Of a stretch of DNA of 64,000 nucleotides, positions 1 through 64,000 are shown in pieces. Below the pieces are notes generated by a model that did not search any database, was not told where the DNA came from, and was given only the letters and a program-made list of their open reading frames with translations. Source of the stretch: a virus. The translations under genes were made by a program, and so were the position numbers. Each line of letters opens with the position of its first letter. Position 1 is the first letter of the stretch. The DNA lies in IMG/VR virus record IMGVR_UViG_3300030098_003968, positions 8,603 to 72,602 of that record; one strand, written 5' to 3'.

Positions 1-1
1 T

Positions 2-100
2 GCAGAGGATTGGTATAATCAAACAGGCGAAGTTGCACCAGTTGAGAAATCAGAATTAGGTGCAGATTATCAATATTTGTTATACACTAACTCACCGTAA
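2..100 (+). CDS. C-terminal end of an unidentified protein (partial)
   Basis: An open frame enters from the left edge and ends with TAA at 98-100, leaving 32 residues that begin AEDWYNQTGEVAP and finish QYLLYTNSP. The start lies outside the window. The composition looks like real coding sequence, with mixed polar residues and aromatics, but no domain can be recognised from so short a tail. It sits directly upstream of the run of tiny genes and is read in the same direction. Confidence 0.5.
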   Translation, partial: AEDWYNQTGEVAPVEKSELGADYQYLLYTNSP

Positions 101-105
101 TTAAA

Positions 106-177
106 ATGTTATTTGTATCTCAATTATGTGAAATCTTACAGAACGAGATGCGAAAGCGATTTTTTTACACCCCTTAA
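106..177 (+). CDS. Possible 23-residue peptide
   Basis: ATG at 106 starts a short frame, MLFVSQLCEILQNEMRKRFF followed by YTP, ending at TAA 175-177, six bases after the preceding gene stops. I see no clear ribosome binding site. It may be chance, but the spacing matches the tight packing of neighbouring genes. Confidence 0.2.
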   Translation: MLFVSQLCEILQNEMRKRFFYTP

Positions 178-192
178 GTATCAACAATTCCA

Positions 193-330
193 ATGAAATC
201 TGAAGCACAAACTAACAACAAACCGTCACAAGTTTACAAGAAAGATAGTAAAGAAGTGATGCGTAGTTATCCTGATAGTTATTATCAAGAGATCATAGAG
301 TTTGTAACAAATAGTCGTTATTATCTCTAA
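193..330 (+). CDS. Small hypothetical protein, 45 aa
   Basis: ATG at 193 opens a 45-residue frame ending at TAA 328-330. The protein starts MKSEAQTNNKPSQVYKKDSK and ends in an aromatic stretch (NSRYYL). The first half is charged and probably flexible; the second (SYYQEIIEFV) could form one helix. No domain is recognised. It is the first convincing member of a run of short same-strand genes in this early-type region. Its function is unknown. Confidence 0.5.
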   Translation: MKSEAQTNNKPSQVYKKDSKEVMRSYPDSYYQEIIEFVTNSRYYL

Positions 331-363
331 ACAAATAGTACACAAACTACCCCGTATTTCCCC

Positions 364-543
364 ATGACTAATGAACAAAAACAACTTGAATTTGAGGCAT
401 CTGAAGTATTAGAAATGCTGGAAGATATGGTAGAATATGTATGTAAAGAACACACAATTAGTGGAGAGAAAGTATATTTTATGATACACGAATTGTCCCG
501 AATAAAGTTAAACGAATTCCCCCAAGATCCTGATATTAATTAA
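364..543 (+). CDS. Small acidic hypothetical protein, 59 aa
   Basis: ATG 364 to TAA 541-543 encodes 59 residues beginning MTNEQKQLEFEASEVLEMLE. The protein is acidic and looks mostly helical, with regularly spaced leucine, isoleucine and valine in the first 50 residues. Its stop codon is part of the repeated TATTAATTAACAATGAA module that provides the start of the next gene two bases later, so the two are probably translated from one message. The family is not recognised. Confidence 0.6.
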   Translation: MTNEQKQLEFEASEVLEMLEDMVEYVCKEHTISGEKVYFMIHELSRIKLNEFPQDPDIN

Positions 544-685
544 CAATGAACAAAACACAATTAATCTCAAAACTGAATATCAAAGGCAACAAATTACGTC
601 AGTTAAGTGATAAACAAGAAGAGAAAGATAAGCAATATTGTTATAAACCTTACCGTACAATTCACAACTATTAATTAACAATGAA
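534..685 (+). repeat. Duplicated gene-start module TATTAATTAACAATGAA
   Basis: The same 17-base sequence occurs at 534-550 and 669-685. Each copy contains the stop codon of one small gene and the ATG of the next. Shorter versions precede the following two genes: ATTAACAATGAA at 935-946 and CTAACAATGAA at 1106-1116. The only A/G-rich element near a start is AGAGGAGGAAAA upstream of 1112. The repetition suggests gene duplication or a shared initiation signal. Confidence 0.75.
546..674 (+). CDS. Small basic hypothetical protein, 42 aa
   Basis: ATG 546 to TAA 672-674 gives 42 residues starting MNKTQLISKLNIKGNKLRQL and ending YKPYRTIHNY. It is rich in lysine, arginine and glutamine, unlike its acidic neighbours. 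The start lies in one copy of the repeated start module and the stop lies in the next copy. There is no recognisable domain. A small basic phage early protein could bind nucleic acid or a host protein, but nothing in the sequence proves this. Confidence 0.5.
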   Translation: MNKTQLISKLNIKGNKLRQLSDKQEEKDKQYCYKPYRTIHNY

Positions 686-929
686 TAAACAGCAATCCGT
701 CCCACAAACTGATGAGAATCGTTACTTAAATACGACTCATAAGTGTAATTTAACAGGGTCACAAATCAGCACTATTTTATACTATCTGGACGTAGCATTT
801 AGTAATATTAGTGAGGATATTATACCTAGAGATATTAATACAATCTATGCAGAATTACAATCGGTTACAGACAATTATTATGCACAATTAGAAGAGATAA
901 ATCAACTTAAATCCCTATTAAATGAGTGA
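681..929 (+). CDS. Small hypothetical protein, 82 aa, paralogue of the next gene
   Basis: ATG 681, inside the second copy of the repeated start module, to TGA 927-929 encodes 82 residues. The core LTGSQISTILYYLDVAF followed by an acidic helix-rich tail resembles FSKHELETILYSLEGYI in the protein encoded just downstream (942-1109). The two look like diverged copies of one small helical family. The C-terminus (AQLEEINQLKSLLNE) could form a short coiled coil. The function is unknown; the position suggests an early gene. Confidence 0.65.
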   Translation: MNKQQSVPQTDENRYLNTTHKCNLTGSQISTILYYLDVAFSNISEDIIPRDINTIYAELQSVTDNYYAQLEEINQLKSLLNE

Positions 930-941
930 GGTAAATTAACA

Positions 942-1109
942 ATGAAACAGACAAATCTTCCAAGTGACTTATCATTTAGTAAGCACGAATTAGAGACTAT
1001 TCTTTATAGTTTAGAAGGGTATATTCAGGGCAATAATGATGAAGAATTAGTAGAAGAATTAGACACTATTTGTTATAAGTTAGATGCAATATTAGAGGAG
1101 GAAAACTAA
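942..1109 (+). CDS. Small acidic hypothetical protein, 55 aa
   Basis: ATG 942 to TAA 1107-1109 encodes 55 residues beginning MKQTNLPSDLSFSKHELETI. The pattern ETILYSLEGYI followed by an acidic helix matches part of the preceding protein, so they are probable paralogues. The start is preceded by ATTAAC as in the two genes upstream. The stop is two bases before the next ATG. Strongly acidic small proteins are common in T4-like early regions, where some inhibit or redirect host enzymes, but no specific role can be assigned. Confidence 0.6.
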   Translation: MKQTNLPSDLSFSKHELETILYSLEGYIQGNNDEELVEELDTICYKLDAILEEEN

Positions 1110-1111
1110 CA

Positions 1112-1303
1112 ATGAAGAACAACAAATTAACACCCCCTAAAGCACAAGAATTAACAGCAGATTTAGTGCAGATATGTAATACAAATGAGAAGCAAAATAG
1201 GGAGTTTTTAGAGTATATAATTGACGAATATTTGTATCTAATAAGTGATAATAAGGTGAAGGAATTAGAGGATATAATTGTTAATGAGTTTGGGTATGAT
1301 TAG
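1112..1303 (+). CDS. Small hypothetical protein, 63 aa
   Basis: ATG 1112 to TAG 1301-1303 gives 63 residues starting MKNNKLTPPKAQELTADLVQ and ending EDIIVNEFGYD. It has the best ribosome binding site of this gene run (AGAGGAGG, about 10 bases upstream). It appears all-helical and acidic in its second half. The family is not recognised. It is the last gene before a long non-coding stretch. Confidence 0.6.
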   Translation: MKNNKLTPPKAQELTADLVQICNTNEKQNREFLEYIIDEYLYLISDNKVKELEDIIVNEFGYD

Positions 1304-1325
1304 TAGAATAAGTTATCAACAATGC

Positions 1326-1379
1326 GTGTGTAATATCTGTGGAAAAGTATGTAAAACTGTGTGTAATATGTGGAAAAGT
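1326..1379. repeat. Imperfect tandem direct repeat, 33-base period
   Basis: GTGTGTAATAT, then CT, then GTGGAAAAGT at 1326-1348 recurs at 1359-1379 as GTGTGTAATATGTGGAAAAG plus T, lacking only the CT. Each copy carries one minus-strand TTTTCCACA. The arrangement resembles short iterons. Confidence 0.75.
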
Positions 1380-1670
1380 GTTATAAATGACGTTCTAATT
1401 GCAAGAATAAATATAAGGTTGCGTTCTATTCCGTTTTTAATTAGTGTTAATAATGAGAAGGTAATCTGTGTACTATGTGTTATATAAGGAGAATAATAGG
1501 AGAGTATTTGTGTTAGTAAAGGCAGTGTAATTATGAGTGTTTAAATGTCATTTTCTTTAGTGATCTTGGCGAGCAGTTTATCACACTTTCTCCCAAATGT
1601 CAACACGCCTCGATAACATTTAGTAGTATTACAGTTTTATACACATAAGGACATAAATATCCACACTGAC

Positions 1671-1699
1671 TTGACACTTTTCCACAAAGGATTTATAAT
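1671..1699 (+). promoter_or_regulatory. Consensus sigma70 promoter (early)
   Basis: TTGACA at 1671-1676 and TATAAT at 1694-1699 are both perfect matches with an ideal 17-base spacer. The expected start, around 1706, lies about 27 bases before the ATG at 1733. Two DnaA-box-like motifs flank the -35 element. Confidence 0.85.
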
Positions 1700-1732
1700 G
1701 GATTATATACACAAACTCTCCCCTAATCTGCC

Positions 1733-1891
1733 ATGTCTTACTATCAATTAGCAGACACACAGAAAGGTTATAGAATCACGCTTAATTTGTCAGTTGATGA
1801 TGACTTTATTCCAGAGAATATTAACTGGAATAAGTTATTAGAATTAAATGATTTTGAACAGTGTGATGTATACATTGAGAACACAAATTAA
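1733..1891 (+). CDS. Small acidic early protein, 52 aa
   Basis: ATG 1733 to TAA 1889-1891 encodes 52 residues starting MSYYQLADTQKGYRITLNLS and ending CDVYIENTN. It follows a perfect sigma70 promoter, so it is probably transcribed immediately after infection. The alternating pattern (YRITLNLSV, CDVYIENT) suggests two or more beta strands with a short helix (NWNKLLELNDF) between. Phages often place small host-directed proteins behind such strong early promoters, but no family is recognised and the function is open. Confidence 0.65.
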   Translation: MSYYQLADTQKGYRITLNLSVDDDFIPENINWNKLLELNDFEQCDVYIENTN

Positions 1892-1925
1892 CAGTCCTAT
1901 GTAACAGTCAAGGTACACACAGTTG

Positions 1926-1954
1926 TTGACATTAACTGCGTGTCATATTATAAT
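1926..1954 (+). promoter_or_regulatory. Consensus sigma70 promoter (early)
   Basis: TTGACA 1926-1931 and TATAAT 1949-1954 with a 17-base spacer are perfect matches. The first complete gene downstream starts at 2210, so a transcript would have a leader of roughly 250 bases that includes the MAYYSA mini-frame and the GC island. Confidence 0.85.
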
Positions 1955-1998
1955 GGTTAAGTATAACATAGTAGCATAACAGTTACTAACACTCACGC

Positions 1999-2019
1999 AT
2001 GGCTTATTACAGTGCTTAA
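1999..2019 (+). other. Six-codon mini-frame resembling the start of the 1733 gene
   Basis: ATG GCT TAT TAC AGT GCT TAA encodes MAYYSA. The gene at 1733 starts MSYYQLA and is also preceded by a consensus promoter whose -10 reads TATAATGG. This may be the remnant of a duplicated promoter-plus-gene unit or a leader peptide; chance cannot be excluded. Confidence 0.25.
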
Positions 2020-2209
2020 ATGATGCGTATTTGACAGTGATTTGATGCCTTATGTGTTAGCGGGGGCGGCGGGCGTGTTCAAAAAAAGCAAACAACCCTA
2101 ACCTACAGAGGTGACAAATCGAGAGAGAGATATCAATATATAAAAAAAATTGGGCCAGTAAATTTCGCCTTATTACTCTTTTTCTATATAATAAAATCCC
2201 CCTGATAAC

Positions 2210-2440
2210 ATGCAAGAAATAGACGATTTAACTTATCATATCTACGTGAAGGAGAGATGTATATACCATAGTCTAAACAAAGAGGAGTTCGAAGAGAAAT
2301 GGCAACTACTACATGTTATGGTTGACCTTATTAGTAGTGATTATAATCAAGACGACTTAAGTTATGAGAAACTCGCCCCTAAAGTTGGTCTTGGTGGGCC
2401 AGGAAAGTTATTGCCTATAGATGAGGATCATTCGTATTGA
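2210..2440 (+). CDS. Conserved small cyanophage-type protein, 76 aa
   Basis: ATG 2210 to TGA 2438-2440 encodes 76 residues. The motif IYVKERCIYHSLNKEEFEEKW near the N-terminus and the tail LSYEKLAPK resemble a short protein I recall from many T4-like cyanophages, where it has no assigned function. The sequence predicts a strand-helix start (TYHIYVKERCIYHSL) followed by helix. The gene lies behind the long leader from the promoter at 1926, so early expression is likely. There are no catalytic motifs or membrane segments. Confidence 0.7.
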   Translation: MQEIDDLTYHIYVKERCIYHSLNKEEFEEKWQLLHVMVDLISSDYNQDDLSYEKLAPKVGLGGPGKLLPIDEDHSY

Positions 2441-2452
2441 CGCTCTTGAGCA

Positions 2453-2481
2453 TTGACATATACATAGATTTGAATTATAAT
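2453..2481 (+). promoter_or_regulatory. Consensus sigma70 promoter for the glycosyltransferase-like gene
   Basis: TTGACA 2453-2458 and TATAAT 2476-2481 are separated by 17 bases. The ATG at 2503 lies only about 15 bases after the expected start site. Confidence 0.85.
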
Positions 2482-2502
2482 AAATGAAGCGAGCTACACA
2501 GT

Positions 2503-3300
2503 ATGGCTAAAGGATTTAAAGTAAAAACGGTTGCACCCAAAACAAAAGCCCCAGAGTGGGACATCGATGCAATCAAAGCAAGATGGAAAGGGAAAGCAAT
2601 CGTATTCTGTTTACCAGGCAGAGGTTGCTCTTATATCTTTCTAAAGAATTTTGTACAGTTATGCTTTGACATGGTACAGAATGGAATGAGTATTCAGATA
2701 TCACAAGATTACTCATCAATGGTAAACTTTGCACGTTGTAAGGTACTTGGTGCAAATGTTTTACGTGGCCCAAAGCAGATCCCCTGGGATGGCAAACTAA
2801 AATATGATTATCAGTTATGGATTGATAGTGATATCGTCTTTGACACTAACAAGTTCTGGCAGTTGTGTGACATGGCACTTCCTGCAGATGCTGTTAATGA
2901 AGATGGCAGCACAGACCCAGAGAAGGAAAAGGCAATAGCAGCAGGTTGGTATGCCACAGAGGATGGTAGTACTACTTCAGTTGCTCATTGGTTAGAGGAA
3001 GATGATTTCCGTAAGAACGGTGGTGTTATGAATCACGAGACCGTCGAAACCATCTCGAAAAGAAGAAAGCCATTTACTTGTGATTACACTGGTTTTGGTT
3101 GGGTTCTTATTAAGCACGGCGTTTTTGAGAAGTTAGAGTATCCTTGGTTTGCTCCAAAGATGCAAATCTTTGAAAGTGGTGATGTACAGGATATGTGCGG
3201 TGAAGACGTATCATTCTGTTTAGATGCACAAGATGCAGACTATGAAATTTGGTGTGATCCTCGTATTCGTGTAGGGCACGAAAAGACTCGTGTTATTTAA
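2503..3300 (+). CDS. Glycosyltransferase-like protein (GT-A type), 265 aa
   Basis: The predicted role is transfer of a sugar from a nucleotide-sugar donor, in the cytoplasm. The frame has a hydrophobic strand (AIVFCLPGRGCS, residues 32-43), a region typical of GT-A folds (SMVNFARCKVLG), and a D-S-D motif at residues 108-110 in LWIDSDIVF, the usual metal and donor binding site of this fold. A later acidic motif (CGEDVSFCLDAQDAD) and a late histidine (GHEKTRVI) fit the same fold. It has its own consensus early promoter. The acceptor could be DNA bases, a virion protein or host surface glycan. Similar proteins occur in T4-like cyanophages, usually as hypothetical or glycosyltransferase. The fold call is fairly sure, the substrate unknown. 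Confidence 0.65.
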   Translation: MAKGFKVKTVAPKTKAPEWDIDAIKARWKGKAIVFCLPGRGCSYIFLKNFVQLCFDMVQNGMSIQISQDYSSMVNFARCKVLGANVLRGPKQIPWDGKLKYDYQLWIDSDIVFDTNKFWQLCDMALPADAVNEDGSTDPEKEKAIAAGWYATEDGSTTSVAHWLEEDDFRKNGGVMNHETVETISKRRKPFTCDYTGFGWVLIKHGVFEKLEYPWFAPKMQIFESGDVQDMCGEDVSFCLDAQDADYEIWCDPRIRVGHEKTRVI

Positions 3301-3313
3301 AATTAACAAACAA

Positions 3314-3442
3314 TTGAAAACAGAGGAGTTATGGAATCTCGCATCAGAGATTCTCACCGAACTTTCTCGAAGAGATGGAGTCTCTTATCGTATTAAAGCG
3401 ACAGACGAGTCTATTAAAACCAAACTTGAATCTTTATCATGA
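3314..3442 (+). CDS. Small hypothetical protein, 42 aa, TTG start
   Basis: TTG at 3314 opens 42 residues (MKTEELWNLASEILTELSRR, ending TKLESLS) to TGA 3440-3442. It is predicted to be an amphipathic helix followed by a basic stretch. Its last codons overlap the next ATG as ATGA, the same coupling seen throughout this genome, which supports it over the competing 21-codon frame from the ATG at 3331. The start codon choice is uncertain because no ATG is in frame. Confidence 0.5.
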   Translation: MKTEELWNLASEILTELSRRDGVSYRIKATDESIKTKLESLS

Positions 3443-3531
3443 TTTTTCCATTAATGACCTATGGTGTTCTTATAGTAATCATAGGTATCATTCTAGCAGT
3501 ATACCTATTAAACCTTTATAACCCTCATTAA
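3439..3531 (+). CDS. Single-span membrane peptide, 30 aa
   Basis: ATG 3439 overlaps the preceding stop (ATGA) and runs to TAA 3529-3531, encoding 30 residues. Residues 1-25 are almost entirely hydrophobic (MIFPLMTYGVLIVIIGIILA, then VYLLNLYNPH), a clear transmembrane segment. It sits beside another one-span gene (3686-3889). Such peptides in phage genomes may act in lysis, superinfection control or membrane takeover; no family is recognised. Confidence 0.6.
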   Translation: MIFPLMTYGVLIVIIGIILAVYLLNLYNPH

Positions 3532-3536
3532 ACATT

Positions 3537-3689
3537 ATGCCAGTTAAAACTAAAACAGGATCATGGGGTTCTTCTACATTTGTGGAGACCATCCCCAAAA
3601 AAACTCGTCAGGGAGCAGGTAAACATACCAAATATTCAGCGACCTCTCGAAACAAAGCAAAAAAAAGAACTAGAGGACAAGGAAAATGA
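3537..3689 (+). CDS. Small very basic protein, 50 aa
   Basis: ATG 3537 to TGA 3687-3689 encodes 50 residues. The N-terminus (MPVKTKTGSWGSSTFVETIP) is polar, and the C-terminal half is dense in lysine and arginine (KKTRQGAGKHTK, NKAKKRTRGQGK) with no hydrophobic core. This suggests a disordered nucleic-acid-binding or internal head protein. The stop overlaps the next ATG (ATGA). I believe similar short basic proteins occur near the baseplate genes of other T4-like cyanophages; the function is unknown. Confidence 0.6.
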   Translation: MPVKTKTGSWGSSTFVETIPKKTRQGAGKHTKYSATSRNKAKKRTRGQGK

Positions 3690-3889
3690 ATTTATTAGCA
3701 GCAGCGAGTCTCGATTTGAATGAGGCATGGAACTTATCATGGGGTGAAGGCATTCAGTTCATATTAGTTCTTGCATTTGTCTATTGGCTTAAGGTTCAAA
3801 TAGACACACGGGCGGGTCTCGGAAAGAAAAAACGCCGAGAATTGAAGAATATCATCGTGGAAGCAATAAATGAGACAAAAGGTGTCTAA
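3686..3889 (+). CDS. Small membrane protein, 67 aa
   Basis: ATG 3686 overlaps the previous stop by four bases and runs to TAA 3887-3889. Residues about 21-36 (GIQFILVLAFVYWLKV) form one transmembrane segment, followed by a basic cytoplasmic-type tail (GKKKRRELKNIIVEAINETK). The architecture is short exterior, membrane, positively charged helix. It is coupled to the basic 50-residue gene. It might be a holin-like or membrane-anchoring protein, but one span and no diagnostic motif leave this open. Confidence 0.6.
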   Translation: MNLLAAASLDLNEAWNLSWGEGIQFILVLAFVYWLKVQIDTRAGLGKKKRRELKNIIVEAINETKGV

Positions 3890-3892
3890 ATA
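3886..3892 (+). promoter_or_regulatory. Late promoter motif CTAAATA
   Basis: CTAAATA overlaps the stop of the 67-residue membrane gene. A strong terminator hairpin lies 27 bases downstream, so either this copy is chance or transcription from it is attenuated. Confidence 0.35.
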
Positions 3893-3918
3893 AACACAAG
3901 TGATAGTCAATATGTACT

Positions 3919-3954
3919 AGGATATTTGGAATTAACACCAGATATCCTTTTTTG
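3919..3954 (+). terminator. Rho-independent terminator
   Basis: An 11-base-pair stem, AGGATATTTGG (3919-3929) with CCAGATATCCT (3938-3948), includes one G-T pair and an 8-base loop. It is followed by a run of T. It separates the small-gene cluster from the baseplate operon. Confidence 0.85.
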
Positions 3955-3984
3955 TTACTTAAATTCCACCTTACGGAGGTTAAA

Positions 3985-4155
3985 ATGGCAGTTGAACCAA
4001 TCCAAATGCTTCGTGAAATCAATCACGACGTAAAAACACCTAAAAAGAGTGATACAATGGAGAGTTCGAACGATTTTTTCGAACGTTTAGCGAGTGATGA
4101 TGACCGAAATTTCAATGAAATTGAATCTTACGAGGTCATTACAGAATATAGGTAA
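3985..4155 (+). CDS. Small acidic hypothetical protein, 56 aa
   Basis: I chose ATG 3985 because GGAGG at 3975-3979 sits five bases upstream; an in-frame ATG at 3952 lies inside the terminator T-run and lacks a ribosome site. The 56-residue product (MAVEPIQMLREINHDVKTPK, ending ITEYR) is acidic with a central serine/aspartate-rich segment and no hydrophobic core. It immediately precedes gene 25, so it could be a small baseplate or chaperone protein, but nothing identifies it. Confidence 0.65.
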   Translation: MAVEPIQMLREINHDVKTPKKSDTMESSNDFFERLASDDDRNFNEIESYEVITEYR

Positions 4156-4164
4156 AAATTCGTA

Positions 4165-4171
4165 ATAAATA
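4165..4171 (+). promoter_or_regulatory. Late promoter motif ATAAATA before gene 25
   Basis: AATAAATA lies in the 37-base gap before the ATG at 4193 and would serve the gene 25 - gene 6 - giant gene operon through the gp55 sigma factor. Confidence 0.6.
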
Positions 4172-4192
4172 ACTAATAATTGGTGTTTTTTT

Positions 4193-4594
4193 ATGCCTTT
4201 AGAGAGGGTAAAACAGGGTTTTAAGGATCTTTCCATGTCATTTAGGAGTAATCCTCTTAATGATGACTTGATTGGTCTGAAAAATGAGAGTGCAATTGCT
4301 CGTTCTGTAAAAAATCTTGTTTTTATGCGTAAAGGAGAGAAATTTTTTGATCCAGAATTTGGATCAGAAATTTCTGCATCATTATTTGAGAATATTGATG
4401 ATGTAACTGCTCTCACAATACGTGATGACATAGATTTTATGATAAAAACATACGAACCGAGGGTTGATTTAATAAATGTTGAAGTTATACCCAATTATGA
4501 CAACAATCAAATGGATGCCGTCATAGTATATTCAATAAAAGGTTCAGATACGCCTCCTCAACAATTAGAATTCGTGTTGCTACCGTCTAGATAA
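4193..4594 (+). CDS. gp25: Baseplate wedge subunit gp25
   Basis: gp25 is the small conserved wedge protein that nucleates the tail sheath at the edge of the baseplate and is homologous to the gp25-like (GPW/gp25) family of contractile machines. The 133-residue length matches T4 gp25 (about 132). The characteristic central stretch KNLVFMRKGEKFFDPEFGS and the following acidic helix (FENIDDVTALTIRDDIDFMI) are clear. The C-terminus forms beta strands (DAVIVYSIK). The stop directly abuts the ATG of gene 6. The family's old lysozyme label is historical; no catalytic claim is made. Confidence 0.93.
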   Translation: MPLERVKQGFKDLSMSFRSNPLNDDLIGLKNESAIARSVKNLVFMRKGEKFFDPEFGSEISASLFENIDDVTALTIRDDIDFMIKTYEPRVDLINVEVIPNYDNNQMDAVIVYSIKGSDTPPQQLEFVLLPSR

Positions 4595-6532
4595 ATGCCA
4601 CTTTTAAATTTTACTGGTCTGGATTTTGAACAGATCAAAACTACTCTTAAAGATTACTTAAAATCTAATTCAGACTTTACGGATTATGATTTTGAGGGTT
4701 CTAACCTGTCAACAATATTAAATGTATTAGCATATAACACATATATTACTTCATACAATGCCAATATGGTATCTAATGAAGTTTTTATCGATAGTGCAAC
4801 ATTAAGAGAGAATGTTGTCTCATTAGCAAGGAATATTGGATATTTACCACGTTCAAAAAAGGCAGCAAAAGCAACAATTAACTTTTTTTGCGATATTTCA
4901 TCAGTTTCACCAGCACCACCTACTGTAGTTCTTAAAAAAGGTGCTGTTGTTAGTACAAGTAAACAATTTAATGGTCAATCCTTTATTTTTGGTATTACTG
5001 AAGATAAATCTGTTAGTGTTGTTGATGGAATTGCTCAATTTGACGAAGTAGAAGTTTATGAAGGCACTATGATTGAGCAATCTTTCGTATATTCTTCCAG
5101 AAACAAATTTCAGAAGTTTATTTTATCAAATGATGGGATAGATTTAGAAACACTTAAAGTTTCTGTTAAACCAAGTCCTCTATCATCAGTTTCTTTGACA
5201 TATTCTCGTCAAGATGACCTTTTTGATAATAATTCTGGTTCAACAATCACTGGAACATCTCCAATTTACTTTATTCAAGAAGTTGAAGACGAACAATACG
5301 AAATAATCTTCGGAGATGGCATTTTTGGTAAAGCTTTACAAGACGGTAACCAAATTAATGTTTCTTATATCAAAACTAAAGGTGAAAGTGGTAATGGAAT
5401 AGCAAATTTCTCATTTAGTGGTAAATTAGTCTATACTCGTAACGATTCTACTGTAAATGTGACTAGTGGGATTTCTCTAGTGACTGCAAATGAGTCATCA
5501 TCGGGTGGACAATCAATTGAGAGTACAGAATCCATTAAAAAGTATGCTCCACAGGTATATGCAACTCAAAATAGAGCATTAACAGCAAATGACTATGAAA
5601 TTTTGATTCCAAACAAGATTTATCCCGAAACAGAGTCAATTTCTGTCTATGGTGGCGAAGATTTGGTTCCTCCGCAGTATGGAAAGGTCTTTATTAGCAT
5701 AAAACCAAGAACTGGTGATTTTATCTCGAATGCTATTAAAGAAAACATCAAAAGAGACCTTAAAAAGTATTCTGTAGCAGGAATTATTCCAGAAATACTT
5801 GATTTGAAGTATTTGTTCATAGAAACAGTCAGTAATGTCTATTATAACGTAAATTTAGCAAGAAATGTTGCAGCAGTCTCTAGTTTAGTAAAATCTAACA
5901 TTGACAAGTATGCTGATTCTGCAGAATTGAACAAATATGGTGCAAGATTCAAATATAGTAAATTTTTGAAGATTATTGATCAAAGTCACGAATCAATTTC
6001 TTCTAATATCACCACTATTCAAATAAGACGTGATTTAAGAATTGCTGCAAATCAATTTGCTGAATATGCGATTGATTTTGGTAATCGTTTCCATATTTCT
6101 TCTATGCAAGGATATAATATTAGATCTAGTGGTTTTAAGGTATTAGATATTGTTGATACTGTATACTTGTTTGATGTTCCCGATTCAGATAAGAAAAAAG
6201 GAAAAATTTCACTATTTTCTTTACCAGGAGAAGGAAATGCTGGTCCTGCGAATGTTGTAAGACGTAATATAGGTGTTATTGACTATGTTAAAGGACGCAT
6301 TACTTTAAACCCAATAAATATAGTATCAGGTAAATCTAAAGATAACGTTGAGATTTTGGAAATTTCTGCTATACCCGAATCTAATGATGTTATTGGTTTA
6401 CAAGACCTTTATTTACAATTAGATAAGAGTGATTGTTATATGATTGTTGATGAAATTACTTCAGGTGCCGATCCATCAGGGTCAACTTACACCGTTACTC
6501 CAAGTTATAACCCAGGTAAGATTGTAAGATAA
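4595..6532 (+). CDS. gp6: Baseplate wedge subunit gp6
   Basis: gp6 forms the continuous ring of the baseplate by dimer contacts between wedges and belongs to the baseplate J-like family. The 645-residue length agrees with T4 gp6 (about 660). Its N-terminus, PLLNFTGLDFEQIKTTLKDY followed by an aromatic- and asparagine-rich helix (NVLAYNTYITSYNANM), is the conserved J-like start. VYGGEDLVPPQYGKVFISI is the conserved mid-domain. It begins on the base after the gp25 stop and is followed three bases later by the giant baseplate gene, so the three are almost certainly cotranscribed. Confidence 0.92.
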   Translation: MPLLNFTGLDFEQIKTTLKDYLKSNSDFTDYDFEGSNLSTILNVLAYNTYITSYNANMVSNEVFIDSATLRENVVSLARNIGYLPRSKKAAKATINFFCDISSVSPAPPTVVLKKGAVVSTSKQFNGQSFIFGITEDKSVSVVDGIAQFDEVEVYEGTMIEQSFVYSSRNKFQKFILSNDGIDLETLKVSVKPSPLSSVSLTYSRQDDLFDNNSGSTITGTSPIYFIQEVEDEQYEIIFGDGIFGKALQDGNQINVSYIKTKGESGNGIANFSFSGKLVYTRNDSTVNVTSGISLVTANESSSGGQSIESTESIKKYAPQVYATQNRALTANDYEILIPNKIYPETESISVYGGEDLVPPQYGKVFISIKPRTGDFISNAIKENIKRDLKKYSVAGIIPEILDLKYLFIETVSNVYYNVNLARNVAAVSSLVKSNIDKYADSAELNKYGARFKYSKFLKIIDQSHESISSNITTIQIRRDLRIAANQFAEYAIDFGNRFHISSMQGYNIRSSGFKVLDIVDTVYLFDVPDSDKKKGKISLFSLPGEGNAGPANVVRRNIGVIDYVKGRITLNPINIVSGKSKDNVEILEISAIPESNDVIGLQDLYLQLDKSDCYMIVDEITSGADPSGSTYTVTPSYNPGKIVR

Positions 6533-6535
6533 CAA

Positions 6536-9500
6536 ATGACCCTAAAAAAAGTTCAGCTTAATAAAATTGTAAAAAATCAACTGCCTGAATACGTTCGGGA
6601 AGATTTTCCACTTGTTGGTGAATTTTTAAGTGCTTATTATAAGGGACAAGAGTATCAAGGTGCTCCAATTGACTTGGTTAATAATATTGATTCATACATT
6701 AAATTAAGTGAATGTGGCAATATTATCAAATCTACAACATTAATTAATAGAGTTGAAGAAACTGCAACTGATATTCTTGTTGATAATACAGATGGATTTC
6801 CAGATAATAATGGATTAATCAAAATTGGTGATGAAATTATATCATATGACAGTAAAACTAATGTAAAATTTGTTGATTGTACAAGAGGATTCAGTGGAAT
6901 TACCTCTTTTACAAATCCTTCTGAACCAGAAGACTTAATTTTTTCAACTTCTACTGCTGCTCCACATGATGAGGATGTTGTAGTAGAAAATTTAAGCGTT
7001 TTATTCCTAGAAGAATTTTTAAGAAAGACAAAAAATCAATTATTATACGGAATTCAGAAGGATTTACATGAAAATTTAAACCAATCTACATTTATTAAGC
7101 ATTCTAAAGATTTTTATTCCACAAGAGGTACTGATGAATCCTTTAAAATCCTCTTTGGAGCACTTTTTAACGAAAAAGCAGAAGTTATTAGACCTATAGA
7201 TCGTGTAGTTTCTGCTTCTAATGCCAATTTTAGGAAAACAAGAGACATTATTGTTGAATCAGTACTAGGTGATCCTATAGATTTAATCAATAAGACCCTT
7301 TTTCAAGACACATATGAGAATATTTCGAAAGCATATGCCCCAGTATCACATGTAGAGAGTATAAATGTTGGAATTAACACCAATATTTTCTATAAAATCA
7401 GTTTAGACACCTCTTGGAACCAACATGACGGTTCTACAGAGTTGTTATATGGTGAATTTTCTTCTCATGCCAAGTCAATTATCGTTGGTGACGTTGGAAT
7501 TGGTCAAACTTACATTGATGTAGACTCAACATTAGGATTTCCAAACTCTGGAACCCTCTCGTTTGTCTATGCAAACGGTGAAAGTGGTATTGCAACCTAT
7601 GCATATAAAACTCTTAACCAGTTTTTAGATATTAATCCAACTTCAATTGCTTCATCTATCACTGATAGGACATTTATTGACCAAGATACTTATGCATATT
7701 CTGCTGGATCAGGAACAACTGATGGAATAAGAGTAAAAATTAGATCAGTATTGAATAATTTACAAATTCCAAGTGATACTCGTTTCTATAATGCAGGTTC
7801 TAGGATAAAAATTAAGTCATTAGGTCATATTGGAACTAGTTTTAATCAAAATAACTGGATTTTTAACACAATTCAGAATTATGATATAAGAGAATTAAAA
7901 TTAGTTGATCAAGTAAACTCCACATATAAGTTAATTACTGAAGATCCTAATATTTTTAGAATTGGTGATAATGTAAGACTATATGATAAAAATGATGATT
8001 TGTTAGTTAATCAATATGAAGTAAGAGATTGTTATGATTCAAGGACTATCTTAATTAGAGGTGAAGGTATACCTTCTGATACAACAACTATTTTAAATGT
8101 ACGTAGAGATTTTTCAAGAGTTAATTCAGACATACACTCTGATTTAAACAGACTTATTGCTAATATTCAAAATGTTTATGTTGGTGGTGAATCTATTTTA
8201 GTTGCTTCAAACTCATTACCTGCTCATGGTGGTTTGAAGTTAAATCCTAGAGATCAAAAGGTAACAATTTCAGGAAAATATAATGATGAAGTAGAAGAAA
8301 TTACTTTAACAACTGGTATTGACCATAACTTCTATACTGGAGATGCTGTTTATTATACTCCAGAGAAAGGATCAGCAACAATTGTTGATTGGCAGGGTAA
8401 TTCAATCTATCAAGAATGGATTGAAAGTCAATTATTTGATGAAGGACTTTATTTTGTAAAAAGAATAGATGATAATATTGTAAAATTAGCAAAGAGTCGC
8501 CCGAATATTTACAACAATATTTTTGTTAAAGTTAATGCTAGTGGTGGAGATGATATTGAAATTAATAATAATACTATTGAGAAATATGATTTTCATGAGA
8601 AGAAGATACAACCTCAAAAATTATTAAGAAAAATCTCTAAACCAGTTCAGGATGGTAAAGTTCATGAGACTCCTATTGGATATACTGGAATACTTATTGA
8701 TGGTGTAGAGGTTCTTAACTATAAGTCTAGGGACACTGTATATGCAGGCCAATTGGACTCTATAGAGGTCATGAAGGGCGGTGAAAACTATGATGTGATA
8801 AATCCACCCATATTAACTATTAACGATTCTGTTGGGTCTGGAGCGACTGGATATGCTGCAGTTAGAGGTAGTTTTCAAGAAATTAGAATTCTAGATAAAG
8901 GATTTGATTTTATTGATGTTCCTATAGTCAAGATTACTGGAGGTAATGGAGAAGGAGCAACTGCTGAAGCAAAAATACGCACAGAACCACATGAAGTTAC
9001 TTTTGATGCTACAGGAATAGCTACAGCAATTCAAATAGGTATCGATACATCTATTATTGGATTTACCACTTATCACAAGTTTAGAACTGGTGAGAGAGTA
9101 GAATATAATACATTTGGTAAAAAGGCATTGGCGGGTCTTAATACTGGAGCAGTATATTATGTTGGAGAAGTTGATAATAAAAATATTAAATTATATACTT
9201 CATTTGATGGTGCAATTGCTGGTGTTGGTACTACTGGATTTACAGATTATGGTGAAGGATATCATTCTATAAAATCATTAAAAGGTAAGGCAGTAGTAGG
9301 TACAATTCAAGTTACAAATCCTGGTACTGGATATGAAAATAAGCAAAGAACACTTCAACCTGTTGGTGTTGATACTGCACTGAATATTATACATCTTCCT
9401 GATCATGATTATAGAGATCAAGAAATTGTTCAATATTCTTCAGATGGAACTGCTATAGATGGTCTTTCTACTTCATTAGATTATTATGTTAAAGTTATTG

Positions 9501-12500
9501 ATAAAGATTCCTTTAAATTAGCAAATGTTGGTGTAGGAACTACTGTAAAAGATTTTTATTATAGAACTGAACAATGGGCAAACTTTAGATCTACAGGTGT
9601 AGGAACTCATAGTTTCAATTATCCACCTATTACTGTTACGGTAACAGGAACAGTTGGTATCAATTCTATAGAGGGTGATACTTTCCAATGTATTGCACAA
9701 CCAATTGTACGAGGTGAAATAACTTCAATTCATTTAACAGAGAATGGTGTAGGATACGGTGCATCAGAAGTACTTAATTTTGAAAGAAATCCAGATGTTA
9801 CCTTAAATCAAGGAAGAGGTGCTTATTTAAGTCCAGTAGTTCATAATGGATCTATTGTAGATGTTAGTGTTAGTCTTGGTGGAACAGATTATAATGCTCC
9901 ACCAAATATAGTAGTCTCTGGTTTAGGAACTGGAGCAGAACTAGTCCCAGAAATGGATGCACTAGGTAATATTGTTTCTATTAAGGTTAATAAGGGTGGA
10001 ATTGGATATGGTGTATCTACTACAACAGTTAGAGCAGAAGTATCAGGAAAGAAAGTATTATTCAGACCAAAAGTGCAGGAATGGAGAGTTAATAACTTTA
10101 AGAGAAATTTTGGTAATTTACTTAATGATGATATCTTTATTGATAGACCAACAAATAGAGAATTTGAATTACAATGTTCTTATGCATATGCCCCTAGAAG
10201 TTTAAGAAAGATTCTTTATACATCAGGTTCTGATGGAGATATAATATATGGTAAGAAAGATTTAACACTTAAAAATAATCAAGAGATAAGTCAGGATAAA
10301 CACTCTCCTATTATCGGATGGGCATATGATGGACATCCAATTTATGGACCATATGGATATACCACAAGAACTGGTGGTACAATCACCCAGATGAAATCTG
10401 GTTACATAGAGAATGCAGGAGTAAAAGTAAATAGACCTCCAACTACAGTATTCCCAGAAGAATTTTTTGTTGAAGATTTTGAGTGGTCATATTCTACAGA
10501 TGATGGTATTCTTGATGAAAATAATGGAAGGTTCTGTGTAACTCCCGAATATCCAAATGGCACCTATGCATATTTTGCAACGTTTGAAGCGGATGTAGAA
10601 GGTACTGGACCATTTATAAACTATAAGAGACCTGCTTTCCCATATTTAATTGGAAAAAACTTTAATGCTGCACCTGAAAAATTTAATTATGAAAGATTAT
10701 CTAACCAAGATGATATAAACTTAAATGATACCGATTGGATTAGAAATACATTCCCATATGCTTTAGATAAAGATAATAGTGGATATGATTATGTACAAGA
10801 ATCATATACTTTTAGTACTCAAGATTCTATTATTAAATCTGTTGAGAAGAGTGGTATAGATGCAGTTGGTATTGTTACTGGTGGAACAAAATATCAAGTT
10901 GGTGATAAAGTAGTTTTTGAAGAAGATACTGAACATAATTTTGCTGCTGCTGCAAGAGTTTTAAAAGTTGCTGGGCCAGGAATATCAACAATTAGCATAA
11001 ATCCTGTTTTATTGGACGATGTAGAATTTTATCCATCAGGTAGAAAAGGTGAGTTTATTGGAATAGCAACAACAAGTCATGGCGTTATAAACAATACAGT
11101 TTTATCAATCTCTGGACTATCAACAACTTCTTCTAAACTTGAAGGTTCTTATAATGTTGGTATTAATACAAACCAACTTTCTTTATCAGTTGCAATTGGA
11201 ACTGAAGGGGTTACTGGTATTGTTACGTATCTTTCTGTAAAGGGAAATTTACAATATCCTGCAATAAAGGAAAATGATCTTTTACGTTTATCTGGTATAT
11301 TAACTACTGGTAATTTTGGTGATGAGGAAGTTAAAGTATTAAATGTAGATAGATTAAATTCTAGAATTAGAGTTTTAAGGGATTTAAAAGCACAAACTGG
11401 ATTATCTCATACTGCAACAACAGTTATAAAAGATATTCCTAGAAAATTTACTTTTAAAACAGGAATAACCACTACATATAGTCCTAAAGTTAATACAGAA
11501 TATTATTTCTATCCAGGTGAATCAGTTGGATTGGGAACTGCTACTCCTATAGGTATTGCTGGTACTGTAGTAGGATCTGGTAATACCATAACATTTGAAA
11601 ATCCTGGTGCGGGGATTGCTACAATTTTTGTACCAGCACAAACAATTTATCTACCAAATCATTCATTACAAACTGGTGATGAAGTAACATATCATACAAA
11701 TACTGGAACTTCTATAGGAATTGTAACTGCTGCAAATAATGTTGCTGTAGGTACAGATATTGCTCTTAATCTATATCCATCATTATTTGTTGCTAGAATA
11801 GATAGAGACCATATTGGTGTATCATCAGTTAAGGTTGGAATGGGTTCAACTGGAATGTTTGTTGGTGGTGCAACAACAACTGCCCATACTGGTTTAGTTT
11901 ATTTCTCTGGTGTAGGAACTGGTGTTTATCATAGTTTTAAAACCAAGAGTTATAATAGTGATATTATAAAAGGATCTATAGAGCAGAATAGAGTAAATGT
12001 TTCTTTAGCAGGTACTCATGGATTAAACCACAATGAAGAGGTTAATGTTACAGTTAATCCAAGAAATACTGGTATTACCACTATACAATATGATAAACCA
12101 AATAGAAAAGTAATTACTCGTGGATTAGGATTTACTGCAAGTGGAGTTACAACTACTACTTCATTAACAGGAACTCCAGATTCTATTGAAATCATAAATC
12201 ATGGTTTAACTACAGGACAAAAAGTAATTCATAAATCAGCAACTCCTGCTGGTGGATTGGTTCATGAGAAAGAATATTATGTTTATGTTATTAATAGGAA
12301 TAGGATTAAGTTATGTTTGGATAAGTATGAAACAGGAAAAACAATTCCTGGATTTGTAGGTCTTACTACAGCAAATGTTGGAACACTTTGTGAAATTAAC
12401 CCAACTTTAAATTTCTATAGAGATTCTAATATAACATTTGATTTATCAGATTCTTCTCTATCATATACAAGAGGTTCTGAACAATATCCAGCATTTGAAT

Positions 12501-15500
12501 TAGAATTTTATAGAGATGCTTCTTATACTGATAAGTATGATACAAATGGTACAAGTAGAACATTTGATATCAATAGAACTGGTACTGTAGGTGTAACAGC
12601 AGATGCTAAAGTAACACTTGCTGTTAATAAAAATACTCCAGATGTATTTTACTACAAATTATCTCCAGTTGATCAAAAAGAAAACCCTCAAATTTATAAA
12701 GATCTTGTAATAGATGATGTTGTTGATGGTTATAATCAGATTATTATTAAGGAAAGTGATTATGCTGGTAGATTTAATATTCTTCTAGAATCTGAAAATA
12801 CATTTACTTATAATCTAGGTAAATATCCAGAAAGTGAATCATATTCTGGATCTACATCACAATTAGAATATGACACAAACTCTACATCTGCTTATGGTCG
12901 TATAACTGATGTTCAGATTGTTAGTACTGGAAGTGGTTACCCAGAAGTACCTGGCATTACTACAGTAACCTCTGATACTGGAAGCGGAGCTATATTAGAA
13001 GCAACTAGTAAAACAATAGGAAGAGTTAATAAATCTGTAATAGAAAATATTGGTTTTGACTATCCTACAGATAAAACATTAAGACCAGAAGTTGCATTCC
13101 CTCAAATTTTAAAAATAGAGGCATTATCAGGATTTGAGTCTATTGGAGTTACTTCTTTAGGAAGAGGATATAATACAGCACCAAGTCTAGTAGTTATTGA
13201 TAATAGAACAAAGAAACAGATTACTGATGTTGATTTAAAATATCATCTTAATGTTTCTTCAGCAAGTGTTGAGATTTTAGAAAATACAAATAGTTTATTT
13301 AATACAACTCCTACAATTTTACCTGTAGGTAATCCTAATGGTATTAGGATGAAAGATTTTAGTTACAATGCTAATACTCAAGTAGTAACTGCCACATACA
13401 AAAATACAGTCAGTAGAGTTGAAGATTTTGTATTAGAAGTTGGTGATAGAATTATGGTTGAAAACGTTGCTGTTGGACTTGGTTCAACTGGTTCTGGATA
13501 TAATTCTAAAAACTATGATTATAATTTATTCACCATAACAGGTGTTAGTACTAATTTGGGTTCATATCCAACAATAACTTATAGTATGGCAGATTTCCTT
13601 GATAAGGATGTCAATGAATTACCTGGTAGATTTGTTAGTGTTAATTCTGGTGCAATAGTAACTCCAGAGAAGTATTTCCCACAGTTTAGTTCAACTATAA
13701 AAAGTAATCAGTTTAATCCTGAAGAAGGTGTAACTAATGGAACAGCAGTTGGTAGTGTATTTAAATGGGATCCAGAAACTGGAGAATTGGTAGTAGAGAG
13801 TAATAGAGAATTTGAGGTTGGTACTGTTATTGAATCTAAAGAAACAAATTCTAAAGGAAAAATTGTTAGCAAATTATCTACAGATTCAATATACGATTTA
13901 GATTATTATTCAGTTGTTGAGAATGGTTGGGAATATAGAACAGGATTCTTAAATGACGAATTACAAAGAATTCATGATAATGAGTATTATCAGAATTTCT
14001 CATATGCTATTAAATCTAGAGTTACTTTTGATGACTGGAAGGATGTTGTAAGTTCATTAAATCATGCTGCAGGATTTAAGAAGTTTAGTGACTTACAATT
14101 AGAATCTCAACCAGATGATCCAAATCAATTAGAAGTAGAAGTTGCATCTTTAACTGATGTTGTTGTAGATTTTCATGGTTATGAGAGTTTACATACTGTT
14201 GAGACATTTGATTTAGCTACTGAAAATTACCTTGTTGGTGATGATGGAATATTCTCTGATGAGATTAATTTCGAAAATCGTATTCTGACAGATTATGCAC
14301 AGTCTGTTGGAAACAGAGTTTTACAAGTAGATGATATTAGTGGTGATTTTGATGATAATGCAAGAACATCAAGATATGCTGATGTCTTTAGGCAATCTAC
14401 TAAAGATGGTAGATCTCAAAAGATTGTTTGTTATGTAAGAGATAGATTATATGGTGGTGAAAGGCAGATGATGATAGTTAATGCCTTACATGATATTGAT
14501 CGTGGTTTCTCCATGATTAACCAGTATGGTGATGTTAGTACTGTTGAAGATCTTGGAAGTTTTGACTATGTTTATGAAGGTGGTGAAACGATTTTAAGAT
14601 ACTTCCCAACAAAGTTTGAAGTAAACAATTATAATATAAGAACATTCTCATATAACCTTGATAAAAACGTACTTGGAATTGAGACTTCTGTTGCTTCAAT
14701 TGGAAGTACAACAATTGGTATATCAACAGACTTTATTGGGTCTTTAGTAAGTATTGCAAGTACTAACGTTGAAATAGCAGGTGGTGCAGCAGATGAGATC
14801 TATAGATTTGTTGGAGTTGGAACTAATATATCAGGAACTAGATCCGCTAAAGTATTAGTTACTGCCGAAACTGATACTGGAAGAGTTGAATATGATGAAG
14901 TAAGTTTGATATGTGATGGAACAAATGTAAGTTGGCAAGAATTTGGACAATTAACCATTCATAGTTACCTAGATCCATATTCATCAGCAGGTAATATTGG
15001 AACATTCTATTCTCACATGAATGGTCAGGATATTGTTCTTAAGTATACACCTGATGCTGGATTCACAACTACAAGAGTTAATGCAATTGCAGTAGCATTC
15101 TCTACTGAAGGATATAAGAACGAATCACAGACTGATTATGAATTTCAGTATGGATCTATGCAAGCACAGAGTAAGTTCATGGAGGCTGCTGCTGATCCTG
15201 ATGCTGTAGGTATTGCAAGTTACTCTGATGAATATGATGCTGCATACTTCATAGTTCAAGCAAGTGATATGGCAACTAATTCACATTGCTTAACAGAAGG
15301 TATTATTATTGATGACTATGCTGAAAATGGAAATGATACAGTCTATATGACCGAATATGGTGAGATTCATGTTGGTGCTGCTTTCACTGATTTAGGTACT
15401 ATTGATGGTAGAAGAGGATCAGGAGATAGAACAGAAATAACTTATAGACCTGCTTCTGGTAGAGATATTGATGTTAAGATCTTTATGAATACCCTTCGGG

Positions 15501-18500
15501 TTGAGGAAAACACTAATGTATCTCCTACAGAAAGAGAGACAGGTGGTGAAATACTGAAGGAATTCAATAATGCAACTATTGAAACAAATGGTGCAACATA
15601 TGAAGGAACAGAGACTACAGTTAAGAAGAGATTTAATCTTCAATATAAGAATGAGGATATCTTTAGAAGGAATTTTGATGGATCAAGTGATGTAACTGTT
15701 AATGTAAGTAATAACACATTAGAGATACCAAACCATTTCTTTGTAACTGGTGAAGAAATTAAGTATAGTGTTAAAACTGGATTTACTACAGATGCTATTA
15801 GTATTGCAAATACTAGTTTTGCTGGTATTGGGTCAACTACTCGTATGCCATCATCAGTCTTTGTTATTAAGCAAAGTGAGAACATAATCAAACTTGCAAG
15901 AAGTGCTGAAGATGCATTAAAATCCAATCCTGTTGAGTTAGATATTACTTCTGTTGGTATTGGAACATCACACTCATTAACATCAACAAATCAGAACCAA
16001 AAAGTTATGATGTTGATTGATAATATGATTCAGTCTCCAATTGCTGGTACATCTGTTACTACAACTTTAGCAGATAGTGCTGCATTGGCACAGGATGTTA
16101 TTAAATTTACAGGTATATCATCATTTGCAGGAGCAGATTATATTCAAGTTGGTAGTGGAAATACGATAGAATGTATGAAGATACTTTCTGTTGGTATTGG
16201 ATCAACAAACCAAATTAAGGTTAGACGTGGATGGTTAGGAACTACAGAAGCAGGATTTAGTACTGGAGCATTAGTGCAGAAGATTAGAGGTCATTATAAT
16301 ATTGTTGATAATGAAATTCATTTCATTGAACCACCTCATGGAGCACAACCTTTTGGTACTTCAACAAATCCACCAGATCAACGGGATTACCTAGGTATCA
16401 CTACAGCATCTAGTTTCCAAGGTAGGGTCTTTATGAGATCTGGTGTAAAGGATACTACTGAAGAAACATATACATCAAACTATCTTTATGATGATATTTC
16501 AAATAGATTTACTGGATATGATAAGGAATTCCCACTAACAGTAGATAAGCAATCTGTAACTGGAGTTTCTACTAATAATGCAATTATTATTATAAATGGA
16601 GTATTCCAAGGACCAGGTGCAAACAACAATTATACTATGAGTGAAGTTGGTGGTGGTACTTCAATTTCATTTACTGGTAGTGCAAGTTCTGTTGGATTTG
16701 ATCCTAATAATGCAAATATTCCTGTTGGTGGTGTTATTGTTTCTGTTAGTTCAACTGACGGATTTGGATATCAACCTTTAGTCTCTGCTGGTGGTACAGT
16801 AATTGTTTCTTCTGCAGGTACTATTAGTAATATTACTATCGGAAATACTGGTTCTGGATATAGAGTTGGTCTTCAAACTGTTAATGTTGCAATTCAGACA
16901 GCAAGTAATTTAGATGCTCAAAGTTTCCTTGATAGATCTTCCTTTATAGGAATAGGTACAGCACAGATTGTTGATGGTAATATAACTGGAATTGCGATTA
17001 CCAATCCTGGAATAATCTATACTCCAAGAGATATTACTAATGCTGGATATAGTTCAGTAACTGGTATTACTACAATCACAACAACAAAACCACATGGATT
17101 AGTGGTTGGTGATGATATTAGGATTAGTGGATTAGCATTTACCTGTGAGTATGCACCTTCAATGTCAATATCAACTGCATCTTTCCATGCAGCAACTGGT
17201 ATTATGACTGTGAGTGTTGGACTCAATACTGTAGGAGTTACAACATTCTCATATGATAACGTAGTTGGAGTAGGTACAGTTACATTAGTAGAACCTCATA
17301 AGATTGCTCATGCTACTGGTGTTGGTAGAAGTTTCACTCTTGCTGGATTAAATGTTGGACTTGCTCGTTCTGGAGTTTCCTATGGTTCAACTACTTGGCC
17401 TAATTTAAGTTCTTCATTCTACGAAGAAACTGCAACAGGAGATACATTTACTATAGTAAGTATTCCAAGTCCTACTGAAATTAAGTTTACTGCTGGTATT
17501 AGTACATTAACTCATACTTATACATCTGGTGGACATTTAGGATTTGGTCATAAGATGAAAGTTGGTGATACTGCTATCTTAACTGGATTAGCATTTACTG
17601 GTCATTCTGGTCTTACTACCGATTACTATCCTCATGGAAAAGATGCTGCATATGATACTTCTGTTGAGATTACAAATGATGGTACAGCATATACAGTAAC
17701 AAATGCATCATATAACCCCACCACTGGTGTATTAACACTTACAGTTCCTGCTCATGGATTCTCTAATGGAGATAAGATAAGATTAGTTGATAAGTCATTA
17801 ACATTTACTTGTGCAAAGAATGATCATAAGACTCAACATGAATATCCAAGAGCAACAGATCCTGTTAGTGGTGAATGGTTAACAATTTCAAATAAGACAA
17901 CTAATACTTTTAGAGTTAATGTATTAACTAATGCACCTTCATCTAATACAAGTACTCACACTTTTGTATCAGCGAAGGCAGATGGTCTTATTCATCAGAG
18001 TCCAACAATTACTGTTAATGTTGGTTCTGCTGGTGAGAATGATCAATATACACATACATTTGTTAGTGCAGCAACCAGTGCTATAGTTTCTGGTGGTAAC
18101 TATACACATAACTTTGCTTATGCAATTAAGGGTGGCGTAAGATCTGGTGGAAATTACCTCCACACATTTGCAAGTGCAGTTGATGGCGGAGTTACTGCAA
18201 CAGGAGTTGGTACAATGACTCCTACTGATGCTTCATATAATCCTACAACTGGTGATTTAACTCTTACTATTGCTAATCATGGATTAAACACAGGTAATAC
18301 TGTTGGTATTGCTACAAGTGCAATAACATTTACTTGTTATATGGATCAGCACAATACTGAACATGCATATCCTCGTGCAAATGATCCTATTGCTGATGAT
18401 TCAAATATTGCAATTACTGGATTTACAACCAATACCTTTACTATAAATGTTGGAACAACTCCGATTGTAACTCATAATGTCACAAATGCGGTATATACAC

Positions 18501-21154
18501 CTACAACTGGAGTATTGGTATTAACTCTTGATGATACTCATGGATTATTAACTGGAAGAAGTGTAAGACTTGTAGATGAATCCTTATACTTCACATGTGA
18601 AATGGATGGAAACAGTAGTTACCATGCATATCCAAGATCTACTGATCCTATATCTGCAAATGCAGTTTCAATTGCAGCAACTACTGCTACTACTATTACT
18701 CTTAATGTTGGTGTAACAACAACTGTATATTATGATGTTGCTGTTGGTTCTGGAACTTCTGCTACATCATACAATGCATCAACTGGTGAACTTGTACTTA
18801 ACGTTGGTATGGGTCATAGTTTGAGAAAAGGAAGAAGCATTAAGATTGCTACTGATTCACTAACCTTCAACTGTACCAAGGATGGTAATGCTACAAACCA
18901 TACTTATCCAAGAGTACCAACTGCCAACTATCGTGGTATGGAAGTTGTTGGAATTGGTACAACAGTTACAGAACTTTCAATAAGTGCTGGAATAGCAACA
19001 CTTGCGAAATATTATCAAGGTGGAGGAGTAATTCAGGAAGCATTAATAACACCTAGAGGTACTGATGCTGGTGCTGGTGGAATGACTGTTCTTACAGTAA
19101 TTGATACCAAGTCGTTTACAGTTAATAGTGGCAAATCTGAATATCATCATTTATATGCACGAGGTGGATCTGTTACTAGAAAGATGGACGTTGTAATTGA
19201 TGATCCTCTATCATATACAGATATTCCTCTTGCATATAGTTCAACTTCTCCTGGTACTGGTGGATTACAAGCAACTGCAGATATAGTTGTTAGTATGGGT
19301 TCAACCATTATTGACTTTACTATTAAGAATACTGGTTATGGTTATAATGTTGGTCATATTTTAACTTTACCAATAACAGGTGCAATAGGAATTCCAACAA
19401 CATCTAGTGCTAATTTCAATGAATTTAAATTAACAGTTCAAGAAGCAGATTATGATGTATTTACTGGATGGTCAGTAGGACAACTTCAAGTTCTTGATAA
19501 CTTCTCTGAACTATTTGATGGTGTTAGAAAATCATTCCCAATTACTTTAAATGGTGAAGTATTATCAATTCAGGCGAAGAGAGGTTCTTTAATATCCATT
19601 CAAGATACTATTCTTGTGTTTATTAATGATATTTTACAGGTTCCAGGAAAAGGATATGAATTTAATGGTGGTAGTCAGATAACCTTTACTGAAGCACCTA
19701 AAGGCCCTACAGATGATGGAATGTATGAGGGTGATACTATGAAGTTCCTATTCTATAAAGGAACTGGTGGTGGTGACGTTGTTGATGTTGATGTTATAGA
19801 AACTGTTAAGAAGGGTGATGATTTACGTTTAGAATATGATTCAAGAGTAAATGCTGATTTATTAGGAATACAAGAAGATACGAGAACAGTTTCTCAAGTT
19901 ACTTCTACAAATTCTGTTGATACAAATATCTACTTCGGGCCAGGATTAAGTGAAGATGGATCTTTAACTAGATCTGTCACTTGGACAAGACAACTTGAAG
20001 ATAAGTATGTTGATGGTAAGATTGTTGGAAAGAATCGTGAATTATATGATGCTAATATATTCCCATATGCACATCTAATTCAACCAGTAGGTGTTGGAAC
20101 TACAATTGCTTATGTTGATAATTTAAGGCCAATTTTTGATCCTCAAACTGAAAGTGAAGTAAGTACTAATTTCCAGAAGAGTGTTACTATAGTATCACAA
20201 GCAGATAAACTTGGTGCTGCAGCAACCTCATTTGTTGGTGGTGGATCTACGGTCATATCTGTTGCAATATCAACTGGTGGTAGAGGATACACATCTGCTC
20301 CTCAAGTATCAATTCAAAATCCTGTTGGATTAGGAACAACTGCTAGAGCAACAGCAACAGCATCAATTACTGCTGGTGTGGTTACTTCAATTACTATTAC
20401 TAATGATGGTGGTGTTGGGTACTCACAGACAACTCATCCACTAGTCTTGATTAGTCCACCTACATATACTAGGGAAAATAATAGTGTTGATTCCTATAAT
20501 GGTGATTCTGGAATAATTGTTGGATTTGGTACCACCAGTACAACTGCTGGACCTGAATTAATATTTGACTTATTCATTCCAGAGGATTCTAATTTAAGAG
20601 ATGCTGCAATGACTGGAACAGCAGTAACTCAATGTGGTATAACTACTGCAGATTATTTCACTGTTTTCAACTCTAATGTTGGAGTTGCTGATACGGGTGC
20701 AGGTATCGGTGTAACACCATTTACATCAAAATCAATAGATGACCGTGTAATTGGATTCTCTACTCAATTTGTTGATGCTATCTTCCAAGTTGGTAGTGCT
20801 GATATTATTGAACGACATGTATTGGGAATAGGTACTACATCTGTTACTAGAATACATACATCAGTTCTAACGGGTATTGGTACTGAAAACTGGGATTCTG
20901 GTGGAATTACAATGGATTCTACATCATTAACATTAGATAATGAAGCAAGTGGTAACGTTTATGCAGGTACAATTTCTACGACTACTAATGGTCAGGCTTA
21001 CTTCGGTAATTATAGTTGGGGTAAGATTGTATTAGGTCCAAGGATTGCTGCTAATTCATATACTTATTATGGAGATCAAGGGTTTACTGGTATTTCAACT
21101 GGTGATATGATATTCAGAAGACCTAAATTGAGAACAGTTGGTTATGCTACTTAA
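6536..21154 (+). CDS. Giant repeat-rich baseplate-associated protein with YHYH domain, 4872 aa
   Basis: This single frame spans 14.6 kb. The N-terminal 300 residues (MTLKKVQLNKIVKNQLPEYV and a later helical part) look like a wedge-attachment domain, and the slot after gene 6 is that of T4 gene 7 (about 1030 aa). It is therefore probably the gp7 counterpart, hugely expanded. Visible modules: many N-x-G-x-G-Y beta units; a YHYH-type domain around residues 1255-1360 with YDGHPIYGPYGY at 1264-1275; four THTF-type repeats at 3807-3895; four FTC...YPR repeats at about 3720-4125. It has no signal peptide or membrane segment. Glycine, threonine and isoleucine dominate, as in extended beta fibres. It is likely a baseplate extension or fibre; exact homology to gp7 is inferred from position. 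Confidence 0.8.
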   Translation: MTLKKVQLNKIVKNQLPEYVREDFPLVGEFLSAYYKGQEYQGAPIDLVNNIDSYIKLSECGNIIKSTTLINRVEETATDILVDNTDGFPDNNGLIKIGDEIISYDSKTNVKFVDCTRGFSGITSFTNPSEPEDLIFSTSTAAPHDEDVVVENLSVLFLEEFLRKTKNQLLYGIQKDLHENLNQSTFIKHSKDFYSTRGTDESFKILFGALFNEKAEVIRPIDRVVSASNANFRKTRDIIVESVLGDPIDLINKTLFQDTYENISKAYAPVSHVESINVGINTNIFYKISLDTSWNQHDGSTELLYGEFSSHAKSIIVGDVGIGQTYIDVDSTLGFPNSGTLSFVYANGESGIATYAYKTLNQFLDINPTSIASSITDRTFIDQDTYAYSAGSGTTDGIRVKIRSVLNNLQIPSDTRFYNAGSRIKIKSLGHIGTSFNQNNWIFNTIQNYDIRELKLVDQVNSTYKLITEDPNIFRIGDNVRLYDKNDDLLVNQYEVRDCYDSRTILIRGEGIPSDTTTILNVRRDFSRVNSDIHSDLNRLIANIQNVYVGGESILVASNSLPAHGGLKLNPRDQKVTISGKYNDEVEEITLTTGIDHNFYTGDAVYYTPEKGSATIVDWQGNSIYQEWIESQLFDEGLYFVKRIDDNIVKLAKSRPNIYNNIFVKVNASGGDDIEINNNTIEKYDFHEKKIQPQKLLRKISKPVQDGKVHETPIGYTGILIDGVEVLNYKSRDTVYAGQLDSIEVMKGGENYDVINPPILTINDSVGSGATGYAAVRGSFQEIRILDKGFDFIDVPIVKITGGNGEGATAEAKIRTEPHEVTFDATGIATAIQIGIDTSIIGFTTYHKFRTGERVEYNTFGKKALAGLNTGAVYYVGEVDNKNIKLYTSFDGAIAGVGTTGFTDYGEGYHSIKSLKGKAVVGTIQVTNPGTGYENKQRTLQPVGVDTALNIIHLPDHDYRDQEIVQYSSDGTAIDGLSTSLDYYVKVIDKDSFKLANVGVGTTVKDFYYRTEQWANFRSTGVGTHSFNYPPITVTVTGTVGINSIEGDTFQCIAQPIVRGEITSIHLTENGVGYGASEVLNFERNPDVTLNQGRGAYLSPVVHNGSIVDVSVSLGGTDYNAPPNIVVSGLGTGAELVPEMDALGNIVSIKVNKGGIGYGVSTTTVRAEVSGKKVLFRPKVQEWRVNNFKRNFGNLLNDDIFIDRPTNREFELQCSYAYAPRSLRKILYTSGSDGDIIYGKKDLTLKNNQEISQDKHSPIIGWAYDGHPIYGPYGYTTRTGGTITQMKSGYIENAGVKVNRPPTTVFPEEFFVEDFEWSYSTDDGILDENNGRFCVTPEYPNGTYAYFATFEADVEGTGPFINYKRPAFPYLIGKNFNAAPEKFNYERLSNQDDINLNDTDWIRNTFPYALDKDNSGYDYVQESYTFSTQDSIIKSVEKSGIDAVGIVTGGTKYQVGDKVVFEEDTEHNFAAAARVLKVAGPGISTISINPVLLDDVEFYPSGRKGEFIGIATTSHGVINNTVLSISGLSTTSSKLEGSYNVGINTNQLSLSVAIGTEGVTGIVTYLSVKGNLQYPAIKENDLLRLSGILTTGNFGDEEVKVLNVDRLNSRIRVLRDLKAQTGLSHTATTVIKDIPRKFTFKTGITTTYSPKVNTEYYFYPGESVGLGTATPIGIAGTVVGSGNTITFENPGAGIATIFVPAQTIYLPNHSLQTGDEVTYHTNTGTSIGIVTAANNVAVGTDIALNLYPSLFVARIDRDHIGVSSVKVGMGSTGMFVGGATTTAHTGLVYFSGVGTGVYHSFKTKSYNSDIIKGSIEQNRVNVSLAGTHGLNHNEEVNVTVNPRNTGITTIQYDKPNRKVITRGLGFTASGVTTTTSLTGTPDSIEIINHGLTTGQKVIHKSATPAGGLVHEKEYYVYVINRNRIKLCLDKYETGKTIPGFVGLTTANVGTLCEINPTLNFYRDSNITFDLSDSSLSYTRGSEQYPAFELEFYRDASYTDKYDTNGTSRTFDINRTGTVGVTADAKVTLAVNKNTPDVFYYKLSPVDQKENPQIYKDLVIDDVVDGYNQIIIKESDYAGRFNILLESENTFTYNLGKYPESESYSGSTSQLEYDTNSTSAYGRITDVQIVSTGSGYPEVPGITTVTSDTGSGAILEATSKTIGRVNKSVIENIGFDYPTDKTLRPEVAFPQILKIEALSGFESIGVTSLGRGYNTAPSLVVIDNRTKKQITDVDLKYHLNVSSASVEILENTNSLFNTTPTILPVGNPNGIRMKDFSYNANTQVVTATYKNTVSRVEDFVLEVGDRIMVENVAVGLGSTGSGYNSKNYDYNLFTITGVSTNLGSYPTITYSMADFLDKDVNELPGRFVSVNSGAIVTPEKYFPQFSSTIKSNQFNPEEGVTNGTAVGSVFKWDPETGELVVESNREFEVGTVIESKETNSKGKIVSKLSTDSIYDLDYYSVVENGWEYRTGFLNDELQRIHDNEYYQNFSYAIKSRVTFDDWKDVVSSLNHAAGFKKFSDLQLESQPDDPNQLEVEVASLTDVVVDFHGYESLHTVETFDLATENYLVGDDGIFSDEINFENRILTDYAQSVGNRVLQVDDISGDFDDNARTSRYADVFRQSTKDGRSQKIVCYVRDRLYGGERQMMIVNALHDIDRGFSMINQYGDVSTVEDLGSFDYVYEGGETILRYFPTKFEVNNYNIRTFSYNLDKNVLGIETSVASIGSTTIGISTDFIGSLVSIASTNVEIAGGAADEIYRFVGVGTNISGTRSAKVLVTAETDTGRVEYDEVSLICDGTNVSWQEFGQLTIHSYLDPYSSAGNIGTFYSHMNGQDIVLKYTPDAGFTTTRVNAIAVAFSTEGYKNESQTDYEFQYGSMQAQSKFMEAAADPDAVGIASYSDEYDAAYFIVQASDMATNSHCLTEGIIIDDYAENGNDTVYMTEYGEIHVGAAFTDLGTIDGRRGSGDRTEITYRPASGRDIDVKIFMNTLRVEENTNVSPTERETGGEILKEFNNATIETNGATYEGTETTVKKRFNLQYKNEDIFRRNFDGSSDVTVNVSNNTLEIPNHFFVTGEEIKYSVKTGFTTDAISIANTSFAGIGSTTRMPSSVFVIKQSENIIKLARSAEDALKSNPVELDITSVGIGTSHSLTSTNQNQKVMMLIDNMIQSPIAGTSVTTTLADSAALAQDVIKFTGISSFAGADYIQVGSGNTIECMKILSVGIGSTNQIKVRRGWLGTTEAGFSTGALVQKIRGHYNIVDNEIHFIEPPHGAQPFGTSTNPPDQRDYLGITTASSFQGRVFMRSGVKDTTEETYTSNYLYDDISNRFTGYDKEFPLTVDKQSVTGVSTNNAIIIINGVFQGPGANNNYTMSEVGGGTSISFTGSASSVGFDPNNANIPVGGVIVSVSSTDGFGYQPLVSAGGTVIVSSAGTISNITIGNTGSGYRVGLQTVNVAIQTASNLDAQSFLDRSSFIGIGTAQIVDGNITGIAITNPGIIYTPRDITNAGYSSVTGITTITTTKPHGLVVGDDIRISGLAFTCEYAPSMSISTASFHAATGIMTVSVGLNTVGVTTFSYDNVVGVGTVTLVEPHKIAHATGVGRSFTLAGLNVGLARSGVSYGSTTWPNLSSSFYEETATGDTFTIVSIPSPTEIKFTAGISTLTHTYTSGGHLGFGHKMKVGDTAILTGLAFTGHSGLTTDYYPHGKDAAYDTSVEITNDGTAYTVTNASYNPTTGVLTLTVPAHGFSNGDKIRLVDKSLTFTCAKNDHKTQHEYPRATDPVSGEWLTISNKTTNTFRVNVLTNAPSSNTSTHTFVSAKADGLIHQSPTITVNVGSAGENDQYTHTFVSAATSAIVSGGNYTHNFAYAIKGGVRSGGNYLHTFASAVDGGVTATGVGTMTPTDASYNPTTGDLTLTIANHGLNTGNTVGIATSAITFTCYMDQHNTEHAYPRANDPIADDSNIAITGFTTNTFTINVGTTPIVTHNVTNAVYTPTTGVLVLTLDDTHGLLTGRSVRLVDESLYFTCEMDGNSSYHAYPRSTDPISANAVSIAATTATTITLNVGVTTTVYYDVAVGSGTSATSYNASTGELVLNVGMGHSLRKGRSIKIATDSLTFNCTKDGNATNHTYPRVPTANYRGMEVVGIGTTVTELSISAGIATLAKYYQGGGVIQEALITPRGTDAGAGGMTVLTVIDTKSFTVNSGKSEYHHLYARGGSVTRKMDVVIDDPLSYTDIPLAYSSTSPGTGGLQATADIVVSMGSTIIDFTIKNTGYGYNVGHILTLPITGAIGIPTTSSANFNEFKLTVQEADYDVFTGWSVGQLQVLDNFSELFDGVRKSFPITLNGEVLSIQAKRGSLISIQDTILVFINDILQVPGKGYEFNGGSQITFTEAPKGPTDDGMYEGDTMKFLFYKGTGGGDVVDVDVIETVKKGDDLRLEYDSRVNADLLGIQEDTRTVSQVTSTNSVDTNIYFGPGLSEDGSLTRSVTWTRQLEDKYVDGKIVGKNRELYDANIFPYAHLIQPVGVGTTIAYVDNLRPIFDPQTESEVSTNFQKSVTIVSQADKLGAAATSFVGGGSTVISVAISTGGRGYTSAPQVSIQNPVGLGTTARATATASITAGVVTSITITNDGGVGYSQTTHPLVLISPPTYTRENNSVDSYNGDSGIIVGFGTTSTTAGPELIFDLFIPEDSNLRDAAMTGTAVTQCGITTADYFTVFNSNVGVADTGAGIGVTPFTSKSIDDRVIGFSTQFVDAIFQVGSADIIERHVLGIGTTSVTRIHTSVLTGIGTENWDSGGITMDSTSLTLDNEASGNVYAGTISTTTNGQAYFGNYSWGKIVLGPRIAANSYTYYGDQGFTGISTGDMIFRRPKLRTVGYAT
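10304..10620 (+). other. YHYH-type domain inside the giant protein
   Basis: Residues about 1257-1361 contain GWAYDGHPIYGPYGY, then GRFCVTPEYPNGTYAYFATF, then RPAFPYLIG just after. This arrangement is typical of the YHYH domain (PF14240 as I recall), found in secreted bacterial proteins and marine phage structural proteins. Its biochemical role is not established. Here it is embedded between beta-repeat regions. Confidence 0.7.
17696..18930 (+). repeat. Tandem protein repeats with Cys and YPR motif in the giant protein
   Basis: Four units of about 75-90 residues begin near residues 3721, 3898, 3982 and 4076. Each has (S/V)Y(N/T)xxTG, an HG or GHS turn, and F(T/N)C with cysteines at 3759, 3934, 4021 and 4113, then a (H)xYPR motif. 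The first three continue xxDP. Degenerate copies lie upstream (LAFTCEY near residue 3523). Between units 1 and 2 sit four THTFVSA-like repeats. Confidence 0.8.
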
Positions 21155-21162
21155 TATAACAT

Positions 21163-21170
21163 GATAAATA
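21163..21170 (+). promoter_or_regulatory. Late promoter motif GATAAATA before the fibre gene
   Basis: The octamer lies in the 38-base gap between the giant gene and the ATG at 21193. Confidence 0.6.
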
Positions 21171-21192
21171 CTTCTACTAAAACTATTCGATA

Positions 21193-23220
21193 ATGGCAAA
21201 GCAAGGAATAGGTACTGGATCGGCCGCTAATGACGGGACGGGTGATAGCCTGAGATCTGCTGCTGGAAAAATAAATGCAAACTTTGATGAGATCTACGCT
21301 CTATTAAGAGGTGGTGGAAATAGTGGTAGTACTTTACTTGCTGGAATTGTTACATCGATTGTTGCTGGAGATAATGTTACTCTTACTGGTGGACCTACGG
21401 GAATTGTTACTATAAATTCTGCTGCAGGTGGTGGTGTTGGATATTTTAATGAAAATTCTACAGGTATTAGTACGGTAAGTAATGTTGGTGTAGGTACAAC
21501 TACTGCATCATCAAGATTAACCGTTGATGGAACAGTAAAGATAACTGGAATAACAACAATAGATTCAAGTCTCAATCAAACAGGTACTGCTACATTTAAT
21601 GATGATATAACTTTTACTGGTGATAGTGCTAATATTTTTTGGGATAAGAGTCAGAATCAACTAGAATTTGCTGACAATGCGAAGGCTATTTTCGGGACGG
21701 GAACTGACCTTCAAATATATCATAATGGCCAGGATAGCTACATCCAAGACTCTGGAACGGGTGACATAATCATCTATGGTTCTGGTGAGACTCTTGCTAG
21801 ATTTAAAGATGATGGGGGTGTAACTCTTTTCCATAACGATCTACCTCAATTTGACACGGTTGGATCGGGTGTAAGTGTTATAAACCAGATAAGTGTAGGT
21901 GCAACTGCTACTTTTGATGCAAAAGTTATAACAGGTACAGGTGCTACTGTTGGGTTTGGTAGTACTGCATACTTTAAGGATGATGCAAAACTATCCTTCG
22001 GTGCTGGGGCTGACCTAGACATCTGGCATGATGGCAGCCATAGTTACATAAAGGATACAAAGTCTGCTGGTAATCTATATCTACAAAGTTCTAACTTACT
22101 CATCAATAACCAGGCAAACAATGCCACGATGATTAAGGCAGAAGCAGGAAGTAATGTTGAGTTGTACTATGCGGGTACAAAGACTTTTGAGACGAGTACT
22201 TTAGGAGTTAAGGTTAGCACTGGTGCTACTTTACAGACTAATGGTGCTGCTTCATTTGCTGGTATTGTTACGGCAAATGGTGGATTAAGAGTTGGTTCAG
22301 CAGTCAGTATTGGTATCAATGATGGTAATGCTGGATTTACTGGTATTGTTACTGCAAATAAATTTGTTGGTGATGGTTCTGGACTGACTGGTGTAACTGG
22401 TTCTGGTTCTGGTGTTGTTGTTAAGGATAGTGGATCAACTGTAGGTACTGCAGGAACTATTAACTTTGCAGATAACTTAACTGTTACTCCAATTCATCTT
22501 GGTATTGTAACTGTTAGTGCATCAGGTGGTAACAACGTTGCTGGTATTGATACAACCGCAGGTTCTACATTTACCAACTTAAAGGCAACTGGTATCACAA
22601 CACTAACTGGTGCTTTGGATGCTAACGGTGGTGCTACTATTGATAACATTCAAATTGGTGTTACTGGTGATAATGAGATTGATACTGCTTCAGGAAATCT
22701 AACAATAGATTCTGCAGGTGGTCAAGTTGTTATTGATGATTATTTGAGAGTTTCTGGTGTTGCTACCTTAAGTAGTAATGTCAATATCAGTGGTGTAACA
22801 ACTTCTGCTACTTTCTCTGCTACTGGTACCAATTCTGGATTGATGACATCCAGATATGAATTTACAGGAACTACTGCTGCCATTAACAATAATGGTATTG
22901 GTAATACTGAATTTAGTGGATATAAATCATATGCACTAATAAAAGTCGGACTATCAACAGCAGGATGGTTAAGACTATATACTGACGATGCATCAAGAAG
23001 TTCTGATTCTACTCGTAGTGTAGGAGAAGATCCTACTCCAGGTAATGGAGTTATTGCAGAGGCTGCAGTTAGTGCAGGTTCTACAACATTAAACTTTACA
23101 CCTTATGCATTGGGTGGAAATGCTGGTTCTGCTACTACTGTGTTTGCAGCAATAACTAACCAGTCTGGTGTAACAACAACCTTCAATTATTCAATTACAT
23201 TACTTCAATTAGAAGTGTAA
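21193..23220 (+). CDS. Tail-fibre-like virion protein, 675 aa
   Basis: The N-terminus (MAKQGIGTGSAANDGTGDSL, then AAGKINANFDEIYALL) is the conserved attachment start I associate with cyanophage fibre proteins. The shaft is built of repeated beta modules. DLQIYHNGQDSYIQD recurs as DLDIWHDGSHSYIKD, and KFVGDGSGLTGV is a typical fibre repeat. The C-terminal 130 residues (from about MTSRYEFTGTT) form a distinct tip-like domain rich in aromatic and charged residues. It has its own late promoter motif and lies between the giant baseplate gene and another structural gene. Host-receptor contact is inferred, not shown. Confidence 0.8.
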   Translation: MAKQGIGTGSAANDGTGDSLRSAAGKINANFDEIYALLRGGGNSGSTLLAGIVTSIVAGDNVTLTGGPTGIVTINSAAGGGVGYFNENSTGISTVSNVGVGTTTASSRLTVDGTVKITGITTIDSSLNQTGTATFNDDITFTGDSANIFWDKSQNQLEFADNAKAIFGTGTDLQIYHNGQDSYIQDSGTGDIIIYGSGETLARFKDDGGVTLFHNDLPQFDTVGSGVSVINQISVGATATFDAKVITGTGATVGFGSTAYFKDDAKLSFGAGADLDIWHDGSHSYIKDTKSAGNLYLQSSNLLINNQANNATMIKAEAGSNVELYYAGTKTFETSTLGVKVSTGATLQTNGAASFAGIVTANGGLRVGSAVSIGINDGNAGFTGIVTANKFVGDGSGLTGVTGSGSGVVVKDSGSTVGTAGTINFADNLTVTPIHLGIVTVSASGGNNVAGIDTTAGSTFTNLKATGITTLTGALDANGGATIDNIQIGVTGDNEIDTASGNLTIDSAGGQVVIDDYLRVSGVATLSSNVNISGVTTSATFSATGTNSGLMTSRYEFTGTTAAINNNGIGNTEFSGYKSYALIKVGLSTAGWLRLYTDDASRSSDSTRSVGEDPTPGNGVIAEAAVSAGSTTLNFTPYALGGNAGSATTVFAAITNQSGVTTTFNYSITLLQLEV

Positions 23221-23230
23221 CTATTTTTTA

Positions 23231-23237
23231 ATAAATA
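23231..23237 (+). promoter_or_regulatory. Late promoter motif ATAAATA
   Basis: TTTAATAAATAACC lies between the fibre gene and the ATG at 23260, about 22 bases upstream of the start. Confidence 0.6.
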
Positions 23238-23259
23238 ACCTTAACAAGACTATTGTAAA

Positions 23260-24771
23260 ATGGCGATTACAACGACAACTATTTCTCTCGCTTCTGGATA
23301 TGGACGAACAGATGTTATCCAACAGTTGGAAGAGGGTTTTGCCTTTATGCAATGGCACCAAGCAACCGCTAGTGGTATTGTAACAGGTATTACTACATAT
23401 TCAGGTGGTGGCGATATAGGAAGTGCTACAACCTCATATTATGATGTTAGACAAGAATCAACTACAGGTATAGGAACAGGTGCGTCATTCTATATTGATA
23501 GGGCAAGTGATGGTACGATACCAGGATTTGTATTGGTTAATAGACCAGGTGTTGGATATACTGCTGGAGAAGTGCTGACTATTCCTGCATCAGAAATAGG
23601 TGGAAGTGCTAATGGTGCTTCTAATATGACCATAACTGTTGGAATTGCAACGACTTCAGGTGGTGGACCAACAGGATTTGGTTCAACAGGAGCATTCTTT
23701 AAGAAAGATATTTCAGATAGTGCTACTTATCCTTGGGCAGTAGCAAGAGTTGGTATTGATACAAGTAAGGAGTATGGAACTACATTCTATGGGTTCCAGA
23801 TGTATAGTGATACAAAGATGATCTATAAGGTAGGAAGTTCTTTCTATCCAAATGATGCTAATGCTTATAGTACTACAAAAGATAGACAGGGTGGATATGG
23901 TAACCGATTTGCAGGTAATTATCTGTTAGATTTGCCACATACACCAGTTACAAGTTCAGCTCGTTATGATGCAACATCAGCAACTGCGAATGATGATTAT
24001 AATACAGGCACTCATCAAGGTGAAACTATTGCTAGTTCAAATAGTTATCAATTAGATTTGAATATCTTCAGATCTTCTATTGATACTAATTTTGCTGTGA
24101 TGGCATATCGACATCCAGATAAATCAGCAAACTATATTACTGATAAGCAATATCAAACATATATCTTACATCACTTTACTAATAATATTTGGGATTTAGA
24201 TTATGTGTTCCTTGGAGGTCGTACTGATATTCTTGTAGGAGCAACTTCTGAACCTGAATTAACATTTAGAACATGGGGTATTGGTGATGTTCAGTCAAGT
24301 TACTATTATGGAAGTAGAAGACTTGCAGAATTTGGTTACTATCCACAGGATTCGAATAATAGAGGACTTCCTTATAAGGATTCTGTTTATAAAGCAATTC
24401 CTGCAAACGAATTTGGTAGTGCAGAAGAGATTGGAATCTACTATAGAAACAACTCAACTGCTTCTAACCTTATGAATAGAGGTCGTGGTGGTGCAACAAT
24501 TAATTCTGAATTAGCAGATGCTGTAGATTCTAATGCAAACTATGGTGCAGTTATTAAGGGAATTCCTCTTAATACTAAACTTATACCATGTCCTTATTAC
24601 ATACCAGACGACTTTGCATTAATTCAGTTTGACTATGCTTCACCAGATGCATTGATTCAAATGTGGGATACAGTTACTGTTAGTGGTAGTGAAGTATATA
24701 CCGTTATTACTGCTTCTTATAATCAAACCAACAGGACTCGTGGAGTCGCATTCTGTGCAAGGACTACCTAA
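23260..24771 (+). CDS. Virion structural protein, 503 aa
   Basis: The protein begins MAITTTTISLASGYGRTDVI and is followed by FAFMQWHQ. It has a glycine/threonine-rich beta region with a GVGYTAGEVLTIP unit (the same N-x-G-x-G-Y type as in the giant protein), and then a more globular half rich in tyrosine and asparagine (NIWDLDYVFLGGR, FALIQFDYAS). It sits in the baseplate/fibre cluster behind a late promoter motif, and its stop overlaps the next ATG (TAATG). I believe homologues are annotated only as structural proteins in T4-like cyanophages. Fibre- or baseplate-associated is the safest reading. Confidence 0.75.
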   Translation: MAITTTTISLASGYGRTDVIQQLEEGFAFMQWHQATASGIVTGITTYSGGGDIGSATTSYYDVRQESTTGIGTGASFYIDRASDGTIPGFVLVNRPGVGYTAGEVLTIPASEIGGSANGASNMTITVGIATTSGGGPTGFGSTGAFFKKDISDSATYPWAVARVGIDTSKEYGTTFYGFQMYSDTKMIYKVGSSFYPNDANAYSTTKDRQGGYGNRFAGNYLLDLPHTPVTSSARYDATSATANDDYNTGTHQGETIASSNSYQLDLNIFRSSIDTNFAVMAYRHPDKSANYITDKQYQTYILHHFTNNIWDLDYVFLGGRTDILVGATSEPELTFRTWGIGDVQSSYYYGSRRLAEFGYYPQDSNNRGLPYKDSVYKAIPANEFGSAEEIGIYYRNNSTASNLMNRGRGGATINSELADAVDSNANYGAVIKGIPLNTKLIPCPYYIPDDFALIQFDYASPDALIQMWDTVTVSGSEVYTVITASYNQTNRTRGVAFCARTT

Positions 24772-25073
24772 TGGCAAATTATAGTTATACTGCAGCACTG
24801 TCTGGGACAAAAACTACTGCTGTTACAGGTACTGCCTCAACAGCAAATGTAGGGATTAATACAGCAACTACACCTTGGAATCCAAGTGTTAGTAGAGGTG
24901 ATGTTAGTCTTAATGCTCATGTTGCTGGTGTTCCAGGTGATTTAGTATTAAGTTCTACTGGTTCAATTGGTGTATCTACGGCATCTCTGTATAAGGAGAC
25001 TGTACCTGGATGGTTAACTGGTCGAAGACCTACCACAGGTCAACTATATCCTCGTGGTGTCTTTAATAAATAA
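24771..25073 (+). CDS. Small virion structural protein, 100 aa
   Basis: ATG 24771 shares its A with the stop of the preceding gene (TAATG), indicating coupled translation. The 100-residue product (MANYSYTAALSGTKTTAVTG, ending TGQLYPRGVFNK) is rich in threonine, serine and glycine and has the look of a short beta-structured virion protein. The tail W-L-T-G-R-R-P-T-T-G-Q-L-Y-P-R-G resembles ends of other cyanophage structural proteins. It may be a partner of the 503-residue protein. The specific role is unknown. Confidence 0.65.
   Translation: MANYSYTAALSGTKTTAVTGTASTANVGINTATTPWNPSVSRGDVSLNAHVAGVPGDLVLSSTGSIGVSTASLYKETVPGWLTGRRPTTGQLYPRGVFNK
25066..25072 (+). promoter_or_regulatory. Late promoter motif ATAAATA before gene 8
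   Basis: TTAATAAATAAG overlaps the stop codon of the 100-residue gene and lies 22 bases before the gp8 ATG at 25095. Confidence 0.6.
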
Positions 25074-25094
25074 GTAAAAAACTCTGTGTAAACA

Positions 25095-26660
25095 ATGGCT
25101 GCTATCATAACTGATCAAATTAGAATATTGAATGCAAAGAACTTTGTTGCAGGAGTTTCTAGTTCGGTCAATTCCTATTACGCTTTTGTGGGTCTTCCCA
25201 ATCCTACATCTATTTCTGATGATTGGAATGATAGTCCACCAAGTCCTACTGATAATTTAAATAGGCACAATGCTTATTGGGATACTATTATTGGTCTTAA
25301 AAAAATCACAGGTAGTGATGTAAAGCAAGTTGTGAGAAAGGTTACTTGGACATCTGGTAGTACCTTTGATTATTATAGACCAGATTATAGTATTTCTAAT
25401 GTTCCAAAGAATTCAAATGGTGTTTCATTATATTCAGCAAATTACTATGTAATCAATAGCGACTATAGAGTTTATATTTGTCTACAGAATGGTACAACTC
25501 CAGAGACTCCAGACGGAAAACCATCTTTGGATGAACCAACATTTACAGATTTAGAACCAAGATCTGCTGGAACCAGTGGTGATGGATATATTTGGAAATA
25601 TCTTTATACTATTAAACCAGCTGATTTAATTAAATTTGATTCAACTGACTATATGCCAGTCCCTAAAGATTGGGAATCTAATAATGATAATGCTGGTGTT
25701 AGAGATAATGCAATAGATGGTTCTATTAAAGTTGTTGTTATTAAGAATAGAGGAACAGGTATTGGAACTGCAAACAGAACTTATACTAGAGTTCCAATTA
25801 AAGGTGATGGTAGTGGAGCAGAGTGTACTGTTGTAATTAACTCCGATTCAGCAATAGAAAGTGTAACTCTGTCTAATGAAGGATCTGGTTATACCTATGG
25901 TAATGTTGATTTAACTGCTGGTTCAGTTCCAACACCAGATACTTGGCCAACTCTTGATGTTATTATTCCACCTCAAGGTGGTCATGGAAAAGATATTTAC
26001 CGTGAATTGGGTGCTACTAATGCATTAATGTATGCAAGAATTGAAAATGATGCAGAAAACCCAGACTTTATAACTGGTAATGAAATTGCTAGAATAGGTA
26101 TTATTGAGAATCCAAAAGCATACGATTCTTCTTCTATTCTTACTATCGATAAGGCAAGTGCAGCATATGCAATGCGTCTAGTTGGTACTGGTTATAGTTC
26201 TGCTACATTTACTCCAGATTCTATTATTACTCAAACCGTTGGATCTGGTGTTACTGCTATAGGTAAAGTTATTAATTATGATACTACTACTGGTGTGTTG
26301 AAGTACTGGCAAGATAGAACTATGGCAGGATTTACTACAACTACATCAACAGTTACTGGAGTTGCAGTTACTAATCCACAATATGGTTATGAGATAACAA
26401 GATTTTCTGCAGCAATTAGTGAAGGTGGAACGTTTGGTATTGTTGGTACTACTTCTGGATTAACAATCTCAACAGACTTTAGCGGTCTCTCAACCTCAAT
26501 AAATAATAAAACATATTACCTTGGTCAATCTTTTACGAAAGGTTTGTCTAATCCAGAGGTTAAAAAATACTCTGGAAACATTATTTACCTTGATAACCGC
26601 CCAGCTATTAAGCGTTCTTCTAACCAAAAAGAAGACATCAAAGTTATATTACAGTTCTAA
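25095..26660 (+). CDS. gp8: Baseplate wedge subunit gp8 (expanded)
   Basis: gp8 is a dimeric wedge protein of the baseplate. The N-terminal half shows the gp8 pattern: YYAFVGLPNPTSISDDW, paired proline-rich loops, YYVINSDYRVYICLQNG, then DGYIWKYLYTI and YMPVPKDW. The extreme C-terminus NIIYLDNRPAIKRSSNQKED, ending IKVILQF, matches the T4 gp8 ending (MIYMENRPPI, ending INILFTF). At 521 residues it is about 190 longer than T4 gp8 (334). The extra sequence is a central insert of beta units such as NEGSGYTYGNVDL (residues roughly 210-450). It precedes the large DUF4815-type gene by six bases. Confidence 0.88.
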   Translation: MAAIITDQIRILNAKNFVAGVSSSVNSYYAFVGLPNPTSISDDWNDSPPSPTDNLNRHNAYWDTIIGLKKITGSDVKQVVRKVTWTSGSTFDYYRPDYSISNVPKNSNGVSLYSANYYVINSDYRVYICLQNGTTPETPDGKPSLDEPTFTDLEPRSAGTSGDGYIWKYLYTIKPADLIKFDSTDYMPVPKDWESNNDNAGVRDNAIDGSIKVVVIKNRGTGIGTANRTYTRVPIKGDGSGAECTVVINSDSAIESVTLSNEGSGYTYGNVDLTAGSVPTPDTWPTLDVIIPPQGGHGKDIYRELGATNALMYARIENDAENPDFITGNEIARIGIIENPKAYDSSSILTIDKASAAYAMRLVGTGYSSATFTPDSIITQTVGSGVTAIGKVINYDTTTGVLKYWQDRTMAGFTTTTSTVTGVAVTNPQYGYEITRFSAAISEGGTFGIVGTTSGLTISTDFSGLSTSINNKTYYLGQSFTKGLSNPEVKKYSGNIIYLDNRPAIKRSSNQKEDIKVILQF

Positions 26661-26666
26661 CTAACT

Positions 26667-29600
26667 ATGGCTCAACAAACCAATCTAAACGTATCGCCAT
26701 ATTTTGACGATTTCGATGCAGACAGTAACTATCATAAGGTTCTGTTTAAGCCAGGTTATCCTGTTCAGGCAAGAGAATTAACTGGTCTACAGTCTATTCT
26801 TCAGAATCAGATTGACAAGTTTGGGCAGCACTTTTTTAAAGAAGGTGCAAAAGTTATTCCAGGTAATACTGCATATACGAAGAATTATCATTGTGTAGAA
26901 ATAAATAATACTCATTTAGGATTCCCTGTAGATTTTTATATTGAGCAATTATTAGATAGAAAAGTAGTTGGATTAAGTTCTGGTGTAACTGCAATTATTA
27001 GTAAAATTATAAAATCAGATGAGTCGGAAAGAGGTCATTTAACTCTTTATATTTCATATATGTCAACTGGTGTTATAGAAGGTAATGAAGTAAAAGAATT
27101 TCAGGATGGAGAATTATTAACAGCAGATACTGATATTATTTCTGGTCCATTAAATAATCCATTTATACCATCAGGTGAATCTTTTGCTTCTGCTATTACA
27201 ACAGGTGCATCATCTAAAGGTTCTGCTTTTTCAATATCAAATGGTGTTTATTTTGTAAGAGGAACTTTTGTAAATGTACATGATGAGACAATTGTTTTAA
27301 GTCAATATGATAATAATACATCTTGTAGAGTTGGATTAAAAGTTACTGAAAAGGTTATTAATTCTGATGAAGATGAAACTCTAACAGATAATTCAAAAGG
27401 ATTTAATAACTATGCTGCTCCAGGTGCAGATAGACTTCAAATATCTTGTAATCTACATTCAAAACCAATAGATGATTTTAATGATGCTAATTTTGTAGAA
27501 TTGGCAGTAGTTGAAAATGGAACTTTAAAGTCTCAAGTAAAGAATACTCAATATAGTGTAATTGGAGACGAAATTGCTCGTAGAACTTATGATGAGTCTG
27601 GTGATTACACAATTAGTCCGTTTTCAGTTTCAGTAAAAGAGTCTTTAAATAATAATTTAGGTAATAATGGTGTATATCGAGAAGGACAATTTTCATATCA
27701 AGGAACTTTAGCATCTGAAGATCTTGCACAATATGCTATTTCTCCTGGAAAGGCATATGTAAAAGGATATGAAGTTGAAACAATTTCTACTACATACTTG
27801 GATTGTCCAAAACCAAGAACAACAAAAACTATAGAAGCAGAAGCAATAAGTTATAATACTGGAAGACAGTTTAGAGTTAATGGAGCATATGGTATACCAG
27901 AAATTGGAATTGGTAATACTTATATTGTATCATTAAGAAATCAAAGAATTAATAATACTAGACGCACTGCAGATGGTACTGAAATTGGTGTTGCTAGAGT
28001 TTATGATGTCTCATTAGATGCTGGTGCATATAATAGAACTAATTTAAATGCTAATCAGTGGGATCTTTCTTTATATGATATTCAAACATTTTCACATATT
28101 ACTTTAAACGAAGCAACTACTCTTACTGTACCAACATACATTAAAGGAAAATATAGTGGAGCTACTGCATTTTTACAATCTGCAGTTAGTAACTCTACAT
28201 CGTTAGTAGTTTATGAAAAGAAAGGTGAATTTATACAAAATGAACCATTTAATTTCAATGGCGTAGAAGATTCTCGTGTTGCTGTTGCTATAACAGCGTA
28301 TGGATTGCAAGATGTTAAATCAATCTATGGTGGTCCAGATTTAGGTAATGTTGGATTTGCTAGAACATTTAATGCAGATACTATACAAGAAAAATCATGG
28401 TTCATAGGAGATGCAAAGGTTGGTGCAAGGAATCAGACTACTGGTATTAGTGTTATTACTGCTACTGATACTCTTTTTCCTGGAACAGCAATAAAGGAAA
28501 ATGATCTTGTTAGTTTTAGTGGTCCTGTAGTAAATTCAACTGTTGGTTCAGGTGCAACTGTAACTGTTGCAAGAGTTACTGGTGTTAGTACAAACTTTAT
28601 TAGTGTAACTGGTGTTACTACTGTTCCTGGTGTTGTTGAAGGAAACATACCTCAAGTAGGAGTTGCAACTTTATCTGTACCCGATTTATCACTTCTAATA
28701 ACTCCAGTGGGTGGAGATACAGAAAATACATTATATACTCCAATGCCACGGAATTTGATAGAAAATGTAGATTTAAGTGATGCTCAACTGGAAATTAGAA
28801 AGAGATTTGATGTTACTATTGACGCAACTAATAATTCATTATCAGAAACAGTTAATGCTGGTGCTAATGAAACATTTTTACCATATGATGAAGATAGATA
28901 TATTTTAATGAGAGCAGATGGTACATTTGAACCATTGACTGATGATAGATTCCAGTTTGGTTCTGCAGGTACTACTCTTTTAATTGGTAATATTGGAACT
29001 GATTTAAGTAATAATGAAGATGCAACTTTAATTGCAACTTTAAAGAAAATTAAACCAACAGCAAAAGTAAAGAGAAAGCAAAGAATTAATACTTTAAATA
29101 TTAATAAATCAAAACTTGCTGGATCTGGTATTGGTGCAACAACATTAAATGATGGATTAACTTATGGTAATTATCCATATGGTACTAGAGTTCAAGATCC
29201 TGTTATTTCATTGAATTATGGAGATATTATAGAGATTCTTGGTGTATTTGAATCTGTTGATACTTCTGAACCATCTGCACCTAAATCTACATTTTCAAAC
29301 TTTACTGGACCTGCTGCAAAGATTACTGATTGTATAATTGGTGAAAGATTTATTGGAAGTTCATCTGATGCGATTGGTATATATGCTGAAAAATTAACTG
29401 ATACTCAATGTTCATATATTACTCTTTCGGGAGAATTTACTGAAGGTGAAAAGGTTGTTTTCCAGGAATCAAACGTTCAAGCAATATTAACTACAATTGA
29501 TAAAATAAGTGAGAATATTTCATCTAACTTTACTTTTGATACTGGTCAAAGGAGTAGTTTTTATGATTATGGATCTATTAAAAGAAAACCAGATGCAACT

Positions 29601-32600
29601 CAACCAACAAAGAGATTAAAGGTTTATTTCTCTAATGGTTATTTTGATTCTTCTGATGAAGGTGATATTACTACAAAGAATTCTTATAATAATTTACATT
29701 ATCTTGATGATGTTAAGACTGTTAATGGACTTCGAAATACAGATATAATTGATATTAGACCAAAAGTATCTAATTATACTGTTGCTGAAGATGCAAGATC
29801 TCCATTGGAATTTTATGGTAGAACCTTTAATTCTTCTGGAAATACTGCTACTAATATTTTATCATCAGATTCAACTATTATTTCAACTTATTCGTTTTAT
29901 GTTGGGCGAGTTGATAGAATTTTCTTAACTAAAGAAGGTAAATTCCAAGTTCAATATGGGGATCCTTCTGAAAAAATGGTTGAACCAGTAATAATTGATG
30001 ATGCAATAGAGATTGGTACTGTTCAATTACTACCATATATGCTTGATACAGAAGGTAGTACTTCTATTCAATTCTTAAATCATAAGAGATATCGGATGTC
30101 TGATATCAAAAAACTTGAAGATAGAATTAAGAATTTAGAATATTATACTAGTTTATCTGTTCTTGAAACAAACACTTCGAATATGTTTATTCCTGATAAT
30201 AATGGATTAAATAGATTTAAGTCGGGATTTTTTGTTGATAATTTTACAACTTTCCAAGCTCAAGAAGATGGTGCTGGAATTAAGAATAGTCTTGATATAC
30301 AAGAGAAAGAATTAAGACCTCAACATTATACAAACTCTATTGATTTAGAACTTGGACCTGTTGAAGGAGTTTCTGTAACTGAAGATAGAGCATTTTTAGC
30401 ACCAGAAGGAACAAATATTAAAAGATCTGGTGATATTATTACATTAGATTATACAGAAGTTGAATGGTTAAAGCAGAGTTTTGCTACTAGATCAGAAAGT
30501 ATTACTCCATTTTTGGTAAGTTTCTGGCAGATGTCTATGGAGATAACTCCAACATCTGATACTTGGGTAGATACTACTCGAATAGAAGCAAAGGTTATTA
30601 ATATGGAGGGTAATTATGCCCAAACAATGAGGGACAATCCTAATGTAGATCCACAAACTGGTATGGGCCCAATAATGTGGAATGCTTGGGAAACAGTCTG
30701 GACTGGTCAGGAAATTAATACATTTACTAGAACAAGAAATGAATCAACATCAACTAGAAGAGGTTCTGGTAGATTAAATTGGGAAGAGAAAAGATTCATC
30801 GATAGAGGTATGCCCGATACACGGAGAAGAAGTGCTCACTGGCATTCACATAACCGTGGACAAAGAGGTGGTAGATTCCAAAATAACGGATTCTTTAGAG
30901 AATGGCAAGCAGCAGCAAAAAGAGGTGGTATTAGAAATACACAAGGACCAGGTAATAGAAGTCTTCAAAGACTCTTTTTAGAAACAACTACCAATAGAAC
31001 AGTTGAAGAAACATTTAGAGATGTAATGGATACTGGAACGAAAACTCGTACTGGTACTAGAACTGTTATTACAGAGCAGTTTGATACAACATCTCAAGGA
31101 GATAAGGTTGTAAATAGGGAAGTTATTCCTATTATGCGTTCTAGGAATATTCAATTCCATGCCACGAAGTGTAAACCATTAACAAGAATGTATGCATTCT
31201 TTGATGGTGTTGATGTAAGTAAGTATTGCACTCCTAAACTCTTACAGATTAAAATGACATCTGGTACTTTCCAGGTTGGAGAGAAAGTTATTGGTCGCAC
31301 AATTGGACCTGCTCATATTAGATTTAGAGTTTGTCAAGCTAATCATAGAGAAGGTCCATATAATGCACCAACTGCAGTATTTAAAGATGATCCTTATATA
31401 ACACAAAGTTCAGGTCCAGCAGTTGAGACAGCAATTACTACTTTTATGGGAACTCCTGGAGTTACTCAACTTCGATCTGAAGCAACTAGTTCTGCTACTA
31501 GTATGCCAGCAACTTATTCATCTACAACAAGTATTTTGAACGTAGATACTCTATCATTGTCTCAACAGGCACAAGGAGATTATTTTGGATGGGCAGCACC
31601 TGGAACGATTCTTGTTGGCCAGACAAGTGGTGCAGTTGCAGAAGTTACCGAAATCAAATTAGTATCAGATTTGAGTGCTAATTTATTAGGATCTTTCTTT
31701 ATTCCAAATCCAGCTTCACCAACAGCTCCAAGATTTGAAACAGGTACAAAGACATTTACTTTGATCGACAATCCAAATAATGATCAAAATGATACTGAAA
31801 CTCTTGGTGAAGAAACATATACTGCTAGTGGAACTCTTGAAACTATTCAGGAAACTATTATTTCTGTTCGAAATGCAAAAATTGAAACCAAACAAGAAAC
31901 TGAAAGTGAGGCAGTAAAAAGAAGTACTGGTCCACAATTAGTTTCAAGTAGAGTAATTAGTGAAACAACAAATACCAGTGCTGTTAGAGAATGGTATGAC
32001 CCACTCGCTCAATCATATCAGGTTCTTGATGAAACTGGTGTATTCTTGACTAGTTGTGATGTATTCTTCCAGACGAAGGATGACATGGACATTCCTATGA
32101 CATTCCAGTTAAGGACAATGAAGGGTGGTGTACCTACACAGAAAATTTTACCATTCTCTGAAGTTATTATTCCACCAGAAAATATTAATGTTTCAGCAAA
32201 TGGAACTTCTGCAACTAATGTTAAATTTAAAGCACCAGTTTATATGGAACCAGGACAAGATTATGCAATAACTCTTGCTTCTTGGTCAACAAAATATAAG
32301 GTCTTTATTTCTAGAATTGGTGAATCAGATTTGATAACTGATGAATTTATTTCACAGCAACCATATTTGGGTTCTTTATTTAAATCACAGAATGCTTCTA
32401 CATGGGATGCAAGTCAGTGGGAAGATCTTAAGTTTACTTTGTATAGAGCAGAGTTTGAAACTGAAGGTACAGTAGAACTTTATAATCCAGTTCTTTCTGA
32501 AGGTAATAAGCAGATTCCAACATTGATGCCTAATTCAATTAACTTAAAGTCTAGAAAGGTTAGGGTTGGTTTGGGAACAACATTGGGAGGTAATGTTAAT

Positions 32601-34508
32601 TTTGAATTTGGTAATACTGTCTATCAGGAAGATAAGAATAGTGTTAAAACTGCAACTGGTAATTATGTTGGTAATGCTGGTGTTGCAACAGGAGCAATGT
32701 CAGTAATAAATGCTGGATTTGGATACACTCCTGCAAGTGGTGTTTCAACTGTTGTTGGTGTTGCTTTAACAACTATAACTGGAAATGGTAAGGATGCTAC
32801 TGCAGTTGTTACTTTCTTGAATGGTAGTGTAACTGGAGCAGCTGTATCAACTTCTGGTTATGGATATCAGGTTGGAGATGTTGTTGGAGTTACAACAGGT
32901 AAGGGAATAAATGCAGAATTATCGATTGTTTCTATTGCAAGTACAAATGAATTAATACTAGATAATGTTCAAGGTGACTTTAAGACTGGAGTTGGTAATA
33001 CATTAATGTATACTAGCAGTGTTGGTGTTGGTACAACAATGAATCATATGGGTGGTAATGTTCTACCTACTAATATTGAAATAGTTGATGATATTGATAC
33101 GGGTTATCAAGATGGAATTCATATTATTGTAGATCATAAGAATCATGGTATGTATCATGAAACAAATTATGTAAATATTTCTGATGTAGAAGGTGATGTT
33201 TTACCGACAAAATTAAGTTCCCCATATAGTGAAGATTCTACTTCAGCAATATCTGTTAATAGTAGTACTAATTTCACAACATTTGAAGGTGTTGGTGTTG
33301 CAGCATCCAATCCAGGTTATGTGAAGATTGGAAATGAGATTATTAAATATACTGGTGTTTCTGGAAATACTTTAACAGGTATTGATAGATCAACTTGGAG
33401 TACTACTAGAAGTAATCATTTGCAGGGAGAACTTGTTACTAAACAAGAAGTTGGTGGTATATCTTTAGCAAGAATTAATAAAACTCATTATTTGGGTGAT
33501 GTTAGTGCTTCTATAATTGATGCACAAAAACAAGCTCCAATAGGATATGGTCATTATACTATTAAAGTTGACTTTGCTGCTCAAACATCACCAACTGCTA
33601 TTGGTAGATCTACAGCAGAAAGTTTCCCATTATTATATGTAAATGATACTAAATCAACTGGTGGATTTAATATTAAGGCAACTCAAAATATGCCTTTCGA
33701 ACTTATTTCCCCACAGGTTCATAATATAACTGTTGCAGGAACTAAAGTTAGTGCTGAAATGAGAACTGTTTCTGGTACAAGTCTCGATGATGGTGCTGGT
33801 AAGGGTATTGATCTTCCATTCTCCGATAAAGGATATGAAACTATTACTTTGAATAAAACTAATTTTATGAATACTCCTAGGTGTATTGCATCAAGAGTTA
33901 ATGAAACAAATAACAGTATTATTCAACAATTCCCTGGTGATAGATCATTTAATATGAGACTTAATTTAGAGAGTAATGATTCTAGAGTATCTCCTATAGT
34001 TGATACACAAAGAGCAAATATAATTTTAACATCTAATAGATGTGATTCTCCTATTTTAGATTATATTGATGATCCAAGATCTTCTGATATCTTTATGGAT
34101 CCATCAGGATGTCAATACATTTCTAAAGAAAATGTATTGTCTAATGCTGCAACTTCTATTCAAATTATACTTGATGCTCATGTTAGTGCATATAATGATA
34201 TTAGATGTTTCTATGCAATTTCTGATACAGCAAACTTTGAACCAATATTTGTTCCTTTCCCAGGATATACAAATTTAAATAATATTGGAGAAGTTGTGAA
34301 TAAAGAAAAAAATGATGGAAGACCTGATAAGATGGTTGCATATAGTGATCCAGGATTCCTTTCTAATGAAATAGACTTTAAGGAGTATGCTTGGTCTGCA
34401 GATAATCTACCCAAGTTCCTTTCTTATAGAATTAAGATTATTCTTGCTTCTACTAATCAGGTCTATGTTCCAAGAATTTCTGATCTTCGAGTTATTACTT
34501 TAGCATAA
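26667..34508 (+). CDS. DUF4815-type giant virion protein, 2613 aa
   Basis: The N-terminus (NVSPYFDDFDADSNYHKVLF, then PVQARELTGLQSILQNQIDK) is the conserved start of the DUF4815 tail/baseplate proteins of cyanophages. Middle blocks such as NNLHYLDDVKTVNGLRNTDI and DIRPKVSNYTV belong to the same family. Residues about 1360-1435 form an unusual arginine/glycine-rich basic stretch. N-x-G-x-G-Y beta units occur around residues 2010-2075. The C-terminus ends YRIKIILASTNQVYVPRISD followed by LRVITLA. It follows gene 8 closely and overlaps the next gene as TAATG. It probably occupies the place of T4 gp9-gp11-type peripheral baseplate or fibre proteins; that equivalence is inference. Confidence 0.8.
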   Translation: MAQQTNLNVSPYFDDFDADSNYHKVLFKPGYPVQARELTGLQSILQNQIDKFGQHFFKEGAKVIPGNTAYTKNYHCVEINNTHLGFPVDFYIEQLLDRKVVGLSSGVTAIISKIIKSDESERGHLTLYISYMSTGVIEGNEVKEFQDGELLTADTDIISGPLNNPFIPSGESFASAITTGASSKGSAFSISNGVYFVRGTFVNVHDETIVLSQYDNNTSCRVGLKVTEKVINSDEDETLTDNSKGFNNYAAPGADRLQISCNLHSKPIDDFNDANFVELAVVENGTLKSQVKNTQYSVIGDEIARRTYDESGDYTISPFSVSVKESLNNNLGNNGVYREGQFSYQGTLASEDLAQYAISPGKAYVKGYEVETISTTYLDCPKPRTTKTIEAEAISYNTGRQFRVNGAYGIPEIGIGNTYIVSLRNQRINNTRRTADGTEIGVARVYDVSLDAGAYNRTNLNANQWDLSLYDIQTFSHITLNEATTLTVPTYIKGKYSGATAFLQSAVSNSTSLVVYEKKGEFIQNEPFNFNGVEDSRVAVAITAYGLQDVKSIYGGPDLGNVGFARTFNADTIQEKSWFIGDAKVGARNQTTGISVITATDTLFPGTAIKENDLVSFSGPVVNSTVGSGATVTVARVTGVSTNFISVTGVTTVPGVVEGNIPQVGVATLSVPDLSLLITPVGGDTENTLYTPMPRNLIENVDLSDAQLEIRKRFDVTIDATNNSLSETVNAGANETFLPYDEDRYILMRADGTFEPLTDDRFQFGSAGTTLLIGNIGTDLSNNEDATLIATLKKIKPTAKVKRKQRINTLNINKSKLAGSGIGATTLNDGLTYGNYPYGTRVQDPVISLNYGDIIEILGVFESVDTSEPSAPKSTFSNFTGPAAKITDCIIGERFIGSSSDAIGIYAEKLTDTQCSYITLSGEFTEGEKVVFQESNVQAILTTIDKISENISSNFTFDTGQRSSFYDYGSIKRKPDATQPTKRLKVYFSNGYFDSSDEGDITTKNSYNNLHYLDDVKTVNGLRNTDIIDIRPKVSNYTVAEDARSPLEFYGRTFNSSGNTATNILSSDSTIISTYSFYVGRVDRIFLTKEGKFQVQYGDPSEKMVEPVIIDDAIEIGTVQLLPYMLDTEGSTSIQFLNHKRYRMSDIKKLEDRIKNLEYYTSLSVLETNTSNMFIPDNNGLNRFKSGFFVDNFTTFQAQEDGAGIKNSLDIQEKELRPQHYTNSIDLELGPVEGVSVTEDRAFLAPEGTNIKRSGDIITLDYTEVEWLKQSFATRSESITPFLVSFWQMSMEITPTSDTWVDTTRIEAKVINMEGNYAQTMRDNPNVDPQTGMGPIMWNAWETVWTGQEINTFTRTRNESTSTRRGSGRLNWEEKRFIDRGMPDTRRRSAHWHSHNRGQRGGRFQNNGFFREWQAAAKRGGIRNTQGPGNRSLQRLFLETTTNRTVEETFRDVMDTGTKTRTGTRTVITEQFDTTSQGDKVVNREVIPIMRSRNIQFHATKCKPLTRMYAFFDGVDVSKYCTPKLLQIKMTSGTFQVGEKVIGRTIGPAHIRFRVCQANHREGPYNAPTAVFKDDPYITQSSGPAVETAITTFMGTPGVTQLRSEATSSATSMPATYSSTTSILNVDTLSLSQQAQGDYFGWAAPGTILVGQTSGAVAEVTEIKLVSDLSANLLGSFFIPNPASPTAPRFETGTKTFTLIDNPNNDQNDTETLGEETYTASGTLETIQETIISVRNAKIETKQETESEAVKRSTGPQLVSSRVISETTNTSAVREWYDPLAQSYQVLDETGVFLTSCDVFFQTKDDMDIPMTFQLRTMKGGVPTQKILPFSEVIIPPENINVSANGTSATNVKFKAPVYMEPGQDYAITLASWSTKYKVFISRIGESDLITDEFISQQPYLGSLFKSQNASTWDASQWEDLKFTLYRAEFETEGTVELYNPVLSEGNKQIPTLMPNSINLKSRKVRVGLGTTLGGNVNFEFGNTVYQEDKNSVKTATGNYVGNAGVATGAMSVINAGFGYTPASGVSTVVGVALTTITGNGKDATAVVTFLNGSVTGAAVSTSGYGYQVGDVVGVTTGKGINAELSIVSIASTNELILDNVQGDFKTGVGNTLMYTSSVGVGTTMNHMGGNVLPTNIEIVDDIDTGYQDGIHIIVDHKNHGMYHETNYVNISDVEGDVLPTKLSSPYSEDSTSAISVNSSTNFTTFEGVGVAASNPGYVKIGNEIIKYTGVSGNTLTGIDRSTWSTTRSNHLQGELVTKQEVGGISLARINKTHYLGDVSASIIDAQKQAPIGYGHYTIKVDFAAQTSPTAIGRSTAESFPLLYVNDTKSTGGFNIKATQNMPFELISPQVHNITVAGTKVSAEMRTVSGTSLDDGAGKGIDLPFSDKGYETITLNKTNFMNTPRCIASRVNETNNSIIQQFPGDRSFNMRLNLESNDSRVSPIVDTQRANIILTSNRCDSPILDYIDDPRSSDIFMDPSGCQYISKENVLSNAATSIQIILDAHVSAYNDIRCFYAISDTANFEPIFVPFPGYTNLNNIGEVVNKEKNDGRPDKMVAYSDPGFLSNEIDFKEYAWSADNLPKFLSYRIKIILASTNQVYVPRISDLRVITLA

Positions 34509-34738
34509 TGAACAATGAATTCGTGAAGGTGAAGGATCATCAAAATTTAATGAGGGATCCTGTATCAAATGCTATACTCAATGACAATCAATCTGATTAT
34601 GATGAGTATGTAGCACGTCGTGAGGCTGCTAACAAAGCAAAAGAAAAATCTTCTAATATGGAAGAAGATCTTGCTAATTTGAAAGGTGAAATTAATGAAA
34701 TCAAATCTCTATTAAAGGAATTAGTACATGGCAACTAA
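34508..34738 (+). CDS. Small coiled-coil protein, 76 aa
   Basis: ATG 34508 shares a base with the stop of the 2613-residue gene. The product starts MNNEFVKVKDHQNLMRDPVS, has an N-D-Y type central part (QSDYDEYVARREAANKAKEK) and ends in a clear heptad-patterned helix (EEDLANLKGEINEIKSLLKE). This is typical of small structural or chaperone proteins in T4-like cyanophages. Its end overlaps the next gene by 11 bases. A trimerisation or assembly role beside the baseplate proteins is plausible but unproven. Confidence 0.7.
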   Translation: MNNEFVKVKDHQNLMRDPVSNAILNDNQSDYDEYVARREAANKAKEKSSNMEEDLANLKGEINEIKSLLKELVHGN

Positions 34739-35141
34739 AAAGTTTACTTTTGACCCAGATGCTGGTGTTGCCTATGGTGCTAATCTGGTAATTACTACTG
34801 GTGCAGACTTTAGGCAGCATTTCGAAGTAGAAAATCTTTCTAATGGTAATTTTGATTTCTACACTGGTTCTGCTGGTGTAGGTAATACTTGGACTGGTAC
34901 TGGTGCAATGGTTAAAAGCGTTGCTATTGGTGCATCCTATAGTACTGCTGATGCAACATTTACTGTTGGATTTACAAGTGCTACTGAAGGTAAATTCATT
35001 GCTTCCTTAACTGCTGCTCAAACAAGAAATTTAAATGAAGGAAGATATGTATATGATATTAATGTTAGTTCAGGGGCAACAGTTTATAGAATTGTTAGTG
35101 GAAATGTAATGGTTAATCAAGGCATTTCTACTGCACTATAA
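34728..35141 (+). CDS. Virion structural protein, 137 aa
   Basis: ATG 34728 lies inside the end of the previous gene. The product MATKKFTFDPDAGVAYGANL is followed by alternating hydrophobic strands (LVITTGADFRQHFEV, ATFTVGFTSATEGKFIASL) and ends in an Ig-like strand pair (GRYVYDINVSS, VYRIVSGNVMVNQ). The pattern resembles small Ig-like beta domains used in phage baseplate and fibre adaptors. No catalytic motif is present. It closes the baseplate block, since a perfect late promoter begins the neck genes right after it. Confidence 0.65.
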   Translation: MATKKFTFDPDAGVAYGANLVITTGADFRQHFEVENLSNGNFDFYTGSAGVGNTWTGTGAMVKSVAIGASYSTADATFTVGFTSATEGKFIASLTAAQTRNLNEGRYVYDINVSSGATVYRIVSGNVMVNQGISTAL

Positions 35142-35144
35142 ATA
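35137..35144 (+). promoter_or_regulatory. Late promoter TATAAATA before gene 13
   Basis: This is an exact match to the T4 late consensus TATAAATA. It overlaps the stop of the preceding gene and lies 22 bases before the gp13 ATG at 35167. Confidence 0.8.
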
Positions 35145-35166
35145 TTAAAACAGAGGAACTGTATAG

Positions 35167-36012
35167 ATGCAACCATCCACTCGCCAAGAATTAGTTACTT
35201 ATTGTAAAAGACAACTGGGTGCTCCCGTGTTGGAGATTAATGTTGCTGATGAACAAATAGATGATATCCTAGATGATTCCATTCAATTCTTTCAAGAAAG
35301 ACATTTTGATGGAACCATCCAAATGTTCATGAAGTATAAGGTAACTGAAGATGATATTAAAAGAGGAAGAGCAAGAGATGGGAGAACAGATAATGTAGGA
35401 ATAGTTACAACAACAGCAACTGCAACTATTGATGGTGGTACTACTAGTTTTAGTTGGACAGAGACTAGTAATTATTTACAAGTCCCTCCATCAGTTATTG
35501 GTGTAACAAAGGTAATGCATTTTGATGGTGCTAATACTATTACCAATAATATGTTTAGTGTTAAATATCAGTTATTCTTAAATGATATTTACTATTGGGG
35601 TTCTACTGAAATTTTAACATATGCAATGGTTAAGACTTTCCTTGAGGATATTGACTTTGCATTAACCACACAAAAACAAATCAGATTTAATCAGAGAATG
35701 GATAGATTATATCTTGATATTGATTGGTCAAGTCTTCGAGCAGATGATTTTATAGTAATGGAATGTTATAGATCATTACATCCAGATGATTATGCAAGAG
35801 TTTGGAATGATTCATTCTTAAAAAGATTTACTACTGCTAAAATTAAAAAGCAGTGGGGGCAAAATTTACTTAAATTCCAAGGGGTTAAATTACCTGGTGG
35901 GGTCGAGTTAAATGGTAGGCAAATCTATGATGACGCAGAAAAAGAATTAGAAGTCATCAGAGAACAAATGTCTAACATGTACGAACTTCCACCATTAGAT
36001 ATGATAGGTTAA
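35167..36012 (+). CDS. gp13: Head completion (neck) protein gp13
   Basis: gp13 forms, with gp14, the neck ring that seals the filled head before tail joining. The N-terminus STRQELVTYCKRQLGAPVLE, then INVADEQIDDILDDSI and FFQERHFDGT, is the strongly conserved gp13 start. The length (281 aa) is near T4 gp13 (309). The late part VMECYRSLHPDDYARVWNDS and the acidic C-terminus are also typical. It lies behind a perfect late promoter and is followed four bases later by gene 14, as in T4. Confidence 0.9.
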   Translation: MQPSTRQELVTYCKRQLGAPVLEINVADEQIDDILDDSIQFFQERHFDGTIQMFMKYKVTEDDIKRGRARDGRTDNVGIVTTTATATIDGGTTSFSWTETSNYLQVPPSVIGVTKVMHFDGANTITNNMFSVKYQLFLNDIYYWGSTEILTYAMVKTFLEDIDFALTTQKQIRFNQRMDRLYLDIDWSSLRADDFIVMECYRSLHPDDYARVWNDSFLKRFTTAKIKKQWGQNLLKFQGVKLPGGVELNGRQIYDDAEKELEVIREQMSNMYELPPLDMIG

Positions 36013-36016
36013 TGTT

Positions 36017-37435
36017 ATGGTACTTAACCCGTATTTTCAGCAAGGATCAAAGAGTGAACAAAGTTTAGTTCAATCGCTCATTAATGAGCAGTTGAAAATT
36101 TATGGTGTTGATGTACATTTTATGCCTAGGAAGTATGTTTCTTCCGATTCAGTATTAAGAGAAGTAAGTGCATCTTCATTTGAGGATGCATATCCTATAG
36201 AAGCATATATTGACAATTTTGATGGATATGGAGATAATCCAACTCTCCTTTCTAAATTTGGTATTGAGCAAACCAATGAAGTAACGTTAATAATTTCAAA
36301 GGAAAGATTTGAGAATTATATTTCTCCTTTGATGAAGAATGAGTCTAATATAAAACTTTCAACTAGACCAAAAGAAGGAGATTTAATCTATTTCCCATTT
36401 GGAGATCGTTTATTTGAAATCAAGTACGTAGAGCACGAGAAACCATTTTATATGCTTAAGAATACTTATGTATATGAACTTCGTTGTGAACTCTTCCGTT
36501 ACGAAGATGAAGTTATTGATACTGGTGTTGATGAAATTGATGACACTTTAGAAGCAACGGAAGGTGTAGATGGTGCAGACTTCGTAATTGGAACCACTCA
36601 AAAACTTACTCTTATTGGAGACGCAGAGCAAGCAACTGCTGTTACTACACAGGTACATGGTGGTATTCAATTTGTTACAGTAACAGATAGAGGTAGTGGA
36701 TATACATATGCTCCACGAGTTGCAATTTCATCTGCTCCTGCAGGTGGAGTAACTGGTATAGCAACTGCATATCTACGTGGTGGATTGTTTATTGGTGCTG
36801 GTTATGATGCTTCTTCTAATTCAAGTGTAGTACAAGAAGTTAACCTAGTTAATCCTGGTTCTGGATATACTACAGGGCCTGAAATGCAATTCTATGGTGG
36901 TGGAGGAACAGGTCTTGCTGTTACTGCATATATGGCAAATGGAACCATTGGTATCGTTACTGTTACTGGAGGTGGTTCTGGATATACTACAGCACCATCC
37001 GTCACGTTTACGGGTCTCTCAACGGTCTCTGCTGCTGCTACAGCAGTTGTAAGTACCGCAGGTACTATATCTGCTATTCATATAACTAATGCTGGTGCAG
37101 GTTATACTACACCACCAACAATCAGTATTGCTGCTCCAATAGGAACAAGTACTGGAACCTTCGTATTCAATGAAATTGTAACTGGAGGAACAAGTGGTGC
37201 TACTGCAAGAGTAAGAACATGGAACTCTGTAACAAATGAAATAGAGATATCTAATGTAGAAGGAACCTTCGCTGTATCAGAGACTCTAACAGGTTCTACA
37301 TCAGGTGCATCCCGTGTTGTAAGGTTAATAGACCTAACTAACTATGATGATGGATTTGGTGACAATGATACCTTTGAGACTGAAGCAGATGATATTCTGG
37401 ACTTCTCTGAAGGTAATCCATTCGGTACTCCATAA
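36017..37435 (+). CDS. gp14: Neck protein gp14 with inserted beta repeats
   Basis: gp14 is the second neck ring protein. The N-terminal 190 residues (VLNPYFQQGSKSEQSLVQSL, then IYGVDVHFMPRKYV and the L-I-S-K-E-R-F motif) match the gp14 family, as does the YELRCELFRYEDEVIDTGVD segment. At 472 residues it is far longer than T4 gp14 (256). The surplus is a central insert (residues about 190-420) with four G-x-G-Y-T units: GSGYTYAPRVAIS, GSGYTTGPEMQFYG, GSGYTTAPSVTFTG, GAGYTTPPTISIA. The C-terminus returns to a conserved acidic end (FETEADDILDFSEGNPFG). The insert may project from the neck as collar decoration. Confidence 0.88.
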   Translation: MVLNPYFQQGSKSEQSLVQSLINEQLKIYGVDVHFMPRKYVSSDSVLREVSASSFEDAYPIEAYIDNFDGYGDNPTLLSKFGIEQTNEVTLIISKERFENYISPLMKNESNIKLSTRPKEGDLIYFPFGDRLFEIKYVEHEKPFYMLKNTYVYELRCELFRYEDEVIDTGVDEIDDTLEATEGVDGADFVIGTTQKLTLIGDAEQATAVTTQVHGGIQFVTVTDRGSGYTYAPRVAISSAPAGGVTGIATAYLRGGLFIGAGYDASSNSSVVQEVNLVNPGSGYTTGPEMQFYGGGGTGLAVTAYMANGTIGIVTVTGGGSGYTTAPSVTFTGLSTVSAAATAVVSTAGTISAIHITNAGAGYTTPPTISIAAPIGTSTGTFVFNEIVTGGTSGATARVRTWNSVTNEIEISNVEGTFAVSETLTGSTSGASRVVRLIDLTNYDDGFGDNDTFETEADDILDFSEGNPFGTP

Positions 37436-37438
37436 ATA
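37432..37438 (+). promoter_or_regulatory. Late promoter motif ATAAATA before gene 15
   Basis: CCATAAATAAAG overlaps the gp14 stop and is 20 bases before the gp15 ATG. Confidence 0.6.
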
Positions 37439-37457
37439 AAGTGTCAGGTCTATAACT

Positions 37458-38438
37458 ATGTTTGAATATTTTTATAACGAAATCTTTAGAAAAACCATTA
37501 TTAGTTTTGGTACACTGTTTAATGATATTACCATTAAACAGGAAGATTCTACTGTGAAAGTTCCTTTGGCATATGGACCTACACAAAAGTTTTTAGCAAG
37601 ATTAGAAGAATCACCAGACCTTAATAAAAGAACATCATTGACATTACCGAGAATGTCATTTGAGTTTACTGGTCTTCAATATGATTCATCAAGAAAAGTA
37701 ACTACAACTCAACAATTTACAGTAAAGGATAATACTACTGGAAAGAATACGAATAAAGCATATATGCCTGTTCCTTATAGTATGCAATTTGAGTTAAGCA
37801 TCATGACCAAGTTGAATGATGATGCCCTTCAGATTGTTGAACAGATATTACCATATTTTCAACCACAATATAATTTAACAGTAAATTTACTTTCATCAAT
37901 GAAAGAAAAAAGAGATGTTCCTGTAATACTTGAAAGTGTTACAATGGATGATCAATATGAAGGTAATTTTACTACTCGTAGAGTTCTACTTTACACGTTA
38001 AGATTTAGTGCAAAGACATACCTATTCGGTCCTGTTACTTCTGCTACCAAGGATATCATCAAGAAGGTTGGTGTCAAATATATGGCTGGTGGTGCTACAT
38101 CTGTCGAAAGAGATGTTACATATACTGTTACTCCAAGAGCAACTAAAGATTATACAGGTGATGTTCTTACAAATCTTACAGAAGATATTGATGCATCACA
38201 GACCTCTATTACTGTAAATGATGGCAGTGCTCTTACTGCTGAAACCTATATTGATGTTGATGACGAGCAGATGTATATTAAGCAGATTGACAGCAACAAG
38301 ATTATTGTTGACAGAGGTAGGGATGGTAGAACTGCTGCTGCACACGTTAAAGGATCTGAAGTATTAGGAATTACTGCTGCTGATGATGCACTTATAGAAG
38401 CAGGAGATGACTTCGGATTTAGTGGAGAGTTTACATGA
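37458..38438 (+). CDS. gp15: Tail completion protein gp15
   Basis: gp15 caps the tail tube and sheath and makes the joint to the neck. The N-terminus MFEYFYNEIFRKTIISFGTL followed by FNDITIK, the strand VKVPLAYGPTQKFLARL and the diagnostic block DDALQIVEQILPYFQPQYNL closely match T4 gp15 (which has DDMFQIVEQILPYFQPHFN). The length is 326 aa against 272 in T4. The additional C-terminal region contains a VNDGSALTAETYIDVDDEQM unit followed by YIKQI and DRGRDG, a short beta module also found in other structural proteins here. The stop overlaps the gene 16 ATG. Confidence 0.93.
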   Translation: MFEYFYNEIFRKTIISFGTLFNDITIKQEDSTVKVPLAYGPTQKFLARLEESPDLNKRTSLTLPRMSFEFTGLQYDSSRKVTTTQQFTVKDNTTGKNTNKAYMPVPYSMQFELSIMTKLNDDALQIVEQILPYFQPQYNLTVNLLSSMKEKRDVPVILESVTMDDQYEGNFTTRRVLLYTLRFSAKTYLFGPVTSATKDIIKKVGVKYMAGGATSVERDVTYTVTPRATKDYTGDVLTNLTEDIDASQTSITVNDGSALTAETYIDVDDEQMYIKQIDSNKIIVDRGRDGRTAAAHVKGSEVLGITAADDALIEAGDDFGFSGEFT

Positions 38439-38857
38439 AGATGAGTAATTTAGATGAAACTTTTGATATAGAATCAACTATTGTTCCATCGGAAAAGGTT
38501 GGTATAACTCCAGAGCAAAAACCTGATAGACTTACCAAATCTGATATTGATAAAGACTATGAATATACTCGTGGTAATCTTTACAGTATTATAGAGAAGG
38601 GTCAGGAAGCAATTAATGGTATTCTTGAACTTGCACAAGATAGTGAGATGCCTAGAGCATATGAGGTTGCAGGACAGTTAATTAAGAGTGTCTCTGATGC
38701 AACTGATAAGTTAATGGATTTACAAAAGAAATTAAAGGATGTAGAAGAAGAAACAAAAGTAAAAGGACCATCTACAGTTAATAATGCCTTATTTGTTGGT
38801 TCAACAGCAGAGTTACAAAAACTATTAAAGAACGGACTACCTAAAGATTCTAAATAA
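38435..38857 (+). CDS. gp16: Terminase small subunit gp16
   Basis: gp16 recognises the DNA substrate and regulates the gp17 packaging motor. The 140-residue product is largely helical, with the family core RGNLYSIIEKGQEAINGILE, then PRAYEVAGQLIKSVSDATDK and LMDLQKKLKD, which forms the coiled-coil oligomer of T4-type small terminases. The length fits (T4: 164). It starts inside the gp15 stop (ATGA). Unlike in T4, gene 17 does not follow directly: a fibre gene and two small genes intervene. Confidence 0.9.
   Translation: MKMSNLDETFDIESTIVPSEKVGITPEQKPDRLTKSDIDKDYEYTRGNLYSIIEKGQEAINGILELAQDSEMPRAYEVAGQLIKSVSDATDKLMDLQKKLKDVEEETKVKGPSTVNNALFVGSTAELQKLLKNGLPKDSK
38850..38856 (+). promoter_or_regulatory. 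Late promoter motif CTAAATA before the coiled-coil fibre gene
   Basis: The motif overlaps the gp16 stop and lies 42 bases before the ATG at 38899. This favours that ATG over an upstream TTG at 38860, which would begin only four bases after the motif. Confidence 0.55.
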
Positions 38858-38898
38858 CTTTGGGAGAGGAATCCCGAAGTACTTTCAGTATCCATAAA

Positions 38899-41800
38899 AT
38901 GTCGGACAAGTTACCGTCGATAGATAATTTACCAGAGAGTAAATTACCTTCAGTCGATCAATTTATAACAGAAGAAGAAAAACTACCTTCGGTACAAGAT
39001 TTCATAGAAAATCCCGACGAAAGTGATGAAATAGAAGCAGAGAAAGAAGAAGATGAAGCACCTGGTACACCTTGCTCTGTAGAAGAGTCACAAGATTTAA
39101 CGGAGATAGTACGTCTGATAAATGACGTAAGAAAAGATATTCCAGATATTCCAGAAATAAAATATTACGACGAAGAATTAGAAAAACTTACAGAACAAGT
39201 TGAACTGGTTAGGGATAGTATTCCTGAAGTACCAGAGATAAAGTATTATGATGATGAGATTGCTTCCTTAAGAGAAGAGATAAATCAGAATGCTGCTGAT
39301 ATACCTGAAATAAAATATTATGATGAACAGGTAAATGACCTTGAGGAGAAGATTAAGGTCATTAAGGAAGATATTGTAAACCTTCCAGAACCAAAGTATT
39401 ATGAGGTAGATTTAGAGTCTCTTAAAGAAGACATTCTTGCAGTAAAAGAATCTATACCAGTATTCCCAAAGTGGGTTAATGAGGTTAATCAAGTCCCAGA
39501 TTTCTCTTGGATTGGTAAGACCTTTGGTGTAATTGATGATGATTTTAGTAAGGTTAATGATCATATCAATGATCTTAAAGATAGATTTGATGATGACATT
39601 AATCATCTTACAGAAGATCTTGATAAGAAAGACTTCGAAAAAAGAGTTAGTATTGATAAAATAACTTCGGATTTAAAAGAAACTAAAGATAAGATATACA
39701 AGGAGTTAAGAGAAGCTGCTTTAAGAATAAATGACACAAAACATTCTTTTAAGAATGATGATAGATTATTAAAGAAGGATATACTTGGTAAATTAAATGT
39801 ATTAAAGCAAAGAGTTGAAGAGGAAGTTAAGGAATTCAATAGAAAGAATACAGAAGCAAAGGATATCTTTGATGGATACTTTACTGCTCTGACAGAAGAG
39901 ATTGAAAACCTTCCAAAAGTAAAATATTATGATGAAGATATTAAGAAAGTTAGGGAAGACTTCAATATAAGTATAGATTCTCTTAAGATTCTTGTTGAAG
40001 AAATTAAAAGTAAGCAGGAAACATTAAAAGAAGAACAGGATGTATTAACTGAAGAAGTAAATAATCGTCCTATTCAACCAGATCCAGGTGAAGATAATAA
40101 GGATCCTCTTACACCAACTAATAAGAAGTTTGCTACATTAGAGGACTTATCAAAGCATTATCAGTTATTTGTTAATAGAGTTCAGCAACAGTTATATACC
40201 ATCGGTGGCGGTGGTGCAGGGTTTATTAAAGACCTTGATGATGTATCTTTTGATGAGAGTTCAGGAACTAATAAGTTATTAATCTATAATGGAGATGGAT
40301 GGGTTGGTATTGCAAGTACTGCACTATCAGGTTCATCAACATTAGATGAAGTATTAACCAAAGGTAATGTATCTGGTATTGGATTAAGTGTTGGTGTTAT
40401 TACTGCTACGAGTGGATATTTTAGTGGTATTTTAACTGCTGCCCAACTTAATTATGATGTTGTAACTGATATCTATTCTACTGGTATTGTCACGGCAACC
40501 AAGGGTATACAGCAGACGGGTAATGAAGGTTTACATGTAACTGCTGGTGTATCTACATTTGTTGGATTAACATCTTGTTTAGGTGGTTTACATGTAAGAG
40601 CAGGATCAGCTGTTACTTCTTTAATTGTTGAGGGGGATGGTCGTGTAACTGGTATTCTGACAATTGGTACTGGTAGTATTACTTTAGATGCTGCTAATAA
40701 TAAGGTTTCTGTTGGTACTGGTATAACTTTAGATGCATCAACAAGTACAATTTTAGTTGGTGGAAGTAAGGTCGCAGACTCTAGTGGTCAAGCAAACTAT
40801 ACTGGTATTGTTACTGCAGCAGGTGGTGTTGAAGTAGGAAGTGCTGCAACGATTAAGTCTAATGGTAATGCAACCTTCTCTGGTATAGTAACTGCTACTA
40901 AATTCGTTGGTAGTGGCGAAGGTTTAACTGGAGTTGCATCTACAGATAATATTCAGACTACTACAGAAGCAAATTTAATAGGTGGTCTTAAGGTTGGTAC
41001 TGCTGCGACGATTAAGGCTAATGGTAATGCAACTTTCTCTGGTATAGTAACAGCATCAAGTTTTGTTGGAGATGGAACAGGTTTAACAGGTGTTGCATCT
41101 ACGGATAATATTCAAACAGGAACTCCAGCAACATTCTTAAGTAATGTTAATATAACTGGAGTCACAACTGCAACAGGTGGTGTTCATGTTGGAACTGCTG
41201 CTACCATATATTCTAATGGTAATATTACTTGCGGTATTATAACAGCAACAAGTTTCACGGTTGCTGGAACATCTCTTGCTGAAACTATTGCTGATACTGT
41301 TGGTGGTATGGTTAGTAGTAATACTGAATCAGGTATTACTGTTGCATATCAAGATGCTGATAATACTTTAGATTTTACCGTAGGAACATTAAACCAAGAT
41401 ACAACAGGTAATGCTGCTACTGCTACTGCACTAGAAACTGCTAGAAATATTGGTGGAGTATCATTTGATGGATCTGCTAATATTAATCTTCCAGGTGTTA
41501 ACACTGCTGGTGATCAAGATACAAGTGGTAATGCTACTACTGCTACTACAGCAACAACTGCAACTAACATCACGGTTTCTGCAAATAACTCAACGGATGA
41601 AACTGTATATCCAATATTTGTAGATGGTGCTACAGGTGGTCAAGGTGCTGAAACTGATACGGGACTAACATATAATCCATCAGATGGAAATCTTACATCA
41701 ACCACATTTACTGGAGCTTTAACTGGTAATGTTACTGGTAATGCATCTGGTTCATCTGGTTCTTGTACAGGTAATGCTGCTACTGCTACAATTCTTGCTA

Positions 41801-42567
41801 CAGCTAGAAATATTGGTGGTGTATCATTTGATGGTAGTGCTGCAATTGACCTTCCAGGTGTAAATGCTTCTGGTAGTCAGAATACATCAGGTACTGCTGC
41901 AGGATTAAGTGGAACTCCAAATATTACAGTAGGAGATGTTGTTGCTGCTAGTTTAGATATCTCTGGTGATGCAGATATTGACGGAACATTAGAAGCAGAT
42001 GCAATTACTGTTAATGGTACAGCATTAGACACACACATTGCAGGGGTTACGGTAACTACTGCAACTAATGCAACTAACTTTGCTTGTAGTGCAAATAACT
42101 CTACTGATGAAACTGTATATCCAGTATTTGTAGATGGTGCTACTGGTAATCAGGGTGCTGAAACTGATACGGGATTGTCATATAATCCAAATTCAGGAAC
42201 ATTAACTGCAGCTGTATTTTCTGGTTCTGGTGCATCGTTAACTAACATTCCAGGTATTGCATCGGAATCAGATACTGCTGTTTCATCTACAAGTGCTACA
42301 ACAGTTGCAACAATTTCTGCATCTACTTATCGTGCTGCAATTGTTGATGTAGTAATCACACAGGGTTCTGCATATCAAGCAGGTCAATATGGATTAATAC
42401 ATGATGGTACAACTGCAACTATTGTTGAACAATGGGCAATTGCAACAGGTTCTATGCTAGGAACCTTTACAGCAACGATAAGTGGTGGTAATATGTTAAT
42501 GCAAGTGAATATGGGAAGTTCTTCTTCCGCAACAGTCACTGTTAAATCTAATACTATTACGGTATGA
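38899..42567 (+). CDS. Coiled-coil tail-fibre-like protein, about 1222 aa
   Basis: The start was set at ATG 38899 (MSDKLPSIDNLPESKLPSVD); an upstream in-frame TTG at 38860 is less likely. The order is: three KLPS(I/V)-type repeats in the first 50 residues; five copies of a P-E-I-K-Y-Y-D-E heptad unit plus long charged coiled coil to about residue 390; a conserved FIKDLDDVSFDESSGTNKLL junction; then fibre repeats (SGIVTA, GDGTGLTGV). Two long modules (NIGGVSFDGSA and ANNSTDETVYP) each occur twice, and the tail-tip domain ends VTVKSNTITV. It resembles long trimeric fibres. Its place between gene 16 and gene 17 is notable. Confidence 0.75.
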   Translation: MSDKLPSIDNLPESKLPSVDQFITEEEKLPSVQDFIENPDESDEIEAEKEEDEAPGTPCSVEESQDLTEIVRLINDVRKDIPDIPEIKYYDEELEKLTEQVELVRDSIPEVPEIKYYDDEIASLREEINQNAADIPEIKYYDEQVNDLEEKIKVIKEDIVNLPEPKYYEVDLESLKEDILAVKESIPVFPKWVNEVNQVPDFSWIGKTFGVIDDDFSKVNDHINDLKDRFDDDINHLTEDLDKKDFEKRVSIDKITSDLKETKDKIYKELREAALRINDTKHSFKNDDRLLKKDILGKLNVLKQRVEEEVKEFNRKNTEAKDIFDGYFTALTEEIENLPKVKYYDEDIKKVREDFNISIDSLKILVEEIKSKQETLKEEQDVLTEEVNNRPIQPDPGEDNKDPLTPTNKKFATLEDLSKHYQLFVNRVQQQLYTIGGGGAGFIKDLDDVSFDESSGTNKLLIYNGDGWVGIASTALSGSSTLDEVLTKGNVSGIGLSVGVITATSGYFSGILTAAQLNYDVVTDIYSTGIVTATKGIQQTGNEGLHVTAGVSTFVGLTSCLGGLHVRAGSAVTSLIVEGDGRVTGILTIGTGSITLDAANNKVSVGTGITLDASTSTILVGGSKVADSSGQANYTGIVTAAGGVEVGSAATIKSNGNATFSGIVTATKFVGSGEGLTGVASTDNIQTTTEANLIGGLKVGTAATIKANGNATFSGIVTASSFVGDGTGLTGVASTDNIQTGTPATFLSNVNITGVTTATGGVHVGTAATIYSNGNITCGIITATSFTVAGTSLAETIADTVGGMVSSNTESGITVAYQDADNTLDFTVGTLNQDTTGNAATATALETARNIGGVSFDGSANINLPGVNTAGDQDTSGNATTATTATTATNITVSANNSTDETVYPIFVDGATGGQGAETDTGLTYNPSDGNLTSTTFTGALTGNVTGNASGSSGSCTGNAATATILATARNIGGVSFDGSAAIDLPGVNASGSQNTSGTAAGLSGTPNITVGDVVAASLDISGDADIDGTLEADAITVNGTALDTHIAGVTVTTATNATNFACSANNSTDETVYPVFVDGATGNQGAETDTGLSYNPNSGTLTAAVFSGSGASLTNIPGIASESDTAVSSTSATTVATISASTYRAAIVDVVITQGSAYQAGQYGLIHDGTTATIVEQWAIATGSMLGTFTATISGGNMLMQVNMGSSSSATVTVKSNTITV
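40822..42200 (+). repeat. Duplicated fibre modules within the coiled-coil fibre gene
   Basis: GSAATIKSNGNATFSGIVTA is repeated about 160 bases on as GTAATIKANGNATFSGIVTA, with a third diverged copy (GTAATIYSNGNITCGIITA). The TARNIGGVSFDGSA block occurs near 41440 and 41800. The NNSTDETVYP(I/V)FVDGATG block occurs near 41585 and 42095. Such near copies allow unequal recombination. Confidence 0.8.
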
Positions 42568-42614
42568 TTTATCCACCCAATAATGCGTTTGAACTGTTGA
42601 AATTGCTTATAAAA

Positions 42615-42621
42615 CTAAATA
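42615..42621 (+). promoter_or_regulatory. Late promoter motif CTAAATA before the 129-residue gene
   Basis: AAACTAAATAAG lies in the 79-base gap upstream of the ATG at 42647. It would drive the two small genes and gene 17. Confidence 0.6.
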
Positions 42622-42646
42622 AGTAACGTATTGATATAATTTTCAC

Positions 42647-43036
42647 ATGGGACCAGCACAAATTGCTGCTTTAGAGAACTGTGGTATTCAGGTCGAAGAT
42701 GCCACAGGAGATATCAAGTTCCGTGAATTTGAGACGTTTGATGTTATTAAACCAGACCCAATAAAGGTTCCACAATCAAACATACAATACGAAGACCCAC
42801 TAAAGGAAGCAACGAAACTTCCAGATTATAATAAAGTCGGAAATATAATCGACGTATATTTGGCATGGCGGGGAAGTAACTACATGATAAAGATGTTTTT
42901 CCCTTCAGTAGTGAAACCATCACGCAGAGAAGTTCAGGATCAAGTGAGAAAAGTGTATCCTGGTGCTAAACTCTGGAACTATCAAGTATCGGAACATGAA
43001 CCTGGAGAACCTATCCTCCAAACAACAGGGGGATGA
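42647..43036 (+). CDS. Conserved hypothetical protein upstream of terminase, 129 aa
   Basis: The product starts MGPAQIAALENCGIQVEDAT and has a compact C-terminal alpha/beta part (VYLAWRGSNYMIKMFFPSVV, then REVQDQVRKVYPGAKLWNYQ). It looks globular and soluble, with no known catalytic motif. I believe similar proteins precede gene 17 in T4-like cyanophages, without known function. The next gene starts inside its 3' end in another frame. A packaging or structural accessory role is suggested only by position. Confidence 0.7.
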   Translation: MGPAQIAALENCGIQVEDATGDIKFREFETFDVIKPDPIKVPQSNIQYEDPLKEATKLPDYNKVGNIIDVYLAWRGSNYMIKMFFPSVVKPSRREVQDQVRKVYPGAKLWNYQVSEHEPGEPILQTTGG

Positions 43037-43151
43037 TAAAACTAAAGATTTAGAAAAGAAAGTAGAAGAATTAAAAAGAGCACTAGACCTACAACAAAGA
43101 ACAATAGCACACGATAGAAAACACTTTGGACAAACTTATGAAATGATTTAA
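42996..43151 (+). CDS. Small coiled-coil protein upstream of gene 17, 51 aa
   Basis: I chose the ATG at 42996 (MNLENLSSKQQGDDKTKDLE) over an in-frame ATG at 42963 because it leaves a shorter overlap with the previous gene (41 bases) and removes an unstructured extension. Residues about 17-40 form a strong heptad helix (DLEKKVEELKRALDLQQRTI). The stop is three bases before the gene 17 ATG. It may be a partner of the terminase, but no homology is recognised. Confidence 0.6.
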   Translation: MNLENLSSKQQGDDKTKDLEKKVEELKRALDLQQRTIAHDRKHFGQTYEMI

Positions 43152-43153
43152 TT

Positions 43154-44818
43154 ATGCCTGTAGTTGACGAAATTTATCTAGGTAACCCGAACCTAAAAAA
43201 AGCAAACGTTTCTGTTGAATTCACACAGGAGCAATTGCTGGAATATGTGGCATGTAGGGAAGATCCAGTTTATTTCGCAAAGCAGCATGTTAAGATTGTT
43301 TCTCTTGATGAAGGTTTAACACCATTTAAACCTTATGATTTTCAAGAAAAATTAATTAAGAATTTCCACGAAAAGAGATTTAATATATGTAAGATGCCTC
43401 GTCAGACAGGTAAGTCTACAACATGTATTTCATATCTCTTGCATTATTTGCTATTTAATGATAGTGTAAATATTGGTATTCTTGCTAACAAGGCAGCAAC
43501 CGCAAGGGAACTTCTTGGCAGACTACAAACTGCATATGAGAATGTTCCCAAGTGGATGCAACAAGGTGTCTTGTCATGGAATAGAGGTTCACTGGAGTTA
43601 GAAAATGGTTCCAAAATCTTGGCTGCTTCGACTAGTGCCTCAGCTGTTCGAGGAATGTCATTCAATATCTTGTTTCTGGATGAGTTTGCATTCGTTCCAA
43701 ATCATATTGCTGATTCGTTTTTTGCCTCTGTTTATCCTACTATTACTTCTGGTAAAAGCACGAAAGTCATAATGGTATCTACTCCTCACGGGATGAACCA
43801 TTTTTATAGGTATTGGCACGACGCAGAAAGAGGAAAGAATGAATATACTCCAACAGATGTTCATTGGTCTGAAGTTCCAGGTAGAGATGATAAATGGAGA
43901 CAACAAACTATTGCAAACACTTCAGAGCAACAGTTTAAGGTTGAATTTGAATGTGAGTTTCTAGGATCTGTTGATACTCTTATTGCACCTAGTAAATTAA
44001 GATCTTTTGTTTATGAAAATCCAATGACATCAAGTGCAGGACTTGATGTATATGAAGAACCAGAAAAGAAACATGATTATGTTGTTACAGTAGACGTTGC
44101 AAGAGGAGTAGAGAAAGATTACTCTGCATTTGTAGTTGTAGATATTACTTCATTCCCTCATAAGGTAGTAGCAAAGTATAGGAATAATGAGATTAAACCT
44201 ATGCTATTCCCAAGTATCATATATGAAATAGCATCAAAGTATAATCAAGCATTTATTTTATGTGAAGTAAATGATATTGGAGATCAGGTAGCAGCAATTA
44301 TAAATTACGATTTAGAATATGAAAATCTCTTAATGTGTTCTATGAGAGGTAGAGCAGGTCAAGTTGTAGGTCAGGGGTTCTCTGGTAAGAAGACACAACT
44401 TGGAGTTAAGATGTCCAAGACTGTTAAGAAGGTTGGTGCTCTTAACTTAAAGACTATTATTGAGAGTGATAAATTATTATTTAAGGATTATGAAATATTA
44501 AGTGAATTAACAACTTTCATTCAGAAGAGTAATTCCTTCGAAGCAGAAGAAGGATGTAATGATGACCTTGCAATGTGCCTTGTCATATATGCTTGGTTGG
44601 TTGCACAAGACTATTTCAAAGAACTTACTGATCAGGATGTAAGGAAAAGATTGTATGAAGAACAGAAAAATCAGATTGAGCAAGATATGGCACCATTTGG
44701 TTTTATTGCTGATGGATTAGAAGAAGGTACTTTTGTTGATGCGGAAGGTGATAGGTGGTATACAGATGAATATGGAGACAAGGGTGGAGGTATGAACTAT
44801 ATGTGGGACTATATGTAA
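43154..44818 (+). CDS. gp17: Terminase large subunit gp17 (ATPase and nuclease)
   Basis: gp17 is the ATP-driven motor that translocates DNA into the prohead and cuts the concatemer. The Walker A variant RQTGKST is at residues 83-89. The Walker B and catalytic acid are in ILFLDEF (D176, E177). A coupling motif MVSTP lies near 207-211. The C-terminal RNase-H-fold nuclease shows VTVDVARG (D314), CEVND (E371 to D374) and a late acidic CNDDLAM. The length of 554 aa is close to T4 gp17 (610). All expected catalytic residues are present, so it should be functional. Confidence 0.95.
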   Translation: MPVVDEIYLGNPNLKKANVSVEFTQEQLLEYVACREDPVYFAKQHVKIVSLDEGLTPFKPYDFQEKLIKNFHEKRFNICKMPRQTGKSTTCISYLLHYLLFNDSVNIGILANKAATARELLGRLQTAYENVPKWMQQGVLSWNRGSLELENGSKILAASTSASAVRGMSFNILFLDEFAFVPNHIADSFFASVYPTITSGKSTKVIMVSTPHGMNHFYRYWHDAERGKNEYTPTDVHWSEVPGRDDKWRQQTIANTSEQQFKVEFECEFLGSVDTLIAPSKLRSFVYENPMTSSAGLDVYEEPEKKHDYVVTVDVARGVEKDYSAFVVVDITSFPHKVVAKYRNNEIKPMLFPSIIYEIASKYNQAFILCEVNDIGDQVAAIINYDLEYENLLMCSMRGRAGQVVGQGFSGKKTQLGVKMSKTVKKVGALNLKTIIESDKLLFKDYEILSELTTFIQKSNSFEAEEGCNDDLAMCLVIYAWLVAQDYFKELTDQDVRKRLYEEQKNQIEQDMAPFGFIADGLEEGTFVDAEGDRWYTDEYGDKGGGMNYMWDYM

Positions 44819-44830
44819 ACATCCAAAATA

Positions 44831-44837
44831 ATAAATA
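44831..44837 (+). promoter_or_regulatory. Late promoter motif ATAAATA before gene 18
   Basis: AATAATAAATATTTT lies in the 52-base gap before the gp18 ATG at 44871. Confidence 0.6.
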
Positions 44838-44870
44838 TTTTCAGAAATACTGAGTATCGGAGTCTAAAGC

Positions 44871-47108
44871 ATGGCGACACCTCAATTATCTCCTGGTGTA
44901 TTAACGAGAGAGGTTGACCTTACCGTAGGAAGAGCTGAAAATGTATTGGATAACATCGGTGCGATTGCTGGTCCATTCAGCATCGGTCCCGTCGATGAAC
45001 CAATTGATATTGCTACAGAAGAGGATCTAATCAACGTATATGGTAAACCGCTAGGAACGGATGCCCAATACGAGTACTGGATGACAGCAGCGTCTTACCT
45101 TACTTACGGGGGAGTCTTAAAAGTTTGCCGTACTGACGGAACGAACTTAAACAACGCAAACGCAGGTGTTGGAATAGCATCTACGTCTGCTGGTAACTTA
45201 AAAATTAAAAATTACGATGATTACCAGAACAACTGGAATACATCGACAGAATTTACCTATGGTGCAAAGAACCCAGGTTCTTGGGCAAATGGTTTAAAAG
45301 TCTGCTTCATTGACGACTTGGCAGACCAGACTTTAGGTATCACAACTACAAGTCCAGGAGATTATGGTGCTATCGTTGGATATGCTGTAACTGCTGCACT
45401 ATCGGATGTGGTCATACCTGGTGCTGGTAGTACTGCTGGATTTAGCGGATACCTGAAAGGAATTATAACTGGTGTATCAACAGATGCTACGAACAGTCTT
45501 TCTACAGTTGATGTAAAAATTGTATCTAGAGTTTCTAGTGCAGGTACTGAAACTAAAATCGATTATAAGCAGTATACTCAATACGCTTCATTCGATACTT
45601 CCGATAACATCTGGTTTGTAAACAACTCTGGTATTAATACTGGTGCTCCAAACGCAGTGAATACTCCAGTAACCTTCTCACCAACGGCTGCAGAAGATTG
45701 GTATGATAATCAGGTTCTAGGATTAGAGAATTCAGTAGTTTACTGGAAGTCTCTTGCTCCAAGACCATCATCTAACAATTATGTAACCAAGAGAAAGGGC
45801 AAGAACGACGGAATGCATCTTGCTGTTGTTGATGACTTTGGTACCATCAGTGGAGTTCAAGGTGCTATCCTTGAGAAGCATATCAGTCTTTCCAAGGCAG
45901 AAGATGCTATCTCTGCAGTAAATTCTCCACAGAAGATATACTACAAACAGTATCTTGCAGATTTCTCCGACAATATTTACGCTGGATACAACGTATCTGC
46001 TGCTGCTGATACCTACTGGAATACTGAACCAATTGCATCTGGTTTCGGAACTGCTTGCACACCTTATACAACTGCTCAAGGTTTATGGGGTCAGAAGGCA
46101 CAAGACACAACATTCTCACTTATAGGAAACAAAACCTATAAATTTGGTGGTGGTGTTGATTATGGTGCTGGAATTCCTGAAGTCGGACAGAATGGTGGTA
46201 TGACTGCTACTCTAGGTGATCTTAAGACTTCATATAATAAGTTTGCCAATAAAGATGAGATTCAGGTAGATTATCTAATCATGGGGCCTGGTTTAGGTGC
46301 TAGAGATCTCTCACAGGCAAAAGCAAATAGTCTGTTATCCATTGTTGGAGATAGAAAAGACTGTGTTGCATGTATTGGTCCTCATAGAGGTGACCTTGTT
46401 AACGTAACAAACACAACTACACAGACTACTAACCTGATTACATACTTCGCTCCTCTATCATCTTCCTCTTACGGAATCTTCGATAGTGGTTACAAGTATA
46501 CTTACGACAGATTTAACAACGAATTTAGATACATTCCAACCAATGGAGACATTGCTGGACTAATGTGTCGCACAAATGTCGTTGCATATCCTTGGTTCTC
46601 TCCTGCTGGTCAGCAAAGAGGAATCATAAACAATGCAATTAAACTTGCATACAACCCAACACAAGATCAAAGAGATCAACTGTATCCAAATAGAATTAAC
46701 GCTGTTGTTACAAAACCTGGTACAGGTACACTACTCTTTGGTGACAAAACCGCACTCGCATATGCATCAGCGTTTGACAGAATTAACGTTCGCCGTTTAT
46801 TCCTTACAATTGAGCAAGCACTGCAGAAAGCTGCAGAAGCACAACTCTTCGAGTTAAATGATGAGTTAACGAGAGCAAACTTTAGAAACATTGTTGAACC
46901 TTATCTACGAGATGTTGAAGCAAAACGTGGACTCTACGGATTCCTAGTTGTTTGCGATACAACTAATAACACTCCTGATATTATTGATAACAATGAGTTT
47001 AGAGCAGACATCTATCTGAAGCCTGCCAAGTCTATCAACTATGTAACTCTTACATTTGTTGCTACTAGAACTGGTGTTAGCTTCGATGAAGTTGCTGGTC
47101 GTGTTTAA
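44871..47108 (+). CDS. gp18: Tail sheath protein gp18
   Basis: gp18 is the contractile sheath subunit. The N-terminus QLSPGVLTREVDLT, followed by IGAIAGPFSIGPVDEPIDIA and LINVYGKPL, is diagnostic of the T4-like sheath. The C-terminal conserved core includes FDRINVRRLFLTIEQALQKA and LVVCDTTNNTPDIIDNNEFR, then DIYLKPAKSINYVTLTF. At 745 aa it is slightly longer than T4 gp18 (659), the surplus lying in the exposed middle domains. It has a late promoter motif of its own, consistent with very high expression. Codon choice here is more C-ended than in the giant gene, as in gene 23. Confidence 0.95.
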   Translation: MATPQLSPGVLTREVDLTVGRAENVLDNIGAIAGPFSIGPVDEPIDIATEEDLINVYGKPLGTDAQYEYWMTAASYLTYGGVLKVCRTDGTNLNNANAGVGIASTSAGNLKIKNYDDYQNNWNTSTEFTYGAKNPGSWANGLKVCFIDDLADQTLGITTTSPGDYGAIVGYAVTAALSDVVIPGAGSTAGFSGYLKGIITGVSTDATNSLSTVDVKIVSRVSSAGTETKIDYKQYTQYASFDTSDNIWFVNNSGINTGAPNAVNTPVTFSPTAAEDWYDNQVLGLENSVVYWKSLAPRPSSNNYVTKRKGKNDGMHLAVVDDFGTISGVQGAILEKHISLSKAEDAISAVNSPQKIYYKQYLADFSDNIYAGYNVSAAADTYWNTEPIASGFGTACTPYTTAQGLWGQKAQDTTFSLIGNKTYKFGGGVDYGAGIPEVGQNGGMTATLGDLKTSYNKFANKDEIQVDYLIMGPGLGARDLSQAKANSLLSIVGDRKDCVACIGPHRGDLVNVTNTTTQTTNLITYFAPLSSSSYGIFDSGYKYTYDRFNNEFRYIPTNGDIAGLMCRTNVVAYPWFSPAGQQRGIINNAIKLAYNPTQDQRDQLYPNRINAVVTKPGTGTLLFGDKTALAYASAFDRINVRRLFLTIEQALQKAAEAQLFELNDELTRANFRNIVEPYLRDVEAKRGLYGFLVVCDTTNNTPDIIDNNEFRADIYLKPAKSINYVTLTFVATRTGVSFDEVAGRV

Positions 47109-47122
47109 TTCCATTAATTCAT

Positions 47123-47129
47123 CTAAATA
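47123..47129 (+). promoter_or_regulatory. Late promoter motif CTAAATA before gene 19
   Basis: CATCTAAATAAC in the 44-base gap is followed by AGGAGGAG (47136-47143), one of the strongest ribosome binding sites in the window, ten bases before the ATG at 47153. Confidence 0.65.
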
Positions 47130-47152
47130 ACTACTAGGAGGAGTACAGAATT

Positions 47153-47743
47153 ATGGCATCAACGAAAGAGAACAGAACGATCTCTGATTTTAAAGGAGCA
47201 CTGATCGGTGGCGGTGCAAGACCCAATCTGTTCGAGGTAGAGCTCACAACTCTACCTGCAGGGATTAGTTGGAATTCATCAGATTTTTCATATATGTGCA
47301 AAGCAGCAACATTACCTGCTTCAAACATAGCAAACATCGATATCCCATTTAGAGGTCGTATTTTTAAAGTTGCTGGAGACAGGACAATTGATCCTTGGAC
47401 AGTAACTATAATTAATGACGAAAACTTTAACTTAAGAAACGCATTTGAAGAGTGGGCAGATCTAATTGCCAAGTTAGAAAATAACTTGGGTGCAACAGAT
47501 CCAGAAGCTTATATGGTAAATGCTAAAGTTTATCAGTTAGGTAGAGGTTCTACACCAAATAGTAAATCTAACTCTGGAACTGCAAATAGTGTTCTTAAAG
47601 AGTATGAATTCTTCAATATTTGGCCTTCAACTGTGGCTGCTATTGACTTATCTTACGATTCAACCGATACTATAGAAGAGTTTACTGTAGACTTCCAAGT
47701 TCAATCTTACAGATTTAACGGGGCTGGCGGTCCAAACGGCTAA
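47153..47743 (+). CDS. gp19: Tail tube protein gp19
   Basis: gp19 forms the inner tail tube through which DNA passes. The 196-residue protein matches the T4-type tube family (T4: 163). The N-terminal ALIGGGARPNLFEVELTTLP, then FSYMCKAATLPASNI and the strand RIFKVAGDRTIDPWTVTIIN, are typical. The C-terminal IEEFTVDFQVQSYRF is the final tube strand. It has a very strong ribosome binding site and its own late promoter motif, as expected for a protein needed in high copy. It shares fold ancestry with gp3 and gp15-type proteins. Confidence 0.94.
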   Translation: MASTKENRTISDFKGALIGGGARPNLFEVELTTLPAGISWNSSDFSYMCKAATLPASNIANIDIPFRGRIFKVAGDRTIDPWTVTIINDENFNLRNAFEEWADLIAKLENNLGATDPEAYMVNAKVYQLGRGSTPNSKSNSGTANSVLKEYEFFNIWPSTVAAIDLSYDSTDTIEEFTVDFQVQSYRFNGAGGPNG

Positions 47744-47750
47744 CTAAATA
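47744..47750 (+). promoter_or_regulatory. Late promoter motif CTAAATA before gene 20
   Basis: TAACTAAATAGT directly follows the gp19 stop and is 22 bases before the gp20 ATG; GTAAGGAAA serves as ribosome site. Confidence 0.65.
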
Positions 47751-47772
47751 GTACGTAAGGAAACTATAAATC

Positions 47773-49428
47773 ATGGCAAAATTATTTGGGTTCTCGATAG
47801 AGGACTCCGAATCACTATCGAATACTGCGGTATCTCCCATTCCTCCAAATAACGAGGATGGGAGCGACCACTATATGAGTAGTGGTTTTTTTGGTTCTTA
47901 TGTAGATATTGAAGGTATCTATAGAACTGAATTTGATTTGATTAAAAGGTATCGAGAGATGGCACTTCATCCAGAAGCGGATAGTGCTATTGAAGATATT
48001 GTAAATGAAGCAATTGTATCAGATACTAATGATACTCCAGTAGAAATTGAACTTTCTAATCTTAATGCTAGTGATGGTATTAAAGATAAAATCAGAAAAG
48101 AGTTTAGATATCTATTAGACATATTAGATTTTGATAAAAAAGCACACGAAATCTATAGGAATTGGTACATTGATGGTCGTATTTACTATCATAAAATCAT
48201 AGATTTAAAGAGACCACAAGACGGTATTCAGGAATTAAGATACATAGACGCAATGAAAATGCGTCATGTTAGACAAGAAAAAAAGAAAGAAGCAGATAAG
48301 TATAAGGTGTCAAATACTGGGGATGATCCAATGGATTATGAATTCCCAGAAATCGAAGAGTATTTTATTTACAATCAGAAGGGTATTTACCCTACTGGTA
48401 ACATTAATGCAAAAGGGCCTAGTCAAGGAGTTAAAATTGCAAAGGATGCAATTACCTATTGTACTTCTGGATTAGTAGATAGAAATAAAGGATCAACACT
48501 TTCTTATCTTCATAAAGCAATTAAATCACTCAATCAATTAAGAATGATTGAGGATAGTCTTGTTATCTACAGATTATCAAGAGCACCAGAAAGGAGAATA
48601 TTCTATATCGACGTTGGTAATCTACCTAAAGTTAAGGCAGAACAATACCTTCGTGATGTTATGATGAGGTATCGTAACAAGTTAGTATATGATGCAAACA
48701 CTGGTGAGATTCGTGATGACAAAAAGTATATGGCGATGTTGGAAGATTTTTGGTTACCCAGAAGGGAAGGAGGACGTGGTACTGAAATTTCTACTCTTCC
48801 TGGAGGCCAAAACCTTGGAGAAATCACTGACATTGAGTACTTCAAGAAGAAATTGTACCGTTCACTCAATGTTCCACCATCTAGAATGGACGGAGAAGGA
48901 GGATTTAATTTAGGAAGATCATCAGAAATACTACGTGATGAATTAAAATTCACTAAATTTGTCGGACGTTTAAGGAAGAGATTTTCTAGAATGTTCCATG
49001 ACATGCTCAAAACACAGTTAATTCTGAAGAATGTTGTGACTCCAGAAGACTGGGATATTATGAGTGATCATATTCAATATGATTTCTTATATGATAATCA
49101 CTTCTCTGAACTTAAAGAAACAGAACTCTTTAACGAAAGAATTAATGTTGCTGCTACTGCAGAACCATATATTGGCAGATACTATTCTCAAGATTATGTA
49201 AGACGTAAGATACTTCGTCAGACTGATATTGAGATTAAGGAACAGGATGAATTGATGGCAAAAGAAATTGAGGATGGAGTTATTCCTGATCCAATGGCAC
49301 CAGTTGATCCTGAAACAGGAATGCCTTTAGATGCTATGGGTGGAGATCCAAATGCTCCAGTAATGGAACCAGATCTAGAAGGTGAAACTTTAGTTAAAAA
49401 AGAAATGCCGAAAGGTGGAGAAATTTAA
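47773..49428 (+). CDS. gp20: Portal vertex protein gp20
   Basis: gp20 is the dodecameric portal, initiator of head assembly and gate for DNA. Conserved blocks include YREMALHPEADSAIEDIVNE, YRNWYIDGRIYYHKIIDLKR, YRLSRAPERRIFYIDVGNLP and the CPS1-8-type marker region around MRYRNKLVYDANTGEIRDDK. The ending is an acidic tail. The 551-residue length agrees with the T4 family (524). It follows gene 19 under a late promoter motif and is immediately followed, one base after its stop, by a small gene starting with TTG. This gene is the usual diversity marker for marine T4-like phages. Confidence 0.96.
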   Translation: MAKLFGFSIEDSESLSNTAVSPIPPNNEDGSDHYMSSGFFGSYVDIEGIYRTEFDLIKRYREMALHPEADSAIEDIVNEAIVSDTNDTPVEIELSNLNASDGIKDKIRKEFRYLLDILDFDKKAHEIYRNWYIDGRIYYHKIIDLKRPQDGIQELRYIDAMKMRHVRQEKKKEADKYKVSNTGDDPMDYEFPEIEEYFIYNQKGIYPTGNINAKGPSQGVKIAKDAITYCTSGLVDRNKGSTLSYLHKAIKSLNQLRMIEDSLVIYRLSRAPERRIFYIDVGNLPKVKAEQYLRDVMMRYRNKLVYDANTGEIRDDKKYMAMLEDFWLPRREGGRGTEISTLPGGQNLGEITDIEYFKKKLYRSLNVPPSRMDGEGGFNLGRSSEILRDELKFTKFVGRLRKRFSRMFHDMLKTQLILKNVVTPEDWDIMSDHIQYDFLYDNHFSELKETELFNERINVAATAEPYIGRYYSQDYVRRKILRQTDIEIKEQDELMAKEIEDGVIPDPMAPVDPETGMPLDAMGGDPNAPVMEPDLEGETLVKKEMPKGGEI

Positions 49429-49638
49429 TTGGAATTGAATCGGGACGAAAGAGGAAAACAATACCTTAAAGCGAATTTCGGAATAGATGATATTCGTTTA
49501 ATGTATGATGCTCTTAATCATTTGTATGATAATTGGCCTGGTGAACCATTCAGACATCGTTCCGAACATGAACGTTTAGAGAAGATGAAAAATATGTTTT
49601 ATTCTATGCTGATGGAGTATACTCTACACCAGCGATAG
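49429..49638 (+). CDS. Small conserved protein between genes 20 and 67, 69 aa
   Basis: The first usable codon is TTG at 49429, touching the gp20 stop (TAATTG), with GGTGGAGAAA as ribosome site inside gene 20. The product MELNRDERGKQYLKANFGID, then LMYDALNHLYDNWPG and a helical C-terminus (ERLEKMKNMFYSMLMEYTLH), is compact and helical. I recall a comparable small protein in this slot of T4-like cyanophages with no known role. Lack of an ATG makes the exact start uncertain. Confidence 0.65.
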   Translation: MELNRDERGKQYLKANFGIDDIRLMYDALNHLYDNWPGEPFRHRSEHERLEKMKNMFYSMLMEYTLHQR

Positions 49639-49646
49639 TATATTAC

Positions 49647-49653
49647 ATAAATA
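49647..49653 (+). promoter_or_regulatory. Late promoter motif ATAAATA before gene 67
   Basis: TACATAAATATAAAAGG lies 24 bases before the ATG at 49677. Confidence 0.6.
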
Positions 49654-49676
49654 TAAAAGGTTATTTAATTATTAAC

Positions 49677-49922
49677 ATGGATGATGAATTAATGAACATG
49701 ATGGTGGCAGATGATTCCGCATCACAGGTTAGCGATAAAATTAAAGATGTTCTTTTTGCAAAGTCTGCAGAAAGAGTAGATGCATATCGTCAAGATGTAG
49801 CAAATAGTTTATTCGGTAATCAAGAACCAGAAGTAGAAGATGAAGTCGAGACCGAAGTGGATGCAGAAGCAGAAACAGAAGTTGGAGATGAAATCGAAAC
49901 TGAAGAAGATGATGAGGAATAG
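49677..49922 (+). CDS. gp67: Prohead core protein gp67
   Basis: gp67 (PIP in T4) is a small acidic component of the prohead scaffold core, cleaved by the gp21 protease during maturation. The 81-residue protein has a helical N-terminal half (MDDELMNMMVADDSASQVSD, then IKDVLFAKSAERVDAYRQDV) and an extremely acidic tail made almost only of E, D, V and T (about residues 48-81). Both its size and position between portal and protease genes match. It has its own late promoter motif. Confidence 0.85.
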   Translation: MDDELMNMMVADDSASQVSDKIKDVLFAKSAERVDAYRQDVANSLFGNQEPEVEDEVETEVDAEAETEVGDEIETEEDDEE

Positions 49923-49925
49923 TTT

Positions 49926-49933
49926 TATAAATA
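49926..49933 (+). promoter_or_regulatory. Late promoter TATAAATA before the 188-residue gene
   Basis: This is an exact T4 late consensus, four bases after the gp67 stop and 31 bases before the ATG at 49964. Confidence 0.8.
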
Positions 49934-49963
49934 ACTTACAAATGATCCAAAAAGTATAGCATA

Positions 49964-50530
49964 ATGGCACATAGAGCAGTTGGAGCAGGACAATCGATTG
50001 CGTTGGCGGGAACGGCAGCAACTTCGAGTGCTTTTAAAGTACAATCAAGTGTAGTAAGAGTAGTAGCAAAAGGAGCTCCTGCTTTTGTTGCAATAGGTAC
50101 AAATCCAGTTGCTACAACTTCTGACTATTATGTTCCTGCAGGGGGAACTGCAACACTGGGAATAACAAAAGCATCTCAAAGAGTTACTGATATTATTGTC
50201 GGATCAGCAACAACCCTTGTTTGTCCAGAAGGAACACAAATGCCTTTCGTGGTTGGTGACAGAGTTACTATTCAAGATTCAAGTGATAGTAATTATGATA
50301 CCAAGATTAGTAATGCCGAGGTGACTACTGTTTATCATTCATCTGGTAGGGATGGTTATTTCCAAACTAGAATTAAAGTGAGTGCTGATACTTCTGGTAT
50401 TAGTACAGCATTTGATCCTGGATGTCATGCTACTCTTTATAGATCAAATAGTGTATCTGCCTTAACACCAGATGGTGCAACAGGTGGAGTTCTTTATATT
50501 CAACAAGTCCAAACAAGCGGGGATGCCTGA
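49964..50530 (+). CDS. Head-region structural protein, 188 aa
   Basis: This gene sits where T4 carries gene 68, between gp67 and the gp21 protease, but the protein is not an acidic core helix. MAHRAVGAGQSIALAGTAAT is followed by beta-rich sequence (VVRVVAKGAPAFVAIGTNPV, ADYYVPAGG-like loop, TQMPFVVGDRVTIQDSS). The composition resembles a small all-beta head decoration or adaptor protein. Its exact late promoter suggests abundant expression. The last base of its TGA is the first base of the gp21 ATG. I cannot name a homologue with certainty. Confidence 0.7.
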   Translation: MAHRAVGAGQSIALAGTAATSSAFKVQSSVVRVVAKGAPAFVAIGTNPVATTSDYYVPAGGTATLGITKASQRVTDIIVGSATTLVCPEGTQMPFVVGDRVTIQDSSDSNYDTKISNAEVTTVYHSSGRDGYFQTRIKVSADTSGISTAFDPGCHATLYRSNSVSALTPDGATGGVLYIQQVQTSGDA

Positions 50531-51180
50531 TGAAACTCATTAGAGAAGAAATTGAAACAGTTGAGTTCCTTGTCGAAAATAGAAACGGCAAGAAATCAAT
50601 GTATATCGAGGGTGTCTTTTTGCAAGGAAACATTCAAAACCGTAATGGTAGAATGTATCCAATGGAAACACTCCGCAAGGAAGTTGGACGTTATAACGAG
50701 AATCATATTCAATCAGGAAGAGCACTTGGAGAACTCGGTCATCCCGAAGGTCCAACGGTAAACCTTGATCGTGTTTCTCATAAGATCGTTTCTCTTAAGG
50801 AGAATGGATCAAACTTCATTGGTAAAGCGAAAATTCTCGGTACACCAATGGGTAAAATTGCATCTTCACTTATTGAAGAAGGTGTAAAACTTGGCGTATC
50901 TTCAAGAGGTATTGGTTCTCTCAAACCAACTCGTGAAGGAGTCAATGTTGTAGGTGATGACTTTATGTTATCAACTGCTGCAGATATCGTTGCCGATCCT
51001 TCTGCTCCTGATGCTTTCGTTGAAGGTATTATGGAAGGTAAGGACTGGGTATGGGATGGTGGTATTTTGCGTGAGAAGTTCGCAGAAAAAACATATAAGA
51101 CCATCAATACATTGGTTGATCAGAAACAATTAGATGAGAAAAAATTATCTCTCTTTAATGATTTCTTATCAAACTTGTAA
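50530..51180 (+). CDS. gp21: Prohead protease gp21
   Basis: gp21 is the serine protease that degrades the scaffold and trims gp23 during head maturation. The herpesvirus-type fold is indicated by the motif GELGHPEGP (catalytic histidine at 71) and the nucleophile region GVKLGVSSRGIGS (serine at 124 or 125). The start TVEFLVENRNGKKSMYIEGV followed by FLQGNIQNRNGRMYP is typical. The length (216) is the same as in T4 (212). The start shares one base with the upstream gene, and the scaffold and capsid genes follow. Confidence 0.95.
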   Translation: MKLIREEIETVEFLVENRNGKKSMYIEGVFLQGNIQNRNGRMYPMETLRKEVGRYNENHIQSGRALGELGHPEGPTVNLDRVSHKIVSLKENGSNFIGKAKILGTPMGKIASSLIEEGVKLGVSSRGIGSLKPTREGVNVVGDDFMLSTAADIVADPSAPDAFVEGIMEGKDWVWDGGILREKFAEKTYKTINTLVDQKQLDEKKLSLFNDFLSNL

Positions 51181-51185
51181 AACTT

Positions 51186-51192
51186 CTAAATA
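51186..51192 (+). promoter_or_regulatory. Late promoter motif CTAAATA before gene 22
   Basis: TTCTAAATAAATATAG follows the gp21 stop, 36 bases before the gp22 ATG at 51229. Confidence 0.65.
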
Positions 51193-51228
51193 AATATAGA
51201 TTTTAACTAAAAAGTCGGAGTCGTACAA

Positions 51229-52338
51229 ATGTCTCGTGGTACAAAACAAGAAATGGAAGAAGGTTTGATCGATGTCGCTTCAGGCATCAAAAAATCAAAT
51301 ACTGCAGTGAATGCCCCTGGTAAGCCTGGCGAACCTATAGATACATCCCAAGGAAAATGGGAAGATCTCGGTGGACCAACACCTCAAAATTATAAGGTGG
51401 ATGATGATTCAGCTAAGCTGAAGACTCCTGGTGGTAATCTCAAGCAGGTATCCGACGTAGTTACTAATCGCAAAGGAAAAACTCTCAAGCAAGGAGACGA
51501 AGCAGAAGTGACTGACGAACAAGAAGTAGTTGCTGAAGAGCCCGCTACTGAAGAAGTAGTCGCTGAAGCAGAAACAACTGAAGAAACAGTTGTTGAAGAA
51601 GAGACACCTGAAGTTAACATCGAAGATGATGTTAATGCATTATTAGGTGGCGAAGAACTCTCCGAAGACTTTAGAGAGAAAGCAAAGCTTGTATTCGAAA
51701 CCGCACTAAACTCCAAAGTTGCCGAAGTTAAAGAGGCTTTGGAAGCGAAGTATCAAGAGACCCTTGAGGAAAAATTAGAAGCAGAGAAAACTGCACTTTC
51801 CGAAAGAGTTGATAGTTATCTTGAGTACGTTGCTGATGAGTGGTTTACGGAAAATACTCTTGCTGTAGAGCAAGGGCTTAAAACAGAATTGACCGAATCA
51901 TTCCTATCTGGAATGAAAGGTCTCTTTGAAGAGCATTACGTATCTATCCCTGAAGATAAGTACGATGTTCTAGAGAGCATGGTCGAAAAACTTGATGATA
52001 TGGAGACGAAACTCAACGAGCAAATAGAGAAGAACGTCGCATTAAACAGTCGCCTTGGCGAATCTGTTGCTGACGGTATCCTTTCTAGCGTTTCTGAAGG
52101 TCTAGCGGCCACACAGAAAGAGAAGCTTGCATCACTTGCTGAAAGTGTAGAGTTTGAAAGTGAAGAATCTTATCGTGAAAAATTGGAGACATTGAAGGAA
52201 TCTTATTTCGCTTCAAAAGGAACTCCAACTTCTAAATCAGAAACTCTTTCTGAAGGAGTAGATAACGCAGAAGGTGCAGAGTCACACTCCGCTTCTATGT
52301 CTGCTTACTTAAGAACTCTTTCTGGATTTAGTAAGTAA
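51229..52338 (+). CDS. gp22: Prohead scaffold core protein gp22
   Basis: gp22 is the main scaffold around which gp23 assembles, and it is removed by gp21. The 369-residue protein has a polar N-terminus, an extremely acidic middle (residues about 85-130, alternating E, V, A, T), and a long helical coiled-coil second half (FREKAKLVFETALNSKVAEV, ALEAKYQETLEEKLEAEKTA, EDKYDVLESMVEKLDDMETK). The conserved C-terminal ending MSAYLRTLSGFSK is typical of T4-like cyanophage gp22. It is longer than T4 gp22 (269), mainly through the acidic part. Confidence 0.92.
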   Translation: MSRGTKQEMEEGLIDVASGIKKSNTAVNAPGKPGEPIDTSQGKWEDLGGPTPQNYKVDDDSAKLKTPGGNLKQVSDVVTNRKGKTLKQGDEAEVTDEQEVVAEEPATEEVVAEAETTEETVVEEETPEVNIEDDVNALLGGEELSEDFREKAKLVFETALNSKVAEVKEALEAKYQETLEEKLEAEKTALSERVDSYLEYVADEWFTENTLAVEQGLKTELTESFLSGMKGLFEEHYVSIPEDKYDVLESMVEKLDDMETKLNEQIEKNVALNSRLGESVADGILSSVSEGLAATQKEKLASLAESVEFESEESYREKLETLKESYFASKGTPTSKSETLSEGVDNAEGAESHSASMSAYLRTLSGFSK

Positions 52339-52385
52339 ACTGATTTAATTATCGTTCAAACAGAAAACACTTATTTTTAAAGCAA

Positions 52386-53819
52386 ATGTTTCAATCCGAA
52401 GCACTGCAGGAAAAGTGGGCTCCGTTACTAAACTATGAAGGTCTTGATGAAATTAAAGATCCTCATCGTAAAGCGGTTACCGCCGTCCTGTTAGAAAACC
52501 AAGAAAAATTCCTTAAAGAGGAGCAAGCATTTGGATCAGGCCTCAACTTAATGGAGGCTGTACCTACTAACTCTGCAAACGCTGCAGGTGCTAGTGGTGG
52601 ATTTAGTGGTAGTGCAACTGCTGCTGGTCCTACTGCAGGTTTTGATCCAGTACTTATCAGTCTAATTCGTCGTTCTATGCCTAACTTGGTCGCATATGAC
52701 CTTGCTGGTGTACAACCAATGAGCGGCCCAACTGGACTGATCTTCGCAATGAGATCACGTTACACCAACCAGTCTGGAACAGAGACATTCTACAATGAAG
52801 TAGACTCTGCATTCTCTGGACAGGATGCTGGTCGTGATGAAGAGGCAGGTTTCAGCGATGGAAACGCTGGTATGGGTACTACTTCCCAGAGTGGAACTAA
52901 CCCTGCTGTCCTCAACCCTGTTTCATCTGCAACAACTTCTGGCTACAATGTTGGTCAAGGTATGGTTACAGGTGACGCTGAAAATCTCAGTGGAACAGGA
53001 ACAGATGCCTTCGGTCAGATGGCATTCAGCATCGAGAAAGTAACAGTTACTGCTAAATCTCGTGCGTTAAAAGCAGAGTACAGTCTAGAACTTGCTCAAG
53101 ACCTTAAAGCAATCCACGGTCTGAATGCTGAAGCGGAATTGGCAAACATTCTCTCAACAGAGATCCTTGCTGAAATCAACCGTGAAGTTATCAGAACCAT
53201 CTATAAGGTCGCTGAACAGGGTGCTGTACAAAACACCGCTACTGCTGGTGTGTTCGACCTAGATATCGACAGTAATGGTCGTTGGTCAGTTGAGAAGTTT
53301 AAGGGACTCCTATTCCAAATCGAGCGTGATGCTAACGCAATCGCACAAAGAACTCGTCGTGGAAAGGGTAACATCATCATGTGTTCTGCAGACGTTGCTT
53401 CTGCTCTAACCATGGCTGGTGTTCTTGACTACACTCCTGCACTCAACGCTAACCTTAACGTTGATGACACTGGTAACACATTCGCTGGTGTTTTACAAGG
53501 TAAGTATCGTGTATACATCGATCCTTATTCTGCCAACCTTACAAGTGCTAACGCAGCACCTACAGGTGGTAACCAGTATTACGTCTGTGGTTACAAAGGT
53601 TCTTCACCTTATGACGCTGGACTGTTCTATTGCCCTTACGTTCCACTACAGATGGTTCGTGCTGTGGGTGAGAACTCCTTCCAACCAAAAATTGGATTCA
53701 AGACTCGTTATGGTCTTGTTGCCAACCCATTTGCAGAAGGAACAACCCAAGGTCTTGGTGGATTACTTTCCAACCAGAACCGCTACTACAGAAGAGTGGC
53801 TGTCAAAAACCTCATGTAA
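52386..53819 (+). CDS. gp23: Major capsid protein gp23
   Basis: gp23 forms the hexamers of the T4-type head. The N-terminus MFQSEALQEKWAPLLNYEGL, followed by EIKDPHRKAVTAVLLENQE, is the conserved delta region. A gp21 cleavage-type site, LME followed by AVP, is at residues 55-57. Mature-domain landmarks include RRSMPNLVAYDLAGVQPMSG, then PTGLIFAMRSRYT, and the end KTRYGLVANPFAEGTTQGLG before a short basic tail. The length of 477 fits cyanophage gp23. Codon use is strongly C-ended compared with the giant gene, consistent with selection for very high translation. A strong terminator follows. Confidence 0.97.
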   Translation: MFQSEALQEKWAPLLNYEGLDEIKDPHRKAVTAVLLENQEKFLKEEQAFGSGLNLMEAVPTNSANAAGASGGFSGSATAAGPTAGFDPVLISLIRRSMPNLVAYDLAGVQPMSGPTGLIFAMRSRYTNQSGTETFYNEVDSAFSGQDAGRDEEAGFSDGNAGMGTTSQSGTNPAVLNPVSSATTSGYNVGQGMVTGDAENLSGTGTDAFGQMAFSIEKVTVTAKSRALKAEYSLELAQDLKAIHGLNAEAELANILSTEILAEINREVIRTIYKVAEQGAVQNTATAGVFDLDIDSNGRWSVEKFKGLLFQIERDANAIAQRTRRGKGNIIMCSADVASALTMAGVLDYTPALNANLNVDDTGNTFAGVLQGKYRVYIDPYSANLTSANAAPTGGNQYYVCGYKGSSPYDAGLFYCPYVPLQMVRAVGENSFQPKIGFKTRYGLVANPFAEGTTQGLGGLLSNQNRYYRRVAVKNLM

Positions 53820-53850
53820 GACAGAAGGATATATATCCTCTTACACTACA

Positions 53851-53880
53851 AAGACTCTCCTTCGGGAGGGTCTTTTTTTT
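53851..53880 (+). terminator. Rho-independent terminator with UUCG tetraloop after gene 23
   Basis: GACTCTCC (53853-53860), TTCG loop, GGAGGGTC (53865-53872) forms an eight-pair stem with one G-T pair. It is followed by eight T. The UUCG loop makes it unusually stable. Confidence 0.95.
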
Positions 53881-53882
53881 AT

Positions 53883-53889
53883 CTAAATA
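53883..53889 (+). promoter_or_regulatory. Late promoter motif CTAAATA downstream of the terminator
   Basis: ATCTAAATATATG begins three bases after the terminator T-run, so transcription can restart for the 50-residue gene and gene 3. Confidence 0.65.
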
Positions 53890-53913
53890 TATGAAGGAGA
53901 CCTGCTTTCTACC

Positions 53914-54066
53914 ATGATTTGCAAAACTAGAATGACTCGTGAAGATCAACAAAAGTGGAGACTTAAGATGCTCCGTTTTTGGGAAGAGAATTTAGAAGTA
54001 AGACTTGCTGGTATTAGAGCTTCTAAAGAGAAACTTGAAGAACAATTAAATAGAGAAGATGCCTAA
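53914..54066 (+). CDS. Small charged protein upstream of gene 3, 50 aa
   Basis: ATG 53914 (MICKTRMTREDQQKWRLKML) runs to TAA 54064-54066; AAGGAGA at 53893-53899 could be the ribosome site, although it is a little far, and an internal ATG at 53932 is an alternative. The product is one long amphipathic helix (WEENLEVRLAGIRASKEKLE) with many charges. Its stop overlaps the gene 3 start by eight bases. It may be an assembly helper; no family is recognised. Confidence 0.55.
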   Translation: MICKTRMTREDQQKWRLKMLRFWEENLEVRLAGIRASKEKLEEQLNREDA

Positions 54067-54619
54067 AGATCGCCCATCACAGATTGAGAATAGAAATTAT
54101 CTTGCACCTGTAGGTTTTCAATTTAACCTTCAAAGAAGTCCAGGTACAGCATATTTCTGCAACCAAGCAAACATTCCTGATATAACTTTAGGAGTAACAG
54201 AGCAACCAACATATCTACGTCAGATTCCTACACCAGGAGATATGATGGATTTTGGTGATTTAAATATAAGATTCTTGGTTGATGAAGATCTTAAGAATTT
54301 TATGGAGATTCAAAAGTGGATAAGAGGATTAGGATTTCCAGAGAGTGTACAAGAATTTAGAGATTTAGCAAAGAGTGGGGCAAGACCTGAAAAGAGTTAT
54401 AAATTGGAAGGTGAGGACATTTACTCTGATGGAACCTTACAAATTTTAAGTAGTAATTTAGTTCCAAAGTTCAATGTAAACTTTAAAGATTTATTTCCAG
54501 TAAGCTTGACAACTCTAACTTTTGATGCTACAGATACAGATATAGAATACTTTACAGCAGACGCTAACTTCAAGTATACTTCTTATAACATAACTAATTT
54601 ACGTAATGAAGATTTATGA
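54059..54619 (+). CDS. gp3: Tail completion and sheath stabiliser gp3
   Basis: gp3 caps the tail tube after length completion and is a tube-protein relative. The 186-residue product is close to T4 gp3 (176). The segment QANIPDITLGVTEQPTYLRQ, the strand FGDLNIRFLVDEDLKNFMEI and QKWIRG align in pattern with T4 gp3 (LIVRFIVDEELKSWIGMYEWM). The C-terminal VSLTTLTFDATDTDIEYFTA fits the final tube-like strands. It follows gene 23, where other T4-like cyanophages also carry gene 3. Its stop overlaps the uvsY start. Confidence 0.85.
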   Translation: MPKDRPSQIENRNYLAPVGFQFNLQRSPGTAYFCNQANIPDITLGVTEQPTYLRQIPTPGDMMDFGDLNIRFLVDEDLKNFMEIQKWIRGLGFPESVQEFRDLAKSGARPEKSYKLEGEDIYSDGTLQILSSNLVPKFNVNFKDLFPVSLTTLTFDATDTDIEYFTADANFKYTSYNITNLRNEDL

Positions 54620-55050
54620 TTGATCTGGAGTCGCTCCAGAAGATGTGGGAAGAAGATTCGAAAATAGATCCTGATAATCTACATACTGAATCATTGAATA
54701 TACCATCTCTTCATGCAAAATATTTTGATTTATATAATACAATATTTCTTTTAAGAAAGAAAGCAGACCAACAAAGAAAGAATATCCGTCATGAACGGTA
54801 TGAGTATTTTAGTGGAAAGGCAGATCCTGATGTATATGTAAAGGATCCATTTCCAAAGAAGATAAGAGATAAGGATACAATGCAAAAGTATTTGGATGCA
54901 GATGAAAAACTGTCCAATAGTTCCCTAAAGATAGAATATTATGATACAATGCTTACATACATCGAAAGCATCCTTAAAGTGATACAGAATAGAACGTATC
55001 AGATTAAGAATGCTATTGAGTTTATGAGATTTAATTCTGGGTTAGGTTGA
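54616..55050 (+). CDS. uvsY: Recombination mediator UvsY
   Basis: UvsY loads the UvsX recombinase on single-stranded DNA coated by gp32. The 144-residue protein matches T4 UvsY (137) in size and pattern. It opens with MIDLESLQKMWEEDSKIDPD, has a helical core with HERYEYFSGKADPDVY (T4 has ARLDYYSGRGDGDE), and ends in the helix TMLTYIESILKVIQNRTYQI followed by KNAIEFMRF. It starts inside the gp3 stop (ATGA). A homing-type endonuclease gene starts on the last base of its stop. Confidence 0.9.
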   Translation: MIDLESLQKMWEEDSKIDPDNLHTESLNIPSLHAKYFDLYNTIFLLRKKADQQRKNIRHERYEYFSGKADPDVYVKDPFPKKIRDKDTMQKYLDADEKLSNSSLKIEYYDTMLTYIESILKVIQNRTYQIKNAIEFMRFNSGLG

Positions 55051-56018
55051 TGAAAGTTTGTAAAAAATGTGGAATTGAAAAACCTTTAGGTGATTTTGGA
55101 AAAGGTGGAAAACAACTTCGTGCTGATGGTACTCTTAAACAGTACTATAAAAGTATTTGTAAAAAGTGTGTTAATATAGGACCAAAAATTCGCAAAGATA
55201 ATATAGATCCAAAAGTTTGTTCTACGTGTGGTATTTCTAAACCATTGAATGAGTATGCTTTTGAAAATAATAGATATAGAGCACAATGTAAAGCATGTAA
55301 GTATAAGCAACGATTAAAATTTCGTTCAGAAAACCCAGAAGTTGTAGAAAGAACCAATGCAAGAAATAGGTATCGTTGGGCAAATGAACCTGGTTATGCT
55401 GAAAAACAAAGAGAAACAAGTAGAAAATCGAGAAAGATACATGGAGAAAAATATGCAAAAGAACGAAAAAAAAGATATGCTAATGATCCTGTATATCGTG
55501 AAACTATTTTAAGTAGATCAAGAGATCTTTGGAAAAACAATGATGAGTATAGGAAAAATTGTAAAGAAAAAAATTTAAAATATTATAAAAAAAACTATAA
55601 TAAAATAAGAAAACAGCATAGGGAATATTATGATAATAATAAGGAAATAATTTCTAAAAAAGGTAAGATATATAGAGAAGAAAATTCAAATCATTGTGCT
55701 AAATTGAGAAGAGCATTATATGTAAAACATCAAGATAAATTAGTTCAAGATCAAAAAGAATATAGAAAAAATCGTCGTCTCCATTTAATAGAAAGACTTG
55801 GTGGTAAATGCGTAGAATGTGGTACAACAAAAAGACTTCAATTTGATCACATAGATCCTTTAGAAAAATCTTTTGATATTTCTAGAAAGATAACAGCACC
55901 TCTTGAAATTTTGTATCCAGAAATTGATAAATGTCAGTTGCTTTGTCCAAAATGTCATCTTAATAAAACAAAAGATGAATGGTTATTTGGAGTATTGCAA
56001 GAAAAAAGAGGGTATTGA
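55050..56018 (+). CDS. HNH endonuclease with zinc-finger repeats, probable homing enzyme, 322 aa
   Basis: The start was taken at ATG 55050 (the TGATG overlap with uvsY), one codon inside a possible TTG start. The N-terminus has paired zinc-finger-like C-x2-C motifs (C4/C7 with C37/C40, then C57/C60 with C80/C83). A long, very basic linker rich in K, R, Y and N follows to about residue 245. The C-terminal HNH nuclease has ERLGGKCVECG, DHIDP (D266, H267) and LLCPKCHLNKT (N305). The metal-binding cysteines and HNH core are complete. Free-standing genes of this kind cut DNA and spread into allelic sites; they are common between essential T4-like genes. It is more A-rich than its neighbours, suggesting recent acquisition. 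Confidence 0.85.
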   Translation: MKVCKKCGIEKPLGDFGKGGKQLRADGTLKQYYKSICKKCVNIGPKIRKDNIDPKVCSTCGISKPLNEYAFENNRYRAQCKACKYKQRLKFRSENPEVVERTNARNRYRWANEPGYAEKQRETSRKSRKIHGEKYAKERKKRYANDPVYRETILSRSRDLWKNNDEYRKNCKEKNLKYYKKNYNKIRKQHREYYDNNKEIISKKGKIYREENSNHCAKLRRALYVKHQDKLVQDQKEYRKNRRLHLIERLGGKCVECGTTKRLQFDHIDPLEKSFDISRKITAPLEILYPEIDKCQLLCPKCHLNKTKDEWLFGVLQEKRGY

Positions 56019-56027
56019 CAAGACTAA

Positions 56028-56034
56028 CTAAATA
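56028..56034 (+). promoter_or_regulatory. Late promoter motif CTAAATA before uvsW
   Basis: TAACTAAATACCC lies 10 bases after the endonuclease stop and 21 bases before the GTG start of uvsW. In T4, uvsW is a late gene, which fits. Confidence 0.6.
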
Positions 56035-56054
56035 CCCATAGATGAATGGGATAG

Positions 56055-57530
56055 GTGATTGACACGGGTGCTAATGTTATTATAGGTAAAGCAAACGAAG
56101 TCTTTTTAAAGATTAATGCAGAACCTCATATACAATATGAATTAAGAGACCACTTTACCTTTGAGGTAGAGGGTGCAAAGTTCATGCCCCAGTACCGTAA
56201 AAGAAATTGGAATGGAGAAATACATTTATTTGATTTAAGATCAAAAAGAATTTATATAGGATTGTTAGATAGAATTATTTCCTTTTGTGAAAGAAGAGAT
56301 TATACTTATAAGTTTGTAGATAATGAATACTATGGTGCTCCCTTTGAAATTAATGAGGGAATATCAAAGCAAGGTGTTAAAGATTATATGGGTGCTATTT
56401 GTAAGCACAAACCTAGGGATTATCAAGTTGAGGGAGTATATGATGCTTTAAGGCATAATAGAAAATTATTGATATCTCCAACTGCGTCAGGCAAATCGTT
56501 GATGATTTATAGCCTTGTACGGTACTATGTGGATAAAGGTGAAAAAATTTTGTTAGTTGTTCCAACGACCAGTCTCGTGGAGCAGATGTATAAAGATTTT
56601 CAGGATTATGGTTGGAATTCGGAGTCATACTGTCACAGAATATATGCGGGTAAGGAAAAGACAAATGAGTTTCCTGTTACTATTACTACATGGCAATCTG
56701 TTCATAAACTAGATCGTTCATTCTTTACAGATTATGGTGTAGTAATAGGAGATGAGGCACACTTATTTAAAAGTAAGTCCCTAGTATCTATAATGACAAA
56801 ACTAGAACATGCAAAATATAGATATGGATTTACTGGTACACTTGATGGTACACAAACTCATAAGTGGGTATTGGAAGGTTTGTTTGGTCCAACCTATAAA
56901 GTAACAAGAACAGATGACTTAATGAAAGAAGGTCATTTATCTAAACTTGATATTCAATGTCTTGTTCTTAAACACCCTCCACAAAAATTTGAAACTTATC
57001 AAGATGAAATAGAATATCTTATTAGTCATGAACAGAGGAATAAATTTATAACAAACTTGACATTAGATTTAAAAGGTAATAGCCTTGTACTATACAGTAG
57101 AGTAGAAACCCACGGTGCAATACTTTACGAAAAGATAAATAATAATAAGCAAAGTGATAGAAAAGTATTCTTTGTACATGGGGGTGTTGATGCTGATGAA
57201 AGAGAATTGATCAGAGAGATCACCGAAAGGGAAAACAATGCAATCATCGTCGCTTCCTACGGAACATTTTCTACAGGCATTAATATTAGAAATCTCCATA
57301 ATGTTATCTTTGCCTCACCGTCAAAATCGAGAGTTAGAAATCTTCAAAGTATTGGACGAGTACTTAGGAAAGGAACTAACAAAGTAAAGGCAATCTTATA
57401 TGATATATCAGATGATTGTACTTATAACTCTCGCAAGAACTATACATTAAACCACCTCATAGAAAGAATTAAAATCTATAACGAAGAAAATTTTAATTAT
57501 GAGATAATCACTATACAACTAAAGAAATAA
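56055..57530 (+). CDS. uvsW: UvsW DNA/RNA helicase
   Basis: UvsW unwinds R-loops and branched DNA, switching replication from origin-dependent to recombination-dependent. The start must be GTG 56055: the preceding in-frame codon is TAG, and the product aligns from its first residues with T4 UvsW. The N-terminal domain has RDHFTFEVEGAKFMPQYRKR followed by NWNGEIHLFD. Walker A is SPTASGKS (141-148), DEAH is at 233-236, GFTGTL at 258-263, and motif VI is QSIGRVLRKG. The length (491) is near T4 (503). All SF2 motifs are present. The non-ATG start could lower expression. Confidence 0.94.
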   Translation: MIDTGANVIIGKANEVFLKINAEPHIQYELRDHFTFEVEGAKFMPQYRKRNWNGEIHLFDLRSKRIYIGLLDRIISFCERRDYTYKFVDNEYYGAPFEINEGISKQGVKDYMGAICKHKPRDYQVEGVYDALRHNRKLLISPTASGKSLMIYSLVRYYVDKGEKILLVVPTTSLVEQMYKDFQDYGWNSESYCHRIYAGKEKTNEFPVTITTWQSVHKLDRSFFTDYGVVIGDEAHLFKSKSLVSIMTKLEHAKYRYGFTGTLDGTQTHKWVLEGLFGPTYKVTRTDDLMKEGHLSKLDIQCLVLKHPPQKFETYQDEIEYLISHEQRNKFITNLTLDLKGNSLVLYSRVETHGAILYEKINNNKQSDRKVFFVHGGVDADERELIREITERENNAIIVASYGTFSTGINIRNLHNVIFASPSKSRVRNLQSIGRVLRKGTNKVKAILYDISDDCTYNSRKNYTLNHLIERIKIYNEENFNYEIITIQLKK

Positions 57531-57532
57531 TT

Positions 57533-57943
57533 ATGGAAGACGATTTTTACGGAACAATCAAATTTAAAAATGGTGAAGAAATCTTTGCTAAAATAGCAGC
57601 GTCTGAAGAATCAGATCGTACTATGTTAGTGATTCATCACCCAATCACTGTTTGTGAAGTAAAGGCTCGTGCTGGCACCGTCGGTTATAAAGTAGAACCT
57701 TGGTTAAAGACTACAAGAGAAGATATGTTTATTATTAATATGGATAATGTTCTTACTATGTCAGAATCATCTGATGTACATATGATTCGAATGTATCAAA
57801 GATTTGTACAAGATACTGATAGAGATAGTAAAAATCAACCTAAAATTTCTAGAAAAATGGGATATATAGCAACTGTTAATGATGCTAAAGATATATTAGA
57901 AAAGCTTTATAAGTCTAGTCCTCATAAAGAAAGTAGTAGCTAA
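57533..57943 (+). CDS. Conserved hypothetical protein, possible Sm-like fold, 136 aa
   Basis: ATG 57533 follows the uvsW stop by two bases. The N-terminal half, DDFYGTIKFKNGEEIFAKIA and then MLVIHHPITVCEVK, has the five-strand look of an Sm/LSm-type small barrel. The second half is charged and helical (ASTVNDAKDILEKLYKS-like). I recall a comparable protein next to uvsW and gene 55 in T4-like cyanophages, of unknown function. The Sm-like reading is a pattern impression only and needs structure prediction. Confidence 0.65.
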   Translation: MEDDFYGTIKFKNGEEIFAKIAASEESDRTMLVIHHPITVCEVKARAGTVGYKVEPWLKTTREDMFIINMDNVLTMSESSDVHMIRMYQRFVQDTDRDSKNQPKISRKMGYIATVNDAKDILEKLYKSSPHKESSS

Positions 57944-57958
57944 GGTTCCCTTGAACCT
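57943..57958 (+). other. Short hairpin after the uvsW operon
   Basis: AGGTTC (57943-57948), CCTT loop, GAACCT (57953-57958) forms a six-pair stem immediately after the stop codon, but no T-run follows, so it is at best a weak terminator or an RNA-stability element. Confidence 0.4.
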
Positions 57959-57991
57959 CCACAAAGGTAATTGTATAGGAAATTTTAATAC

Positions 57992-58020
57992 TTGTCAACT
58001 ATGTTTAGAAGTGTTATAAT
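57992..58020 (+). promoter_or_regulatory. Sigma70-like promoter for gene 55
   Basis: TTGTCA (57992-57997), 17-base spacer, TATAAT (58015-58020). The expected start near 58027 is about 35 bases before the preferred gp55 ATG at 58062. Confidence 0.8.
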
Positions 58021-58061
58021 TTCTACATACATAGTGAGATATGCTTATGGCAGGACGAATT

Positions 58062-58532
58062 ATGGCTAAACGGAAAAGATCCGAACACTACGTTAATAAT
58101 AAGGAGTTCCTAGCCGCATTAATTAAACTTAGAGAAGATAGAGAAATTGCAGAAATAAAGGGGTTGCCAAAACCACCTATACCACGTTATATTGGTGAGT
58201 GTTTCTTGAAGATAGCAAACCATCTATCTTTCAAACCAAACTTCGTAAACTACATGTTCAAGGAGGACATGATCTCTGATGGAATCGAAAATTGCGTTCA
58301 ATACATACATAACTTTAATCCTGAAAAATCCAAAAATCCTTTTGCTTACTTTACGCAGATTATACATTATGCATTTCTCCGCAGAATACAAAGAGAAAAA
58401 CGTCAGTTAGAAATTAAAAATAAGATACTTGAAAGATCTGGTTATGATGAAGTCTTCTATGGAGATGACGGTGGCGATGCTGCTGACTATAATCAAATCA
58501 AAGATGCAGTTCATTCTAAATTAAGATACTAA
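58062..58532 (+). CDS. gp55: Late-transcription sigma factor gp55
   Basis: gp55 binds host RNA polymerase and recognises the T4-type late motif TATAAATA as a -10 element. I prefer ATG 58062 (MAKRKRSEHYVNNKEFLAAL) because AGGA at 58052-58055 is correctly spaced; in-frame ATGs at 58041 and 58047 would add up to seven residues. YVNNKE at the start and EDMISDGIENCVQYIHNFNP followed by KNPFAYFTQIIHYAFLRRIQ match the T4 gp55 core (sigma region 2-like). The 156-residue length is shorter than T4 (185). It has its own sigma70-like promoter. Its presence explains the many late motifs in the window. Confidence 0.93.
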   Translation: MAKRKRSEHYVNNKEFLAALIKLREDREIAEIKGLPKPPIPRYIGECFLKIANHLSFKPNFVNYMFKEDMISDGIENCVQYIHNFNPEKSKNPFAYFTQIIHYAFLRRIQREKRQLEIKNKILERSGYDEVFYGDDGGDAADYNQIKDAVHSKLRY

Positions 58533-58924
58533 TGAGAGCAATTTATGATGATAACTCTATTCTAATTAACTTAAATGAGTTGGTAGAAGTTAGAGCAAAA
58601 CTTTTGACACAGTATGAAGATTATTCAAAGGCAGTATCAACTGGTGAATATCTTGATGAAAATGATGTGGATAGAATTGCATCTCAATTAAGAGAAACAC
58701 TTACTTGGGATACACTTTACCATATGGTAGATACTGCAATTTATGATTACATGGGTTTGCAACATCCAGATAAACCTCATTATGGTGAGAGAAGTATTGA
58801 AACCATTGAGTTAACAATGGAGAAAGAAAAGAAAGCAAGAGAGAAAGAGTTTAAGAAGAATTTTGATATGGTTGAACTGGATGGTGGATCTTGGAAGATT
58901 CAAGTGCCAGTGAGGAAAAGATGA
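58532..58924 (+). CDS. Hypothetical protein downstream of gene 55, 130 aa
   Basis: ATG 58532 shares a base with the gp55 stop (TAATG). The 130-residue protein MRAIYDDNSILINLNELVEV is mainly helical, with a highly charged C-terminal half (ELTMEKEKKAREKEFKKNFD) ending in a short strand (GGSWKIQVPVRKR). It has no recognised domain. It is coupled to both gp55 and the following 59-residue gene, so it may work in late transcription or in the gp46/47 recombination complex, but this rests only on gene order. Confidence 0.65.
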   Translation: MRAIYDDNSILINLNELVEVRAKLLTQYEDYSKAVSTGEYLDENDVDRIASQLRETLTWDTLYHMVDTAIYDYMGLQHPDKPHYGERSIETIELTMEKEKKAREKEFKKNFDMVELDGGSWKIQVPVRKR

Positions 58925-59100
58925 GATTAACTCAAGAAGTAATTGACAAGATTCAATTAGCAATGACTCATACTAAAATGAACGGTGAAACCAACTGGAA
59001 AGATGGTGATGAGATTGATGTATGTCTTGGTGGAACATTTGCTGGTGATAAATTTATTAGTATTATTAATAGAACACGTAGCAACACTACCAAAAAATGA
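58921..59100 (+). CDS. Small hypothetical protein, 59 aa
   Basis: I chose ATG 58921, which overlaps the previous stop as ATGA; an in-frame ATG at 58891 would extend deep into the upstream gene. MRLTQEVIDKIQLAMTHTKM leads to DGDEIDVCLGGTFAGDKFIS and a basic end. It looks like a small alpha/beta protein. Its stop overlaps the gene 47 ATG (ATGA). The function is unknown; the tight coupling suggests coexpression with gp47. Confidence 0.6.
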   Translation: MRLTQEVIDKIQLAMTHTKMNGETNWKDGDEIDVCLGGTFAGDKFISIINRTRSNTTKK

Positions 59101-60137
59101 AGATCGCTATCATTACCGACCAACATTTTGGTGCGAGGAAAAACTCAAAGCATTTTCATGAATATTTTCTCAAGTTCTATGAGAATATATTTTTTCCTGC
59201 TATTGAAGCAGAAGGTATTACCACAGTTATTGATATGGGTGATACCTTTGATAGTAGAAAGGGAATAGATTTTTCTGCTCTAACTTGGGCCAAGTGTAAT
59301 TATTTTGATAGACTTCAAGAACTTGGATGCGAAGTTCATAGTATTGTGGGAAATCATACTGCATATTATAAAAATACTAATCAAGTAAATGCAATTGATT
59401 TATTACTTCGTGAGTATGATAATGTACATATCTATTCAGAAACAACAAATATAGAAGTAGGTGGTTTAAGTATTCTTCTCGTTCCTTGGATAAACAATGA
59501 GAATGAAGATAGAACTGTGGCGATGATTAATAAAACAAGATCTCCTGTTTGTATGGGTCACCTTGAGTGTAAGGGATTTAGAATACATAGGGGATATGTA
59601 ATGGAACAAGGAACTGATATAAAATTATTTGATAAGTTTAAGAAAGTTTATTCTGGACATTATCATACCAGATCTGATGATGGAAAAATTTTCTATCTTG
59701 GAAATCCTTATGAGATGTATTGGAATGATCTTGAAGATACAAGAGGGTTTCATTTCTTTGATACAGAAACTCTAGAGCATACTCCTGTGAATAATCCTTA
59801 CAGGATGTTCTATACCATTTACTATAACGATCACAACTATCAAACATTTGATACTCGTGAATTGGAGAATAAAATTGTAAAGGTTATTGTTCGTAAGAAG
59901 AGTAGTCCTAAAAAATTTGAAAAATTCATCGATAAGTTGTATAATAGTAATGTGCATGAACTCAAGATAGTTGAGAATTTTCAACTACAGGAAAATGAAG
60001 ACTTTGAAGCCTTCGAATCCGAGGATACACTTTCTATATTAAATAGATATGTGGAAGAGTCTGAAATTAATCTTGAGAAATCAAGAATACAAGAGACTAT
60101 CCAAAACGTGTATCAAGAAGCATGTGAGTTAGTCTAA
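59097..60137 (+). CDS. gp47: Recombination endonuclease subunit gp47 (Mre11-like)
   Basis: gp47 is the nuclease of the gp46/47 complex, the phage Mre11/Rad50, which resects double-strand ends for recombination-dependent replication and degrades host DNA. Metallophosphatase motifs are complete: D8-x-H10 in IITDQHFG, MGDTFDS (G48, D49), GNHTAYYKN (N86, H87), MGHLE (H155) and SGHYHTR (H188, H190). The length (346) matches T4 (339). It is coupled by ATGA to the gene upstream and shares a base with the DUF3110-like gene downstream. Confidence 0.95.
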   Translation: MKIAIITDQHFGARKNSKHFHEYFLKFYENIFFPAIEAEGITTVIDMGDTFDSRKGIDFSALTWAKCNYFDRLQELGCEVHSIVGNHTAYYKNTNQVNAIDLLLREYDNVHIYSETTNIEVGGLSILLVPWINNENEDRTVAMINKTRSPVCMGHLECKGFRIHRGYVMEQGTDIKLFDKFKKVYSGHYHTRSDDGKIFYLGNPYEMYWNDLEDTRGFHFFDTETLEHTPVNNPYRMFYTIYYNDHNYQTFDTRELENKIVKVIVRKKSSPKKFEKFIDKLYNSNVHELKIVENFQLQENEDFEAFESEDTLSILNRYVEESEINLEKSRIQETIQNVYQEACELV

Positions 60138-60409
60138 TGTATATTCTAACTATTAATGGTAGAGAAAATGAAGGTGCATACTCTGTTAAAAATGATGATG
60201 GAGAACATATTCTCTATCTTTTCGAACAAGAGGATGATGCATCTCGTTATGCCATGCAGTTAGAAGAACAAGATTATCCTGAAATGCATGTGATTGAAGT
60301 TGAACCTGACATGATGGTTGATGTGTGTGAAGACCACGGATTTGGTTACACTATCATTACACCTAATGACATTGTAATCCCGCCTACAACAAAGAATGAT
60401 TTTATTTGA
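60137..60409 (+). CDS. DUF3110-like protein, 90 aa
   Basis: The pattern of a short strand (MYILTINGRENEGAYSV), a second strand (EHILYLFEQEDDASRYAMQL), then EEQDYPEMHVIEVEP and a C-terminal VCEDHGFGY closely follows DUF3110. That is a small domain I know from cyanobacteria and their phages, with signature F-E-x-E-D-D-A-x-R-Y-A-x-x-L-E-x-Q-D-(F/Y)-P. Its function is unknown. It lies between genes 47 and 46, overlapping both (the TAATG start, and a 14-base overlap with gene 46). The placement supports a cyanobacterial host and hints at a role with the nuclease complex. Confidence 0.75.
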   Translation: MYILTINGRENEGAYSVKNDDGEHILYLFEQEDDASRYAMQLEEQDYPEMHVIEVEPDMMVDVCEDHGFGYTIITPNDIVIPPTTKNDFI

Positions 60410-62108
60410 AAAAGTCCGTTGGAAAAACTTTTTAAGTACGGGCAATCAATATTCTGAAATTAATTTCCAATCTCATGCAACTACTCTAATAGTTGGGGAT
60501 AATGGTACGGGTAAGAGTACGGTTCTAGATGCTCTTACTTTTAGTTTGTTCGGTAAACCGTTCCGTAAGATTAATAAAGGACAGTTAATAAATTCTACCA
60601 ATGAGAAAGATTGTAGTGTAGAAGTAGAGTTTTCTATTGGAACAATTAGTTGGAAAGTATCTAGGTGTATAAAACCAAATAAGTTTGAGATTTATAGGGA
60701 CGATAAATTATTGGATCAATCCCATAATGCTAATGATCAGCAGAAGTGGTTAGAACAGAATGTGTTAAAGATGAACTATAAATCTTTCACACAAATCGTA
60801 GTATTAGGGTCTAGTACATTTGTTCCCTTCATGCAATTGACAGCTACAAATCGTAGAGAGGTTATTGAAGATTTACTTGATATTAAAATCTTCTCCTCTA
60901 TGAATAATATTATTCGGGATAAGATTAGAGTTGAGAAGGAAAGTATTAATACGTTAGATCTAAAGAAAGAATCTCTTAATGATAAGGTAGAGATGCAAGA
61001 GAAGTTTATGAACGAAATAGAGAGTCAAGGTAAAGAAAGAATAAAGGATAAGGAAGGTAAAATTAAAACACTTAATATAGAAGTTGATACTCATATAGAG
61101 CATAATCAGATACTTCAATCTAAGGTAGAAGACACTGAAAAGGAATTAAAAGAAGTAGTAGGTGCTGGAGATAAGTTAGTAGAACTTAACAATTATAGAG
61201 GTAAGATATCACAAAAGGTAGCGTCTGTTACGAAGGAACATAAGTTTTTCACACAAAATACAGTTTGCCCTACATGTACACAATCTATAGATGAAGATTT
61301 CAGAATAAATAAAATCGACGACGCTCAAACTAGAGCAAAAGAGTTGCAATCTGGGTTTCAAAAACTCGAAGATGCGATTAAAACGGAACAAGAGCGAGAG
61401 CGTCATTTTTCCAATCTATCAAAGGAGATTACTAAACTCACGCATGGCATTTCTAAAAACAATACTTCTGTCGCTGCATGTCAGAGACAGGTCAGAGAAC
61501 TGGAATCTGAAATTCAAACACTTACCAGTCAACTTGAAAACCGAAGTGCTGAACATGACAAGTTAGAATCATTCAAGGACAATCTCCAGGAAACCTACGA
61601 CGCTTTGGTCAGTCGTAAGGACACAATCAAATATTACAACTTCATATACGGTCTATTGAAAGACGGAGGAGTTAAGACTAAAATCATCAAGAAGTACTTA
61701 CCGTTGATAAATCAACAAGTAAACCGTTATCTACAGATGATGGACTTCTACATAAACTTTACTCTTGATGAGGAGTTTAATGAAACCGTTCAGTCTCCAA
61801 TACATGAAGACTTCTCTTATGCATCGTTTAGTGAAGGTGAAAAACAAAGAATTGATTTAGCACTTCTCTTCACATGGAGGGAAGTTGCTAAATTTAAGAA
61901 TTCGGTCTCGACCAACTTAATGATATTGGACGAAGTGTTTGATAGTTCATTAGATGGTCAGGGTACAGAGGAGTTCTTAAAAATCATCCGATATGTAATT
62001 GAGGATGCTAACATCTTCGTTATATCCCATAAGACTGGGATGGAAGATAAATTTGAACACCACATTCGATTTGAAAAACTTAAAGGATTTAGCAGGATGG
62101 TATCATGA
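60396..62108 (+). CDS. gp46: Recombination endonuclease subunit gp46 (Rad50-like)
   Basis: gp46 is the SMC-family ATPase partner of gp47. Walker A is GDNGTGKST (34-42). The Q-loop region is FTQIVVLGSS. Two long coiled-coil arms flank a zinc-hook CPTC (291-294). The ABC signature is FSEGEKQR (478-485) and Walker B is LMILDEVFD (508-516), followed by a switch histidine in FVISHKTG. The 570-residue length matches T4 gp46 (560). Everything needed for ATPase and hook dimerisation is present. It overlaps the gene upstream and is coupled (ATGA) to the sugar dehydrogenase gene downstream. Confidence 0.95.
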   Translation: MILFEKVRWKNFLSTGNQYSEINFQSHATTLIVGDNGTGKSTVLDALTFSLFGKPFRKINKGQLINSTNEKDCSVEVEFSIGTISWKVSRCIKPNKFEIYRDDKLLDQSHNANDQQKWLEQNVLKMNYKSFTQIVVLGSSTFVPFMQLTATNRREVIEDLLDIKIFSSMNNIIRDKIRVEKESINTLDLKKESLNDKVEMQEKFMNEIESQGKERIKDKEGKIKTLNIEVDTHIEHNQILQSKVEDTEKELKEVVGAGDKLVELNNYRGKISQKVASVTKEHKFFTQNTVCPTCTQSIDEDFRINKIDDAQTRAKELQSGFQKLEDAIKTEQERERHFSNLSKEITKLTHGISKNNTSVAACQRQVRELESEIQTLTSQLENRSAEHDKLESFKDNLQETYDALVSRKDTIKYYNFIYGLLKDGGVKTKIIKKYLPLINQQVNRYLQMMDFYINFTLDEEFNETVQSPIHEDFSYASFSEGEKQRIDLALLFTWREVAKFKNSVSTNLMILDEVFDSSLDGQGTEEFLKIIRYVIEDANIFVISHKTGMEDKFEHHIRFEKLKGFSRMVS

Positions 62109-62908
62109 TGGACAACGTTAATGTTGGAATTGTTGGTAATGGTTTCGTAGGAAATGCAGTTTACCAAAACCTACGAGACAAAGTAAAAACAAAGATTTAT
62201 GATGTGGATAAGAACCGATGTCTTAATCCACTAGAAGAAGTTATACAACAAGATTTTATTTTTGTTTGTCTTCCAACTCCTATGAGGATGGATGGGAGTT
62301 GTGATTTGTCTATTTTAGATAAGTTCTTTGAGGAGTTACCTGATAATTTAACAGGAACCTTTGTTATCAAATCTACTGTTCCTGTAGGTACAACAAAGAA
62401 ATATACTGAAAGACATAATGTAATTCATAACCCAGAGTTTCTTACTGCAAGGAATGCTGTAGAGGATTATGGTAAGGCAGAAAGAAATGTGGTTGGTGGA
62501 GATAAAGAACTATGTACAGATTTTGTATGTTTCTTTGAAGCATGTTTCCCCAAGATACCAAGTGTAATGGTTTCATCTGATGAGAGTGAAGCAATCAAAT
62601 ATTTTTCTAATGTATTCCTTGCATATAAGGTAGCATACTTTAATAAGATATATGATTTCTGTCATGCAACAGGAATGGATTATAATAATGTAAGAAAGGG
62701 TGTCACTGGAGATAGTAGAATAGGTAAATCACATACTCAAGTTCCAGGTATAGATAATGATAGGGGATTTGGTGGAACGTGTTTCCCTAAAGACCTTAAT
62801 TCATTAATCACACAGTTTGAAGAACGTGGTGTTAACTGCGATATGCTGAAAGAGGTGTGGATGTATAATGAAGAAATTAGAACAGTTATTGATTGGCCAG
62901 TGACATGA
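62105..62908 (+). CDS. Short UDP-glucose/GDP-mannose-type dehydrogenase, 267 aa
   Basis: The family oxidises the C6 of a nucleotide sugar to the uronic acid with NAD. The NAD-binding GNGFVG is at 11-16. Other family motifs are CLPTP, KSTVPVGTT and NPEFLTARNAV, then the central helix SDESEAIKYFSNVFLAYKVA (with the conserved Lys and Asn), and the nucleophile in GGTCFPKDL (C226). The C-terminal substrate-nucleotide domain is missing: family members usually have 390-450 residues, this ends soon after the catalytic cysteine. It is either a shortened phage form or a two-protein enzyme. The start may be 62105 or 62108. Coupled to gp46 and to the next SDR gene, it begins a sugar-modification cassette. 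Confidence 0.8.
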   Translation: MMDNVNVGIVGNGFVGNAVYQNLRDKVKTKIYDVDKNRCLNPLEEVIQQDFIFVCLPTPMRMDGSCDLSILDKFFEELPDNLTGTFVIKSTVPVGTTKKYTERHNVIHNPEFLTARNAVEDYGKAERNVVGGDKELCTDFVCFFEACFPKIPSVMVSSDESEAIKYFSNVFLAYKVAYFNKIYDFCHATGMDYNNVRKGVTGDSRIGKSHTQVPGIDNDRGFGGTCFPKDLNSLITQFEERGVNCDMLKEVWMYNEEIRTVIDWPVT

Positions 62909-63642
62909 GAGTATTAGTAACAGGACACCGTGGTTTTATTGGTCGGTATGTATTTGCTGACTGGAGAGACCAACTAGGATATAAAGTACATGGTATAGAT
63001 CATCCAGATGATGTGGGTGATTTTAATATTAGTGGTAACATTAAAAAAGGTGACTATGACCTTGTAGTTCATCTTGCTGCATGGGCAGACATTCGTGAGA
63101 GTATGGAGAAACCTGCAGAGTATTATGAGAACAATGTAGTAAAGGCAAAACGATTATTTGATTGGTGTGGAGAAACTGGTACAAGATTACTATATGCATC
63201 ATCAAGTGCTGTAGATGGTAACTATTGGGAGAACCCTTATGCTATGAGTAAGTGGGTTAATGAACAGATGGCACCACCTAATTCAGTAGGAATGAGATTT
63301 ACAACAGTCTATGGGCCAGAAAGTAGGGATAATATGATGTATGGTATGTTAAAGGAAGGAACTGCACCGTATGTAACTAATCATAAGAGGGATTGGATTC
63401 ATGTTAAGGATGTATGTAGTGCTATTAGGTATCTTGCTCCTAGTACTGTTTGTGGACCTGTACCTATTGGCTACGGGGAATCAATACCTGTACGTAAACT
63501 AGCAGAAGCATTTGGTCAAGGAGATCTTCCAGTTAAGGATTATACACCAGGAGAGGTAGAAGATAATGTAGCAGATATTTCTATTATGATGAGTACTGGA
63601 TGGATTCCTATGATAAACATTTTGGATACAGTAAATGATTAG
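62905..63642 (+). CDS. NAD-dependent epimerase/dehydratase (extended SDR), 245 aa
   Basis: I set the start at ATG 62905, overlapping the previous stop (ATGA), rather than an in-frame TTG at 62893. Extended-SDR motifs are the Rossmann TGHRGFIG (6-13), VVHLAAWADIRES, catalytic serine in YASSSAV (99-101), YAMSK (112-116, Tyr and Lys of the active site), then RFTTVYGP and DWIHVKDV. It should act on a nucleotide sugar as epimerase or dehydratase. At 245 residues it is shorter than typical (about 310), with a trimmed C-terminal substrate domain. It forms a cassette with the dehydrogenase and the sulfotransferase-like gene. Confidence 0.85.
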   Translation: MRVLVTGHRGFIGRYVFADWRDQLGYKVHGIDHPDDVGDFNISGNIKKGDYDLVVHLAAWADIRESMEKPAEYYENNVVKAKRLFDWCGETGTRLLYASSSAVDGNYWENPYAMSKWVNEQMAPPNSVGMRFTTVYGPESRDNMMYGMLKEGTAPYVTNHKRDWIHVKDVCSAIRYLAPSTVCGPVPIGYGESIPVRKLAEAFGQGDLPVKDYTPGEVEDNVADISIMMSTGWIPMINILDTVND

Positions 63643-63787
63643 TAGTTCTAGACAGCAGGGAGATAATCCTGCAACATTAAATCCAGTGGGTGTTGCAGAT
63701 CCAAATTCATATACCGTTGGTGGTGCTATGGAGACTGGTGATTCTGAAAATTGGGGTTTTAATAAAGAAGAAGATGCCAACTTATAA
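63635..63787 (+). CDS. Small hypothetical protein, 50 aa
   Basis: ATG 63635 lies inside the end of the epimerase gene in another frame and runs to TAA 63785-63787. The product MISSSRQQGDNPATLNPVGV, ending EDANL, is polar, glycine/asparagine-rich and probably disordered. It overlaps the next start by 14 bases. It could be a small virion-associated protein; the double overlap supports it as real. Confidence 0.5.
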   Translation: MISSSRQQGDNPATLNPVGVADPNSYTVGGAMETGDSENWGFNKEEDANL

Positions 63788-64000
63788 ACAATCAGTTGTA
63801 TCATATCCCAATCCAACAAAGAGATTTCTTTTTGTCCATATTCCTAGAACTGCTGGTAGGTTCTTGGAAGAAAATATTTTAAATCATGGATTTGAACCTG
63901 AACAAGTAATTTGGAAAAGTGTTGATGGAATAGAGATTGCTCATTTCCATAATGAATTATATTTGAAACATTTTGATGACTTATCTAATATTCCTCATTT
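63774..64000 (+). CDS. Sulfotransferase-like protein (N-terminal part, runs off window)
   Basis: ATG 63774 opens a frame that is still open at the right edge (75 residues visible). MPTYKQSVVSYPNPTKRFLF is followed by VHIPRTAGRFLEENILNHGF. The strand-turn-helix with H-I-P-R-(T)-A-G is the 5'-phosphosulfate-binding loop of the Sulfotransfer_2 type family, which moves sulfate from PAPS to a sugar. It follows two nucleotide-sugar genes, suggesting modification of a sugar on the virion or host surface. The 3'-phosphate-binding motif would lie beyond the window, so the assignment is provisional. Confidence 0.65.
   Translation, partial: MPTYKQSVVSYPNPTKRFLFVHIPRTAGRFLEENILNHGFEPEQVIWKSVDGIEIAHFHNELYLKHFDDLSNIPH

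Follow-up and report, generated by a model that had tools for sequence, protein, structure and literature searches.

Do T4-like cyanophages make use of DnaA, the initiator of their hosts, and if so, for what? The question is raised by a cluster of DnaA-box-like words in an early intergenic region of a viral contig, for which an earlier note had proposed three functions: a replication origin, a decoy for host DnaA or a DnaA-sensitive promoter switch. The contig is 87,368 bases long and carries the T4-like genes gp25, gp6, terminase, sheath, gp20 portal, gp23 capsid and UvsW; the window, by which we mean the whole stretch of DNA analysed (64,000 bases), is part of it. How T4-like cyanophages start replication is little known, and a passage of a review (PMC2984593) mentions only a single theta origin predicted for Syn9.

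Clustering of DnaA boxes in the window

The cluster occupies the gap between ORF 1112-1303 and ORF 1733-1891. Its elements, with their state in the closest relative (L010) and a more distant one (L012), are as follows:

1313 to 1321, plus strand: one-mismatch relative TTATCAACA
1338 to 1346, minus strand: predicted DnaA box TTTTCCACA, exact, left group; kept in L010
1358 to 1366, minus strand: one-mismatch relative TTACACACA
1369 to 1377, minus strand: predicted DnaA box TTTTCCACA, exact, left group; kept in L010 and L012
1381 to 1430, no strand assigned: AT-rich stretch, candidate melting region; aligned and conserved between the window, L010 and L012
1637 to 1645, plus strand: DnaA-box-like TTATACACA, exact; its L010 counterpart is TTATTCACA
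1657 to 1665, plus strand: one-mismatch relative ATATCCACA; not conserved in L010
1678 to 1686, plus strand: predicted DnaA box TTTTCCACA, exact; within the -35/-10 spacer of a rightward promoter
1733 to 1891, plus strand: small ORF of 52 aa, a mechanical ORF call and putative target of the rightward promoter

Exact TTTTCCACA occurs in the window only at 1338 (minus), 1369 (minus) and 1678 (plus), and the three copies span 349 bases. This number is unremarkable for the window (1.16 expected; at least three in 15 of 100 shuffles), but the clustering is real and far above chance: two or more exact copies within 401 bases were seen in none of 300 dinucleotide shuffles, and relaxed matches reached nine per 401 bases against a shuffle maximum of six. 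The earlier note had counted three exact TTTTCCACA, one exact TTATACACA and three one-mismatch relatives; the exact words stand, whereas the relatives number five, at 1313, 1358, 1657, 1703 and 1705. Its spacings are borne out, with 20 and 21 bases separating the words at 1637, 1657 and 1678, and 31 bases, about three helical turns, separating the left boxes at 1338 and 1369. Two findings that it had named as fatal to the cluster, an equal frequency of the motif elsewhere and its absence from the same place in close relatives, were not obtained: the full 87,368-base contig holds no fourth exact TTTTCCACA, and relatives both near and distant have the motif at the equivalent position. L010 has both minus-strand boxes intact and not the right-hand plus-strand ones, and L012 retains the equivalent of box 1678.

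A conserved noncoding core accompanies the boxes

The roughly 400 bases that hold the cluster represent one example of a control element conserved in the Kyanoviridae (T4-like cyanophages). Its order is boxes, an AT-rich stretch, a noncoding core that is itself conserved and can be read as a leftward sigma-70 promoter, and finally rightward promoters. BLAST of the gap returned short unannotated matches in other cyanophages. The core and the promoters beside it lie in the window as follows:

1541 to 1608, minus strand: conserved noncoding core, defined by alignment; plus-strand consensus TAAATGT..TTGTGATCTTAGC..GC...TATCAC....AAATGTCAA
1575 to 1603, minus strand: leftward sigma-70-type promoter TTGACA-17-TAAACT, with TG before the -10 (extended -10), inside the core
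1671 to 1699, plus strand: rightward sigma-70 promoter TTGACA-17-TATAAT, 12 of 12, with box 1678 in its spacer

A form of the core shorter by about 12 bases is found in isolates such as Syn9, Syn33, Syn19, S-SM1 and S-SSM5. In each of nine complete genomes, profile searches placed the core at a single site. The match in P-SSM4 was weak (E 0.0085), and none was found in the parts searched of P-SSM2 (40-80 kb) or P-HM1 (40-70 kb). Among well-studied isolates the element lies at 52.6 kb in Syn9, 19.3 kb in S-PM2 and 46.7 kb in Syn33; in S-SM2 and P-TIM68, as in the window, the core is upstream of the gp25/gp6 baseplate genes.

Many IMG/VR contigs stop within about 100 bases of the core (for example L043, L082 and L078), and in 9 of 44 core loci the core lies no more than 90 bases from the left end of the contig, probably because assembly fails where a conserved core is flanked by variable sequence.

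The boxes are tied to this core. Across the nine complete genomes, 19 of 39 exact TTTTCCACA copies lie within 350 bases of it, where 0.075 would be expected, and at least one exact box falls within that distance in 12 of the 18 core-bearing isolates (window excluded); S-RSM4, Bellamy, S-SSM7, P-RSM4, P-SSM4 and S-SCSM2R, the other 6 of 18, have none there. Some records were gathered through similarity to the window core, and the Syn9-type profile was seeded by seven isolates chosen for having boxes; counts were repeated with box-free trimmed profiles. The trimmed profiles found the core in 57 of 102 records, of which 56, nonredundant, were kept for counting 9-mers. Enrichment over the 225 bases to the left of the core was highest, among all 9-mers, for TTTTCCACA, which occurred 57 times, in 27 of the 56 records (216-fold); the earlier, untrimmed profiles had given the same ranking, with 50 copies in 24 of 53 records. 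The earlier set began as 167 core records, from which 26 unanchorable and 20 redundant ones were dropped to leave 121; 53 of these were not selected for boxes, and 11 of the 53 are the window and isolates.

The association also holds in the other direction. Among the 120 matches listed for contigs chosen solely by a convergent box pair, 56 carried the core by trimmed profiles, 54 of these with the pair within 500 bases; among the 120 listed for a reversed-motif control, none carried it. Other viral contigs among the matches listed have a convergent TTTTCCACA pair and no core. The principal group of boxes sits leftward of the core at a distance of some 50 to 250 bases, and AT content across records is 0.68-0.72 at -200 to -40, compared with a mean of 0.63. 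A second AT-rich word, approximately TATATGTGTGTTTTAT, also occurs left of the core; TATGTGTGTT, with up to two mismatches, is present there in 69 of 109 records compared with 7% of background.

Could the core be a structured noncoding RNA or a tRNA, with the boxes incidental? It is noncoding and conserved, and annotated tRNAs adjoin it in S-PM2, where tRNA-Asn and tRNA-Leu genes share bases with both the box cluster and the core edge (19177-19333, locus L656). But the core has no Rfam match, no tRNA was found in 114 core records, and RNAalifold gave no consensus structure on either strand of 98 core records. We therefore rejected a structured RNA, a tRNA or an Rfam family at the core, and this reading is largely excluded.

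The box spacings follow the helical repeat

Spacings between boxes were counted up to 80 bases. Adjacent boxes on the left of the core had 44 direct spacings, every one of them 11-12, 20-22, 31-33 or 42 bases, and 62 convergent spacings, every one of them 12-14, 21-25 or 31-35 bases. Records not chosen for their boxes gave 12 of 13 direct spacings in helical register, the exception being 16 bases; in contigs without the core, the convergent spacings were broader. As related records are not independent, we attach no probability to the phasing. The sequences indicate that the spacings of TTTTCCACA boxes follow the helical repeat, which would set them on one face of the helix.

With the phasing, a chance cluster of AT-rich words, which the copy number in the window alone would allow, becomes a negligible prospect: it is refuted by the clustering, the association of boxes and core, the phasing and the top rank of the 9-mer. 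The decoy proposal, in which boxes would titrate host DnaA and so stop replication of the host chromosome, fares little better. The number of decoy sites would presumably rise as the phage replicates, but each genome has few boxes, and these are helically phased and tied to a single position next to a promoter. A decoy would need no such fixed position, and with so few copies we regard this as the least likely of the three proposed functions and very improbable.

Predicted promoters on both sides

A minus-strand promoter score of at least 10 was obtained at the core in 81% of 53 records, compared with 1.3% of 464 background windows; Syn9-type cores scored lower, from 6 to 9. On the right is a strong rightward promoter, which in the window matches the consensus at all 12 positions and holds box 1678 in its spacer. 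L012 and L203 likewise have a box in the promoter spacer, an arrangement lost in L010. Two more perfect sigma-70 promoters (12 of 12) occur in the window at 1926-1954 and 2453-2481, no more than 0.8 kb from the first. We rejected the idea that boxes generally lie inside promoter spacers, as such boxes make up 3 of 84 right-side boxes (31 records).

These promoters bear on the proposal of a transcriptional switch, in which host DnaA would act as a transcription factor on divergent promoters and no replication would start here; such a switch could, for example, sense the cell-cycle state of the host or the level of ATP-DnaA to time early genes. Strong promoters on both sides, the box in the promoter spacer of the window, L012 and L203, and the enrichment near the core of a late-promoter-like word, TATAAATA, all suit a switch. 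Against it, only the 3 boxes just mentioned lie in a spacer, and the main box group is displaced to the left of the core and does not lie over a promoter. We consider a switch possible, if somewhat unlikely.

Host DnaA as the predicted reader of the boxes

According to passages of one paper (PMC4674748), TTTTCCACA is the species-specific DnaA box of cyanobacteria; the same paper tests DnaA binding in Cyanothece. Among 32 dnaN loci from host genomes, 2 had no start and 6 had a short upstream region, leaving 24 (8 low GC and 16 high GC). In the WH7803 host family, the 600 bases upstream of dnaN contain TTTTCCACA in 7 of the 8 low-GC genomes, often together with TAGTAG repeats, but the exact word is found by dnaN in only 2 of 16 high-GC genomes. 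In WH7803 and RCC307 the boxes near dnaN all carry one mismatch. Away from dnaN, host chromosomes carry TTTTCCACA pairs (L620 at about 1819368 in WH7803; L624 at about 474410 in RCC307), which are possible DnaA titration or regulatory sites.

The published box, the boxes by dnaN in low-GC hosts, the top-ranking 9-mer at a conserved place and the phasing together make the identification of these words as DnaA boxes well supported. A DnaA encoded by the phages was rejected: a search of 21 phage records found no DnaA C-terminal domain, and any DnaA reading the boxes would have to come from the host. Binding of host DnaA to the cluster is thus well supported by inference, and some form of regulatory role for DnaA at the site is likely. 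A different protein of host or phage might instead bind TTTTCCACA in a conserved control region, and it is in favour of this that some box-less phages fill the same slot with an unrelated palindrome, as described below. We judge it improbable, however, as the winner among all 9-mers is exactly the published cyanobacterial DnaA box.

A predicted promoter-linked origin

What would DnaA do here? We hold with moderate confidence, at about even chances, that the element is the primary (early) replication origin, promoter-linked and recruiting host DnaA. Host DnaA would bind the phased TTTTCCACA boxes, and host RNA polymerase would start at the leftward core promoter, sending a transcript across both the AT-rich stretch and the boxes. 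DnaA, oligomerised on the phased boxes, might then help to open the DNA or hold it open, or might recruit the host helicase, after which the phage's T4-type replisome would take over, with later replication driven by recombination as in T4. The boxes, their phasing, the conserved core, the promoter-like sequences and the single site per genome are seen in the sequence itself; DnaA binding, transcription through the boxes, melting and origin firing are what we infer.

Of the functions put forward by the earlier note, an origin is the predicted best fit because the site is single in each genome, noncoding, AT-rich and promoter-linked; the switch stays possible and the decoy comes last. The single theta origin predicted for Syn9 (PMC2984593) also counts in favour of an origin. 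The element has a cluster of species-typical DnaA boxes in helical register, as at an oriC, and, judged by sequence, a promoter aimed through the candidate origin, as at promoter-primed origins of the T4 type. Our confidence goes no further because of three observations. The GC-skew check that the note had proposed lends the origin no support: there is no sign change at the site, and fourfold-degenerate sites show no strand switch in 7 genomes, although gene strand and recombination-driven replication could mask one. The DnaA-trio (TAGTAG) is not enriched near the core, yet it is found upstream of dnaN in many host genomes. Finally, a third of core isolates have no exact boxes; DnaA is therefore not strictly required across the family. 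The phages also carry replication genes of their own, for example a gp59 helicase loader, and the lower promoter scores of Syn9-type cores and the scarcity of exact boxes by dnaN in high-GC hosts likewise weigh against the reading.

Like a cyanobacterial oriC beside dnaN, the element has the same 9-mer, TTTTCCACA, clustered in noncoding, AT-rich DNA; unlike it, the element has no DnaA-trio enrichment and no adjacent dnaN, and has instead a conserved promoter core and a T4-type replisome. T4 oriE and oriF are promoter-primed R-loop origins, and T4 has several origins. Shared with these are a T4-like phage, noncoding DNA and a host-polymerase promoter directed through an AT-rich stretch, but here each genome examined has a single conserved site, and T4 origins are not known to use DnaA. 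P1 oriR and pSC101 are origins that combine host DnaA boxes with iterons and their own Rep protein; the predicted likeness is a mobile genome recruiting host DnaA through boxes at its origin, and the difference is that the phage here is lytic and T4-like and has no known Rep at the site. The E. coli dnaA and mioC promoters are regulated by DnaA and resemble the element in having a DnaA box in or near sigma-70 promoters, whereas the phage boxes are mostly outside promoters and helically phased.

If true, the prediction would couple infection by highly abundant marine viruses to the host cell-cycle initiator; the element suggests that these viruses borrow that initiator to start or time their own replication. 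No T4-like phage is known to hijack host DnaA, and these would be the first. In the open-licence literature we found no report of DnaA boxes at a cyanomyovirus origin, and DnaA does not occur in PMC5082946 or PMC5931967. As the conserved, DnaA-marked site has exact coordinates in studied isolates, the origin question is directly testable.

A palindrome occupies the box slot in some phages

In core records without boxes, the most enriched words are TATTGAGAA and ATTGAGAAT; exact ATTGAGAAT occurs in 8 of 21 box-less records and in 0 of 27 with boxes. In L036, L039, L022, L061 and S-RSM4 (L405-L414), the palindrome TTCTCAATA-N8-10-TATTGAGAA stands in the DnaA-box slot left of the core. Among the 120 contigs listed from a scan for TTCTCAATA-N4-12-TATTGAGAA, 22 had the core, 15 of these with the palindrome within 500 bases. 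In all 22, the 350 bases on either side of the core are free of exact DnaA boxes. The trimmed profiles recovered the core in 17 of the 120 palindrome contigs listed. Other box-less phages have neither boxes nor palindrome.

A second palindrome in the same slot means that the slot can serve more than one protein, and the pattern suggests a binding cassette exchangeable at one position. We tentatively propose, as a minority possibility, that T4-like cyanophages fire from one modular promoter-side origin, whose cassette would be helically phased host-DnaA boxes in many lineages and, in others, a palindrome read by a different initiator. If so, this would be initiator swapping at a fixed origin.

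The Fur consensus spans 19 bases, with half-sites oriented opposite to those of this palindrome. Records with at least 14 matches to the consensus are somewhat commoner among the box-less ones (7 of 21) than among those with boxes (4 of 26) or in 426 background windows (4%). A Fur-box reading of TTCTCAATA..TATTGAGAA was tried and not adopted, given the orientation of the half-sites. Further copies of the palindrome often lie about 600-700 bases away.

Follow-up and report, generated by a model that had tools for sequence, protein, structure and literature searches.

A 4872-residue protein encoded by a T4-like marine phage is very probably a gp7-type baseplate wedge subunit with a divided core and two accreted arms

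The DNA analysed here (the window) comprises 64,000 nucleotides and is part of an 87,368-base IMG/VR virus record, in which no member of the psbA family was found. The gene of interest is an ATG-initiated frame on the plus strand that begins three bases past the gp6 stop codon, extends for 4872 residues with zero internal stops and occupies 22.8% of the window. An earlier sequence-only reading had described a single uninterrupted frame taking nearly a quarter of the window and lying after genes 25 and 6; all of this was borne out, with gp25 and gp6 matches located directly upstream. The relevant genes are as follows.

4193..4594, plus strand: gp25-type baseplate wedge subunit (Pfam GPW_gp25, E 1.7e-12)
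4595..6532, plus strand: gp6-type baseplate wedge subunit (Gp6-like_1st, E 1.3e-15; phrog_219, E 1.5e-189)
6536..21154, plus strand: putative giant gp7-type baseplate wedge protein (4872 aa, calculated mass 527 kDa; PHROG 2885; cyanophage naming)
21193..23220, plus strand: 675-aa protein with a T4 gp10-like N-terminus (residues 3-38 are 55.6% identical to T4 gp10 2-37, E 1.5e-7)
25095..26660, plus strand: gp8-type baseplate wedge subunit (Pfam Phage-Gp8, E 6.9e-15; T4 gp8, E 6e-7)
26667..34508, plus strand: VrlC-type protein of 2613 aa (phrog_358, 2051 bits; no detectable gp7 similarity)

The resulting order, 25-6-7-(10-like)-two small genes-8-VrlC, places the giant frame at the position of gene 7. 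The interval between gp7 and gp8 (21193-25073) encodes the 675-aa protein, a 503-aa protein and a 100-aa protein. The first resembles T4 gp10 across its N-terminal ~40 residues, the remainder being different sequence, and the second has no match in PHROG or Pfam. This three-gene set is kept in the near relatives L077, L078, L079 and L081, whereas the cyanophages with PHROG 2885 gp7s have no gene between gp7 and gp8.

The frame comes from a metagenomic contig and includes a repeat cassette, so that a chimera of assembly or binning has to be considered. Complete versions of 4863, 4864 and 4879 aa, repeat cassette included, are present in three IMG/VR contigs from other samples, and the isolate Synechococcus phage SynMITS9220M01 encodes a colinear homologue of 4067 aa. 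In comparisons with relatives showing differences at 15-40% of synonymous sites, dN/dS is 0.13-0.33 for the full length compared and stays under 0.52 in each 800-codon block; selection is thus purifying in every block. All 54 N-terminal relatives examined are open up to the contig end, and chance is ruled out for an open run of 4872 codons at ~33% GC. The assembly artefact, named in the sequence-only reading as what could overturn it, was ruled out by the dN/dS values and the independent full-length contigs, and the probability that the frame is a chimera is virtually nil.

Comparison with PHROG profiles yielded PHROG 2885, 'baseplate wedge subunit', at E 0 and 3437 bits (residues 4-3720 of 4872 aligned with profile positions 8-3567 of 4179), a profile match over nearly the full length. 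A tblastn search with residues 1-500 matched 467 phage records, cyanophages nearly throughout, many of them annotated as gp7 or baseplate wedge initiator. Identity with T4 gp7 was assessed by profile-profile alignment of the giant's N-terminus with seven T4-type gp7s. In the segment termed core piece 1, residues 186-217 (FIKHSKDFYSTRGTDESFKILFGALFNEKAEV; 187-218 in the scan of the whole protein) correspond to T4 gp7 727-758 (FESRSYDFYSTKGIEASYKFLFKVLYNEEVEI) with an hhalign E of 1.5e-9 and 50% identity across 32 columns; phiM19 gp93 serves as a bridge, with E 2.8e-22 to the giant and 7e-11 to T4 gp7. Core piece 2, matched over residues ~2418-2514 with SYAIKSRVTFDDWKDVVSSLNHAAGF at the C-terminal end, corresponds to T4 gp7 811-887 with an hhalign E of 2.4e-5. 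This direct match is modest, and the case for core piece 2 leans on intermediates, namely the short homologues of Melnitz-2 (hhalign E 2.4e-12), phiM19 (E 3.2e-11) and IME-SM1 (E 2.4e-7).

Scanning the whole giant in twenty 240-aa chunks against the T4 gp7 profile produced scores for core pieces 1 and 2 only, in the T4 order (E 3.5e-10 for core piece 1), and no similarity to T4 gp7 was found outside them. Column-shuffled T4 profiles (60 shuffles each) reached maxima of 26.8 and 37.9, compared with real scores of 85.6 and 48.2. The reciprocal search of T4 gp7 against the PHROGs matched PHROG 2885 at T4 730-758. Hidden Markov models of the two pieces (two-anchor HMMs) found both in every gp7 examined that spans both, and the core piece 1 model was positive in all gp7s examined, including those of T4, phiM19, IME-SM1 and S-CREM2. 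The Pfam domains Gp7_helical, Gp7_5th and Gp7_6th were found in T4 gp7 and not in the window protein. They are likewise missing from the phiM19, IME-SM1 and Melnitz-2 homologues, and therefore mark the T4 subgroup rather than the wider family.

These results argue that the giant is very probably the gp7 wedge subunit of a T4-like marine myophage, built of a two-piece core with accreted arms. The equivalence to gene 7, previously inferred from gene order, is now supported by two colinear matches to the T4 gp7 profile, by the bridging short homologues and by the reciprocal match; the N-terminal profile comparison proposed at that time gives the E of 1.5e-9 quoted above and points to gp7 and not to a non-baseplate family. 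What has to be narrowed is the extent of the homology, which spans a small core and not the protein at large. The GenBank naming of the cyanophage giants as gp7 is right.

Marine cyanobacteria and other streamlined marine bacteria are hosts to very abundant T4-like phages whose baseplate is little understood, and published accounts are divided over the presence of gp7 in them. According to an annotation comparison, pelagi- and cyanomyophages lack T4 gp7 and have VrlC in its place (PMC7029224), in which case the giant would be a separate fibre-like protein. Chunks of VrlC compared with the T4 gp7 profile showed no gp7 similarity (all P <1%), in contrast to the two colinear homologous pieces of the giant, and both phiM19 and IME-SM1 encode a short two-anchor gp7 homologue together with VrlC. 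The statement that VrlC replaces gp7 is consequently unsupported, and a substitution of this kind is highly improbable. At the level of sequence, the two anchors settle what the gene is, and they also locate the inserted extra mass. The organization of the giant is outlined below.

6536..6721, plus strand: residues 1-62, predicted helices, proposed core-bundle hairpin (low-confidence model)
6983..7270, plus strand: core piece 1, residues 150-245 (T4 gp7 727-758 and flanks)
7271..13957, plus strand: internal arm, residues 246-2474, inserted between the core pieces and holding the YHYH domain
10286..10591, plus strand: YHYH domain, residues 1251-1352 (Pfam PF14240, E 4.1e-22; histidine cluster apparently degenerate)
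13958..14122, plus strand: core piece 2, residues 2475-2529, containing YYQNFSYAIKSRVTFDDWKDVVSSLNHAAGF (T4 gp7 ~860-888)
14123..21151, plus strand: C-terminal arm, residues 2530-4872, beyond the gp7 core
17024..19189, plus strand: repeat cassette, residues 3497-4218 (BLASTP HSPs stop at 3444-3496 and start again at 4219)
17690..17929, plus strand: ~80-aa repeat copy 1, residues 3719-3798 (repeat HMM, 130 bits)
18215..18457, plus strand: ~80-aa repeat copy 2, residues 3894-3974 (repeat HMM, 128 bits)
18473..18712, plus strand: ~80-aa repeat copy 3, residues 3980-4059 (repeat HMM, 124 bits)
18752..18988, plus strand: ~80-aa repeat copy 4, residues 4073-4151 (repeat HMM, 117 bits)
19190..21151, plus strand: conserved C-terminal block, residues 4219-4872 (present in one-chain giants; relatives L077-L082)

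The core is thus split, with ~2,230 residues inserted between its two pieces and ~2,340 more following the second. Total length, residues between the core pieces and residues after the second piece, as obtained with the two-anchor HMMs, are listed here in that order.

IME-SM1 gp7 homologue: 503, 258, 63
Melnitz-2 gp7 homologue: 896, 384, 222
phiM19 gp7 homologue: 1007, 799, 21
T4 gp7: 1032, 106, 144
S-CREM2 gp7 homologue: 1937, 1639, 15
S-SSM7 gp7a: 3007, 2177, 528
SynMITS9220M01 gp7: 4067, 2216, 1553
Window giant gp7: 4872, 2229, 2343
Syn9 homologue: 6076, 2716, 2565

Two further comparisons bear on this division. When the 896-aa Melnitz-2 gp7 was used in tblastn, the cyanophage giants were matched at core piece 1 (~141-242) and core piece 2 (~571-673), commonly as two separate places within one record. 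In the Pfam family PF23786 (Baseplate_wedge) the two halves are adjacent (profile 163-228 and 228-284); they are matched separately in Melnitz-2, the second half alone is matched in S-CREM2, and Pfam gave no PF23786 match for the core piece 2 fragment of the window by itself. Together with the two-anchor spacings, these observations indicate that the core is an old, small unit, to which the giants have added an arm within and another behind. T4 gp7 follows gene 6 and has the two colinear core pieces, as does the window giant, whereas ~640, 106 and 144 residues lie before, between and after the core in T4 compared with ~150, 2229 and 2343 in the window, and T4 gp7 domains V and VI are not recognisable in the giant.

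The sequence-only reading had implied that a protein of this size is exceptional, which was mistaken: homologues of 5195 aa in P-SSM2 and 6076 aa in Syn9 occupy the same place, and 4872 aa is ordinary for the T4-like cyanophage group. The giant family is already known, under the name gp7 or PHROG 2885. Its cyanophage members, annotated 'baseplate wedge initiator' (SynMITS9220M01, Bellamy, S-SM2, P-TIM68 and P-SSM2), share the gene position and, at 4067-5195 aa, the scale of the window protein. SynMITS is colinear with it over residues 1-3496 (48% identity) and 4219-4872 (45%). Shorter forms also exist. IME-SM1 gp109 (503 aa), the Melnitz-2 protein (896) and phiM19 gp93 (1007) have both anchors and follow gp6, and differ from the giant in having little or no arm. 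S-CREM2 gp122 (1937 aa) resembles the giant in gp7 position, in both anchors and in an internal arm with YHYH, and differs in lacking the C-terminal arm, ending 15 residues past core piece 2; it was detected in purified virions by mass spectrometry with 91 unique peptides (PMC10665884).

S-SSM7 (L006, 18992-38086) has the giant naturally split into two genes, with a connector gene between them. The products gp7a and gp7b (3007 and 3001 aa) jointly match the window giant, gp7a covering residues 3-2606 with both anchors and gp7b, which lacks both anchors, the repeats and the C-terminus. Because this second arm is encoded separately and without anchors, the C-terminal arm need not be covalently attached. 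The Syn9 homologue (L075, 12150-29110 and onward) has ~650 residues before core piece 1, compared with ~150 in the window, which indicates that the N-terminus has grown too.

Self-BLASTP of the whole giant chain gave no off-diagonal output, and the repeats were therefore located by chunks. The internal repeats reported earlier proved real, with the four ~80-aa copies at residues 3719-4151 and a partial copy at 3500-3539. The ~720-residue cassette that holds them (3497-4218) is missing from SynMITS, Bellamy and S-SM2, to which the following C-terminal block (4219-4872) is 44-46% identical, and is present in the three nearest full-length relatives; it is lineage-specific, having been gained or lost. 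Repeats of this type, or fragments of them, occur 12 times in P-SSM2 and 14 times in S-SSM7 gp7b, and the repeat family extends to 293 cyanophage or marine phage records.

The YHYH domain of the internal arm is strongly conserved across the giant gp7 family. Such domains have been predicted to be metal-dependent hydrolases with a His/Asp metal site (Iyer et al., PMC7824862), by which the arm bearing it would be a tail-associated enzyme that opens the cell wall. The domain is matched by Pfam at E 4.1e-22, and in the window copy the HSPI histidine (H1256) and the aspartate after it (D1265) are retained. In a comparison with 22 cellular YHYH proteins, however, the YHxH pair and a further histidine, conserved in 21 of the 22, are missing, so that three of the four conserved histidine positions are lost, subject to an alignment that is approximate around YHxH. 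The proposed metal site thus looks degraded, a catalytic role of this copy is unlikely on account of the missing YHxH pair and further histidine, and a hydrolase function of the arm has little likelihood. PDB sequence searches with the whole giant and with the YHYH region returned no match, and the AF2 model of this region was set aside (pLDDT 44.6). Several marine 'bacterial' or 'archaeal' MAG contigs (L084-L099 and others) carry phage-type YHYH regions 30-46% identical to that of the giant, and are probably phage contigs binned with cellular genomes.

An AF2 model of residues 1-900 from 45 sequences had a pLDDT of 60.8 and showed the core helices at the expected places, with pLDDT <50, and was rejected as unusable for the core. 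Foldseek found nothing in the PDB below E 1e-3 with this model, and in BFVD the top match was the Bellamy baseplate wedge initiator, whose relationship had already been evident from sequence. The internal arm is mostly beta where modelled. Within residues 1-62, which align with the N-terminus of phiM19 gp93, helices were predicted at 8-14, 18-23, 25-40 and 46-60 (pLDDT <50). By analogy to XM1 gp17 (PMC10457771), this segment is proposed to act as a core-bundle hairpin.

In T4 and other contractile systems the wedge core is formed by one gp7-type and two gp6-type chains, with a helical bundle and a trifurcation unit as its features, and there are six copies of T4 gp7 (PMC3004832, PMC10457771, PMC6300606). 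The gp7-like part is an evolutionary hotspot and binds fibres (PMC8894135). The giant would fit this scheme, with its core pieces in the wedge and the added mass where relatives attach fibres. Most likely, the conserved (gp6)2-gp7 wedge core arises by joint folding of core pieces 1 and 2 and the N-terminal helices with a gp6 dimer. The remaining ~90% of the chain would be an accretion onto this core, with a beta-rich arm of ~2,230 residues forming a loop between the core pieces and the ~2,340-residue C-terminal arm placed after them. Should each baseplate contain six copies, as it does in T4, the wedge rim would bear about 3 MDa of protein.

The arms are most likely a structural skirt bearing other fibres. 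Alternatively, their main role may be to bind receptors, in which case gp7 would be a covalent tail fibre or adhesin that touches the host surface with its YHYH domain and repeats. Receptor binding has been proposed for YHYH and other domains linked to carbohydrates in these operons (PMC7029224), tail spikes are anchored by an internal loop and the C-terminus of the gp7 orthologue in XM1 (PMC10457771), and the Syn9 homologue is annotated 'putative fiber'. Against this, identity along the giant chain is even, no hypervariable receptor tip was found when the chain was surveyed by identity, the YHYH region belongs to the best conserved stretches (82-87% with near relatives), and a separate 1235-aa fibre gene is present at 38860-42567. 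Because of the even identity and the lack of a hypervariable tip, the structural skirt is favoured and a chiefly receptor-binding role is considered somewhat unlikely. The skirt or fibre network not seen in T4 that was suggested from the sequence alone is plausible. It is rather doubtful that the gp7 of marine phages took over much of the work done at the T4 periphery by the gp10-gp11-gp12 pins and short fibres; if it did, host contact and the contraction trigger would pass through ~3 MDa of covalent arms hinged between the halves of the wedge core.

The giant itself is, by its sequence, a well-supported gp7 of a known kind; what is usefully added is its split-core anatomy, along with a correction of the published view on VrlC. 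The boundaries given for core piece 1, the internal arm, core piece 2, the C-terminal arm and the cassette should be useful for structural work, and help in reading other giant virion proteins.

The gene for the 1235-aa protein at 38860-42567, with tail-fibre family matches and a TTG start as called, has the small terminase gene (38435-38857) on one side and the large terminase gene (43154-44818) on the other; a tandem repeat of 159 bases lies within it at 40821-41114. In the neck protein gp14 (472 aa, 36017-37435), a C-terminal extension has modules common to the giant gp7 and gp8 families, the families so linked being phrog_701, 2885 and 438. The head-closure family phrog_460 is matched in its extension part by residues 4522-4660 of the giant gp7.
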